Shown piece after piece: positions 1 to 41,399 of a stretch of DNA of 41,399 nucleotides. Position 1 is the first letter of the stretch. The number at the start of each line of letters is the position of its first letter. The position numbers and the translations under genes were made by a program. This DNA is from an uncultured Prevotellaceae bacterium. Lineage in GTDB: Bacteria > Bacteroidota > Bacteroidia > Bacteroidales > Muribaculaceae. The stretch covers positions 1-41,399 of the forward strand of contig ONOU01000020.1 in the NCBI GenBank assembly GCA_900319525.1. Direction: 5' to 3'. The notes beneath the pieces were generated by a model. It did not search any database. It was not told the origin of the DNA and was given only the letters and a program-made list of their open reading frames with translations.

Positions 1-1
1 A

Positions 2-112
2 CGAGAATGGATTTTACGAAAAAAGATCGACAAATCCATTCTCGACAATTTCCATCCAATTCTCAGCAACTTCAACGACCGAGTTTTGCAACAGTCTCTT
101 ATAATTAAGTAA
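2..112 (+). CDS. C-terminal end of an unidentified protein (partial)
   Basis: Frame 2 is open from the window edge to a TAA at 110-112. It reads as a plausible lysine/leucine-rich C-terminus ending ...FNDRVLQQSLIIK, and it stops 4 bases before the transposase ATG at 117. The other two forward frames are also open for about 100 bases, so frame alone does not prove coding; the protein-like composition and tight spacing are what favour frame 2. I do not recognise the family. The start lies outside the window. Confidence 0.4.
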   Translation, partial: REWILRKKIDKSILDNFHPILSNFNDRVLQQSLIIK

Positions 113-116
113 CGCA

Positions 117-1077
117 ATGGCATTGTGTGAGAACAAGAAGCGCTGGCTGGAGGCACACCCTGACCTGGGGCGCAATCAGTCGATGAAGCGGCGGCACGAT
201 CGCCACGACTACCAGTCGCCCAGCATCTACATGATCACACTCGCCATCAAGGGGCGACGGCCTCTATTGGGCACCGTGAGCCCTCCTGACGAGGGCCATC
301 CCCAACCCTGGTTCAATCCCTCACCCCTTGGGGAACGCATCGCCGCCTGCTGGCGCGAGATTCCCCAATTCTACCCCCAGGTCAGGTTACTCGCCCTGCA
401 ACTCATGCCCGACCACCTGCATGGCATCGTCCACGTCACGGAACGGCTGCCACGCCACCTGGGTCACGTGATCAACGGCTTCAAGGTCGGGTGCAATCGG
501 GTGACCAGGGAATTGTCGTTGTCACCCCCTCTGGGAAGAGAGCTACAACGACCGCATCCTGCAAGGCCGTGGACAACTCAATGCCATGTTCAAGTACCTG
601 CAAGACAATCCTCGCCGCCTGTGGACCAAGCGCAACCATCCCGAGCTGTTCAGGACGCAACAGGAGGTGATGATTGGCGACCAGAAGGTCACCGTCATGG
701 GCAACCGCTTCCTGCTCGACAGCCCCAACAAGGTCGCCGTGAAGTGCCATCGCTACATGACCGAGGAAGAGAAAGAACGCACAATCTCCCGTTTCCTGAT
801 GATGGCTCAACGTGGTGCAGTGCTCGTGTCGCCCCGCATCAGCCAGGGCGAGAAAGATGCAATGGATATGATACAAGAGGCAGGCTTCCCCTTTATCCAA
901 TTGCTCGAGAATGGCTTCTCTCCGTTTTGGAAACCCGGCGGGGAGATGTTCAATGCTTGCGCCAGCGGCCAAGTGCTCCTGGTCGCTCCATGGCCCTACC
1001 ACAGCGACCGCCGCACCATCACCCGCGACCAATGCAACCGCCTCAACGACCTGGCCGCCCTCATCTGCACAATGTGA
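117..1077 (+). pseudogene. REP-associated (Y1/HUH) transposase, frameshifted
   Basis: This is a Y1_Tnp/RAYT-type single-strand DNA transposase broken by one frameshift. The N-terminal part (117 to about 528) carries the HUH metal-binding motif MPDHLHGIV. Reading then has to move one frame, after which SYNDRIL and FKYLQDNPRR follow; the Tyr in FKYL sits where the family has its nucleophile. The shift maps to a run of five C at 525-529: removing one C joins the halves as ...SPLWEESYNDRIL, the usual family sequence. A long C-terminal extension of about 130 residues runs to TGA at 1075-1077. The shift may be a real inactivating mutation, an assembly error in the homopolymer, or less likely a programmed +1 shift. 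It is a lone gene with its own terminator. Confidence 0.8.
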
Positions 1078-1211
1078 TCCCAATCACCAGGGCAGAGCCC
1101 TGGCCCACGAGAAACGACGGTCGCAACCAGCCCCACCAAGCACACAGCGACCGCCTGTCTTGCTGGCACAACAACCTGGCCGGCAAAGCACCATGCAGGC
1201 TGCCCCGTGGG

Positions 1212-1233
1212 CCGGGGCTTTGCCCCGGTTTTT
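1212..1233 (+). terminator. Intrinsic terminator after the transposase
   Basis: A perfect 7-bp stem (ccggggc/gccccgg, 1212-1218 with 1222-1228), a TTT loop and a T5 tract at 1229-1233. Confidence 0.85.
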
Positions 1234-1546
1234 AAATATTTCTTTCCTGCGGGATTTGGTCACTTTCCTTGCTATAAATCCCAAGATTGAAACGGCCAAG
1301 ACCGTGAGGCACAGGGACAGGGCCCAGTGCTTATGTATAGTAATACCGCACGTTGTCACAAATTCATATTCAAAATACTGTGTTTTCTTGAAAATTCTTC
1401 TTGTTTTTCCACTTAAAATTGAGGCAAAAATGGTCGATTGAGGATGAAAATCGGAGGAAGAGGAGGAGACAAACCGTTAATTTATCTTAAAAGAAGTGAA
1501 ATCGTGACGATTTTTGGTCGGTTGAACAGGTAAAAGGGGGAAAAGT
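1234..1546. other. Intergenic stretch without a recognised feature
   Basis: About 310 bases between the transposase terminator and the rplM promoter. Reading frames here are short and do not look like protein. I see no strong hairpin, tRNA or repeat. It may simply be spacer left by transposase insertion. Confidence 0.5.
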
Positions 1547-1578
1547 TTTGGCCAGGTCGGTTGAAAGCAGTACCTTTG
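1547..1578 (+). promoter_or_regulatory. Bacteroidota-type promoter for rplM-rpsI
   Basis: TTTG at 1547-1550 and TACCTTTG at 1571-1578 are separated by 20 bp, matching the -33/-7 consensus of the Bacteroidota major sigma factor. Transcription should begin near 1584, giving a leader of about 107 bases before the GTG start of rplM. Confidence 0.8.
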
Positions 1579-1583
1579 CGCGC

Positions 1584-1691
1584 CGATTATATCCAAAGTA
1601 AGAGCCCATTAGAGCAATGTCATGTGGGATTTGGCCGTCCTGCAGGGCGTTGCTTGGGTAATTAACTAACTACTAATTAGGAATTTATAAA
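1584..1691 (+). promoter_or_regulatory. 5' leader of rplM, possible autoregulatory region
   Basis: About 108 transcribed bases precede rplM, longer than translation needs. L13 operons in other bacteria have regulatory leaders, so feedback control is plausible, but I see no convincing stable hairpin; the case rests on length and context. The last part is AT-rich with a repeated 'actaa' (attaactaactactaattag). Confidence 0.3.
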
Positions 1692-2174
1692 GTGGATACT
1701 TTAAGTTACAAAACCATTTCGGCCAACGCCGAAACCGTACAAAAGGAATGGGTGGTAGTGGATGCTACCGACCAGATCCTGGGTCGCTTGTGCTCCAAGG
1801 TGGCTAAGCTGCTTCGTGGCAAGTACAAGACCAATTACACTCCCCACGTTGATTGTGGCGACAATGTGATCATCATCAATGCCGACAAGGCCAAGATGAC
1901 CGGCAAGAAGTGGACCGAGCACCAGTATGTACGCTACACCGGCTATCCCGGTGGCCAGCGTTTCACTACTCCCGCCGCCCTTCAGGCCAAGAGCGAGAAG
2001 AAGAAAGACCTGCGCAAGGGTATGCACCCGCTGTACCTGCAAGTGATCAAGGGCATGCTTCCCAAGAACCGTCTGGGCGCTCAGCTGCTCAAGAACGTTC
2101 ACATCTACAATGGTCCCGAGCATCCGCACGAGGCCCAGCAGCCCAAAGTTATTGACATTAACAAACTGAAATAA
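1692..2174 (+). CDS. rplM: 50S ribosomal protein L13
   Basis: Large-subunit protein L13 (uL13), an early assembly protein that binds 23S rRNA. The 160 residues start MDTLSYKTISAN, the phylum-typical N-terminus, which fixes a GTG start at 1692. Family signatures are present: VVDATDQILGRLCSKVAKLL near residues 22-41, the HVDCGDNVIIINA block and the conserved KGMLPKNRLG segment. It is slightly longer than proteobacterial L13 (about 142 residues). rpsI follows after 5 bases, the near-universal L13-S9 pair, so the two are co-transcribed from the promoter at 1547. Confidence 0.98.
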   Translation: MDTLSYKTISANAETVQKEWVVVDATDQILGRLCSKVAKLLRGKYKTNYTPHVDCGDNVIIINADKAKMTGKKWTEHQYVRYTGYPGGQRFTTPAALQAKSEKKKDLRKGMHPLYLQVIKGMLPKNRLGAQLLKNVHIYNGPEHPHEAQQPKVIDINKLK

Positions 2175-2179
2175 GACTT

Positions 2180-2566
2180 ATGGAACAGATTAATGCAGTA
2201 GGTCGCCGCAAAGCCGCTATCGCTCGCGTGTACGTGAAGGAAGGCAATGGCGAAATCACAGTGAACAAACGCTCGTTGGCAGACTACTTCCCCAACCCCA
2301 TCCTGCAATACATCGTTAAGCAGCCGCTTAACACGCTGGATGCAGCCGAGAAGTATGACATCAAGGTGAACCTCGTTGGTGGTGGTTACAAGGGACAGGC
2401 CGAGGCCCTGCGCCTGGCTATTGCCCGCGCCCTGGTGAAGATCAACCCCGAGGACAAGAGTGCCCTGCGCAAGGAAGGTTTCATGACCCGCGACCCTCGT
2501 GCCGTGGAGCGCAAGAAGCCCGGTCAGCCCAAGGCCCGCAAGAGATTCCAGTTCAGCAAGCGCTAA
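2180..2566 (+). CDS. rpsI: 30S ribosomal protein S9
   Basis: Small-subunit protein S9 (uS9). Its C-terminal tail reaches the P-site tRNA anticodon stem. The 128 residues begin MEQINAVGRRKAAIARVYVK and end in the invariant KARKRFQFSKR; the last residues KR are those that touch P-site tRNA. The length is normal. It follows rplM by 5 bases. A weak hairpin (2586-2591 with 2597-2602) lies downstream without a T tract, so some read-through into rpsB is possible. Confidence 0.98.
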   Translation: MEQINAVGRRKAAIARVYVKEGNGEITVNKRSLADYFPNPILQYIVKQPLNTLDAAEKYDIKVNLVGGGYKGQAEALRLAIARALVKINPEDKSALRKEGFMTRDPRAVERKKPGQPKARKRFQFSKR

Positions 2567-2679
2567 TCGCCGCATGACGACGCCACACGGCCCCGCGCCG
2601 TGGGCGATGCTTGCTCTACATTATATAATAGTTTCCGTCCCACGTGCTGGGGCAACGCTATTGAAGAGTTTAGTATCCA

Positions 2680-2725
2680 AATCGCATAGACTCACACTGG
2701 GAACTGCGGTGGCTACTATGCGATT
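2680..2725 (+). promoter_or_regulatory. Hairpin in the rpsB-tsf leader
   Basis: A perfect 10-bp inverted repeat (aatcgcatag 2680-2689; ctatgcgatt 2716-2725) encloses a 26-base apical region, 44 bases before the rpsB ATG. The 203-base gap between rpsI and rpsB has no ORF. Feedback of S2 on its own leader is established in gammaproteobacteria; the same logic here is inference from position and structure only. Confidence 0.45.
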
Positions 2726-2769
2726 GATTTAGTCGAACGTAAACATTTATTTAAAACAAAACAAAAACA

Positions 2770-3603
2770 ATGCAGACACCTAATTTTGACCAACTGCTTG
2801 AGGCTACTTGCCACTTTGGTCACCTGAAACGCAAATGGAACCCCGCTATGGCGCCCTACATCTTCATGGAGCGTAACGGTATCCACATCATCGACTTATA
2901 CAAGACCAGCGCCAAGCTGGAAGAGGCAGCAAACGCCCTGAAGAACATTGCCAAGAGCGGCAAGCGCATTCTGTTTGTTGCCACCAAGAAGCAGGCCAAG
3001 GACGTGACCCGCGAGCGTGCCATGAGCGTTGATATGCCCTACGTGATCGAGCGTTGGCCCGGCGGTATGCTGACCAACTTCACCACCATCCGCAAGGCCG
3101 TGAAGAAGATGGACACCATCGACAAGATGGAGACCGACGGCACCATGGCCAACATGTCCAAGCGCGAGAAGCTGCAGCTGAGCCGCCAGCGTGCAAAGCT
3201 GGAGAAGAACCTGGGTTCGATCAAGAACCTGAACCGTCTGCCCAGCGCACTGTTCGTGGTTGACGTGATGAAGGAGCACATTGCTGTTGCCGAGGCTAAC
3301 CGCCTGGGTATCCCCGTGTTCGGTATCGTGGACACCAACAGCGATCCCAACAACGTGGACTTCGTGATCCCCGCCAATGACGACGCCAGCAAGTCAATCG
3401 ACATCATCCTGGCTACCGTTTGCGAGGCCATCAAGGAAGGACTCGAGGAGCGCAAGGTTGAGCAGATCGACAACAAGGACGCCGAGGGTGACGCCGAGGA
3501 GGTAAAGGACGCTCCCAAGCCCCGCCGTCAGCGTGTTCGTCGCGCCGCTCCCGCTGCCGACGAAGCCCCCAAGGCCGAAGAGGCTCCCAAGACCGAGGAA
3601 TAA
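2770..3603 (+). CDS. rpsB: 30S ribosomal protein S2
   Basis: Small-subunit protein S2 (uS2), one of the last proteins to join the 30S subunit. The 277 residues carry the family signatures: LLEATCHFGHLKRKWNPAM near residues 9-27, the ERWPGGMLTNF block, and the ADVVxxxDTNSDP-type segment here read as GIVDTNSDPNNVDF. The core ends near residue 225. It is followed by an acidic, then Pro/Arg/Ala-rich tail of about 50 residues (EEVKDAPKPRRQRVRRAAP...), longer than in E. coli but common in this phylum. tsf follows after 42 bases, the usual S2-EF-Ts pair. Confidence 0.98.
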   Translation: MQTPNFDQLLEATCHFGHLKRKWNPAMAPYIFMERNGIHIIDLYKTSAKLEEAANALKNIAKSGKRILFVATKKQAKDVTRERAMSVDMPYVIERWPGGMLTNFTTIRKAVKKMDTIDKMETDGTMANMSKREKLQLSRQRAKLEKNLGSIKNLNRLPSALFVVDVMKEHIAVAEANRLGIPVFGIVDTNSDPNNVDFVIPANDDASKSIDIILATVCEAIKEGLEERKVEQIDNKDAEGDAEEVKDAPKPRRQRVRRAAPAADEAPKAEEAPKTEE

Positions 3604-3645
3604 TTCCAAACAATAACAACTAACAAGTTTTAGCAAAACAGAATT

Positions 3646-4641
3646 ATGGCTGTAACCATCAATGACATCAAGAAACTGCGCGACATGACCGGCGCAGGCT
3701 TGAGCGACTGCAAGAAGGCGCTCATCGAGAGCGACAACGACATCACCAAGGCTATGGAGCTGATCCGCAAGCGCGGCCAGGCCATCGCCGCCAAGCGTGA
3801 GGACCGTCAGGCAGCTCAGGGTATTGCTATCGGCAAGACCGACGGTAAGTTTGCTGCTATCATCGCTCTCAAGTGTGAGACCGACTTCGTTGCCAAGAAT
3901 GAGAAGTTTGTCAACCTCGCCAAGGCTATCCTGGACCTCGCAATGGCCCAGAAGCCCGCAAACCTCGACGCGCTGAACGCCCTGGATATGGACGGCAAGC
4001 CCGTGAGCGAGCAGATTACCGCCCTGAGCGGTATCACCGGCGAGAAGATGGAACTGGGTGCCTATGAGTGCCTGGATGCCCCCTCGACCGTTGTTTACAA
4101 CCACTTCAACGGCATGTTGTCGGCAGCTGTTGCCTTCAACCAGGAGAACGTTGCCGAGGATGTTGCCAAGGCTATCGCCATGCAGGTTGCATCGATGAAC
4201 CCCATCAAGGCCACCCGCGATCAGATCTCTCAGGAGGTTATCGACGAGGAGCTGCGCATGGCCATCGACAAGACCAAGGCCGAGCAGGTAAGCAAGGCTG
4301 TTGAGAACGCCCTGAAGAAGGCCGGTTTCAACCCCTACTACTGCGCTACCGAGGAGCACCGCGACGAGGCTATCCGCAAGGGTTACATGACCGAGGAGCA
4401 GGTTGCTGAGGCCCTGAAGCTCATGGACGAGACCGCCAAGCAGAAGGAGGCCAACATGCCCGAGCAGATGATTCAGAACATTGCCCAGGGTCGCCTGAAC
4501 AAGTTCTATCAGGACAACGTGCTCATGGAGCAGATCTATGAGGCTGGCGAGAACAAGGAGACTGTAGCACAGTTCCTGGCCGCTGCCAACAAGGATCTCA
4601 AGGCCATCGACCTGAAGCGTGTCAACCTGAACGTTGACTAA
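3646..4641 (+). CDS. tsf: Elongation factor Ts
   Basis: EF-Ts is the guanine nucleotide exchange factor that recycles EF-Tu-GDP. The 331 residues begin with the UBA-like N-terminal domain carrying TGAGLSDCKKAL at 15-26. The core exchange motif KCETDFVAKN at 76-85 contains the Asp-Phe pair that inserts into EF-Tu. The protein is longer than E. coli EF-Ts (about 283), as often seen in Bacteroidota. It is last in the S2-Ts unit, with the strong terminator at 4680-4720 38 bases downstream. Confidence 0.98.
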   Translation: MAVTINDIKKLRDMTGAGLSDCKKALIESDNDITKAMELIRKRGQAIAAKREDRQAAQGIAIGKTDGKFAAIIALKCETDFVAKNEKFVNLAKAILDLAMAQKPANLDALNALDMDGKPVSEQITALSGITGEKMELGAYECLDAPSTVVYNHFNGMLSAAVAFNQENVAEDVAKAIAMQVASMNPIKATRDQISQEVIDEELRMAIDKTKAEQVSKAVENALKKAGFNPYYCATEEHRDEAIRKGYMTEEQVAEALKLMDETAKQKEANMPEQMIQNIAQGRLNKFYQDNVLMEQIYEAGENKETVAQFLAAANKDLKAIDLKRVNLNVD

Positions 4642-4679
4642 TCTCCCCCGCTAGTCGAGAGAGACGACAACCCGATAAC

Positions 4680-4720
4680 AGCGCCAGCGTCCCGGAATGG
4701 GACGTTGGCGCTCGGTTTTT
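4680..4720 (+). terminator. Intrinsic terminator of the rpsB-tsf unit
   Basis: A 14-bp stem (4680-4693 with 4699-4712, one G-U pair), a 5-base loop ggaat, and a T5 tract at 4716-4720. Confidence 0.95.
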
Positions 4721-4740
4721 CCACCAGCGGGCAAGAGAAT

Positions 4741-4794
4741 CTAAATGATCTAGATAGCCTAGATGTTCTAGATGATCTAGACAATCTAGATAGG
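4741..4794. repeat. Six tandem copies of a 9-bp repeat (CTAGATnnn)
   Basis: Successive 9-mers are ctaaatgat, ctagatagc, ctagatgtt, ctagatgat, ctagacaat and ctagatagg. The core CTAGAT is kept while the last three bases vary. The array lies between the tsf terminator and the rplY promoter and is not part of a supported gene. Confidence 0.9.
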
Positions 4795-4832
4795 ATTTAT
4801 TATTTTTAGAAACTTTTATTGGGGAGATTGCA

Positions 4833-4862
4833 TTGCCAGCTGGGAAAAATGTTGTAACTTTG
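4833..4862 (+). promoter_or_regulatory. Promoter of rplY-pth-S4 operon
   Basis: TTG at 4833-4835 and TAACTTTG at 4855-4862 are spaced 19 bp. The predicted start near 4868 leaves a leader of about 90 bases before rplY. Confidence 0.75.
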
Positions 4863-4958
4863 CCGCGCTTTTTTAAACTTTTCCAGTGTGATGGGAAATT
4901 AAAGGAAGCGTTTTTATAAACCATTTACTTTAATTTTGAGTAACACAACCAATTAAAA

Positions 4959-5651
4959 ATGAAGACTTTTCAATTGAACGCAGAGGCTCGTACCGACCTC
5001 GGCAAGAAGGCCGCTAAGGCCCTCCGCAAGGAGAACAAGATTCCCGTTGTCCTGAATGGTGGCAAGCTCGTTGACCTCGACAAGGACGGTAACTACAGCG
5101 GCAAGCTACTCGCTGGCGAGAAGGTGATTCCCATCGGCCGTGACGGCAAAGGCATCATCACCACCGATCTGGTAGTGAACTTCGCCGACGTACGCAAGCT
5201 CATCTACAGCACCGATGTTTATGTTATCGACTTGACCTATGATGGCCAGACCCGCAAGGCCGTCTTGAAGGACATCCAGTTCCATCCCGTGAGTGACGCT
5301 ATTCTTCACATCGACCTGATGGAGGTTAACGACGAGAAGCCCGTCGTTGTTGAGATTCCTGTTCACCTCGAGGGTCACGCCGTCGGTGTTAAGGCTGGTG
5401 GTAAGCTCTACCTGAGCATGAAGAAGGTGAAGGTTAAAGGCCTGTACAAGGACATCCCCGAGACCATCCTGCTCAACGTGGACAACCTGGAGATTGGCAA
5501 GACCATCAAGGTTCGCGACTGCGAGTTCGAGAACTACGAGCTGGCTAGTGCCAAGGAACTCGTTATTGCCGGCGTTCGCGCCACCCGTAACTCTGCTGCT
5601 GCCGCCGCTACTGAGGATGGCGAGGCTGCTGAGGGCGAGGCTGCCGAGTAA
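4959..5651 (+). CDS. rplY: 50S ribosomal protein L25 / general stress protein CTC
   Basis: A 5S-rRNA-binding protein of the L25/TL5/CTC family. The N-terminal L25 domain (about 1-95) begins MKTFQLNAEARTDLGKKAAK and includes the RKENKIPVVLNGG segment, the usual RxxGxxPAVLYG position in a variant form. The C-terminal TL5 beta domain (about 100-195) has FHPVSDAILHIDLMEVN. The last 20 residues are Ala/Glu-rich low complexity. At 230 residues it is the long CTC form rather than the short E. coli form. It heads an operon with pth and an S4 protein, 41 bases before pth. Confidence 0.95.
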   Translation: MKTFQLNAEARTDLGKKAAKALRKENKIPVVLNGGKLVDLDKDGNYSGKLLAGEKVIPIGRDGKGIITTDLVVNFADVRKLIYSTDVYVIDLTYDGQTRKAVLKDIQFHPVSDAILHIDLMEVNDEKPVVVEIPVHLEGHAVGVKAGGKLYLSMKKVKVKGLYKDIPETILLNVDNLEIGKTIKVRDCEFENYELASAKELVIAGVRATRNSAAAAATEDGEAAEGEAAE

Positions 5652-5692
5652 TGTGATAACAGCTGTCACACAGCACGACAAGCAACAAACCT

Positions 5693-6256
5693 ATGAAGTA
5701 TCTTATTGTTGGCTTGGGGAACATTGGTGCCGAGTACCAGGGAACCCGCCACAACATAGGGTTTACAATATTGGATGCACTCGCCGAGGCATCCAATATT
5801 GTTTTTAGCACCAGCCGTTATGGCGCAGTGGCCGAGATGCGTCTCAAGAACCAGCAGCTCGTGCTGCTCAAGCCATCAACCTACATGAACTTGAGCGGCG
5901 AGGCTGTGCGCTACTGGATGATCAAGGAGAAAATCGAACTGGACCACCTGCTGGTCATCGTCGATGACATCGCGCTGCCATTCGGGCACATACGCATCCG
6001 CCCCAAGGGCGCCGACGGCGGGCACAACGGCCTCAAGAGCATCAACAACCTGCTGGGCAGCCAGCAGTGGGCCCGATTGCGCTTTGGCGTGGGCAACGAC
6101 TTTCCTCCTGGTGCCCAAGTCGATTATGTGCTCGGCTACCCCACTCCCGAGGAACTGGCCATCCTGCCCGAGCGGGCCAAGGTTGCCGTGGACGCGATCA
6201 AGGCCTTCTGCCTGTCGGGGGTAACCTTTGCAATGAACAACTATAACAACAAGTGA
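5693..6256 (+). CDS. pth: Peptidyl-tRNA hydrolase
   Basis: Cleaves peptidyl-tRNA released from stalled ribosomes, recycling the tRNA. The 187 residues open with [24 protein letters not shown]: the conserved Asn-10 region, and His at about position 21, the catalytic base. [34 protein letters not shown] and the GGHNGLKSI motif all match. The length is normal. The stop lies 4 bases before the next ATG, so it is co-translated with the S4 protein. Confidence 0.97.
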
Positions 6257-6260
6257 GCAC

Positions 6261-6767
6261 ATGAAGGAAGTGAGAATAGACAAGTGGCTGTGGGCAACAC
6301 GCGTGTTCAAGACCCGCACCATCGCCACCACGGCATGCAAGCTGGGCCGTGTGACCATTGGCGGCATGACCGTGAAGCCGTCCCACGGCATCAAGGTGGG
6401 CGACCGCATCGACGTGCGCAAGCCGCCCGTCACCTACTCCTTTGAGGTCATCGCCCTGCTCAACAACCGCGTGGGCGCCAAGCTGGTGCCGCAATACCTC
6501 AAGAATGTGACCAGCGAGGACCAGTTGCGCCTGCTCGAGATGGTCAAGATCGACGGCTTTGTCAACCGCCAGCGCGGCATGGGCCGTCCCACCAAGAAGG
6601 AAGGCCGCGAGCTGCAAGACTTCACCGACGACGCTTTCTTCGGCTTTGACGACCCGTCGCCACTTGACGACGCGTTTGACTGGGACGACGAGGAGAACCC
6701 CTTGTGGACCCAGGACGACGAGCAACGCCTGAACGAGGAAATCGCCCGGCGCAACAAGCAGCAATAA
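6261..6767 (+). CDS. S4-domain RNA-binding protein, Hsp15/HslR-like
   Basis: The first 60 residues form an S4 RNA-binding fold: VRIDKWLWATRVFKTRT, then ACKLGRVTIGGMTVKPSH, then GDRIDVRK. Hsp15 in E. coli binds 50S subunits still carrying a nascent chain on tRNA, and Firmicute RqcP has a related role; this protein's role is inferred from these families. The C-terminal 65 residues are acidic and Trp/Asp-rich, unlike E. coli Hsp15. Position after pth and L25 fits a function on 50S-peptidyl-tRNA complexes. Confidence 0.85.
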   Translation: MKEVRIDKWLWATRVFKTRTIATTACKLGRVTIGGMTVKPSHGIKVGDRIDVRKPPVTYSFEVIALLNNRVGAKLVPQYLKNVTSEDQLRLLEMVKIDGFVNRQRGMGRPTKKEGRELQDFTDDAFFGFDDPSPLDDAFDWDDEENPLWTQDDEQRLNEEIARRNKQQ

Positions 6768-6770
6768 CGA

Positions 6771-9700
6771 CTAGAAACCAGACTTGGGAGGAGTGCGGCG
6801 GCAGAAGTCGATGAACCGGCAATGCGTACAGGGAACCGACCCCTCGTCGGCTTGGTCAAACGGCATGCCATAAAGGGCGCCGATGACCTCTCCCATCCTC
6901 TCAACAAAGGCCCGGGCGACAGCGTCACCCATCGAGAAGAGATACTGTCTGGCAGCTTCACGGCTGCCAGGCGGTTTATATTTTACCCCGCTGTCATTCA
7001 TTGACGCGATCTTGTAGATCACAGGGGCGACAGCATCGACATCACCGTTTTCCAGCAGATAGGCATAGCTGTAGAGGAACAGCTGCAGGATGGCCTTGCG
7101 GCGGCCATTGATGCCATAGTACCTGTTCTTTCCCTTGTCAAACAGGTCATCCAGCGACGAGAAACTCGTGGGGTCGCTGCCTGTCTTATAATCCACGATG
7201 CGCACCGTGCCGTCATTGAGGCGGTCGATGCGGTCAGGCGTATAAGTGAAATGCATCCGGGCATTACCGATGGCCATGTCGCGCAACTCATGGCGGCGCT
7301 CACACTCGAGAATCGTGAACGGGCCTCCATCATCTATGAGATCCAGGTCATGATTGAGCACAAAGTTGACATAACTCTTGATCGTGTCGATGAGCATGAA
7401 GGCTTCTCCACGCAGGGGGCGGGTGTCACCTTCAAGATCCTGCTCGCTCACGTGCAGATAGGTTTTCTTGATATTGCGGATGACAACATGCTCTAGCCTG
7501 TTCTTCTTGAACCACTCGATGTAGGGGCGGTCGATGAGGCCCTGACGGGCCCGCGTCTGCTCGCAATCATAGCAGTCCTTCAACGTGTCGTGAACAATGG
7601 TGCCAAAGGTGCCATAATCCATGAAGTCGCTCACGTCGTTGTCATCGTTCAGGCCCTGCATATACTGCATGTAGAACGACAACGGGCAATTGATGTACTT
7701 GTTGATGGCGCTGGCCGAGAGGAACCACTCGCTAGCATGAGGGCGATGCGACAGATAGCGGCTGCGCAGGTCGGCATAGCCCGCATTGGGTACCTCGACA
7801 GCGATGGGTGATGAAGTATTGACATCAGGGGTCATCTCGACGTGATGCAGCTGCTTGCCATAGATTTTCTCGAGCTGGGCGATGTAACGTGAAGGCTCGG
7901 ACGATGCGGTCTTCTGGGCGCTGGAGTCATAGACCAGCGCGACCTTGGCAGCCCGGTTGAGCAAGCGGTAGAAGTTGTAGGCCACAATCGCCTCCTGCTG
8001 CTCGATGGTGGACATGCCATGGGCTCGGCGGATGTAGTTCGGGATAAACGAGGAGATACTGCGGCGACGCGGAAACACACGCTCATTCATCGACAAGATG
8101 ACCAAGTACTTGAAATCGAGGCTGCGGGTCTCGAGCAAGCCCATGACCTGCAGGCCCTTCAATGGCTCGCCGGTAAAGGCCACAATGGCCGATGCCGACA
8201 GCCTGTCAATCAGGTAGAACACCGTGGAGTTATCCAGCGGTTGACGGCAAGCGCTCAGGGCGTGCTTGAGCTGGTTGAGCACATCGATATACATATCCAG
8301 GAATGCCTGCTGCAGCGGCATCTCGGCATCGGTGTCATCGTCGGCATCCTCACTGGCATCGGGGGCACCCGTTCCCGCATCCATCTTATCCATCAACAGG
8401 TTGCAGAAGGCCAACAGGTGATCCAGATAGCGTTGCCTCGACTCCTGCTCGCCACAGTCCTCATCGCTGTCCAGCGCAGGCACAAACAGGTCCTGGAATG
8501 GTGCGCCCTCAAACTCTGAAGCCGGCACCCTGAAACGGTTGGTACGCGCCAGTTGGGCGGTCAACGACAACGCCGCACTGGTGAAGTGGGTCTTGATGAG
8601 CGGATGGGAAAGGATATCATTCACGTCCTCGCGATAATAGGTCCACACACCGCCTTCCTTAGTCGCCTGATGTTGGAGCCTGGCCACCAAGTGCATGAGC
8701 GAAACGATGCCCGAGTTGCGCAGCGGGTATCCCAGGGTGACATTGAGTTTATCCACATCGTGGACCGAGTGCAGCAGCGGCACCAACAGGTTCTCGTCGG
8801 GCAAGACAATCGCGGTATCGATGTCATCGCCGGCAGCGTTGACTCCACGCATGGCCTTCACCAGGTCAAAGGCCTGCTTGGCTTGTCCCACTGTCGAGGC
8901 GACTGAGACGACAGTGACATCAGGGTCGGCTCCCTCATCGATCGGTTGTACTGCCCTGGCATTAAAGCGCTTGCAATAGCCATCGATGAGCAACGCGCCG
9001 GGATCGTGCGGTGCCTGGTCAAGCAAGCGCTGCACACCGGCGTCGTCCCACCAGTAGTCGGCTTGCCCGGCCTCGTTGAAACGGTCAAACAGTTTGACCT
9101 CGGCAACCGACAGCACACCAAACCCGACGAAAACCAAGCGGGCATGACGCGTCATGTCGATCGCACTCTCCACAGCCAGACGAAGCTGCCTTCCCGGCGA
9201 TACCACTCCGCTGGATGTCAAGACCTTGTGATACTCTTCATAAATCGCGAGCAACGCGTTCCACAGGCTGATGAATTCCTGTTTCACAACACCATCGGCA
9301 CTGGCCGTGTCGCCAGTGGCCCGATGCTGCCACAAGTCGGCATCGGCACTGGTGTCAAAGAAAGCGGTGAACAGGCTGTGGCCGAACACTTTCTCGACCG
9401 CCTCCTGCACCTCGGGGGTGAGATAGTTGCTGCCCAGGCTACCAAGGCTGTCCAAATTGCGGTATATCTCGCCCGCGTCGGCCATCGACCGGTCTATATC
9501 GTTAAAATCACTGATGATGAGTTGAGCCCAGTAGATAAATTTGTCAAATGACTGGGCGTGGTCGCCCATCACCTTGCTATAGGCGTCGTACAGGGCAAAG
9601 ATCATCTCGATGTCAGTCGCCGTGACCGAGTGGGTCAACTCAGCAACCAGGTCGTTGATGGTAGTCACGCGTGGCAGCAGGTGAGGTCGGGCATCGCCTG

Positions 9701-9830
9701 CCGCGAGTTCTTGCTGCATGTAATGGGTAAAGAACTGCCCACTGCGACGGTTGGGAAATACAAAGCAATAGTCCTCAAGGCCTGTTGCCTCAAGGTAGTA
9801 TCGAGCCACTTGCTGGAGAAAAGGGAGCAT
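6771..9830 (-). CDS. AddB-like PD-(D/E)XK nuclease, 4Fe-4S
   Basis: A 1019-residue protein related to AddB/RexB of the recombination nuclease-helicases. The C-terminal nuclease has the DRIDRL and VDYKTG motifs (residues about 866 and 880; the Asp and Asp-x-Lys ligands). Cysteines at about 715 (INKYINCPLSFY) and CTHCRFIDFC near 999-1008 match the C...CxxCxxxxxC Fe-S staple of AddB. The N-terminal helicase-like part (CFVFPNRRSGQFF) has no Walker A, so it is probably a structural domain. An AddA/UvrD-type partner would be expected but is not in the window. It lies 63 bases downstream of the delta' gene and converges on the S4 gene with 3 bases between stops. Confidence 0.9.
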   Translation of the reverse strand: MLPFLQQVARYYLEATGLEDYCFVFPNRRSGQFFTHYMQQELAAGDARPHLLPRVTTINDLVAELTHSVTATDIEMIFALYDAYSKVMGDHAQSFDKFIYWAQLIISDFNDIDRSMADAGEIYRNLDSLGSLGSNYLTPEVQEAVEKVFGHSLFTAFFDTSADADLWQHRATGDTASADGVVKQEFISLWNALLAIYEEYHKVLTSSGVVSPGRQLRLAVESAIDMTRHARLVFVGFGVLSVAEVKLFDRFNEAGQADYWWDDAGVQRLLDQAPHDPGALLIDGYCKRFNARAVQPIDEGADPDVTVVSVASTVGQAKQAFDLVKAMRGVNAAGDDIDTAIVLPDENLLVPLLHSVHDVDKLNVTLGYPLRNSGIVSLMHLVARLQHQATKEGGVWTYYREDVNDILSHPLIKTHFTSAALSLTAQLARTNRFRVPASEFEGAPFQDLFVPALDSDEDCGEQESRQRYLDHLLAFCNLLMDKMDAGTGAPDASEDADDDTDAEMPLQQAFLDMYIDVLNQLKHALSACRQPLDNSTVFYLIDRLSASAIVAFTGEPLKGLQVMGLLETRSLDFKYLVILSMNERVFPRRRSISSFIPNYIRRAHGMSTIEQQEAIVAYNFYRLLNRAAKVALVYDSSAQKTASSEPSRYIAQLEKIYGKQLHHVEMTPDVNTSSPIAVEVPNAGYADLRSRYLSHRPHASEWFLSASAINKYINCPLSFYMQYMQGLNDDNDVSDFMDYGTFGTIVHDTLKDCYDCEQTRARQGLIDRPYIEWFKKNRLEHVVIRNIKKTYLHVSEQDLEGDTRPLRGEAFMLIDTIKSYVNFVLNHDLDLIDDGGPFTILECERRHELRDMAIGNARMHFTYTPDRIDRLNDGTVRIVDYKTGSDPTSFSSLDDLFDKGKNRYYGINGRRKAILQLFLYSYAYLLENGDVDAVAPVIYKIASMNDSGVKYKPPGSREAARQYLFSMGDAVARAFVERMGEVIGALYGMPFDQADEGSVPCTHCRFIDFCRRTPPKSGF

Positions 9831-9860
9831 GGGATTTGGTGCGTTTAAAGTTCGTTGGGT

Positions 9861-9893
9861 TTATTTTCAGGTTATTTTCAGGTTATTTTCAGG
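9861..9893. repeat. Three tandem copies of an 11-bp repeat (TTATTTTCAGG)
   Basis: Perfect copies occupy 9861-9871, 9872-9882 and 9883-9893 and abut the stop codon of the delta' gene. On the transcribed strand each unit is cctgaaaataa. Because 11 is not a multiple of 3, the TAA codons fall in all three frames. Confidence 0.95.
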
Positions 9894-11024
9894 TTATTTC
9901 CTGATGAGAATGGACAAGCGGATGGTAAGGTCAAACAAGATGAGCTTGGCTTGTCCGTTGCCGGCGATATCGGCACTGGCGCGCTCCAGCTCGCTGACGA
10001 TGCCCTCGACGTTGCGCTCGTTGATAAACGGAGAGAAACGGGTCGAGAAGGCCGCCTCCTCGCGAGTGAGGTAATTGAGGGCTGGATTGTGCAGATTGTA
10101 GATGAAATTCTCACGCACCTGCCGCACGGCATAGTCGAGAAAACGGCGGGCCTTCTCACGCTTCATGTCGGCTATGGTTTCGCTCCACGACCTGAGCTTG
10201 GCCAGGTCATGCTGGTAAGAAAGACGCATCAGCTCGATGAAACGCTCACGAAACTCGTGAAATTCGCTACCGGTCTGCACCAGGCGTTCGGCCATAGTGA
10301 CATTGCCGTCGGCAGGGGCAGCAATTGCAAGCGCATCCTGAGGATCCATGTCATAGCGGTCGGCCAGGTATTGAGCCACCATCGGGGTTGAAGGTTTGCG
10401 CAGCTCGATGCGCTGGCAACGTGACAGGATAGTGCCCAGGATGCCCTTCTCATTATCACTCACAAGAATGAACTTGCAGTCGTCATAAGGCTCCTCGATG
10501 AGCTTCAACAGCTTGTTGGCAGCCTCTTCTTTCAATTTCTCGGGCAGCCACATGATCAAGACCTTATACTTGGCCGTATAGGCGCTCAGGGTCATCTTGC
10601 GCATGATGCTGTCGGCCTCGCGCACAAAGATCTGAGGCTGGGCATTGTCGTTCTTCAACAGCCCGAGCCACGCCTGGTAATCCTCGACAGGATACTTGGT
10701 GACAAACTCGCGCCACTCGTCGATATAGTCGGCCGCATCACAGGGGCTGTTACTATCACCCTTACGGTTAGTAAAGGGATAGCTGAAGTGGGTATCAACC
10801 TGGTTAAATGACTGGTGCTGACGGCATAGCGGGCACACGCCACATGAGTCACCGTCCACATGGTTCTTGCAGTGCAGATATTGTGCGGCGGCCATCGCTA
10901 GGCCCAATTTGGGCACGCCCGGCTCACCATACAGCAGCAATGCGTGCGGCAGGCGGTCATCGTCTATCATGCGTCTGATCTGGTTTATCGCCTGCTCGTT
11001 ACCTAAAACTTCGCTGAATTTCAT
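9894..11024 (-). CDS. holB: DNA polymerase III subunit delta'
   Basis: Clamp-loader subunit delta' (376 residues from the ATG at 11024, start MKFSEVLGN). An upstream in-frame start at 11093 would add 23 unlike residues and run through the promoter region, so I reject it. The AAA+ P-loop region reads GEPGVPKLG (33-41), degenerate as expected for delta', which does not hydrolyse ATP. Zinc-binding Cys residues lie at about 52, 61, 64 and 67 (CGVCPLC). The sensor-1 region includes ILSRCQRIEL, the SRC motif that serves as arginine finger. It is divergent from vsr. Confidence 0.92.
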   Translation of the reverse strand: MKFSEVLGNEQAINQIRRMIDDDRLPHALLLYGEPGVPKLGLAMAAAQYLHCKNHVDGDSCGVCPLCRQHQSFNQVDTHFSYPFTNRKGDSNSPCDAADYIDEWREFVTKYPVEDYQAWLGLLKNDNAQPQIFVREADSIMRKMTLSAYTAKYKVLIMWLPEKLKEEAANKLLKLIEEPYDDCKFILVSDNEKGILGTILSRCQRIELRKPSTPMVAQYLADRYDMDPQDALAIAAPADGNVTMAERLVQTGSEFHEFRERFIELMRLSYQHDLAKLRSWSETIADMKREKARRFLDYAVRQVRENFIYNLHNPALNYLTREEAAFSTRFSPFINERNVEGIVSELERASADIAGNGQAKLILFDLTIRLSILIRK

Positions 11025-11102
11025 GTCTCCTAGTCCTTTGTTTGGGAGTGTAAAGATACTACATTTTCTCCAACCACACTCACATCCAATCAAAAAATAT
11101 CA

Positions 11103-11110
11103 TAACTTTG
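11103..11110 (+). promoter_or_regulatory. -7 box of the vsr promoter
   Basis: TAACTTTG. I see no clear -33 TTTG at the right distance. A start near 11116 would leave a leader of only a few bases before the ATG at 11120, which rules out the in-frame ATG-like start at 11108 inside the box. Confidence 0.6.
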
Positions 11111-11119
11111 CACATCGAG

Positions 11120-11620
11120 ATGGCAGACAGGATGACACCAGAACAGCGGCACCGTTGCATGAGCCGCATCAGGGGACGCGACACCAAGCCCGAATTGGTG
11201 GTGCGGCGATGGCTGTGGCACCAGGGATTCCGATACAGGCTATATGTCAAATCTCTGCCGGGGCGTCCCGATATCGTGATGCGGAAGTGGCGGACCGTGA
11301 TTTTTGTCAATGGCTGTTTCTGGCACGGTCACGAGTGCAACAAGCGCCAGCCATCAACTAACGCCCAGTTCTGGAAAGAGAAGATCGAGCGCAACCGCAA
11401 GCGTGACTCGCGCAACCAGGCGCTGCTGCAGGCGGCGGGATGGCATGTCATCGTCATCTGGGAATGCCAGTTGAGGCCTAAGTGCCGCATGCACACACTA
11501 CGTGAACTGGACCTGACGCTGAGCCGTATCGTGCTGGAGCGCAACGGCGCCCCAACACCTTACCCCGATCTGGACGCGAGTCCTGCCGTTGCCGCCGAGG
11601 GCGACAGTCATCATCCTTGA
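11120..11620 (+). CDS. vsr: Very-short-patch-repair endonuclease (Vsr)
   Basis: Nicks DNA at T-G mismatches produced by deamination of 5-methylcytosine, starting very short patch repair. The 166 residues from MADRMTPEQ carry CMSRIRGRDTKPE, SLPGRPDIVM (catalytic Asp of the restriction-like fold), FVNGCFWHGHEC (the Cys/His zinc and catalytic region), FWKEKIERNRKRD and VIVIWEC. All key positions are intact. vsr usually sits beside a cytosine-5 methyltransferase; none is in this window. The C-terminal 20 residues are low-complexity. Confidence 0.95.
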   Translation: MADRMTPEQRHRCMSRIRGRDTKPELVVRRWLWHQGFRYRLYVKSLPGRPDIVMRKWRTVIFVNGCFWHGHECNKRQPSTNAQFWKEKIERNRKRDSRNQALLQAAGWHVIVIWECQLRPKCRMHTLRELDLTLSRIVLERNGAPTPYPDLDASPAVAAEGDSHHP

Positions 11621-11630
11621 GACGCAATAG

Positions 11631-11662
11631 TTTGCGACTCTACAAAAAATGCACTACCTTTG
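11631..11662 (+). promoter_or_regulatory. Promoter of the acyltransferase gene
   Basis: TTTG at 11631-11634 and TACCTTTG at 11655-11662 are spaced exactly 20 bp, a near-perfect match. The start near 11668 gives a leader of about 20 bases. Confidence 0.85.
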
Positions 11663-11687
11663 CCCTCCACATCAAGCACCGTGAGCC

Positions 11688-12803
11688 ATGACATCAAACA
11701 ATAAGGGCACATACCTGCAATCCTTGGGAACGCTGCAACTTGCGGCGGTCATTGCCGTGGTGCTGGGACACTTCTGGCTGGACGACTCTGTCTATATGAA
11801 CAGTGTGGGGGTGAGCTTCTGCTTTGTCTATAGCGGCTATTTCACGGCCATGCGCCACAAGTTTGGACAGGGGTACGGACTAAGGGCGCACGCCGCATTC
11901 CTGCGTGACAAGCTGGCGAAGCTGTACCCGCTGCATGTGCTGGGCGTGGCGCTGGGTATCCTGGCGGGAATGCTGGCATGGGGTGGCATTGTGAGCCCCA
12001 AGGTGCTGCTCGCCCACCTCACGCTGACCAGCTCATGGATTCCCAATCCCGCCTATTACTTCGGTGCCAACCCCGTGGCCTGGTTTGTGTGCGACCTGTT
12101 TTTCCTGTACTTGATGGCGCCCATTGTGGTGCCCAATCTGCGGCGGCTCGCCCCAGGGTGGCAAGTCGCCCTGATAGCCGCACTGCTGATGCTGGAATTT
12201 ATCGGTGGATACACTTCTAGTGCCGGCTCTGGCGCCCCGCTGCTCAACAATTACACGCTGTATCAGTTCCCGCCCATCCGCCTGCTGGATTTTGCCACTG
12301 GTGTGGTCATCTGCAATATTGGCGGCACATTGACATGGCGCCGCCTGCAGGAGCGCCTCACGTCCCTGGCAAGCTCAATTATCGAGGTGGTCGCCATTGT
12401 CCTCTTCTTGGTGCTGTACCGTGCGGGCAAGGACCTGATTCACGCCCATTGTTTCAGGGCCTTCTGCGCCTCGGCCCCAGCTATCGTGCTGTTTTTCACC
12501 TCATTCATCTTGACGAGTCGCCGCAGGGGTGTCGTGTCGCGACTGCTGTGCATCCAGCCGCTAACGGCATTGTCGAGGGTGAGCGCCGAGGTTTACCTGC
12601 TGCAATACGGTGTCTATTTCCTGATCGAGCACCTGTGTAAGCAGGTGGGATTGCATCAACAGCCGGTGCCCTACTTTGTGATCCAGATGGCTGGACTGCT
12701 GCTCACTGCATGGTTGGCACACCGCTACTATGTCTTGCCGATGGGAAGCCGCCTGCGCGGCAAACAGCGCATCAGAAGCAATTCCAGGGCGCCAAAAAAT
12801 TAA
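11688..12803 (+). CDS. Membrane acyltransferase (acyltransferase-3 / OafA-YrhL type)
   Basis: A 371-residue integral membrane protein with about ten hydrophobic segments. The N-terminus (LAAVIAVVLGHFWL near 17-30) carries the His of the family's first helix, and an Arg-containing loop follows (FLRDKLAKLYPLHVLGV near 70-86, matching the FxxxRxxRLYPxY pattern). Relatives O-acetylate cell-surface polysaccharides or glycolipids in the inner membrane; the substrate here is unknown. No glycan biosynthesis gene is adjacent, so it stands alone with its own promoter. The Lys/Arg-rich tail should be cytoplasmic. Confidence 0.85.
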   Translation: MTSNNKGTYLQSLGTLQLAAVIAVVLGHFWLDDSVYMNSVGVSFCFVYSGYFTAMRHKFGQGYGLRAHAAFLRDKLAKLYPLHVLGVALGILAGMLAWGGIVSPKVLLAHLTLTSSWIPNPAYYFGANPVAWFVCDLFFLYLMAPIVVPNLRRLAPGWQVALIAALLMLEFIGGYTSSAGSGAPLLNNYTLYQFPPIRLLDFATGVVICNIGGTLTWRRLQERLTSLASSIIEVVAIVLFLVLYRAGKDLIHAHCFRAFCASAPAIVLFFTSFILTSRRRGVVSRLLCIQPLTALSRVSAEVYLLQYGVYFLIEHLCKQVGLHQQPVPYFVIQMAGLLLTAWLAHRYYVLPMGSRLRGKQRIRSNSRAPKN

Positions 12804-12964
12804 ATCGTTCCAAAAAACCGCACAAAGCGACAAACCGTAAGCTAAAACACAGAAAAAGTGCCATTTCACACATTTGCCCGCACCAAAACTTCGGTTTTCA
12901 AGCCAGCCCCAAAATACCCTGCAAAAGTCGCGACAAACGTTTTGATAAATCATCCCGAAAATAT

Positions 12965-12995
12965 TTTGTCAATAATAAAATAATACCTAATTTTG
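12965..12995 (+). promoter_or_regulatory. Promoter of the cit-acn-icd cluster
   Basis: TTTG at 12965-12968 and TAATTTTG at 12988-12995 are spaced 19 bp. It is the only good promoter in the 270-base gap before citD. The predicted leader is about 72 bases and AT-rich. No operator-like palindrome is evident. Confidence 0.8.
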
Positions 12996-13073
12996 AGCGC
13001 TCTTAAGCAACCATCTAATTGACAACATTAACATCTATTTATTCATATTTTTAAAACATTGTAAAACTAAAAA

Positions 13074-13355
13074 ATGGAGATCAAAACGGCGATGGCCGGA
13101 ACGCTTGAATCCGGCGACATTTTCATCCAGATTGCACCCAACGACAACGCTGGACTGCACATTGATCTTGACAGTACGGTAGCCTACCAGTTTGGCGACC
13201 AAATCAAGAAAGTAATCACCGAGACCCTGCAGGGACTGGGCATTGACCAAGCCGAGGTAAAAGCCACGGACAAGGGAGCCCTTGACTGCACCATCCGCGC
13301 CCGCGTGACGGCAGCTGCCGTTCGCGCTACCGGCAAAGACGTGTGGGCCGACTAA
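13074..13355 (+). CDS. citD: Citrate lyase acyl carrier protein (gamma subunit)
   Basis: The carrier subunit of citrate lyase. The prosthetic group 2'-(5''-triphosphoribosyl)-3'-dephospho-CoA is attached to a Ser, here Ser13 in AGTLESGD. The 93 residues match the family length. Acetyl groups on this arm are exchanged for citryl by CitF and cleaved by CitE. It is first in the operon, 39 bases before citE, the usual D-E-F order. Confidence 0.96.
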   Translation: MEIKTAMAGTLESGDIFIQIAPNDNAGLHIDLDSTVAYQFGDQIKKVITETLQGLGIDQAEVKATDKGALDCTIRARVTAAAVRATGKDVWAD

Positions 13356-13394
13356 TTAACACCGAAAAAAACCATCTAAAACGAGAAAATTGTT

Positions 13395-14300
13395 ATGCAA
13401 CGACTCAGAAGAACAATGATGTTTGTCCCTGGTAACAACCCGGGAATGATGGCCGACGCTCACATTTACAGTCCCGATTCAATCATGCTCGACCTCGAGG
13501 ACTCTGTATCGATGGCCGAAAAGGACGCAGCGCGTCTGCTTGTTCACAATGCACTCAAGACCATCGACTACGGTAACACCGAGATGGTGGTACGTATCAA
13601 CCCGTTGAACACCCCCTATGGCAAGAAGGATGTTGAGGCAGTGGTAAAGGCTGGCGTTCACGTCATCCGCATGCCCAAGACCGAGACCGCTGAGGAGGTG
13701 AAGGAACTTGAAGAAGAAATCATCAAGGTGGAGACCGAGCTGGGTTGCGTAGGCCGCACCCAAATCATGGCCGCTATCGAGAGCACGCTGGGCGCACTCA
13801 ACGCCTATTCCATCGCTACCGCAAGCAAGCGCATGATGGGTATCGCCCTGGGTGCCGAGGACTATTGCGCTAACCTGAAGGCACAGCGCACAACGGGCGA
13901 CTCGCCCTTCTTCGGCATGGAATTGCAAATGGCTCGTCAGTGCATCGTGACGGCTGCCCGTGCTGCCGGCATCGACGCCCTGGACACCGTATTCAGCAAC
14001 CTCAACGATATGGACACCTTCCGTCGCGAAGTCGAGATGATCAAGGCTATGGGCTTTGACGGCAAGTCGATCATCAATCCCCGCCAAATCGAGGTCGTCA
14101 ATGAGGTCTTCGCTCCCAAGGAGAAGGAAATCGAGAAGGCCAAGACCATCATCGCCGCTATCAAGGAAGCCGAGAAGCGTGGCAGTGGCGTTATCGCCGT
14201 TAACGGCAAGATGGTTGACCGTCCCGTGGTTATCAGAGCACAACGTACCATCGACCTGGCCATCGCGTCGGGCATCATGACAAAGGAGGACTTAGCATGA
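13395..14300 (+). CDS. citE: Citrate lyase beta subunit (citryl-ACP lyase)
   Basis: Splits citryl-ACP into oxaloacetate and acetyl-ACP. The 301-residue TIM-barrel protein of the HpcH/CitE family has RRTMMFVPGNNPGM at the N-terminus, MLDLEDSV (acidic Mg-binding region, near residue 33), VVRINPLNTPYG, and GAEDYCANL. The length is normal. Its last four bases overlap the citF start (ATGA at 14297-14300), so the two are translationally coupled. Confidence 0.96.
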   Translation: MQRLRRTMMFVPGNNPGMMADAHIYSPDSIMLDLEDSVSMAEKDAARLLVHNALKTIDYGNTEMVVRINPLNTPYGKKDVEAVVKAGVHVIRMPKTETAEEVKELEEEIIKVETELGCVGRTQIMAAIESTLGALNAYSIATASKRMMGIALGAEDYCANLKAQRTTGDSPFFGMELQMARQCIVTAARAAGIDALDTVFSNLNDMDTFRREVEMIKAMGFDGKSIINPRQIEVVNEVFAPKEKEIEKAKTIIAAIKEAEKRGSGVIAVNGKMVDRPVVIRAQRTIDLAIASGIMTKEDLA

Positions 14301-15835
14301 ACAGTATCAAAGATAGAGCAGCCCAGATTGCAGAGGTTGCACAGCAGATGAATAAGGCAGTCTATAACGACTCCAATGTAAAGAAAGATCCGACTCCTCG
14401 TTTCGAGTTGCAGCGCAAGAACAACAAGGTGGTGACCCTTGAGGAAGCCATCAAGAAGAGCGGTCTCAAGGACGGCATGACCATCTCGTTCCACCACCAC
14501 TTCCGCGGCGGTGACAAGGTGATCAACATGGTAGTGGCAAAGCTCGCCGAGATGGGTTTCAAGAACCTGACTCTGGCCTCGTCGAGCCTTATCGACGTGC
14601 ATGAGCCCCTGATCGAGCACATCAAGAACGGCGTGATCACCCAGCTGCACACCAGCGGCCTGCGCGGTGCCCTCGCTACCGAGGTTTCGCACGGTCTGAT
14701 GGAGAAGCCCGTCATCTTCCGCAGCCATGGCTCGCGTGGCTATGCCATCAAGAGCGGTGAGTTGCACATCGACGTCGCCTTCCTGGGCGCCTCGTCATGC
14801 GACCCCCTGGGCAACGCTGCCGGTTACTCGAACAGCGAGAACGCCAAGAGCATCTGCGGTTCTTTGGGTTATGCCCTGCCCGATGCCAAGTATGCCGACA
14901 CGACCGTCATCCTCACCGACGACCTGGTTGATTATCCCAACCAGCACGGCTGCATCAGCGAGGCCGATGTGGACTATGTTGTCGTTGTTGACTCGGTAGG
15001 CGACTCGAGCAAGATTTCCTCGGGTGCCATCCGCGACACCAAGAATCCTCGCGACATCCTCCTGGCCAAGCAGGCTGCCAAGGTGGTCATGAACAGCGGT
15101 TACTTTGAGAACGGTTTCTCGCTGCAGACCGGTTCGGGCGGTGCTTCGCTCGCCGTGACCAAGTACCTGCGTCAAGGTATGATCGACAAGGGCATCAAGG
15201 CCAGCTTCGCCCTGGGCGGCATCACCAGCCACATGGTGAAACTGCATCAGGAGGGCCTGATCGGCCGTCTGATTGACGTTCAGTCGTTTGACAAGGTAGC
15301 TGCCGAGTCGTTGATGAACGACCCGATGCACAAGTGCGTTTCAGCCAACGAGTATGCCGCCATGCTGGAGCCGGGTTCTGCAACCCACTTCCTGGATGTC
15401 GTTATCCTGTCGGCACTGGAGGTTGACGTGAACTTCAATGTTAACGTGCTCGTGGGTAGCGACGGCATCATCCGTGGCGCTATCGGCGGTCACCCCGACA
15501 CCGCTCAAGACAGCGCCCTGTCGGTTATCGTTTGCCCGCTGCTGCGTGGCCGCATCCCCTGCGTCGTTGACGAGGTAACTACCCTGATCACTCCGGGCAG
15601 CAATGTTGACGTTGTCGTTACCGAGTACGGTATCGCCGTTAACCCCAGCCGTCCCGAGATCAAGGAGCGTCTCGAGGCTGCCGGCCTGAAGATTGTGGAC
15701 ATCCACGATCTGGCTGCCAAGGCCCGCTCGATCATCGGCGATCCCGCTCCCCTGCCCTTCGGCGACAAGATTGTGGGCGTCGTTTTGAACCGCGACGGCT
15801 CGGTACAGGACGTTATCAAGAATATCGTGGACTAA
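14297..15835 (+). CDS. citF: Citrate lyase alpha subunit (citrate:acetyl-ACP transferase)
   Basis: Transfers the carrier arm from acetate to citrate, giving citryl-ACP and acetate. The 512 residues match the family length. Recognisable segments are ISFHHHFRGGDKVINMV near 77-93, SHGSRGYAIKSGELHIDVA, GCISEADVDYVVVVDSVG and TGSGGASLAVTKYL, followed by VTEYGIAVNPSRP near the end. It overlaps citE by 4 bases. citX starts 34 bases downstream. Confidence 0.97.
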   Translation: MNSIKDRAAQIAEVAQQMNKAVYNDSNVKKDPTPRFELQRKNNKVVTLEEAIKKSGLKDGMTISFHHHFRGGDKVINMVVAKLAEMGFKNLTLASSSLIDVHEPLIEHIKNGVITQLHTSGLRGALATEVSHGLMEKPVIFRSHGSRGYAIKSGELHIDVAFLGASSCDPLGNAAGYSNSENAKSICGSLGYALPDAKYADTTVILTDDLVDYPNQHGCISEADVDYVVVVDSVGDSSKISSGAIRDTKNPRDILLAKQAAKVVMNSGYFENGFSLQTGSGGASLAVTKYLRQGMIDKGIKASFALGGITSHMVKLHQEGLIGRLIDVQSFDKVAAESLMNDPMHKCVSANEYAAMLEPGSATHFLDVVILSALEVDVNFNVNVLVGSDGIIRGAIGGHPDTAQDSALSVIVCPLLRGRIPCVVDEVTTLITPGSNVDVVVTEYGIAVNPSRPEIKERLEAAGLKIVDIHDLAAKARSIIGDPAPLPFGDKIVGVVLNRDGSVQDVIKNIVD

Positions 15836-15869
15836 ACTGATTTAGCCCAAACTTTATAAAGCACTAGCG

Positions 15870-16373
15870 ATGGAGATTACGCTCGACGCTCTACTGCAAA
15901 GCCGTGACAACCGTCACGCGCTGCAACAGCAGTTACTACTGCAACACCCCGGTCACACCCTCGTGTGCCTGACCGTGGTGATGCCAGGAAGCGTCAAGCG
16001 TAATCTCTACTCGGTGGTGACCGCACAGGCGGCACTCACAGCGCTGCTCGACCGACTGGGTGAGCACGTATGCGCAACGCGCGCACGGGATCTGGTAACC
16101 GGTTATGAGGCCTACCTCATCACCGACTTGCCGGCACTGGAGGCCAAACGTGTGACCTGTGAAATTGAAGACAGCCACCCGTTAGGGCGGCTGTTCGACA
16201 TTGATGTCATGGGTGCCGATGGAGCCCCTATCAGCCGTCAGACGGTGGGTGGAGAGCCACGGCGTTGCCTGCTGTGTGAACACGAGTCACGCTGGTGCAT
16301 GCGCAACCACAGCCACTCTCAGGAGGAGCTGATGGCACACATCCAACAAGTGGTTGAAGACTATGTACGATAG
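15870..16373 (+). CDS. citX: Apo-citrate lyase phosphoribosyl-dephospho-CoA transferase
   Basis: Attaches the triphosphoribosyl-dephospho-CoA group to the Ser of CitD. The 167 residues carry the family marks: LVCLTVVMPGSVKRN near 31-45, PLGRLFDIDVMG near 109-120, and a C-terminal RRCLLCEHESRWCMR motif with Cys residues, then NHSHSQEEL. The length is slightly below E. coli CitX. Its last 11 bases overlap the start of the citC-citG gene. Confidence 0.95.
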   Translation: MEITLDALLQSRDNRHALQQQLLLQHPGHTLVCLTVVMPGSVKRNLYSVVTAQAALTALLDRLGEHVCATRARDLVTGYEAYLITDLPALEAKRVTCEIEDSHPLGRLFDIDVMGADGAPISRQTVGGEPRRCLLCEHESRWCMRNHSHSQEELMAHIQQVVEDYVR

Positions 16374-18129
16374 CAACTTTGAAATCTGCGACATGCCGCT
16401 CTCACTCAAGTCCAACCGGACTCGGGTGGAGCGTTTCCTTGCCGACAATGGCCTGCGTCTAGACGACGTGGACTACTATGCCGCCGCCACCGATGACGAC
16501 GGCAACATCATTGCAGGTGGTGGGTTGCAGGGTAACGTGATCAAGTGCATAGCCGTGGGCGAGGCAGCCCGCGAGACGGGACTGAGCAACCGCCTCATCA
16601 GCCACCTCATCGGCATGGCTACCCGGGATGGCGCCGACACGGTCAAGGTCTATACCAAACCCGATAACAGCGCCATCTTTGAGAGCATGGGCTTCCGCAT
16701 CATCGCCCAAGCCCCCAAAGCCATCCTGATGGAAAACGGTGTGAAAGGAATCAAGGCCTACACCGACTACCTGCATGACATGCGCGGTGACCGTCCTGAC
16801 GGTGCCACCGCCATCGTGATGAACGCCAACCCGTTCACGCTGGGACACCGCTACCTCATCAACAATGCGGCCCGGGAAGCGACGACACTCTATGTCATCG
16901 CCGTGAGAGAAGACCGTTCGTCGTTCAGCTACCGGGAACGTCTGGCAATGATCCAGGCAGGTTGTGAAGAGCTGGACAACGTGGTGGTGATTGAAGGCAG
17001 TGACTATGCCATCAGCGAGTTGACCTTCCCCACCTACTTCCTCAAGCAGGTAACCGACGCTACCGACACCCACATCACGCTGGATCTGGACTTGTTTGCC
17101 CGTCACATCGCACCCGCTCTGGGTGTGACCACACGTTGTGTGGGCAGCGAGCCCATCGATGCTTTGACAGCCCGCTACAACGAGCTCATGCAGGAGCAGT
17201 TGCCACAACGCGGCATCAAGGTCAAGACCATTGAGCGCCTGGTACTTGACGGCAAGCCCGTGAGTGCCTCACGCATGCGCCAATGGCTGGCCGACGGCTC
17301 ACTGAGTCAAGCCGCGGCACTGGTACCCCAGACAACCGACCCCTACCTCATCTCGCACCTGGCATGTGACGCCTTGCGCGCCGAGCTCAACACCACACCC
17401 AAGCCTGGCCTGGTGGACCGCAATGACAACGGTGCCCACCGCGACATGAACCTGGCCATGATGGACAGCAGCATCGACACGCTGCAACCGTTCTTCACGA
17501 GTCTGGCCCTGTATGGAAGCTCCTGTGGCGAGAACTTTGAGGTGCCTGACGCCCAAGAGGTGCGTCGCATCGGCATCGACGCCGAGGCCGCCATGCTCAA
17601 CACCACTGGCGGAGTCAACACCCATCGCGGCGCTCTGTTCGCCATGGGACTGACCACGCTGGCTGCAGCGTGGTGCCAAGTGCGCGACGTGCTGGTGGGC
17701 AGCAAGCAGTTGCGTGAACTCATCATGCAGGTCGCTGGACAATTCGCTCCCACGGCGGGCACCCACGGCAATGAAGCCGTGAATGCGCACCGTGTGACTG
17801 GAGCCCTCGACCTGGCCAAGGGTGGCTACACACAACTGTTCAACAACTGGTTGCCCGCTTATCGCGATTACCTGGCCCAGGACGCCTCTACAGCCCGCCA
17901 CCGCCTGCTGCTGCTCATCATGAGCCAGCTCGATGACACCAACGTCATCCACCGCGTGGGCTATGAGCAGGCACAACGCGTCAAGCAAGAAGCGCTGATG
18001 CTGCTCGACAATTACAGCACTGCCGGCATGGAGGCGATGAACCGCGACTACATCGCGCGCAATGTTTCCCCTGGCGGCAGCGCCGACATGGTGGCTCTCA
18101 CCATTTTTATTCACTCGATATTGAATTAA
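16363..18129 (+). CDS. citC-citG: Fused citrate lyase ligase (CitC) and triphosphoribosyl-dephospho-CoA synthase (CitG)
   Basis: One 588-residue chain with two complete activities. Residues 1 to about 325 are CitC, which acetylates the carrier arm using ATP and acetate: an N-terminal GNAT-like domain (GNVIKCIAVGEAARETGL near 57-74), then the nucleotidyltransferase motif NPFTLGHRYL at 156-165 and VSASRMR at 300-306. Residues about 330-588 are CitG, which makes the arm precursor from dephospho-CoA and ATP: TPKPGLVDRNDNGAHRDM at 345-362, GVNTHRGALFAMG at 417-429 and PTAGTHGNEA. No stop or frameshift separates them. I chose the ATG at 16363; a TTG 9 bases upstream also fits. The fusion needs confirmation as a single polypeptide. 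Confidence 0.93.
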   Translation: MYDSNFEICDMPLSLKSNRTRVERFLADNGLRLDDVDYYAAATDDDGNIIAGGGLQGNVIKCIAVGEAARETGLSNRLISHLIGMATRDGADTVKVYTKPDNSAIFESMGFRIIAQAPKAILMENGVKGIKAYTDYLHDMRGDRPDGATAIVMNANPFTLGHRYLINNAAREATTLYVIAVREDRSSFSYRERLAMIQAGCEELDNVVVIEGSDYAISELTFPTYFLKQVTDATDTHITLDLDLFARHIAPALGVTTRCVGSEPIDALTARYNELMQEQLPQRGIKVKTIERLVLDGKPVSASRMRQWLADGSLSQAAALVPQTTDPYLISHLACDALRAELNTTPKPGLVDRNDNGAHRDMNLAMMDSSIDTLQPFFTSLALYGSSCGENFEVPDAQEVRRIGIDAEAAMLNTTGGVNTHRGALFAMGLTTLAAAWCQVRDVLVGSKQLRELIMQVAGQFAPTAGTHGNEAVNAHRVTGALDLAKGGYTQLFNNWLPAYRDYLAQDASTARHRLLLLIMSQLDDTNVIHRVGYEQAQRVKQEALMLLDNYSTAGMEAMNRDYIARNVSPGGSADMVALTIFIHSILN

Positions 18130-18162
18130 TAACCCTATATCAATTAACATCTAAATTTTATC

Positions 18163-20409
18163 ATGGTAGAATTAATCAATCAAGGAGTTTACTTAATCAA
18201 CGGTAACGAAATTCGCACTGATGCCACTGGTCTTCCCACGCCTGACGAGGCTCGTGAGAACACCATCACCTACGGCATCCTGCGTTCACATGACGTGGAT
18301 GGCAGCAAGGGCAAGAAGATGCGCATCCGCTTTGACGCGATGATGTCGCACGACATCACCTACGTGGGCATTATCCAAACGGCCCGCGCCAGTGGTCTCG
18401 AGAAGTTCCCCCTGCCCTACGCTATGACCAACTGCCACAACTCGCTGTGCGCCGTGGGCGGCACCATCAACGAGGATGACCACGTGTTCGGTCTGTCGGC
18501 AGCCAAGAAGTATGGCGGCATCTACGTTCCCGCCAACCAGGCCGTTATCCACCAGTTTGCCCGCGAGGCAATGGTGAAGTGCGGTAACATGATTCTGGGT
18601 AGCGACAGCCACACCCGCTATGGTTCGCTCGGTAACATGGGCGTTGGCGAAGGTGGTGGTGAGCTCGTGAAGCAGCTGCTGCGCAACACTTGGGACATCA
18701 ATGCCCCCGAGGTTGTCCTGGTATGGTTGGAAGGCGCTCCCCGCAAGGGTGTAGGTCCCCACGATGTTGCTATCTCGCTCGTTAAGGCTACCTTCGAGAG
18801 CGGCTTTGTTAAGAACAAGGTGCTCGAGTTTGCAGGCCCTGGCGTGAAGAACCTGCCCATCGACTTCCGTAACGGTATCGACATCATGACCACCGAGACC
18901 ACCTGCTTGAGCTCAATCTGGGTTACCGACGACGAGGTGAAGCACCACTATGAGATTCACCAGCGTCCCGAGGACTTCAAGGTTCTGCAACCCGGTGAGG
19001 TGGCATACTATGACAGCATGATCAAGATTGACCTGAGCACTCAGGAGTGTATGATCGCTCTGCCTTACCACCCCAGCAACGCCTTCACTATCCACGAGCT
19101 GCAGGCCAATCCCACCGAGATCCTGCGCAAGGTCGAGGAGGATACCAAGAAGCGCTTCGGCGACAAGGTACAGTGCGACCTCGTTGACAAGGTGATGAAG
19201 GACGGCAAGGTACAGGCCGACCAGGGTATTATCGCTGGTTGCTCGGGCGGTACCTATGACAACCTGAGCGCTGCTGCCAGCATCATGCGCGGCAAGAGCA
19301 TCGGTAACGACTACTTCACCATGAGCGCTTATCCCCAGTCGGTTCCCGTTTACATGGCAGCCGTACGCCAGCACATCGTCGAGGAGCTGCTCGAGACTGG
19401 TACGATCATCAAGCCCGCCTTCTGCGGTCCTTGCTTCGGTGCCGGCGACGTTCCCAGCAACAATGGTCTGTCAATCCGTCACACCACCCGCAACTTCCCC
19501 AACCGCGAGGGTTCCAAGCCCGGTCAGGGTCAGATCTCGCTGGTTGCCCTGATGGATGCCCGCTCAATCGCTGCTACCGCAGCTAACGGAGGCGTCATCA
19601 CCGCTGCCACCGACGTTGACTACACCGACGACCACAAGCCCTACGAGTACGACGCCAAGATCTATGAGCGCCGCGTATATTACGGCTATGGCAAGGCTGA
19701 GGCCGACGTCGAGCTGCGCTATGGTCCCAACATCAAGGACTGGCCCAAGATGTATGCTATGGAGGACAACATGCTGCTCGAACTTGCAGCCGTTATCCAT
19801 GACAGCGTAACCACCACCGACGAGTTGATCCCCAGCGGTGAGACCTCGAGCTACCGCTCCAACCCCCTGAAGCTCTCTGAGTTCGCCCTGTCACGCCGCG
19901 TGCCTGAGTACGTAGGCCTAAGCAAGCGCATCCAGGAGCAGGATCACGAGCGCCGCGACGGCAAGTGCCCGCAGCACGTAATCGACGCCCTGGCAAAGGT
20001 TGGCGCTAAGCCCGAGAACACCTCGTTTGGCTCTTGCGTATTTGCCCACAAGCCCGGTGACGGTTCTGCACGTGAGCAGGCCGCTTCTTGCCAGAAGGTG
20101 CTCGGTGGCGACGCCAACATCTGCTACGAGTACGCTACCAAGCGCTATCGCAGCAACTGTATCAACTGGGGTATCGTGCCCTTCACCATCGCTCCCGATG
20201 TTGAGTTCAACTACAACCCCGGTGACATGGTATTCGTTCCCGGCATCCGTGAGGCCATCATCAGCGGCAAGGAGGAAATTGATGCCAAGGTTATCGCTGC
20301 CGACGGCGTGCATGACCTGCACCTCTTCTTCCAGAACCTGACCCAAGACGAGCGCACCATCCTCGCCGAGGGCTGCCTGATGAACTTCTACGCTTCACAG
20401 AAGAAGTAA
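18163..20409 (+). CDS. acnA: Aconitate hydratase, mitochondrial type
   Basis: Interconverts citrate and isocitrate through cis-aconitate with a 4Fe-4S cluster. The 748 residues have cluster Cys ligands at 360 (GCSGG), 421 and 424 (CGPCFGAG). By recall these closely match the ligand positions of mitochondrial aconitase (358, 421, 424). The SHTRYGSLGNMGVGEGGGE segment and the C-terminal swivel domain are present. Mitochondrial-like aconitase in an operon with icd and citrate synthase was described in Bacteroides fragilis. Here it follows the citrate lyase genes by 33 bases with no promoter or terminator between, so it is probably co-transcribed with them. Confidence 0.96.
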   Translation: MVELINQGVYLINGNEIRTDATGLPTPDEARENTITYGILRSHDVDGSKGKKMRIRFDAMMSHDITYVGIIQTARASGLEKFPLPYAMTNCHNSLCAVGGTINEDDHVFGLSAAKKYGGIYVPANQAVIHQFAREAMVKCGNMILGSDSHTRYGSLGNMGVGEGGGELVKQLLRNTWDINAPEVVLVWLEGAPRKGVGPHDVAISLVKATFESGFVKNKVLEFAGPGVKNLPIDFRNGIDIMTTETTCLSSIWVTDDEVKHHYEIHQRPEDFKVLQPGEVAYYDSMIKIDLSTQECMIALPYHPSNAFTIHELQANPTEILRKVEEDTKKRFGDKVQCDLVDKVMKDGKVQADQGIIAGCSGGTYDNLSAAASIMRGKSIGNDYFTMSAYPQSVPVYMAAVRQHIVEELLETGTIIKPAFCGPCFGAGDVPSNNGLSIRHTTRNFPNREGSKPGQGQISLVALMDARSIAATAANGGVITAATDVDYTDDHKPYEYDAKIYERRVYYGYGKAEADVELRYGPNIKDWPKMYAMEDNMLLELAAVIHDSVTTTDELIPSGETSSYRSNPLKLSEFALSRRVPEYVGLSKRIQEQDHERRDGKCPQHVIDALAKVGAKPENTSFGSCVFAHKPGDGSAREQAASCQKVLGGDANICYEYATKRYRSNCINWGIVPFTIAPDVEFNYNPGDMVFVPGIREAIISGKEEIDAKVIAADGVHDLHLFFQNLTQDERTILAEGCLMNFYASQKK

Positions 20410-20413
20410 TTTA

Positions 20414-20444
20414 TTCTGGTTCCAGGCAAGGGCCTGGAACCAGA
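20414..20444 (+). promoter_or_regulatory. Perfect 14-bp hairpin between acnA and icd
   Basis: ttctggttccaggc (20414-20427) pairs fully with 20431-20444 around a 3-base loop. There is no T tract afterwards, so it is more likely an mRNA stabiliser, processing site or attenuator than a full terminator. No TAnnTTTG box lies between it and icd. Confidence 0.7.
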
Positions 20445-20532
20445 AGATTAGAGATTCTAGCTTGAACTCTTAAAAACAATAGAAACAACAATTATCAATC
20501 TTTTATAAACCAAACTGATTTAATTTATCAAG

Positions 20533-21747
20533 ATGGAGAAAATTAAAATGACGACCCCCATCGTGGAGATGGACGGTGACGAGATGACCCGCATCCTGTG
20601 GAAGATGATCAAGGACGACCTTATCCTTCCGTTTGTTGATCTCAAGAGTGAGTACTATGACCTGGGTCTGGTAAAGCGCGACGAGACTGGTGACAAGATC
20701 ACCGTCGAGGCTGCCGAGGCTACCAAGAAGTATGGTGTTGCCGTTAAGTGCGCCACCATCACCCCCAACCTGAAGCGTATGGACGAGTACAAGCTGCACG
20801 AGATGTGGAAGAGCCCCAACGGCACCATCCGTTCGATTCTCGACGGTACCGTATTCCGCGCTCCCATCACCATCCCCAGCATCCACCCCGTTGTAAAGAA
20901 CTGGGAGAAGCCCATCACCATCGCTCGTCATGCTTATGGCGACGTTTACAAGAGTGTTGAGCTGCGTGCCGACGAGCCCGGTACCGCCAAGTTGGTCTTT
21001 GACGGCGTTAGCGGCAAGCACGAGGAGATCGTTATCCACGAGTTCAAGGGCGAGGGCGTCCTCCAGGGTATGCACAACCTGGACAAGTCCATCCGTTCGT
21101 TTGCTCACAGCTGCTTCAAGTATGCTATCGACACCAAGCAGGATCTGTGGTTCTCGACCAAGGACACCATCAGCAAGAAGTATGACGCTCAGTTCCGCAT
21201 CATCTTTGAGGAGGTTTACGAGCAGAACTACAAGGCTGAGTTCGAGAAGCTGGGTCTGGAGTACTTCTACACCCTGATCGACGACGCTGTTGCTCGCGTG
21301 ATCCGCAGCAAGGGTGGTTACATCTGGGCTTGCAAGAACTACGACGGCGACGTGATGAGCGACATGGTCAGCACCGCTTTCGGTTCACTGGCTATGATGA
21401 CCAGTGTGCTGGTTAGCCCCGACGGCAACTACGAGTATGAGGCTGCTCACGGCACCGTGACCCGCCACTACTACAAGTACCTCAATGGCGAGGAGACCTC
21501 GACCAACCCCATGGCTACCATCTTTGCATGGAGCGGTGCCCTGCGCAAGCGCGGCGAGAAGGACGGTCTCAAGGACCTCATGAACTTCGGTGACCAGCTC
21601 GAGGCTGCTTGCTTCGACACCCTGAACGCCGGTATCGTGACCAAGGACCTCGTGAACCTGATGGAAGGTGTTGAGGCCAAGGCCGTGAACAGCGCCGACT
21701 TCATCAAGGCCATCCGCGCCAACCTCGAGAAGCGCCTGGGCTGCTAA
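20533..21747 (+). CDS. icd: NADP-dependent isocitrate dehydrogenase, eukaryotic type
   Basis: Oxidatively decarboxylates isocitrate to 2-oxoglutarate. The 404 residues belong to the dimeric type with TPIVEMDGDEMTRILW at the N-terminus, KSPNGTIRSILDGTVFR (substrate-phosphate loop, Ser), and NYDGDVMSDMVSTAFGSL (metal-binding Asp residues). HGTVTRHYYK keeps the Arg-His pair that binds the NADP 2'-phosphate in animal IDH, so NADP use is likely. It follows acnA by 123 bases. In B. fragilis citrate synthase is part of this operon; here a terminator follows directly. Confidence 0.97.
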   Translation: MEKIKMTTPIVEMDGDEMTRILWKMIKDDLILPFVDLKSEYYDLGLVKRDETGDKITVEAAEATKKYGVAVKCATITPNLKRMDEYKLHEMWKSPNGTIRSILDGTVFRAPITIPSIHPVVKNWEKPITIARHAYGDVYKSVELRADEPGTAKLVFDGVSGKHEEIVIHEFKGEGVLQGMHNLDKSIRSFAHSCFKYAIDTKQDLWFSTKDTISKKYDAQFRIIFEEVYEQNYKAEFEKLGLEYFYTLIDDAVARVIRSKGGYIWACKNYDGDVMSDMVSTAFGSLAMMTSVLVSPDGNYEYEAAHGTVTRHYYKYLNGEETSTNPMATIFAWSGALRKRGEKDGLKDLMNFGDQLEAACFDTLNAGIVTKDLVNLMEGVEAKAVNSADFIKAIRANLEKRLGC

Positions 21748-21770
21748 TCCCCTGACGTTTCCTTGACAAT

Positions 21771-22240
21771 TTAGACGAGAGAGCCCCACGCCCGTGAGGC
21801 CCTCTCGCTTTTTCTTGTCAAACCTAATGATTTCATTATATCGCCATTCCACAGCGCCTTGAAGAACTCCAGCACAGGCCACACCTCTACTCGATTGATT
21901 ACACGACAGGCTGCATCGAGCAAAATGATGATATTCCGAGCTGCTGGATGCCCCTCGGCAAAGGCCCTCAGACCTTTTATGTGACAAGGCTGGACTTCAT
22001 TTGATGATTTAACTTCTATAGCTTCTTCGGCATCACCGTACACTACATCCACTTCATAGCCTGAGGCCGTGCGCCAATAGCTCAACTGCTTGCGTTGACG
22101 AGTGTAGGACACATAGGCGAAAAGTTCCTGCACAATCAAGTGCTCTAACGCATGGCCTAAGTCTGCCGATCCTGGCTCCAATTGCCTTAGGTTACACAGA
22201 TAATTGACAATTCCCTTATCAAAAAAACAAAACCCACCGA
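21771..22240 (-). pseudogene. Remnant of an ATPase with DUF4143 domain (C-terminal part)
   Basis: The minus strand encodes the C-terminal DUF4143 region of a bacterial AAA ATPase family: CFFDKGIVNYL, then LEPGSADLGHALEHLIVQEL, SYWRTASGYEVDVVYG and EAIEVKSSNEV (the nuclease-like E-V-D...E-V-K pattern). Similarity begins near 22240. Upstream the same frame gives unrelated residues and then a stop, and the whole N-terminal ATPase domain is missing, so the gene is truncated. An apparent start at 22181 is a TTG inside the domain. Its 3' end overlaps the icd terminator. Confidence 0.8.
21776..21813 (+). terminator. Intrinsic terminator of the cit-acn-icd cluster
   Basis: The stem cgagag/ctctcg (21776-21781 with 21802-21807) continues after one A-C mismatch into gcc/ggc and a small inner cac/gtg helix. 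T5 follows at 21809-21813. Confidence 0.85.
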
Positions 22241-22298
22241 AAAACTGACAATAACAATAATTCCCTCAAAAACGGGGAAATAATGAGAAAAAAATCTA

Positions 22299-22306
22299 TA
22301 ACTTTG
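22299..22306 (+). promoter_or_regulatory. -7 box upstream of the 155-residue unknown protein
   Basis: TAACTTTG, 17 bases before the ATG. No -33 TTTG is found at 19-20 bp. The leader would be about 11 bases. Confidence 0.55.
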
Positions 22307-22323
22307 CAGTAAAAAGGCAGACT

Positions 22324-22791
22324 ATGATCAAAGACAAGAAAAAGGGGCTTGTGCTCAACGAGGGATACAACGACTTCAAACTTGGGAGCAATGTGTCGGA
22401 ATATCTGGACAGGCCGCACTCATTGCGGCATTTTGAGCCGACTTTCCTTAGCGACACCTACCATTTTGATGACGAAGATATCGACTTGTGGTGTAACGAG
22501 GATGGCACCATCTACACCATCCGCTGTCTATCGTCATGCACCTATAACGGAATTGAGCTCATCGGGATGGCTTATGACGATTTCACGAAGTTGATGCAAG
22601 TTGATAGCCCTGACGAAGTGGATGCCCTCTACATGATGGATGCCAATGGCAAGGGCCATAGCGAGGATGTCACTGGCTTCTACAGTCTGGGGCTAAAAGT
22701 GTGGTTTGATAATCAAAAAAACAGCATCTACGTGGATGACATTTCTGGACCCATTGTGAACGTATTTATCGTCAGTTCATTTGATGAATGA
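22324..22791 (+). CDS. Unrecognised 155-residue protein
   Basis: I do not recognise the family. The protein is acidic, cytoplasmic (no signal peptide or membrane segment) and of mixed alpha/beta character. It has an Asp-rich stretch (YHFDDEDIDLWCNEDGTIY near 51-69) and two Cys nearby. Size, acidity and position beside a broken gene recall immunity or bacteriophage-defence accessory proteins, but this is only a guess. A -7 box precedes it, and it ends 256 bases before the next gene. Codon use resembles genuine genes, and no long ORF competes on the other strand. Confidence 0.75.
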   Translation: MIKDKKKGLVLNEGYNDFKLGSNVSEYLDRPHSLRHFEPTFLSDTYHFDDEDIDLWCNEDGTIYTIRCLSSCTYNGIELIGMAYDDFTKLMQVDSPDEVDALYMMDANGKGHSEDVTGFYSLGLKVWFDNQKNSIYVDDISGPIVNVFIVSSFDE

Positions 22792-22964
22792 GAACCGCTA
22801 TTGTGTTCACGGTGCAATCCACAAGTATTCTATCTGGTTTATCGCTATCGCATACAACGGGATTAACGAGGCCCGTCATCATCTCCAAGGCTCACGCTGC
22901 CATCACAAACTGACCCTTGTCACCCAGAAAGATAATTCAAAAAGGAAAAAACTAACACTAAGAG

Positions 22965-22993
22965 TTGTTTCTGCACATTTTTTTATACATTTG
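22965..22993 (+). promoter_or_regulatory. Promoter of the secreted 542-residue protein
   Basis: TTG at 22965-22967 and TACATTTG at 22986-22993, 18 bp apart. The start near 22999 gives a leader of about 50 bases. Confidence 0.65.
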
Positions 22994-23047
22994 CAGTGGA
23001 ATAACCAATACCAATAGTATTATGTAACTTTAAAAAATGACTGTTTT

Positions 23048-24676
23048 ATGAAAAGATTGATTACACTGATTACACTTGTGGCAGCATTGATGCTGCCAGG
23101 TATAGCCAGCGCTCAACGCATGCCCGTCAAGAGCGGCATGAGGTTGTCGCAGTTCAAGGCTCCCGCAGCCGCTCCCGCACGTGTCGAGGAAGAACCCATT
23201 ATGGAAGCACCCGAGGGTACCTTGTATGACAACATGTATGCCTCGTCGTATGCTTACGGCCTGGGCTGGGGCGACATCTACATCCAGAATGTGGATGGCG
23301 GCATCGGCAAGGTGGTCGAAGGCACCGACGGCAACCTGTACATCTACAATCCCATCTCACAGGGCTACATCTGGTTCTCCATCCTGCCCTGGATCAAGGC
23401 TGAGCCGGCAGGCGACGGCAAGTATGTCGCAAAACTGCCTCAACTCTACATCATCGACGTGGGCGACCCGTACTATGCCTACTGCATGCACTATGACGAG
23501 GATGAGGGTATGCCCGTTGTAGAGGAGGAAGGTGAAATCGAGTTCACTTGGGAAAACGGTGTGCTCACCCAGCTGGGCGACAAGTTCATCGGCCTGTGTG
23601 ACGCCACGGCCGACTGGTTCTACATGGCCGACCAGCACATCGTCTATAAGCCCCAAACCGATGAGCCCATCACGCTATCAGACAGCGAGTACTACATGCA
23701 GTCCTACACGATGACCTACCTGTCTGATCCCACCGACCTGACCCAGACCAAGGAACGCATCGTCGATGTTGTAATTGATGGCGAAGACATCTACCTGGGT
23801 TACCTCAACAACAACAATCCCGATGCATTCATCAAGGGTAAACTGGTTGACGGCAAGGCCACCTTCCCCACCCGCCAGTACCTGGGCGTTGACGCCTACT
23901 ACAACGGACACATCTACGTGCTCACGGCAGATGCCTTTGTGGACAGCGAGACCTATAGCAGCCCCGTGTTCAATTACAACCTGAACGACGAGATTGTCTT
24001 TAATGTTGATGAAGAGGCCCAGAACCTCGTAGCCGAGTGGCCTGCATCCATGGTCACCAATGTCGGCCCCAGCACGCTGTCTATCATCAACGACTATGTC
24101 GCTCCTGGACTCGTTGCATTTGAGGAGTATCCTGGCGTTCCCGCCACGCCCCTCCTCAGTGCCGATGATATCACAGTCAACACTACCGCTGGCTGGATGG
24201 CGCTGCGCTTCACCATCCCCACCGTTGACGTTGACGGCTTCAAGCTCAACGAGAACAAGTTGTATTACAACATCATCCTCGACGATGAGGTATTCACCTT
24301 TGACCCTGAGCTCTACATCGGCCTGCCGGCTCCGATGACCGACATTCCCTACAACTTTGAGGACAATGTCAACTTTGACATCTACATCAGCGGCAACGGT
24401 GTCCACACGGTTTATCTCTACACCACCAACTTTGAGATGGTAGGCGTTCAGAGCATCTACACCGCCGGCGGTGAGGTGAACCGTTCAGACATTGCCTATG
24501 TTGCCAACCCGATCCCCTCGGGCATCAACGAGGTGGGCACCGGCGCACAGGTTGTTGATACCCGCTACTATGACCTGACCGGCCGCGAGCTGCCCGCAGC
24601 TCCCTCAACAGGCCTCTACCTGCAGCGTGCCACCTACAGCGATGGCACCACCGCAACCATCAAGGTAGTGAAATAA
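23048..24676 (+). CDS. Secreted protein with type-IX-like C-terminal domain, function unknown
   Basis: 542 residues. A signal peptide (MKRLITLITLVAALMLPGIASA, cut near residue 22) is followed by an Ala/Pro-rich linker and a large region rich in Tyr, Asp and aromatic residues, likely beta-structured. The end (YYDLTGRELP... GLYLQRATY... IKVVK, about 490-542) resembles the short C-terminal domain by which Bacteroidota proteins are exported through the type IX system or left on the surface. I find no catalytic motif. It is a single gene with its own promoter and a hairpin terminator. Confidence 0.8.
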   Translation: MKRLITLITLVAALMLPGIASAQRMPVKSGMRLSQFKAPAAAPARVEEEPIMEAPEGTLYDNMYASSYAYGLGWGDIYIQNVDGGIGKVVEGTDGNLYIYNPISQGYIWFSILPWIKAEPAGDGKYVAKLPQLYIIDVGDPYYAYCMHYDEDEGMPVVEEEGEIEFTWENGVLTQLGDKFIGLCDATADWFYMADQHIVYKPQTDEPITLSDSEYYMQSYTMTYLSDPTDLTQTKERIVDVVIDGEDIYLGYLNNNNPDAFIKGKLVDGKATFPTRQYLGVDAYYNGHIYVLTADAFVDSETYSSPVFNYNLNDEIVFNVDEEAQNLVAEWPASMVTNVGPSTLSIINDYVAPGLVAFEEYPGVPATPLLSADDITVNTTAGWMALRFTIPTVDVDGFKLNENKLYYNIILDDEVFTFDPELYIGLPAPMTDIPYNFEDNVNFDIYISGNGVHTVYLYTTNFEMVGVQSIYTAGGEVNRSDIAYVANPIPSGINEVGTGAQVVDTRYYDLTGRELPAAPSTGLYLQRATYSDGTTATIKVVK

Positions 24677-24704
24677 TCCATCACAGCAATTTGACACCAA
24701 CAAG

Positions 24705-24736
24705 GGGCTGCGGCACGCGATGTTGTGCCGCAGCCC
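24705..24736 (+). terminator. Strong hairpin after the secreted protein
   Basis: gggctgcggcac (24705-24716) pairs perfectly with 24725-24736 around an 8-base loop. It is followed by ttgataatgcc, with no proper T tract, so termination is likely but not certain. Confidence 0.6.
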
Positions 24737-24806
24737 TTGATAATGCCCTTGCTGCCCGATGATGGCTTTTTCTCATGAGCACATCAATAGGGAAAAGAAA
24801 ATTCAT

Positions 24807-24814
24807 TATCTTTG
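24807..24814 (+). promoter_or_regulatory. -7 box of the corA promoter
   Basis: TATCTTTG, 28 bases before the corA ATG. The -33 region has no clear TTTG. Confidence 0.55.
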
Positions 24815-24841
24815 CATGATTAAACATGGAGGGACAGCATT

Positions 24842-25771
24842 ATGATCAGTTATTGGAAATGCAAAGATGGATTCGACAAGATAAATCAGTGGAAGTCGGG
24901 ATGCTGGATTAAGGTGACCCACCCGACGGCCGAGGACCTCGCGGTACTCAAGGAACGATTTGCGGTCCCTGACTTCACTCACGATGCCAAAGACATCGAG
25001 GAGCGCCCGCGCGTTGACTATGAGGACAACTGGATGATTGTGTTCGTGCGCATCCCCGGCAAGAGCATCGACGAGGACGGAGACACGGTGTTCTCGACCG
25101 CCCCGATGGCCATCCTGATTCGGGATGATGTCTTCATCACGGTCAACTACTTTGACAATGAGGTCCTTGACGACTTCATCATCTGGAGTCAACGTCGCCA
25201 CCTCAACTCGTGCAAGGGCTATGACCTGCTGTTGTCGCTGATGCTGTCCTCGTCGGTATGGTACTCAAAATACCTCAAGCAGATGAATGCGATGATGAAT
25301 GCCGCCGAGCAGCGACTTGAACAAAAGATGGATAACGATGAACTGATGCGCACGATGGGCTTGGGCAAGTTCCTGATTTACTTCATCACGTCGCTCAAGG
25401 GCAACATGACGGTGCTGGCACGGTTAAAGAAGCGCTTGCGCACCATGCCCCATGACCAGGATCTGCTCGATGATGTCGAGATCGAGACCCAGCAGGCACT
25501 GGACACCGCCAGCATCTACAACGACATCCTGGACCGACAGCAGGAGGCCTACTCATCGGTCATCGGCAACAACCTGAACCGCATCATGAAGACCCTCACG
25601 GTTGTCACCATCCTACTGATGATACCCACAGTCATCGCCGGTTATTACGGCATGAACGTGCCCAACGGCATGGAGTCATGGCCCTGGGGATTTCCGTTTG
25701 CCATCGCTGTCTCGATCTTGCTCATCGGGCTGGGCTACGCCTTCATCCGCCACAGCAAGTTTTTCAAGTAA
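24842..25771 (+). CDS. corA: CorA-family divalent metal transporter
   Basis: An inner-membrane magnesium/cobalt channel that works as a pentamer. The 309 residues comprise a cytoplasmic domain (1-245), a long alpha-helix and two C-terminal membrane segments (about 246-270 and 280-302). The signature YGMNVP follows the first membrane segment (near 271-276) and forms the selectivity loop. The positively charged tail (RHSKFFK) is typical. It stands alone; the multi-hairpin element at 25796 begins 24 bases after its stop. Confidence 0.94.
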   Translation: MISYWKCKDGFDKINQWKSGCWIKVTHPTAEDLAVLKERFAVPDFTHDAKDIEERPRVDYEDNWMIVFVRIPGKSIDEDGDTVFSTAPMAILIRDDVFITVNYFDNEVLDDFIIWSQRRHLNSCKGYDLLLSLMLSSSVWYSKYLKQMNAMMNAAEQRLEQKMDNDELMRTMGLGKFLIYFITSLKGNMTVLARLKKRLRTMPHDQDLLDDVEIETQQALDTASIYNDILDRQQEAYSSVIGNNLNRIMKTLTVVTILLMIPTVIAGYYGMNVPNGMESWPWGFPFAIAVSILLIGLGYAFIRHSKFFK

Positions 25772-25795
25772 ACCGACGGTCATATACCACAAAAC

Positions 25796-25943
25796 AGGCT
25801 GTGTCATAATTCCAGATCACATTTTAAATCGGCCTAACGGCCGAGAACCTTTAGATCGGCGAAGCCAAATTAAACAAATTTTGTTTAATTTCTCCGTGCG
25901 CAGCACGGATATTATCTTTTGCGATCGAATTATGACACAGCCT
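25796..25943. repeat. 148-bp multi-hairpin element with 17-bp terminal inverted repeats
   Basis: Terminal repeats aggctgtgtcataattc (25796-25812) and its exact complement (25927-25943) enclose three further perfect palindromes: tcggcc/ggccga (25829-25844, loop taac), a 12-bp arm AT-rich palindrome (25867-25878 with 25880-25891, one central base) and ccgtgc/gcacgg (25894-25908, loop gca). It lies between the convergent corA and DUF3332 genes, where it can act as a bidirectional terminator. The architecture suggests a dispersed non-autonomous element. Confidence 0.9.
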
Positions 25944-25967
25944 CTTTTGCCTGATGTGATTTCTTGT

Positions 25968-26525
25968 TTACTTCAGGGCAAAGGCGGCACCGCCAACGCC
26001 CACCAGCTGCTGATAGGCCAGCACGCCGGGCTGCGACAGTTCCACGCGGGTGTAGCTGCCGTCACGGGTGATGACATCAACATGCGTGTCGTCAACAAAG
26101 GTGAAGAGCTTCATTTCCTGACCATTGTTCTCGAGCGACCACGAGTTGTCCTCGGCATTGAAGTTGAAACGGGTTACCTGCTGGGTTGACATGTTGGTGA
26201 TGGTGTAACCAGCCTGGCTGCGCGCAACGAGATACTTCGCATCCTTGCCGTCAATCACCTTGACATCGTTAGCTGCCAGTGCCGGGTTCTCGCCCGACCA
26301 GAACTCAATCGAGTTCAAAATGAAGAGGTCGGCCGCAAAGCACAGCTCATAGACCGGCAGAATCCACATGGCAACAAACACGATCTCGTTGACAAACTTG
26401 TCACCCACATGCTCGTTCCATGTCTTCACCTTGTTGAACAAGGCAAAACTTCCTATACAGGACTGCATCATCATGGATGCCGACAATGCCACAACGGTGG
26501 CTACGATTAAATGTTTCTTTCTCAT
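25968..26525 (-). CDS. DUF3332-family lipoprotein
   Basis: 185 residues. The signal peptide MRKKHLIVATVVALSASMMM ends in a lipobox QSCIGSF, with acylation expected at Cys23. The next segment, SFALFNKVKTWNEHVGDKF, is the hallmark of the DUF3332 family. A membrane-like stretch (EIVFVAMWILPVYELCF) follows. The C-terminal half is predicted beta-rich. The function of the family is unknown. It sits 33 bases after the start side of the next minus-strand gene and ends beside the hairpin element. Confidence 0.88.
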   Translation of the reverse strand: MRKKHLIVATVVALSASMMMQSCIGSFALFNKVKTWNEHVGDKFVNEIVFVAMWILPVYELCFAADLFILNSIEFWSGENPALAANDVKVIDGKDAKYLVARSQAGYTITNMSTQQVTRFNFNAEDNSWSLENNGQEMKLFTFVDDTHVDVITRDGSYTRVELSQPGVLAYQQLVGVGGAAFALK

Positions 26526-26558
26526 AATACCAAATACTATTATAAATCAATTGTTTTG

Positions 26559-27938
26559 CTATCGCTTGTAATTCTTCTTGTAATGCTCGTAGCAATTGAG
26601 CACCTTCACGACATAGTCCACGGGCTCGGAACCACGGCAATATCCGTTGGAGCACACCGAGTCGTTGTAGTACTCGGGATCCATCTTCCACAACATCGCC
26701 TGCTCGACATTCTCGCTCCACACGCGGGGATTGAGTTCATGCTTGCGCGCCAGCGCGATGGCATCGGTCACGTGACCCGATCCGGCATTGTAGGCGGCCA
26801 GGACAAACTTGATGCGGTCGCCAGCACCGGTGCGGCCGCGCATGATGCCATCCAGTTCCTTCAATATCTTGGATGCCACGCGGACGCTCACCTCAGGGTT
26901 GGCCAGGTCCTTCTCGTCCACGCCAAATGAGCGGGCCGTCTTGGGCATCACCTGCATGAGGCCCCGCGCACCCATCCATGAGGTCGCATTGGGGTCAAAT
27001 CCAGATTCAGAATAGGCGATTGCTGCCAACAGTCTCCAGTCCCACCCCATCTCCTTGGCATACTGCTTGAAGACGTTATCATAGGGGGATATTCCTCCCG
27101 GCGGCGTCACGGCAAAGGTATCCACCTTGACCGAGTCAGGCTTGGGACCACGATTCATCTCGAAGTAGTGCTTCAAGGCCTGCTTGGAGTATTCCTGGGC
27201 GTTGCTGCTGGCAGCCCACAGGTTGATGCTGTCGGCCAGCCACTGGTTGCGGCGAGATACAGCCCATGATGAATGCTGGGCAAATCCCACCCTGAGCTGG
27301 ATGTTGATACTGTCATAGTAGGCGAGGTTCATCTGGGCGATATCGCTGTCCACGATGGTGAACGGGATCTTGCGCTGCGACACGCGTTGTATCAATTCGG
27401 TAGGCAAGGCCTCCTCGCCCTCGACCGTGTGGATGTTGATTCCGCCTCCCACCTCGTTGTCGAGGTTGCGCAGGCGGGACTCATATTTTGAGCCTTTCTC
27501 GACATACACGTCGCTGCCGATGAGCTGTGTCACGTCATGGATGACGCCTGCGCCGCTGTGCTGAACCAGCACCTGATAGGTCTCGTTGACAGCCCCGCAA
27601 TGCAGCACCCGGGACTTATACTCGGCAGTGACTGGAATCTCACAGGCCAGCACGTCCACGGCACGCTTGTCCAGCATCTTGATCAGGTCACGCATGCTGC
27701 GTGCCACCTTAAAGCGCAACGCGATGTGGTAATAGCGGGCAAAGTCACAGATGCGGTCATAGTCATAGCCCATGGTGTCGCCCTTGAGGATAAAGAAGCC
27801 CGTCGGGCTATACAGCGTGCCCACGGTGAGCGTGTCGGGCAAGCGGTGTTCGACAACAGGCTGCCCTTTCTTTCCTCCGCACGACATCACGGCCATGAGC
27901 AGCACAGCCAGCAGCAATGAGGGGACAATGCCACGCAT
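26559..27938 (-). CDS. mltF: MltF-like membrane-bound lytic transglycosylase
   Basis: A 459-residue lipoprotein that cleaves the glycan strand of peptidoglycan. The lipobox places Cys at residue 20 (LLMAVMSCGG). Residues about 35-265 form a periplasmic-solute-binding-like (SBP_bac_3) domain, and 285-459 the SLT transglycosylase domain with the catalytic Glu near 309 in YSESGFDP, then ARGLMQVMPKTA and AAYNAGSGHV. The ATG at 27938 lies 2 bases after the cdsA stop, so it is probably co-translated. An upstream in-frame start at 28145 would read 69 residues inside cdsA and is rejected. Confidence 0.92.
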   Translation of the reverse strand: MRGIVPSLLLAVLLMAVMSCGGKKGQPVVEHRLPDTLTVGTLYSPTGFFILKGDTMGYDYDRICDFARYYHIALRFKVARSMRDLIKMLDKRAVDVLACEIPVTAEYKSRVLHCGAVNETYQVLVQHSGAGVIHDVTQLIGSDVYVEKGSKYESRLRNLDNEVGGGINIHTVEGEEALPTELIQRVSQRKIPFTIVDSDIAQMNLAYYDSINIQLRVGFAQHSSWAVSRRNQWLADSINLWAASSNAQEYSKQALKHYFEMNRGPKPDSVKVDTFAVTPPGGISPYDNVFKQYAKEMGWDWRLLAAIAYSESGFDPNATSWMGARGLMQVMPKTARSFGVDEKDLANPEVSVRVASKILKELDGIMRGRTGAGDRIKFVLAAYNAGSGHVTDAIALARKHELNPRVWSENVEQAMLWKMDPEYYNDSVCSNGYCRGSEPVDYVVKVLNCYEHYKKNYKR

Positions 27939-27940
27939 GA

Positions 27941-28789
27941 TTACACGAGATTGGGAACGACAAGCAACAGGTAGATCAGCACTGCAGGGGCCACCAGCAA
28001 CAGGCTGTCGATGCGGTCCAGGATGCCTCCATGACCCGGCAGAATGTTGCCCGAGTCCTTGACGCCGACGGTGCGCTTGATGAGCGACTCGACCAGATCG
28101 CCAAACGTGGCAAACACTGCCACAACCACACTCAGGCCCACCCACGTTGTGAGATCGGGCACCTGGAAGAACTCATTAAACCAGTAATGGGTAGCATAGG
28201 CGCCGGCGATGCAGGCGGCAACGCCGCCCACGACACCCTCCCACGATTTCTTGGGAGAGATGCGCTCAAACAGGCGGTGCCTGCCCAGCAGCATCCCCAC
28301 ACAGTAGGCACCTGTGTCATAGAGCCATATAAAGATGAACATGCCCAGCAGCAGGCGGGGCGCAGTAATGCTCACGATGCCGTTGAGCATCGACACGGGC
28401 AGTGCCACATAGCCTAGCGCAAAAAACGAGCGTTCCAGGCTGTGGACAGCGTTCTGACGCGGCCTGTACAACTGCACGATGGTTCGCCCGATCAGGTAGG
28501 CGGCGATGGGCAACAGCCACAACGAGCGCGACTGCGCCGTCTGTCCCTCATAGTGGAGATAGAACGCCACAAAGAGCCCGATGCCCCCCAGCATATCGAT
28601 GATGTTCACCAGCCACGACTGGGTCGCGTCATCCTTGGCCATTGTAATCATCTCACCGATGCCCAGCACAATCAATAGCGGGAACACCAGCATGTACATC
28701 ACCGGCGAATTGTCGAGCAGCATGATCGCCCCGACAATCAACGCAATATAGATGACGCCCGAGAGGACGCGTTTAATCAAGTTCATCAT
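27941..28789 (-). CDS. cdsA: Phosphatidate cytidylyltransferase
   Basis: Makes CDP-diacylglycerol from phosphatidic acid and CTP, the precursor of phosphatidylethanolamine and phosphatidylglycerol. The 282 residues span about seven to eight membrane helices. The signature is SPKKSWEGVVGG (near 183-194), and the C-terminal LPGHGGILDRIDSLLLVAP (near 247-265) carries the catalytic Asp residues. A second Met at residue 2 is an alternative start. It leads the mltF transcript from the promoter at 28818-28848. Confidence 0.95.
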   Translation of the reverse strand: MMNLIKRVLSGVIYIALIVGAIMLLDNSPVMYMLVFPLLIVLGIGEMITMAKDDATQSWLVNIIDMLGGIGLFVAFYLHYEGQTAQSRSLWLLPIAAYLIGRTIVQLYRPRQNAVHSLERSFFALGYVALPVSMLNGIVSITAPRLLLGMFIFIWLYDTGAYCVGMLLGRHRLFERISPKKSWEGVVGGVAACIAGAYATHYWFNEFFQVPDLTTWVGLSVVVAVFATFGDLVESLIKRTVGVKDSGNILPGHGGILDRIDSLLLVAPAVLIYLLLVVPNLV

Positions 28790-28817
28790 GTTATATCTCT
28801 CGTTATCTTATTTGGCG

Positions 28818-28848
28818 CAAATTTACAATTTTCCCGCGACATAGACAA
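28818..28848 (-). promoter_or_regulatory. Promoter of cdsA-mltF
   Basis: On the minus strand TTG (28848-28846) and TAAATTTG (28825-28818) are spaced 20 bp. The start near 28812 gives a leader of about 23 bases. Confidence 0.75.
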
Positions 28849-28868
28849 TAACCATGCGGGCTGATGCT

Positions 28869-28904
28869 AAAAAAAGTCCTTCCACACACTTCGGCTGGAA
28901 GGAC
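28869..28904 (-). terminator. Intrinsic terminator of the 39-residue gene
   Basis: Minus-strand stem of 9 bp (28904-28896 with 28884-28876), an 11-base loop and seven T (28875-28869). Confidence 0.9.
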
Positions 28905-28944
28905 GTTCTTTACCTTGTTAGGGGAGAGGACGATTATTTTGCCT

Positions 28945-29064
28945 TTAATTCAAAATCATCGATTCTAACCCTCTCGGCAACTCGACATTGTACTGATAGG
29001 CGCGCGCAAACTGCTTGAGGAACTCAACGGTTGCCTTCTTTGGGCCTGTTACTGATGTCATCAT
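28945..29064 (-). CDS. Small 39-residue conserved-looking protein
   Basis: A short ORF from ATG ATG at 29064 to TAA at 28945-28947. It encodes a basic helix, GPKKATVEFLKQFARAY, and then QYNVELPRGLESMILN. The terminator starts 41 bases after the stop, and no other gene is served by it, which supports real transcription. I recall similar short 'FLKQFARAY' proteins in Bacteroidales genomes, but cannot confirm this by search. No function is assigned. No textbook promoter is visible upstream, and the ribosome-binding region (aaaaagcgac) is weak. Confidence 0.65.
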   Translation of the reverse strand: MMTSVTGPKKATVEFLKQFARAYQYNVELPRGLESMILN

Positions 29065-29418
29065 GTCGCTTTTTTGCTTAGTAGAAGTAGTCGTTTTGTG
29101 CATAGGCAATCCTGTTTAAAATTCTTACACTATCATAACGCACACTATGCACATAATATTATATCGACTGCTCAATTTAAGATATTTTTTCATTTGTGTT
29201 ACAATTCATCCCAAACGCCTATGGCTCATCACACAATGTCTGCAAGCCTTGTCTTGACCGTATTCAGTAATCCTAATACAACACGATGCTGTTTCACTAT
29301 TCACACCCGAAGCATCAAATCCGCTCAGCGGATTACATTTCTCTAGGTCATGAATGACGAAACAGCACCGTGGTGCTAGGCGTTGCAATACCAAGCTTAA
29401 AGCTTGATCGGCAGATGC
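29065..29418. other. Intergenic stretch with one repeat element
   Basis: The first 220 bases are AT-rich with no ORF, hairpin or promoter I can support. The second part holds the palindromic element at 29288-29406, which reaches close to the udp stop. Confidence 0.5.
29288..29406. repeat. Second multi-hairpin element
   Basis: Outer repeats gctgtttc (29288-29295) and gaaacagc (29359-29366) enclose aatccgc/gcggatt (29318-29334, loop tca). Next to it lie agcacc/ggtgct (29364-29377) and the palindrome caagctt-a-aagcttg (29392-29406). The plan echoes the element at 25796: an 'aaatc...' hairpin, a gcac-type hairpin and an AT-rich palindrome with one central base. Confidence 0.6.
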
Positions 29419-30300
29419 TTAGTCGGTCAAGCGGTCGAGAACGGTCTTCACCAGATCCTCGACAGCGGTCTTGTAGTTGGGATTGACGTCGGTAGCCACG
29501 CGGTTGGCGATAATCGAGCAGACGGTCATCGCGCGGTGACCCAGCATCAAGGCAAGGCCCTGCAGGGCGCTGCTCTCCATCTCATAGTTGGTGATGCGGC
29601 CGCCATTGTATTCAAATTTCTCAATTCGGCTATTGAGCTCGGGCTCAGCCAGATCGAGACGCACGCGACGTCCTTGAGGTCCATAGAAACCTACTGCCGA
29701 GATGGTATAGCCGCGCACCATGTCGTCACGTCCGATTTTCTCGACCAGCCAGGGATCGGCATCCACGACATAGGGTTTGGCAAACAGTTCGTTCCACTTC
29801 ACGAACTCGCAGAACTTCTTTTCAAAATCCAGGTCAGCGACACGGTTACGGTCGGCATAGAAATTGATCACGCCATCAAAGCCGATAGCCTTGGAGGCGA
29901 TGACCGGTGTGCCCACGGGAACGTAGGGCTGCAAGCCGCCGGAGGTGCCGATGCGCACGATGTTGAGGGTGCGGTGCTCGGCGCGAGGGGTGCGTGTCTC
30001 AAAGTCGATGTTGGCCAGTCCGTCGAGCTCGGTCATCACGATATCTATATTGTCGGGGCCAATGCCGTGAGAGAGCGCCATGATGGGTTTGCCGTGATAG
30101 GTGCCGCCGATGCCGTGGAACTCACGGCTCGAGGTTTCCCAGTCCTGGGTGTCGAAGTGGGATGCGATCATGGTCACACGGCCAGGATCACCACACACGA
30201 TAATGTTGTCGGTCAACTGTTCGGGTTTCACATGGATGTGGAATGCCGAGCCATCATCATTGATGATAAACTCAGAATCGGGTATTCTGCTAGTATTCAT
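29419..30300 (-). CDS. udp: Nucleoside phosphorylase, uridine-phosphorylase type
   Basis: Splits pyrimidine (or possibly purine) nucleosides with phosphate, releasing base and ribose-1-phosphate. The 293 residues belong to the PNP/UDP family: GDPGRV near 38-43 (phosphate-binding), MALSHGIGPDN, RIGTSGGLQP near 118-127 and NYEMESSALQGLAL near 240-253 (ribose-binding Glu). Bacteroidota proteins of this length are usually called uridine phosphorylase; purine specificity cannot be excluded by sequence reading. It has its own promoter, 34 to 50 bases upstream of the ATG. Confidence 0.88.
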   Translation of the reverse strand: MNTSRIPDSEFIINDDGSAFHIHVKPEQLTDNIIVCGDPGRVTMIASHFDTQDWETSSREFHGIGGTYHGKPIMALSHGIGPDNIDIVMTELDGLANIDFETRTPRAEHRTLNIVRIGTSGGLQPYVPVGTPVIASKAIGFDGVINFYADRNRVADLDFEKKFCEFVKWNELFAKPYVVDADPWLVEKIGRDDMVRGYTISAVGFYGPQGRRVRLDLAEPELNSRIEKFEYNGGRITNYEMESSALQGLALMLGHRAMTVCSIIANRVATDVNPNYKTAVEDLVKTVLDRLTD

Positions 30301-30348
30301 ATCGTTGTGCTTTTATTATCAATCAGTTTTTAACAGAAATAGAAAATT

Positions 30349-30379
30349 CAAAGGTACTGCAAGATTTCGACGTGTCAAA
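30349..30379 (-). promoter_or_regulatory. Promoter of udp
   Basis: On the minus strand TTTG (30379-30376) and TACCTTTG (30356-30349) are spaced 19 bp, a full match. It lies between the dprA stop and udp, so udp does not depend on the dprA transcript. Confidence 0.85.
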
Positions 30380-30410
30380 ATGCTGCGGCTTAAAAAAGAT
30401 TAAAAACAAT

Positions 30411-31526
30411 CTATATCAGCGTGTAGCGGCAACCCGGCAGGGTGGCAATGACGTTCTTGCAGTCGAGTTCGACGAGGATGCTCATGAGTTTATAGACCGG
30501 TGTGTGCAACACATCGGCAAGCATGTTGAGATGGATTTCACCATGGTTGCGGATGACGTCGACCACGGCCTGCTCCTCCTGGGTCAGCTCGGGGAACAAT
30601 TCGAGCTGCTGGGGAGCTGGCTGCGCCGACTCCCATCGCATCGCCGCCATCAGGTCATCGGCACCGGTGATAAGGGCGGCCTTGTTGGTGGCAATGAGCT
30701 TGTTGCAGCCCGCCGAGAACTCGTCGCCGCAACGCCCGGGCACCGCCATCACGTCACGATTATAGCTCATGGCTAGCGACGCCGTGACCAGCGCCCCACC
30801 CGTTCCTGCCGACTCGACAATCACCGTGCAATCGCTCAGCGCGGCCACAATGCGGTTACGGGCCAGGAAATTACTCTTCTGCACCGCGTCCTGGCTGGTA
30901 TAGTCGGTCATGAGCATGCCGCCGTGGCGGGCGATGGCTATGGCATCGTCACGGTGCTGGGCAGGATAGATGCGGTTGAGCCCTCGGGGCAACACCGCAA
31001 CGGTGGCCACGCCATGCTTGAGGGCAGCACGATGGGCGGCGATGTCGATGCCGTAGGCCAATCCGCTCACCACGACCAGATCAGGCACACGCTGCGCCAG
31101 ATCCCCGATAAGCGATTCGCAGAACTTGATGCCGTACTGCGTCGCATGACGCGTGCCCACGATGCTGACCACATGGGCGCTCTCCAGGTCACAATGCCCC
31201 AGGCTATAGAACATGGCTGGCGCGTCGGCAGCCTCGAGCAGACGGTGGGGATAGGCTTCTTCGGTGAAATAGGTGGCCGCAATGCCGTGCTCGCTCACAA
31301 AGGCCATTTCCCTCACGGCACGTTGCAGGCACTCGTCACGATAGGTGTCGCCATAGATCTTGCTGCGGCCACGGGTGAGGGAACGCAGGTCTTTCTCCTT
31401 CATGGTGAAAAAGCGCTCCTCGCTGCCCACTACATCGAGCAGCTTGCGTGCCAGATCCACACCCATGCCTTGAAGGCTGGCAAAGGCCAAACGGTAAATC
31501 ATCGGCGTATATTCCATAGCTGCCAT
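30411..31526 (-). CDS. dprA: DNA-processing protein DprA
   Basis: Loads RecA on incoming single-stranded DNA during transformation. The 371 residues comprise an N-terminal helical region, a Rossmann-like core (SIVGTRHATQYG near 121-132; VVSGLAYGIDIAAH near 152-165; FLARNRIVAALS near 220-231), and a C-terminal winged helix (about 300-371) as found in many family members. The length is normal. It starts 4 bases after the thioesterase stop and is co-transcribed with it. Other competence genes are not in the window. Confidence 0.95.
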   Translation of the reverse strand: MAAMEYTPMIYRLAFASLQGMGVDLARKLLDVVGSEERFFTMKEKDLRSLTRGRSKIYGDTYRDECLQRAVREMAFVSEHGIAATYFTEEAYPHRLLEAADAPAMFYSLGHCDLESAHVVSIVGTRHATQYGIKFCESLIGDLAQRVPDLVVVSGLAYGIDIAAHRAALKHGVATVAVLPRGLNRIYPAQHRDDAIAIARHGGMLMTDYTSQDAVQKSNFLARNRIVAALSDCTVIVESAGTGGALVTASLAMSYNRDVMAVPGRCGDEFSAGCNKLIATNKAALITGADDLMAAMRWESAQPAPQQLELFPELTQEEQAVVDVIRNHGEIHLNMLADVLHTPVYKLMSILVELDCKNVIATLPGCRYTLI

Positions 31527-31530
31527 CGTT

Positions 31531-31944
31531 TCAATTCAGGTATTTGGCGATGCGCTCGGCCAGCTCATCACCGCGGTTGATGCGTCCGTCCTTGTCCATG
31601 CACACGATGGTGACCACCGCACTCACGACCTTTTCCCCACCTTCTTTCCTGAAGATGTCCTGGTAAAAGATGAAGCGCGGTCCCTTGCGTTCAATCCACA
31701 ACCGGCTCAACATCACGTCGCCACTGCGCAGCGGCGTGTAGTAATCGATTTCCATGCGGCGCACCACGGGAATCAGCCCCTCACTGGTCAAGCTGCCAAA
31801 GGGGATTCCCTCCCGCTTGACAAACGCGTGCCGCGAGTGCTCCAGATAGTGCAGATACACGGCATTATTGACGATGCCCTCGCTGTCGAGCTCATAGTCG
31901 CGCACCGCTATCTCGAGCGTGAAGATGTATTTGTCCTGGTCCAT
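31531..31944 (-). CDS. Acyl-CoA thioesterase, YbgC/FadM hotdog type
   Basis: A 137-residue single-hotdog thioesterase, start MDQDKYIF. VRDYELDSEGIVNNAVYLHYLEHSRHAF (about 13-40) carries the family's catalytic region, where an Asp commonly sits and Asp/Glu are both available here. The next segment, RMEIDYYTPLRSGDV, is also typical. Substrate is unknown; relatives hydrolyse short or aromatic acyl-CoAs, and in Bacteroidota a menaquinone-pathway role is often suggested. A TTG at 31971 would extend it by nine residues but falls in the promoter box, so the ATG is chosen. Confidence 0.9.
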   Translation of the reverse strand: MDQDKYIFTLEIAVRDYELDSEGIVNNAVYLHYLEHSRHAFVKREGIPFGSLTSEGLIPVVRRMEIDYYTPLRSGDVMLSRLWIERKGPRFIFYQDIFRKEGGEKVVSAVVTIVCMDKDGRINRGDELAERIAKYLN

Positions 31945-31968
31945 CTCAACATGATTGTTTACGAGCAG

Positions 31969-31976
31969 CAAAGATA
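31969..31976 (-). promoter_or_regulatory. -7 box for the thioesterase-dprA transcript
   Basis: Minus-strand TATCTTTG (31976-31969), with a start near 31963. It abuts the terminator of the preceding gene at 31980. Confidence 0.7.
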
Positions 31977-31979
31977 ATG

Positions 31980-32007
31980 AAAAAGCCCCAAATAATCACA
32001 TTGGGGC
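31980..32007 (-). terminator. Intrinsic terminator, second of two after the LRR protein
   Basis: Minus-strand stem gccccaa/ttggggc (32007-32001 with 31991-31985), a 9-base loop and T5 (31984-31980). Confidence 0.85.
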
Positions 32008-32030
32008 CATAAGTCTTTAGATTTACTGAC

Positions 32031-32061
32031 AAAACCAGGAGCTGCGCCACAGCTTCCAGGT
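32031..32061 (-). terminator. Imperfect terminator hairpin after the LRR protein
   Basis: Arms 32061-32050 and 32044-32034 pair with one mismatch and one bulged base, followed by four T on the minus strand (32034-32031). Together with the next hairpin it makes a tandem stop. Confidence 0.6.
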
Positions 32062-32082
32062 CCTTTTTCGTACTATCACTAT

Positions 32083-33042
32083 TTATTGACCGTCGCCATT
32101 GAGCAGCATGTCTATCAGAGTAGTCACATCAGTGATATCTATCATTCCATCGTCATTGACATCGCCAGGCTTGGATTCGGGAATGGGCATGATGTTTTCA
32201 AATAGGCCCCAATACTCATCCTGGCAATAGGCCCTCATGGACTGTGCAGGCACATACAGCGTCCCATGCTTGTAGGTGGCTTTGTTGAAACAATGCTTTG
32301 ATGCTATCACAGGAGGCACCGTAGCCATGCACGTCACCTCATTGATGATGTTGCTGTTGGTATTGTACTCCCAATCGAACAAATAAGAGTTGGTGTCGAA
32401 CGCATAGTTCTTGATTGAAGTCACATTAGGTCCAATCTTGAGAGATTTAAGATTATAACAACCGAAGAATGCGCCTTCGCCCACCGTCGTAACCTGATCG
32501 GGAATCACGACACTGGTAATCGTATTGATTTTATAGAATGTGAAGTCATGAATATCGGTGATTGCCTGCGGGACAACCAAGTTTACCATGTCCTGGTCAC
32601 TCTCCATGCCATGAGTGCCGACTTCAACTTCAGGATAGGGATCCATCAGTCCAAAACATCCATCGACAACAAAATTGATCCTGCACCAGGCTTCCAGGTC
32701 TCGCACAATGATTCTGTTAAAGAAGGCATCCAAAAAGGCATCCCAGTACAGATCGGTAATCGTTGGAGGAATGGTTACAGTCATCAACTGTGTGCACTTG
32801 AAAAAAGCGTCCCCAATCTCTGTAACCGTATAGTTCACGCCATCATGAACAACACTGTCAGGAATGAAAACATTGCCGCGGTAAGTCCCTTCTCCGCCAT
32901 TCCCCGAGACGACAGCGACCCTGGAGGAATCAATGATCGAATAATAGATGCCGTCTAGCTCAAAATCATAGGCAGACGCAGTAAATGGCACCAACGAAGT
33001 GAGCATCACGGCCAACCACAGTACACTTAAACTCTTTTTCAT
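32083..33042 (-). CDS. Secreted BspA-like leucine-rich-repeat protein with dockerin-like end
   Basis: 319 residues with a signal peptide (MKKSLSVLWLAVMLTSLVPFTASA). The body has LRR_5-type repeats of the BspA kind: TEIGDAFFKCTQLMTVTIPP, then ITSVVIPDQVTTVGEGAFFGC and LKSLKIGPNVTSIKNYAF. The last 25 residues, GDVNDDGMIDITDVTTLID near 295-313, form one calcium-binding dockerin-like repeat, a frequent tail in Bacteroidales secreted proteins. Surface adhesion or glycan binding is plausible but unproven. It is transcribed alone and followed by two tandem terminators. Confidence 0.88.
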   Translation of the reverse strand: MKKSLSVLWLAVMLTSLVPFTASAYDFELDGIYYSIIDSSRVAVVSGNGGEGTYRGNVFIPDSVVHDGVNYTVTEIGDAFFKCTQLMTVTIPPTITDLYWDAFLDAFFNRIIVRDLEAWCRINFVVDGCFGLMDPYPEVEVGTHGMESDQDMVNLVVPQAITDIHDFTFYKINTITSVVIPDQVTTVGEGAFFGCYNLKSLKIGPNVTSIKNYAFDTNSYLFDWEYNTNSNIINEVTCMATVPPVIASKHCFNKATYKHGTLYVPAQSMRAYCQDEYWGLFENIMPIPESKPGDVNDDGMIDITDVTTLIDMLLNGDGQ

Positions 33043-33108
33043 CTTTTTATCGTTTTATTGTTTTACTTTATATGCCCTATTCATGGGAGGCATTTTCATT
33101 GACGTGGA

Positions 33109-33116
33109 CAAAGTTA
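33109..33116 (-). promoter_or_regulatory. -7 box of the LRR protein promoter
   Basis: Minus-strand TAACTTTG (33116-33109). No clear -33 box at 19-20 bp. The leader would be about 60 bases. Confidence 0.55.
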
Positions 33117-33405
33117 AAGTTTCTCACAACAAGAAGCGCAATAAAAAGATGAATTTTCACGGCTTGCCCGAGATTTTTGGGGAAAAGTGTCTAAAATTTT
33201 GACACATGTAGCGTTTGCCTTAGTGTGCCAAACAAGCTTAACCATTGACATCAATCACAAAGTTCCTCTTCGAGGCACTTGCCGTATTTTGCTCTAGGAC
33301 CAAGCCGCGAACCACTTCGAGGTTCTTGCATGGTCTTACTCGTTGAAATCGGTTCTTCGAACCGATAACATATTCAATAGTATTAAGGACGGAAATAAAT
33401 CATTT
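33117..33405. repeat. Intergenic region with a cluster of short 'TTCG' hairpins
   Basis: Between the rpmB operon terminator and the LRR promoter there is no ORF. Three hairpins cluster: cctc-ttc-gagg (33265-33275), gaacc/ggttc with an acttcga loop (33309-33325), and atcggtt/aaccgat with a cttcg loop (33348-33366). The last begins 'aaatcgg' and ends 'ccgataac', much like the first inner hairpin of the element at 25796. Confidence 0.6.
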
Positions 33406-33453
33406 AAAAATGAAGCCTGCCCGCGGGCTGAGCATGTCAGCAGGCGGGCAGGC
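33406..33453 (-). terminator. Terminator of the rpmB-rpmG-DUF4295 operon
   Basis: A 10-bp G+C-rich stem (33453-33444 with 33424-33415) is extended by an inner gctga/tcagc helix. A five-T run (33410-33406) follows on the minus strand after a short spacer. Confidence 0.8.
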
Positions 33454-33476
33454 AGATATTGTTGATCGGCCTCAGA

Positions 33477-33626
33477 TTACTTGAGCCAGTCCTGTACCTT
33501 GTCGTTGGGGACCATGCGCTCCTCGAACACGTAAGCGCCAGTCTTCTCGGAGCGGACCATCTTGATCACCTTGCTCCATGAGCGTCCTTCACCAGTTTGA
33601 AGGGTTGCAACTACTTTCTTTGCCAT
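33477..33626 (-). CDS. DUF4295-family small protein
   Basis: A 49-residue basic protein from ATG at 33626 to TAA at 33477-33479. It begins MAKKVVATLQTGEGRSW and continues with the conserved VIKMVRSEKTGAY segment. Members are found in Bacteroidota as the third gene after rpmB and rpmG, as here, which suggests a ribosome-associated role; this is inference from context. It is too short for many gene finders. The spacing to rpmG is 30 bases. Confidence 0.93.
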   Translation of the reverse strand: MAKKVVATLQTGEGRSWSKVIKMVRSEKTGAYVFEERMVPNDKVQDWLK

Positions 33627-33656
33627 ACTGTTATATAGTCGTTTAAAGGGTTGTTA

Positions 33657-33845
33657 TTACTTGATCTCCTTGTGAACGGTCATGCGTTTCAGATAGGGGT
33701 TGTATTTCTTGAGCTCTAAACGCTCGGTGGTGTTCTTGCGGTTCTTGGTCGTGATGTAACGGCTGATGCCGGGAACGCCAGTACCCTTCTGCTCGGTGCA
33801 CTCGAGAATCACTTGCACGCGGTCGCCTTTTGCTTTCTTTGCCAT
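33657..33845 (-). CDS. rpmG: 50S ribosomal protein L33
   Basis: A 62-residue bL33. The sequence has VILECTEQ, then [27 protein letters not shown], the family's core. It has a single Cys and no CxxC pairs, so this is the zinc-independent form. It lies 17 bases after rpmB and before the DUF4295 gene, the standard Bacteroidota order. Confidence 0.97.
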
Positions 33846-33862
33846 AGTACGTTACTCCTTTC

Positions 33863-34120
33863 TTACTTGTTGATAACTTGGATTTCGGTGAGGTTTCCTT
33901 CCTCGGCAGCCTTCTTCAGGGCAGCATCGAGACCCATCTTGTTAATGTTGCGCAAGCCCGAGGCCGACACGGTCAGGCGAATCCACTGTCCCTGCTCGGG
34001 CCAGAAGAACTTGCGGTTGAAGACGTTAACGTTGAATTTGCGTTTCGTCCTGCGCTTGGAGTGCGACACGTTGTTGCCCGTGATCGCCTTCTTTCCGGTG
34101 ATTTGACAAACTTTAGACAT
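33863..34120 (-). CDS. rpmB: 50S ribosomal protein L28
   Basis: An 85-residue bL28: [29 protein letters not shown] at the N-terminus, [14 protein letters not shown] in the C-terminal part. Slightly longer than E. coli L28. It leads the operon; the best promoter lies about 350 bases upstream, leaving an exceptionally long leader. Confidence 0.98.
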
Positions 34121-34464
34121 AGTTTCTAATTTTGTTTAGTTATTGTTCTTGTTTTACATTCTCTCGTTGTGGTCTCGCGCGCTACATGCCTGCCTGTACA
34201 CAGAAAAACACAGGCGCAGCACAATAAACCGGGTGTGGACATCCAATCGTGGAGAGGGCGCTCATCCCTACCGGTGTGAGAAGTCCACCGGCATCAGGGG
34301 GTTGAACAACAATCGGGTGTCTCGCTCGTTTAATATCGTCCTACGCTTGACTGCCAGGCACTTAGCATCATAGCCTCGACATCGAAGTTTCAACGATCAA
34401 GTGTCACACTCTTGACTTGACTAACGCATGAGCATCATCGCCAGCAAGACATGTGCCGCGAAAT
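34121..34464 (-). ncRNA. Long structured leader of the rpmB operon (or separate small RNA)
   Basis: If transcription starts at the promoter 34501-34471, about 340 bases precede rpmB with no protein-like ORF. Minus-strand structure includes ccggtg/caccgg (34291-34286 with 34276-34271), flanked by agggg/ccct (34299-34296 with 34269-34266). A second helix, gcctgt/acaggc type, lies near 34213-34185. I cannot assign it to a known RNA family. Confidence 0.45.
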
Positions 34465-34470
34465 CGGCTG

Positions 34471-34501
34471 CAAAGATACAACCGATTTTTGAACTACACA
34501 A
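34471..34501 (-). promoter_or_regulatory. Promoter upstream of rpmB
   Basis: Minus-strand TTG (34501-34499) and TATCTTTG (34478-34471) are spaced 20 bp. It is the only good box in the 448-base gap between rpmB and the dockerin-like protein gene. Confidence 0.75.
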
Positions 34502-34568
34502 CACATTTACAACACTTTTCTTGATTTTTTTATCCAATACCACTGCGACATGGCGAAAGGGGGTTGCC

Positions 34569-35498
34569 TCACTCACGGGCTGTGAGCATGTGGTCGATGA
34601 GCAACGTGACGTCACTGATGCCCACGATGCCGTCCTCATTCGCGTCGGCATAGGGGGGCATGCCCACCTCTTCCTCCTCATCATCGTCGATGTTGTTGAG
34701 CAAGAGGTCAATAAGACTTGTCACGTCGGCGATGTCAATCCGGCCGTCACCATTCACGTCTCCGGTTTCGGGCATATAGGCCGTTCCTTCAAGTTCTACA
34801 GTCACTGGGTGGGCCTTTTCACCGGTCAAGATGATTTGGGCGGTGTGGATACCCACGGTCAAGGGACGATAGCGCACAGTGAGCACCAGCGAATCCGCCT
34901 TGTTGCACATGGTAACCCCCATCAGCCTGAAGTCGCTGTCGCCCTGCAGCGTGGCAGCGATCTTTGGATTCAGGAAGACGGGGTCAAAGGGGTTATAGGG
35001 CGCCACCGCAAGCCAGCCGTCAAATTCGCTGCGATGAACGACAAGTGTCTTGTACACAGGACACATCACTGCGGTTTCAAAAGTCATCATCTTCTCATCA
35101 GGGATAAGAAATGCCGACGTCTTGATGCCATTGCCTCTTAATGTCACCTTCGCGTCTTGGGCTCCAGGACTGGAGAGGACAAGGGTGGCCCACCTCGGTC
35201 CCTCGTTCATGGGGAAGAAACTGATGACAACCTCGGCCCCCTCAGCGGCCTGCTCAGGCGTGATGGTCTTTGAACTCTTGATCACGTAGTCGATGGACGA
35301 GGCGCCCTGAAGCGTCAGGCTGATGTCATCGGTCAGATCAACGCCTGTCACTACCAGCGTCCTATACTCGTTATAGCCATTATACCCGTCACCGAAGTCC
35401 AGAGACGTGGTGCTGACAATAATTTGGGGCGCACCTTGAGCTACTATTGCCAAGGCCGCACAGATGTTTAATACTGCAAGTAATACGATTTTCCTCAT
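34569..35498 (-). CDS. Secreted protein with two dockerin-like repeats
   Basis: 309 residues with a signal peptide (MRKIVLLAVLNICAALAIVA). Two immunoglobulin-like segments follow (about 25-120 and 125-240) of the 'abnormal spindle/HYDIN' type: VSTTSLDFGDGYNGYNEYRT, VTLRGNGI and VTVELEGTAYM. The end has two calcium-binding dockerin-like repeats, GDVNGDGRIDIADVTSLID and ADANEDGIVGISDVTLLID, separated by an acidic stretch (NNIDDDEEEEV). In cellulosomes such pairs bind cohesins; no cohesin is in the window, so the partner is unknown. Confidence 0.85.
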   Translation of the reverse strand: MRKIVLLAVLNICAALAIVAQGAPQIIVSTTSLDFGDGYNGYNEYRTLVVTGVDLTDDISLTLQGASSIDYVIKSSKTITPEQAAEGAEVVISFFPMNEGPRWATLVLSSPGAQDAKVTLRGNGIKTSAFLIPDEKMMTFETAVMCPVYKTLVVHRSEFDGWLAVAPYNPFDPVFLNPKIAATLQGDSDFRLMGVTMCNKADSLVLTVRYRPLTVGIHTAQIILTGEKAHPVTVELEGTAYMPETGDVNGDGRIDIADVTSLIDLLLNNIDDDEEEEVGMPPYADANEDGIVGISDVTLLIDHMLTARE

Positions 35499-35735
35499 AA
35501 TTAATAAGATTTAAATGAATAGCTGATTTTTAGAGCTGTTAAGGGGAACACTTCCTCAATTAATATCACAAATTTCGCAAGAAATCTCCAACTGTCCAAA
35601 TTCAATGAGCCATATTATTCGTGAAAACCAAATATTTACTGTTTTTTGTAAAACACGGAGATGATAACCACTCACTCAAACGAACCTCACGCCATGCCGT
35701 CAACTATTGCCTTCCACATCACCCGCTATGGAATA
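35499..35735. other. Intergenic stretch without a recognised feature
   Basis: AT-rich upstream region of the dockerin-like gene. No TAnnTTTG box fits well on the minus strand, and no ORF is supported. Confidence 0.5.
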
Positions 35736-35777
35736 AAAACGGGGCGCATTGGCATGTTTGTTTGTTAATGCGTCCCG
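35736..35777 (-). terminator. Intrinsic terminator after the repeat protein
   Basis: Minus-strand 10-bp stem (35777-35768 with 35751-35742, one G-U pair), a 16-base loop and T5 (35740-35736). Confidence 0.85.
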
Positions 35778-35808
35778 CCTTTTGTTAGACGTTTTTGGCG
35801 TCAGGGGG

Positions 35809-36606
35809 TTACTGCTCGTTCAGCAGCAAGTCGAACATAGCGTCGAAATCGTTGACGTCAATCTTGCCGTCGCCATTCACATCGGGCACGCTGGCAAAAC
35901 CGCCCACCAACACTTCGGCCACATCATACACCATCGGGGAGCCACTCGATCCAGAGCACTTGCCCATGGCGACATTGGGGTTGGTGCCGGGGCGAACTGT
36001 CGCCTTGGTCAGACCGTCGAGCGGCGAGCCGCCCGTATCGTCATCGTCGGTCACCGTGACATTGCCCGAGCCGCCGTTGGCAATAATCGGTTTAGGGCCG
36101 GGGCCGATGGGCCTGTCCCACGGGGTGGGACGACCACCGTTCAGCGACGGCGCCTGACTCACATTAGGCTCACTGCCTGGTTTGACACTGCCCTTCACCA
36201 GGCCGTCGAGCGGAGAGCCACCCGTGTCGTCATCGCCGGTCACCGTGACATTGCCCGAGCCGCCGTTGGCAATAATCGGTCTAGGGCCAGGGCCGATGGG
36301 CCTGTCCCACGGGGTGGGACGACCGCCGTTCAGCGACGGGGCCTGACTCACATTAGGCTCACTGCCCGGCTTGACACTGCCCTTCACCAGGCCTTCGAGC
36401 GGAGAGCCGCCCGAACCGTCATCGTCCGTCACATCGCCGCTACCCGAGCCACCATTGGGGTGATCTACGGGTCCGGGGCCGATGGGTCTTTCCCAAGGGC
36501 TAGGTCGGCCGCCGTTCAGCGACGGGGCGCCCTTGTTGTCTTGGGCTTGACAAAGAAAAGTCAAACCCAGGCCAAGGCAAACAATCAAAAATGAAAGCTT
36601 CTTCAT
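35809..36606 (-). CDS. Secreted low-complexity protein with three 63-residue repeats and dockerin-like end
   Basis: 265 residues from the ATG at 36606 (MKKLSFLIVCLGLGL, signal peptide; the in-frame start at 36735 adds 43 unlike residues and is rejected). Residues 27-88, 89-151 and 152-214 are three near-identical units: APSLNGGRP(S/T)PW(D/E)RP, IGPGP, NGGSG, an acidic TDDD stretch, GGSPL(D/E)GL and KPGSEPN. The units are Gly/Pro/Asp-rich and probably disordered. The end (PDVNGDGKIDVNDFDAMFD) is a single dockerin-like repeat. I know of no function; an extended surface or matrix protein is possible. Confidence 0.85.
   Translation of the reverse strand: MKKLSFLIVCLGLGLTFLCQAQDNKGAPSLNGGRPSPWERPIGPGPVDHPNGGSGSGDVTDDDGSGGSPLEGLVKGSVKPGSEPNVSQAPSLNGGRPTPWDRPIGPGPRPIIANGGSGNVTVTGDDDTGGSPLDGLVKGSVKPGSEPNVSQAPSLNGGRPTPWDRPIGPGPKPIIANGGSGNVTVTDDDDTGGSPLDGLTKATVRPGTNPNVAMGKCSGSSGSPMVYDVAEVLVGGFASVPDVNGDGKIDVNDFDAMFDLLLNEQ
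35965..36528 (-). repeat. Three tandem ~189-bp intragenic repeats
   Basis: Units at 36528-36343, 36342-36154 and 36153-35965 encode the repeats above. The second and third are nearly identical at the DNA level; the first is more diverged and one codon shorter. Confidence 0.9.
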
Positions 36607-36972
36607 ATTTCTGTTGTTTTGCTGATGAATAATTCTTACCCATGTCAAAGCCAAGTGAGCGCAGCTGGGTTTCCACAAGGGCTGTTGATTAACTCTTGTC
36701 GAGGTGGCGGTAACGCGCCCTCTTACCGCTTGCAAGTGTCCACCCGACAGCCACCGGTTTCAACATGTCAAAACAGATGTTTTTCTCGGGTAAAATTAGT
36801 CATCTTGGCACTTTTAATCATGATAAAAATGCACTTTATTCTGAATATGTCTAAATCTTTTACAGTATTGTGTCTAATTCTTTTACACTTGGCCTATTTT
36901 CTGCTATTCAGCTAGGGGATCTGGTCATTTACAAAGTCAAATAATTTTTTTTTGAAAATCTTTTCATTTTGT
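36607..36972. other. AT-rich intergenic stretch
   Basis: Upstream of the repeat protein. I see no clear minus-strand promoter box, no ORF and no strong hairpin. A plus-strand reading frame here (36619-36915) is not protein-like. Confidence 0.5.
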
Positions 36973-37003
36973 TTTGTAAATTCAGAAAAAGTGCTTACCT
37001 TTG
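36973..37003 (+). promoter_or_regulatory. Strong promoter of the small transcription unit
   Basis: TTTG at 36973-36976 and TACCTTTG at 36996-37003 are spaced 19 bp. The predicted start is near 37009. Confidence 0.85.
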
Positions 37004-37008
37004 TGCAC

Positions 37009-37138
37009 TCAAGCAAATTCATGAGCTATGGAATAAATAATTGTTATTCGCTGGCTGTGAAGCCTCGCGAGACTTTAAGTGCTTAGTAATGGTTTGTTTT
37101 ACAGAACGATAACCCAGGTCTATACGGCCTGGGTTTTT
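37009..37138 (+). ncRNA. Candidate small RNA (or 21-codon peptide mRNA)
   Basis: A perfect promoter and an intrinsic terminator bracket about 130 bases with no annotated gene. The unit contains one tiny ORF, ATG at 37021 to TAG at 37084-37086 (21 residues, MSYGINNCYSLAVKPRETLSA), without an obvious ribosome-binding site. A non-coding regulatory RNA is the simpler reading, but a small peptide or leader cannot be excluded. It is transcribed toward, and stops before, the convergent winged-helix gene. Confidence 0.6.
37111..37138 (+). terminator. Intrinsic terminator of the small transcription unit
   Basis: aacccagg (37111-37118) pairs with cctgggtt (37128-37135), with a 9-base loop and T5 at 37134-37138. 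Confidence 0.9.
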
Positions 37139-37217
37139 CGATTCCTCATCCACTAAGCCATTTTCCAAGGGTTCCAGATGACAATTATGACACATCCTGA
37201 TCGTGATGGTTGCTAAT

Positions 37218-37257
37218 GACAGTGATGGCGCGGATAAGCGTCCGCGCCATCACTGTC
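37218..37257. terminator. Perfect 17-bp hairpin downstream of the winged-helix gene
   Basis: gacagtgatggcgcgga (37218-37234) pairs fully with 37241-37257 around a 6-base loop. It lies between convergent units, so it may terminate or protect either transcript. There is no T tract on either strand. Confidence 0.65.
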
Positions 37258-37314
37258 TTCATAGGGGGGAATAGATTGATTTCCTTATAAAATCATCAGG
37301 ACTGTTCAGTGGAG

Positions 37315-37518
37315 TTATCGCAGTGATACCTCGATATCATCCTTACCCTCGGCAAAGTTGAGCTTGCCTTCCTTGGCCAGCCAACCCAGGGCACAGTGCA
37401 TTTCGTTCACTTTGAGTTTAGCAGCCTTGCGCAGCTCCTTCAGGGTGAGAGCCTTCTGCGCATCGTTCAGGGCGTTCCACACGAGACCAGCCCAAGTTCC
37501 AATGTTCTCTACGTTCAT
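37315..37518 (-). CDS. Small winged-helix protein (DUF2582 type)
   Basis: 67 residues making up a single winged-helix domain: ENIGTWAGLVWNAL, then LTLKELRKAAKLKVNEMHCALGWLAKEGKL, and a basic tail. The family is common in Bacteroidota and archaea; a DNA-binding role is inferred from the fold, and targets are unknown. It is a single gene with a -7 box upstream. A small palindrome (atgcaa/ttgcat, 37648-37663) lies further upstream and could be an operator, but this is weak. Confidence 0.9.
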   Translation of the reverse strand: MNVENIGTWAGLVWNALNDAQKALTLKELRKAAKLKVNEMHCALGWLAKEGKLNFAEGKDDIEVSLR

Positions 37519-37575
37519 AAAATTAAACCTTTAAAAAAACAATCAAAAAAAATATGATGAATCAAAAATTCAGGA

Positions 37576-37583
37576 CAAAGGTA
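37576..37583 (-). promoter_or_regulatory. -7 box of the winged-helix gene
   Basis: Minus-strand TACCTTTG (37583-37576), 58 bases before the ATG. The -33 position lacks a clear TTTG. Confidence 0.6.
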
Positions 37584-37682
37584 ATCGTTTTTTTCACACT
37601 CACATAATGAAACATGCAAAAAGTCATGCAAACACCCGAAAATGGTTATGCAATCCGTTGCATTATCTCTCTGGGAGTTAGA

Positions 37683-37713
37683 AGTTAGGGTTGTTCACTC
37701 CTCAATCCTAACT
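37683..37713 (-). terminator. Hairpin after the secreted unknown protein
   Basis: An 11-bp stem (37713-37703 with 37693-37683, one G-U pair) and a 9-base loop, 2 bases past the stop codon. No T tract. Confidence 0.55.
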
Positions 37714-37714
37714 A

Positions 37715-38599
37715 TTAAAGCTTTCCTCCCAGCAGGCGGTATAGGTCGAGCGTGTGGGCAAAGTCGGCACGCTGGCCGTCGGTGAGCATCTTCACATGAT
37801 GGATACCTCGAGTGCTCAACAACTTGAGGGCGACCCAGTTGCTATGAGCCAGGGCATACACCAGATCCTTGTGCACGGGCCGCAACACATCGTCGCTCAA
37901 CTCCCAGTAGAGGCCGCCATCGAGTTCTCCGCTCTCATGGTCTGCGGGATAGAATGGGTAATCATAGCCATCTATCGTGAATAAAAGTTGATCAAAGTCG
38001 AGAGGATCGTCAGCACAGTACTGCACGCACAGCCGCAACGGGCCGGGCACGCTGTCCTCGTTCAGGTCAAACACCAGATAGACCTCGTTGCTCGTCTTGT
38101 CGCGCGACACATAGCGGGAATAGCAATCACCCGTCTCGTCGCTCTTGAAACCCGGCAACAGCTGGTCGATAGTGGTGGGCACGGGCAGGTCACGCCATGT
38201 CATGCGACGATAGCCATACTCCTGTATCGAGTAGTCGCCGGCCAGCAGGCTATCGACGTGGGCCTGCTCGGCGGGGGTCTTGCTCGTGCGGGGGAGCGAG
38301 TTCAGGCGCCGTCCCTCAACGGCATTACCGTCTGGCGAAGTGACCGGCGGCAAGTCCACCGTCCCCCATGCGTCGTCGCTGGTGTCCCAGGGGTCAGCAT
38401 TAGGGTCGGCCTTACGGGCGCGTTGCTCCAGCAACTTCTTGACAAGCTTAGCCCGTTCACGCTCAGGATGCAGGCGGCGTATCCCGGGCCTGATGCTTGG
38501 ATCTTTGTCCTCATCATCACGCGCCACACTGGCCATCCCCACAGGGACCGCAAGCAACGCCACAAGCAGCAAAATAATATATCTTCTTAATCTAAGCAT
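37715..38599 (-). CDS. Secreted protein of unknown function
   Basis: 294 residues with an N-terminal signal peptide (MLRLRRYIILLLVALLAVPVG). Residues about 30-110 are charged and probably disordered. The C-terminal half is globular, with GDCYSRYVSRDK and LRLCVQYCADDPLDFDQLLF; this half looks conserved in design but I do not recognise it. It follows cinA by 10 bases, so the two are co-transcribed, though no functional link is apparent. Confidence 0.8.
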   Translation of the reverse strand: MLRLRRYIILLLVALLAVPVGMASVARDDEDKDPSIRPGIRRLHPERERAKLVKKLLEQRARKADPNADPWDTSDDAWGTVDLPPVTSPDGNAVEGRRLNSLPRTSKTPAEQAHVDSLLAGDYSIQEYGYRRMTWRDLPVPTTIDQLLPGFKSDETGDCYSRYVSRDKTSNEVYLVFDLNEDSVPGPLRLCVQYCADDPLDFDQLLFTIDGYDYPFYPADHESGELDGGLYWELSDDVLRPVHKDLVYALAHSNWVALKLLSTRGIHHVKMLTDGQRADFAHTLDLYRLLGGKL

Positions 38600-38609
38600 G
38601 GATTACCAG

Positions 38610-39845
38610 TTACAGGAGTGAGAGGAGCAGGAGTTGGGCCTCGAGGGTGGCACGGGTGATGACACGATCACGGTCGCCAGGCAGCTGTTTGACCTGGGTG
38701 ACGACGCGGTCGCCGCACTTGGCCGCCATCCACACGGTGCCCACGGGCTTGGTGGGCGTGCCGCCGCCAGGGCCTGCAATGCCGCTGGTGGCGATGGCGC
38801 AGTCGGTGCCGATGGCGCGGCAGGCGCCTTCGGCCATCTGACGCACGACGGGCTCGCTGACCACGCCGTGCTCGTTGATGTCCTGCTCGTTGACGCCCAA
38901 CAACTGCATCTTTACCTCGTTGGCATAGCTGACGACTGCGCCCTTGAAGTAGTCGCTGCTGCCAGCGATGCTGGTGATCTCGTGGGCGATGTTGCCGCCC
39001 GTGCAGCTCTCGGCCGTGGAGAGGGTCAGCCCCTTCTCGCGCAGGCGGTCGCCCAGTATCTCGGGCAGGCGCTTGTCGCCGTCGGCAATGATGTGACCGC
39101 CCAGGATGTCGTGCAACTGGCGCGAGAGGCGCTCCATGTCGGCATTGATCTGGTCACGGTCGGTCGAGGTGCCCGTCAGGCGCAGGCGTATGATGCCGCC
39201 CTCGGGCAGATAGGCCAGGTGGATGCCATGCGGCATCTGGCGCTCAAACTCGTCGAGTTGCATGGCCAGCGCCGACTCGATGATACCGGTCACCACAAAG
39301 GTGCGGAACTCGATGTCCTCACCGTCGTTATAGCGGGCGAGCAACTGCGGGATGACGGCACGCTCCATCATCGCCTTGAGTTCAAAGGGCACGCCAGGCA
39401 TGCTCACCAGCACCTTGCCGTCACGCTCAAACCACATGAGCGGAGCGGTTCCCACCTCGTTCTGGATCACGCGGCACGACGAGGGCACCATGGCTTGCAG
39501 GCGGGTGTACTCGTTGAGCTTGAGGTGGCGGCGTTCCATCACCTGGCGCACATTGGCCTCGACAGCCTCGTCAAGCACCAACTCGCCGCCGAAGTAGCGG
39601 CACAGGGTCGGCTTGGTGATGTCATCCTTGGTCGGCCCCAGGCCACCGGTCATCAAAATAACGTCGGTCTGGGCAAAGGCACGGTCGATGGCCAATTCTA
39701 TCTGCCGGGCATCGTCAGGGACCACCTGCACGGTGTTCACGTCCCAGCCGCGAGGCGTCATGTGGCGGGCAATCCAGCCCGAGTTAGTGTCGGTGACCTG
39801 CCCAATCAGCAGTTCGTCACCGATGGCAATGATGCTGTATTTCAT
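38610..39845 (-). CDS. cinA: CinA-family protein (NMN amidohydrolase-like, competence/damage)
   Basis: 411 residues, two domains. The N-terminal MoCF-like domain (1 to about 170) has IAIGDELLIGQVTDTNSGWIA and VILMTGGLGPTKDDITK, linked in this family to ADP-ribose pyrophosphatase activity. The C-terminal PncC domain (about 250-411) has TAESCTGGNIAHEITSIAG (catalytic Ser/Lys region) and SGIAGPGGGTPTKPVGTVW, which deamidates nicotinamide mononucleotide. The length is normal. The upstream gap holds a TTTTAAG repeat rather than a clear promoter. Confidence 0.94.
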   Translation of the reverse strand: MKYSIIAIGDELLIGQVTDTNSGWIARHMTPRGWDVNTVQVVPDDARQIELAIDRAFAQTDVILMTGGLGPTKDDITKPTLCRYFGGELVLDEAVEANVRQVMERRHLKLNEYTRLQAMVPSSCRVIQNEVGTAPLMWFERDGKVLVSMPGVPFELKAMMERAVIPQLLARYNDGEDIEFRTFVVTGIIESALAMQLDEFERQMPHGIHLAYLPEGGIIRLRLTGTSTDRDQINADMERLSRQLHDILGGHIIADGDKRLPEILGDRLREKGLTLSTAESCTGGNIAHEITSIAGSSDYFKGAVVSYANEVKMQLLGVNEQDINEHGVVSEPVVRQMAEGACRAIGTDCAIATSGIAGPGGGTPTKPVGTVWMAAKCGDRVVTQVKQLPGDRDRVITRATLEAQLLLLSLL

Positions 39846-39850
39846 TGTTT

Positions 39851-39897
39851 AGTTTTAAGTTTTTTAAGTTTTAAGTTTTTGAGTTTTAAGTTTTAAG
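39851..39897. repeat. Imperfect TTTTAAG tandem repeat upstream of cinA
   Basis: About six degenerate units of TTTTAAG, with T-run length variation and one TTTTTGAG unit, lie directly upstream of the cinA start. Confidence 0.85.
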
Positions 39898-39947
39898 TAT
39901 GGTTACTATCGCCTGAAACCCACTGTTTATTTATCATTCTGGAGCGC

Positions 39948-40547
39948 TTACAGGGCGGGAATTTCTTTGGCGGGCCAGCCGTAGTCCTGGTAGTACTTGA
40001 CGGGCAATTCATGGGCTTTGACGTAGTCAGCAATCTGGGCGGCTCGGAACTCCTCACGCTTCTCGGCGTTGCTATAGATGGCCTGGAAAGCATCATACTT
40101 GTCGCCAAAGATGCGCTTGGCGCTGGGCAGGTAATTTGAGCCGTCGCCCACCCGGTCAAAAGCTGTCACAACCAGGCCACGCTCGCTCGATGGCTTCACG
40201 GTCATCTTGCCGGGATGGGCTCCGCCCGAAACCATCTTGAGCGTGTCACCAACCACATTATAGTTAAATACCCAGAAGTCACCCCAGACTACCACACTGT
40301 CGTCGGGGTGGGACTGGTCGAGTTCCACCACCTGAATGCACGGTATGCTCACCTCGCCGGGGGAGTACTGTGAGGCTATCGAGTCGGTCAAGTAGGCTGC
40401 GACGGCGTCCTCGCAGTCACCCGGACGGGTCTCGTCGGTGATCGCGGCGAGTTGTTCATTGCTGTTCCCACCATGACAAGAAGTCAAACTGCCAATGCTG
40501 CAAAACAGGATGGCAGCCGTCATCCAAAATTTCATCGTTTTCATCAT
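39948..40547 (-). CDS. Lipoprotein of unknown function
   Basis: 199 residues. A signal peptide with lipobox (LTSCHGG, acylation at Cys24) is followed by a globular domain containing VVWGDFWVFNYNVVGDTLKM and SGGAHPGKMTV. I do not recognise it as a named family; similar short lipoproteins are common in Bacteroidales. Met2 and Met5 are alternative starts. The promoter box at 40586-40579 serves it, divergent from the M48 protease gene. Confidence 0.8.
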   Translation of the reverse strand: MMKTMKFWMTAAILFCSIGSLTSCHGGNSNEQLAAITDETRPGDCEDAVAAYLTDSIASQYSPGEVSIPCIQVVELDQSHPDDSVVVWGDFWVFNYNVVGDTLKMVSGGAHPGKMTVKPSSERGLVVTAFDRVGDGSNYLPSAKRIFGDKYDAFQAIYSNAEKREEFRAAQIADYVKAHELPVKYYQDYGWPAKEIPAL

Positions 40548-40578
40548 CTTTATTATATATAATTGTGTAATAGTTGTG

Positions 40579-40586
40579 CAAATATA
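40579..40586 (-). promoter_or_regulatory. -7 box of the lipoprotein gene
   Basis: Minus-strand TATATTTG (40586-40579), 32 bases before the ATG. Back to back with the box at 40610. Confidence 0.65.
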
Positions 40587-40609
40587 CTTCGAATTCTCGA
40601 GATTGGGTG

Positions 40610-40617
40610 TATATTTG
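40610..40617 (+). promoter_or_regulatory. -7 box of the M48 protease gene
   Basis: Plus-strand TATATTTG, 23 bases before the ATG. Its upstream region overlaps the divergent promoter, so the two may be regulated together. Confidence 0.65.
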
Positions 40618-40640
40618 TGGTAAGAAAAAGAAATAGCATT

Positions 40641-41399
40641 ATGGCAAAGACGTTGTTACTGTTGATTATCGCATTTGTCACGCTGGATTTTGTCCTGAGC
40701 AGCGTGCTGTCGTGGCTCAACACACGGTGGATGACCCATCCCGTGCCGCCCGAATTGGAGGGCCTGTATGACGAGGAAAAGTACCGCAAGCAGCAGGACT
40801 ACATGCGAACCAACAAGCGCGTGTCGCTCGTGGCCCGCTGCGTGTCGTTCGCGTTGACGCTCGTCATCCTGGGCTGCGGCCTGCTGGGCTGGCTCGATAA
40901 CCAGTGCAAGGCGTGGACCGATGTGCCCGTGCTGCAGGTGATCCTGTTCCTGGTCATCTACAACCTGTTCAACACCGTGATTGCGCTGCCCTTCAGTTAC
41001 TACTCGACCTTTGTCATCGAGGAGCGATTCGGCTTCAACCGCACGACGCACAAGACCTTCTGGCTCGATTCCCTCAAGTCCTTTGTCGTCTCGACCGTGA
41101 TCAGTGCCGTGCTGCTGGGTGTAGTCTATTGGCTGTACCAGACCTTCGGACAGCAGTTCTGGATCTGGGCCACACTGGTCGTCGCCGTGTTCATCGTGTT
41201 CTTCGCGATGTTCTACAGCAACCTGATCGTGCCCCTGTTCAACAAGCAGACTCCCCTGCCCGAGGGCGAACTGCGCGACGCCATCACCGCGGCGGTCGAG
41301 AGTTTCGGTTCCAAGTTCAAGGACATCTACATCATCGACGGCAGCAAGCACTCGACCAAGGCCAACGCCTACTTCACGGGCTTCGGCCCCAAGAAGCGC
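40641..41399 (+). CDS. M48 metalloprotease, Ste24/CAAX prenyl protease type (partial)
   Basis: The first 253 codons of a gene that runs off the window. An N-terminal membrane part has several helices (MAKTLLLLIIAFVTLDFVLS, then VSFALTLVILGCGLLGWL and further segments), then the conserved FVIEERFGFNRTTHKTFWLD and SKHSTKANAYFTGFGPKKR before the zinc motif HExxH, which lies outside. This is the Ste24-type layout of M48 membrane proteases, taken to degrade misfolded membrane proteins. Function in Bacteroidota is not established. Confidence 0.92.
   Translation, partial: MAKTLLLLIIAFVTLDFVLSSVLSWLNTRWMTHPVPPELEGLYDEEKYRKQQDYMRTNKRVSLVARCVSFALTLVILGCGLLGWLDNQCKAWTDVPVLQVILFLVIYNLFNTVIALPFSYYSTFVIEERFGFNRTTHKTFWLDSLKSFVVSTVISAVLLGVVYWLYQTFGQQFWIWATLVVAVFIVFFAMFYSNLIVPLFNKQTPLPEGELRDAITAAVESFGSKFKDIYIIDGSKHSTKANAYFTGFGPKKR

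Follow-up and report, generated by a model that had tools for sequence, protein, structure and literature searches.

A citrate lyase operon continuing into a YbhJ-type hydratase gene and icd in rumen and gut Bacteroidales, and its possible role in a backward Krebs branch

In which direction does carbon move through a citrate lyase operon that continues into genes for an aconitase-like hydratase and isocitrate dehydrogenase, and where does its citrate come from? The question is raised by seven genes in series, citD-citE-citF-citX-citC/G-hydratase-icd, in the window (the whole 41,399-nt stretch of DNA analyzed), whose source is a gut bacterium, probably of rumen origin. The series given in the initial annotation was recovered from the open reading frames (ORFs) and family profiles (Table 1), and the ORF coordinates agreed with its intergenic gaps of 39, 34, 33, and 123 nt and the overlaps elsewhere. 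By profile matches the bacterial citrate lyase set is complete, with CitDEF and the enzymes CitC, CitX, and CitG, apart from two limits: CitE scored 433.8 bits with TIGR01588, slightly below the cut-off of 443.4, with a clear PF03328 match, and the CitG domain was clear by PF01874 and below the cut-offs of the CitG/MdcB NCBIfam models. The start of citC/G was placed by homology at the ATG at 16363; the ORF listing has a TTG at 16354.

Table 1 Features of the cit-hydratase-icd operon in the window
Feature	Position	Strand	Predicted product or description	Supporting match
Promoter-like element	12965..12995	+	TTTG-N19-TAATTTTG, Bacteroidetes type	Perfect match
citD	13074..13355	+	Citrate lyase acyl carrier protein (gamma)	TIGR01608 7e-32, NF009726 2.5e-34
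citE	13395..14300	+	Citrate lyase beta subunit	TIGR01588 2.3e-130, PF03328 4.5e-74
citF	14297..15835	+	Citrate lyase alpha subunit	TIGR01584 691.9 bits; PDB 1xr4 E 7.1e-175
citX	15870..16373	+	Holo-ACP synthase	TIGR03124 1.1e-46
citC-citG fusion	16363..18129	+	Citrate lyase ligase + triphosphoribosyl-dephospho-CoA synthase	TIGR00124 318.1 bits (cut-off 262.1); PF01874 6e-60
acn-like gene	18163..20409	+	Aconitase-superfamily hydratase, YbhJ/PRK11413 subfamily, presumed citrate/isocitrate isomerase	NF008503 1184.1 bits (cut-off 641)
Hairpin, 14 bp	20414..20445	+	In the gap ahead of icd; not followed by a U-run	z -5.3, whole gap
icd	20533..21747	+	NADP-type isocitrate dehydrogenase	NF006156 638.5 bits; PDB 4aou E 4.9e-186
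Intrinsic terminator-like hairpin + U-run	21775..21813	+		Folding: segment dG -24.5, z -6.1

A single promoter ahead of the cit genes had been proposed, and a perfect match to TTTG-N19-TAATTTTG, which we take to be the Bacteroidetes-type promoter consensus, lies there. The window contains six motifs of this class where 0.41 would be expected, and the operon has none internally. As 49 of 65 loci carried the same motif class no more than 300 nt from citD and only one internal motif was found in 50 operons, the cit genes, the hydratase gene, and icd likely form one transcription unit. The terminator expected after icd was also located, as a hairpin with a U-run at about 21775-21808. Stems of at least 10 bp occurred in the hydratase-icd gap of 15 of the 50 other loci examined. 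General terminator and sigma-70 scans of the window gave results no better than shuffled sequences, and no Rfam match reached the gathering threshold in it.

Conservation was analyzed in the nearest 80 of 413 related loci. Gene order was kept in most of these best 80, which excludes chance proximity of the genes. Where at least 2.7 kb of sequence followed citC/G (54 of these loci), the hydratase gene came directly next in 53. Where at least 4.6 kb followed (45 loci), the cit genes led on to both the hydratase gene and icd in 41; icd was missing from four loci with room for it, one of them also without the hydratase gene, and the hydratase gene was kept with no icd behind it in L088, L098, and L115. 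Pairwise distances of five operon genes across 45 loci gave correlations of 0.53 to 0.82, consistent with co-inheritance and calculated with no control set. In the Icd tree (46 rows, with L182 left out for its internal stop), the window protein and 30 selected cit-linked Icd proteins fell on one side of a branch (99/95), and the nearest to them were citrate synthase-linked Icd proteins of two genomes (families f84 and f73). Of the 177 family genomes outside the window's genus, 16 encode CitF, and the same 16, with no others, have Icd at 1e-30. The operon is best explained as an accessory, co-inherited unit of citrate lyase, its maturation enzymes, the hydratase, and NADP-dependent Icd. A literature search, mostly below full-text level, recognized no paper describing the seven-gene operon.

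The surroundings of the operon were also inspected. Pta and AckA genes preceded it in one subclade only, with a separate promoter motif before citD, and a class I fumarase gene preceded it in one locus (L083). Behind icd, an NfnAB-like fusion was encoded in two loci (L083 and L087) and a pyruvate carboxylase B/OadA-like protein in two (L099 and L102).

No match to the citrate synthase family PF00285 was found in the window's genome (94.5% complete; 13 of 14 controls matched), nor to PF00682, which covers Re-citrate synthase and the OadA alpha subunit (14 of 14 controls matched). At this completeness, an overlooked citrate synthase, whether of the PF00285 or the Re type, is ruled out, in keeping with the initial annotation. 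PF00285 was likewise absent from all 225 family genomes, which, with the PF00682 result in the own genome, leaves no known type of internal source for citrate. The accompanying proposal that the lyase has taken the place of citrate synthase was not supported, since the synthase is gone from 225 of 225 family genomes, yet full-length CitF is encoded in just 54; the lyase is thus no essential stand-in. A simple exchange of lyase for synthase within the Bacteroides operon was rejected on the same absence and on the different aconitase subfamily, and no citrate synthase completing a Bacteroides-type acn-citrate synthase-icd set was found in the unit or the genome. Citrate synthase was found in 6 of the 38 operon-bearing genomes searched; Prevotella bivia DSM 20514, whose operon is locus L111, gave no PF00285 match. 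In an order-wide sample of 295 genomes, PF00285 matched in 163, CitF at 1e-30 in 115, and Icd at 1e-30 in 43; diverged CitF types frequently co-occurred with citrate synthase, and mutual exclusion of the two is therefore not general. CitF matches below 1e-200 were confined to two genomes of this sample (G000 and G513), both without a PF00285 match and both with Icd.

Of the 225 family genomes, 221 have a KorA-type subunit scoring over the cut-off, so 2-oxoglutarate need not derive from citrate. The model, TIGR03710, is not specific for 2-oxoglutarate: it matched at 7.6e-189 in the window's genome, and at E 0.001 it matched all 225 family genomes as well as 14 of 14 controls. Among the four family genomes that fall short of the cut-off is G097, which bears the operon. 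The idea that the operon is needed for 2-oxoglutarate was rejected on the KorA counts and on the 163 of 225 relatives with neither CitF nor Icd.

The conserved operon in many relatives, mostly without citrate synthase among those examined, suggests reverse flow through part of the Krebs cycle. The reductive direction, from 2-oxoglutarate via citrate to acetate and oxaloacetate, is tentatively favored at a probability of about 0.42, and of the three options in the initial annotation it fits best. In the rumen or gut, succinyl-CoA would be converted to 2-oxoglutarate by a ferredoxin-dependent 2-oxoacid oxidoreductase, and the three enzymes of the operon would then act reductively: Icd would form isocitrate from 2-oxoglutarate, CO2, and NADPH, the hydratase would turn isocitrate into citrate, and the ATP-independent lyase would split citrate into oxaloacetate and acetate. 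With malate dehydrogenase, fumarase, fumarate reductase, and succinyl-CoA synthetase, a reductive TCA loop would close, releasing acetate rather than acetyl-CoA and consuming CO2 and reductant; in loci with AckA and Pta alongside, the net reaction would be that of ATP-citrate lyase. Kept gene order, co-occurrence of citF and icd, the missing synthase, KorA, and the lack of a DASS or 2HCT carrier in the window's genome count for this direction, and in some loci the Pta-AckA, class I fumarase, NfnAB-like, and pyruvate carboxylase B/OadA-like neighbors fit it. The oxidative route via lyase reversal was estimated at +17.4 kJ/mol (median; assumed rumen ranges and constants), so the reductive direction would be downhill. 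Against it count the synthase in 6 of 38 operon-bearing genomes, the four loci without icd, genome G097, the inactivity ascribed to YbhJ, the DASS proteins of four of five operon-bearing genomes outside the family set, and a patchy distribution that equally suits a nutrient-use operon. According to PMC11304471, labeling of Bacteroides shows 2-oxoglutarate arising by way of succinate rather than citrate, which counts for the reductive direction; the same paper names a citS-icd-acnA operon in Bacteroides fragilis and cites older work on an oxidative citrate branch there, which counts against the reductive direction. A wider proposal is doubtful: that the ATP-independent lyase completes a reductive TCA cycle in many Bacteroidales of the rumen and gut. 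Such a cycle would make acetate out of two CO2 and eight electrons and so serve as a fermentative electron sink, and the orphan YbhJ-type hydratase would act as aconitase in it.

The main rival is imported citrate, or a plant tricarboxylate such as aconitate, from which the lyase would supply acetate and oxaloacetate for succinate, and the hydratase and Icd would supply 2-oxoglutarate and NADPH. Since citrate synthase is absent, outside citrate would be the simplest source; the patchy distribution is that of a nutrient trait, and ybhJ of E. coli adjoins the anion permease gene ybhI. The carrier search covered the DASS and 2HCT families. DASS matches were present in 7 of 24 family genomes with the operon and in four of five operon-bearing genomes outside the family set, including P. 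bivia (G537), but were absent from the window's own genome and 16 further of the 24, and were not enriched relative to family genomes without the operon (4 of 22; p 0.50). No DASS match was found in a single-contig genome of the same genus (G161), and no 2HCT match in the 51 genomes searched. The operon itself contains no carrier gene, and no ORF with multiple membrane segments recurred beside it when the ORFs of 220 aa or more lying up to 6 kb away were inspected by eye in the best 80 of 413 loci. One ORF neighboring the operon in L101 resembles a dicarboxylate symporter by eye. The lack of a nearby carrier or oxaloacetate decarboxylase, already remarked in the initial annotation, was borne out and extends to the whole genome, where neither DASS or 2HCT carriers nor PF00682/OadA, and hence no oxaloacetate decarboxylase alpha subunit, were detected, which disfavors plain citrate fermentation. 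Imported dietary or host citrate is a possible but rather unlikely source.

The label acnA had to be given up, as the NF008503 score assigns the product to the YbhJ/PRK11413 type. It shares 56% identity with E. coli YbhJ (413 of 743 aligned residues; 22 of 22 compared positions identical) and 22-26% with citrate synthase-linked aconitases of other Bacteroidales, and it reached 110.1 bits with the mitochondrial-like aconitase model TIGR01340 (cut-off 825.35), against 1106.3 bits for the citrate synthase-linked aconitase of L181. Under another, improbable explanation, this hydratase has a regulatory role or a different hydroxy-acid as its substrate, and the operon is a cluster of mixed central-metabolism genes with no single linear route. 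This would suit the differences between the subfamily and mitochondrial aconitase near His92 and at Ala636, the three loci with the hydratase gene and no icd behind it, and the description of YbhJ, the nearest studied relative, as catalytically inactive in PMC4054840, which makes the aconitase step a presumed one. However, the Fe-S cysteines 360, 421, and 424, the DSH motif, Arg565, and Ser635 were kept in 19 aligned proteins and align with citrate synthase-linked aconitases, and in 41 of the 45 loci with room among the best 80 of 413, the gene is flanked by the cit genes and icd. From residue conservation and this gene context, the hydratase is presumed to be a citrate/isocitrate isomerase. 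An AlphaFold2 model built from 19 close homologs was poor (mean pLDDT 51.5).

Least likely is lyase reversal, in which the lyase would serve as an ATP-sparing citrate synthase and pass acetate and oxaloacetate through citrate to 2-oxoglutarate for glutamate; an intact lyase beside an acn-like gene and icd with no synthase, the high acetate of the gut, and Pta-AckA adjoining the operon in a subclade speak for it, but it was estimated, with assumed constants, to be uphill in the rumen and could proceed in 0.1% of the rumen states and 7.0% of the low-CO2 gut states sampled (99.7% with a parameter set chosen in its favor), the KorA-type enzyme is another likely source of 2-oxoglutarate, and full-length CitF is missing from 171 of 225 relatives.

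If the reductive direction is correct, rumen and gut Bacteroidales would fix CO2 into acetate through a backward Krebs branch and compete with methane formation for reductant, and one could then test what role acn and icd have in anaerobes whose glutamate comes from succinate. On any reading, the operon supplies a concrete candidate reaction for the orphan family of YbhJ, the E. coli member of which is described as inactive.

Compared with the cit operons of the citrate fermenters Klebsiella, Leuconostoc, and E. coli, the operon has in common the CitD, E, F, X, and C/G domains of a self-maturing, ATP-independent lyase set; it differs in having no carrier, oxaloacetate decarboxylase, or CitAB among its genes, in the fusion of CitC with CitG, and in running on into the hydratase gene and icd. 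Like the citS-icd-acnA operon of B. fragilis, reportedly described by Baughn and Malamy in 2002, it links an aconitase-type enzyme to NADP-dependent isocitrate dehydrogenase, but it includes no citrate synthase and its aconitase-like enzyme is of another subfamily. In E. coli, ybhJ lies beside ybhI, whereas the window's hydratase gene sits with cit and icd. Reductive TCA cycles use ATP-citrate lyase, CCS/CCL, or reversed citrate synthase; the route proposed here for a presumed heterotroph would instead employ the ATP-independent bacterial lyase and yield acetate rather than acetyl-CoA. If reductive, it would share with those cycles the carboxylation of 2-oxoglutarate, the aconitase step, and the cleavage of citrate, all in the same direction.

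Seven same-strand genes, citD, citE, citF, citX, a citC-citG fusion, an aconitase-superfamily hydratase gene and icd, were located between a Bacteroidetes-type promoter motif and a terminator-like hairpin. No internal stops were present in any of the seven ORFs, and the intergenic gaps of the initial annotation were confirmed by the ORF listing. CitF matched a citrate lyase alpha subunit of known structure (1xr4, E 7.1e-175), and Icd matched NADP isocitrate dehydrogenases (4aou, E 4.9e-186). Across loci, median gaps between neighbors were -14 to 50 nt, with 110 nt between hydratase and icd. The promoter motif occurred within 300 nt of citD in 49/65 loci and between citD and icd once in 50 operons (378 kb), which gives good support, short of proof, to a single predicted transcription unit. 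Perfect stems of at least 8 bp in the hydratase-icd gap of 19 of the 50 loci examined (three loci with very short gaps left out) suggest that icd may have an expression level of its own. In the window, this gap contained a 14-bp perfect hairpin without a U-run, and near relatives carried stems of differing sequence there, as if the stem were maintained. The AddB-like and polymerase III delta-type genes upstream are unrelated to the operon.

Positions of features in the window and in other loci
Feature	Sequence	Position	Strand	Basis
Promoter motif, Bacteroidetes-type	window	12965-12995	+	motif scan
Terminator-like hairpin	window	about 21775-21808	+	folding
Hydratase gene	window	18163-20409	+	
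Perfect hairpin, hydratase-icd gap	window	20414-20445		
AddB-like PD-(D/E)XK nuclease gene and DNA polymerase III delta-type gene	window	6771-11093	-	
Insert between citF and citX	L096, Leyella stercorea	11540-14795		
Fumarylacetoacetate-hydrolase-family gene	L104	3631-4503		
ybhI and ybhJ	L187, E. coli strain PI24	1-2916		

The citrate lyase-hydratase-icd operon is real and conserved. The contig scan gave 413 CitF relatives, and locus figures refer to the nearest 80 (76-98% identity), thus describing near relatives. These were titled Muribaculaceae, Prevotellaceae, Prevotella, Bacteroidales, and others, and were mostly metagenome-assembled, many from ruminants; isolates included Prevotella bivia DSM 20514 and L. 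stercorea An906. Where 2.7 kb or more of sequence followed citC/G, the hydratase gene came next in 53/54 loci; the remaining 26/80 were either too short or without a visible citC/G. Hydratase and icd were both present in 41/45 loci with at least 4.6 kb (exceptions L086, L088, L098, and L115). On visual inspection, the L. stercorea insert of about 3.3 kb contained one ORF resembling an ATPase and another resembling a sigma factor. A literature search, with subscription papers mostly outside its reach, found no published account of this operon.

The lack of citrate synthase noted in the initial annotation holds genome-wide, as its model PF00285 had no match in the genome holding the window (completeness 94.5%; control genomes 13/14); it matched 0/225 genomes of the family, presumably Muribaculaceae to judge by sequence titles. 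PF00682 was also without a match in the window's genome, which is evidence against Re-citrate synthase, pyruvate carboxylase B, and oxaloacetate decarboxylase alpha, the decarboxylase having been noted earlier as absent only near the operon. LeuA-type enzymes also seem missing there, with leucine auxotrophy or an assembly gap as possible reasons. Full-length CitF was found in 54/225 family genomes (38/48 in the window's genus, 16/177 outside) and Icd in 60 at 1e-30 and 61 at 1e-3, a 42-residue fragment in G156 being left out. Outside the genus, the same 16/177 genomes carried both (Fisher p 4.5e-23; genomes not independent). Within it, 36 carried both, two CitF only (G201 and G204), eight Icd only, and two neither; assembly gaps likely account for the Icd-only genomes, because seven of the eight matches were partial (that of G175 was nearly whole). 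Among 38 operon-carrying genomes searched from the 80 loci (completeness not given), six had citrate synthase and 32, P. bivia included, had no match. In the six synthase regions fetched, a mitochondrial-type aconitase adjoined the synthase once and no icd was seen. Citrate synthase absence extends beyond operon carriers. Since the synthase is missing from all 225 family genomes, only 54 of which have CitF, and is present in 6/38 carriers, the operon is accessory and not a needed replacement, contrary to the earlier proposal that the lyase took the place of the synthase.

The most likely reading, at roughly 40%, is a reductive one, in which 2-oxoglutarate, CO2, and NADPH would yield isocitrate, then citrate, and finally oxaloacetate and acetate. 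Under assumed equilibrium constants and ranges of concentration, the opposite conversion of acetate and oxaloacetate to 2-oxoglutarate was estimated at +17.4 kJ/mol in the rumen (5-95%, 7.4 to 27.5), +9.1 kJ/mol in a low-CO2 gut, and -10.7 kJ/mol under a set chosen to favor it; on these constants, the reductive sense would therefore usually be downhill. A KorA-type 2-oxoacid:ferredoxin oxidoreductase subunit, whose model is not substrate-specific, scored above the family cut-off in 221/225 genomes, the window's own included (below it in G022, G030, G043, and carrier G097), so 2-oxoglutarate can probably be formed from succinyl-CoA whether or not the operon is present. At E 0.001, all 225 genomes and all 14 controls matched, which leaves only the cut-off informative. 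Acetate kinase (14 loci) and phosphate acetyltransferase (13 loci, within 2.5 kb) genes preceded the operon on the same strand in a single subclade of near relatives, one copy of each being checked against NCBIfam. A class I fumarase preceded it in L083; icd was followed by a bifunctional NF009414 protein, presumably NfnAB-like, in L083 (1355.1 bits) and L087, and by a pyruvate carboxylase B/OadA-like protein in L099 and L102 (241 bits in L102, under cut-offs). These neighbors bear on the end points of the proposed route, namely acetate, fumarate, NADPH, and oxaloacetate, and those for the last three were rare. In L104, the fumarylacetoacetate-hydrolase-family gene stopped 18 nt short of the citD match; oxaloacetate is a substrate for some enzymes of this family.

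Use of imported citrate by the operon ranks next and is somewhat less likely. DASS transporters were present in 4/5 other carriers, including P. bivia, but were not enriched in family carriers (7/24 versus 4/22 non-carriers, p 0.50) and had no match in the window's genome or in G161, a single-contig genome of the same genus; 2HCT carriers were found in 0/51 genomes (controls 2/14). The missing citrate carrier of the initial annotation thus stays missing genome-wide for the families covered, 2HCT and DASS, and import is weakened for this genome.

The reductive route depends on the hydratase, for which the label acnA was not borne out. It scored 1184.1 bits against NF008503 (PRK11413, "hydratase"; cut-off 641) and 110.1 bits against the mitochondrial aconitase model (cut-off 825.35), and showed 56% identity to E. 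coli YbhJ (413/743 aligned residues) and 22-26% to aconitases adjoining citrate synthase in six other Bacteroidales regions. Profile comparison with the latter covered 691 columns (probability 99.4%, 23% identity). Relative to them, the hydratase keeps cluster cysteines 360, 421, and 424, the DSH motif, Ser635, and Arg565, which we take to occupy the place of bovine Arg580, and departs around His92 and at Ala636.

In E. coli strain PI24, the anion permease gene ybhI is followed on the same strand by ybhJ, a hint that YbhJ may act on an imported acid in that organism. One study terms YbhJ a catalytically inactive paralogue (PMC4054840); YbhJ and the hydratase were identical at all 22 positions compared, which means that the inactivity is not accounted for by losing any of these residues. 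If inactivity is correct and family-wide, the aconitase step of the proposed route fails. The same study lists E. coli ybhJ deletion and icd among mutants with lowered NADPH (PMC4054840), as would be expected if YbhJ acted ahead of isocitrate dehydrogenase. For Bacteroides, another study refers to earlier reports of an oxidative citrate branch in B. fragilis and describes labeling in which 2-oxoglutarate and glutamate arise via succinate, not citrate, despite the presence of citS-icd-acnA (PMC11304471).
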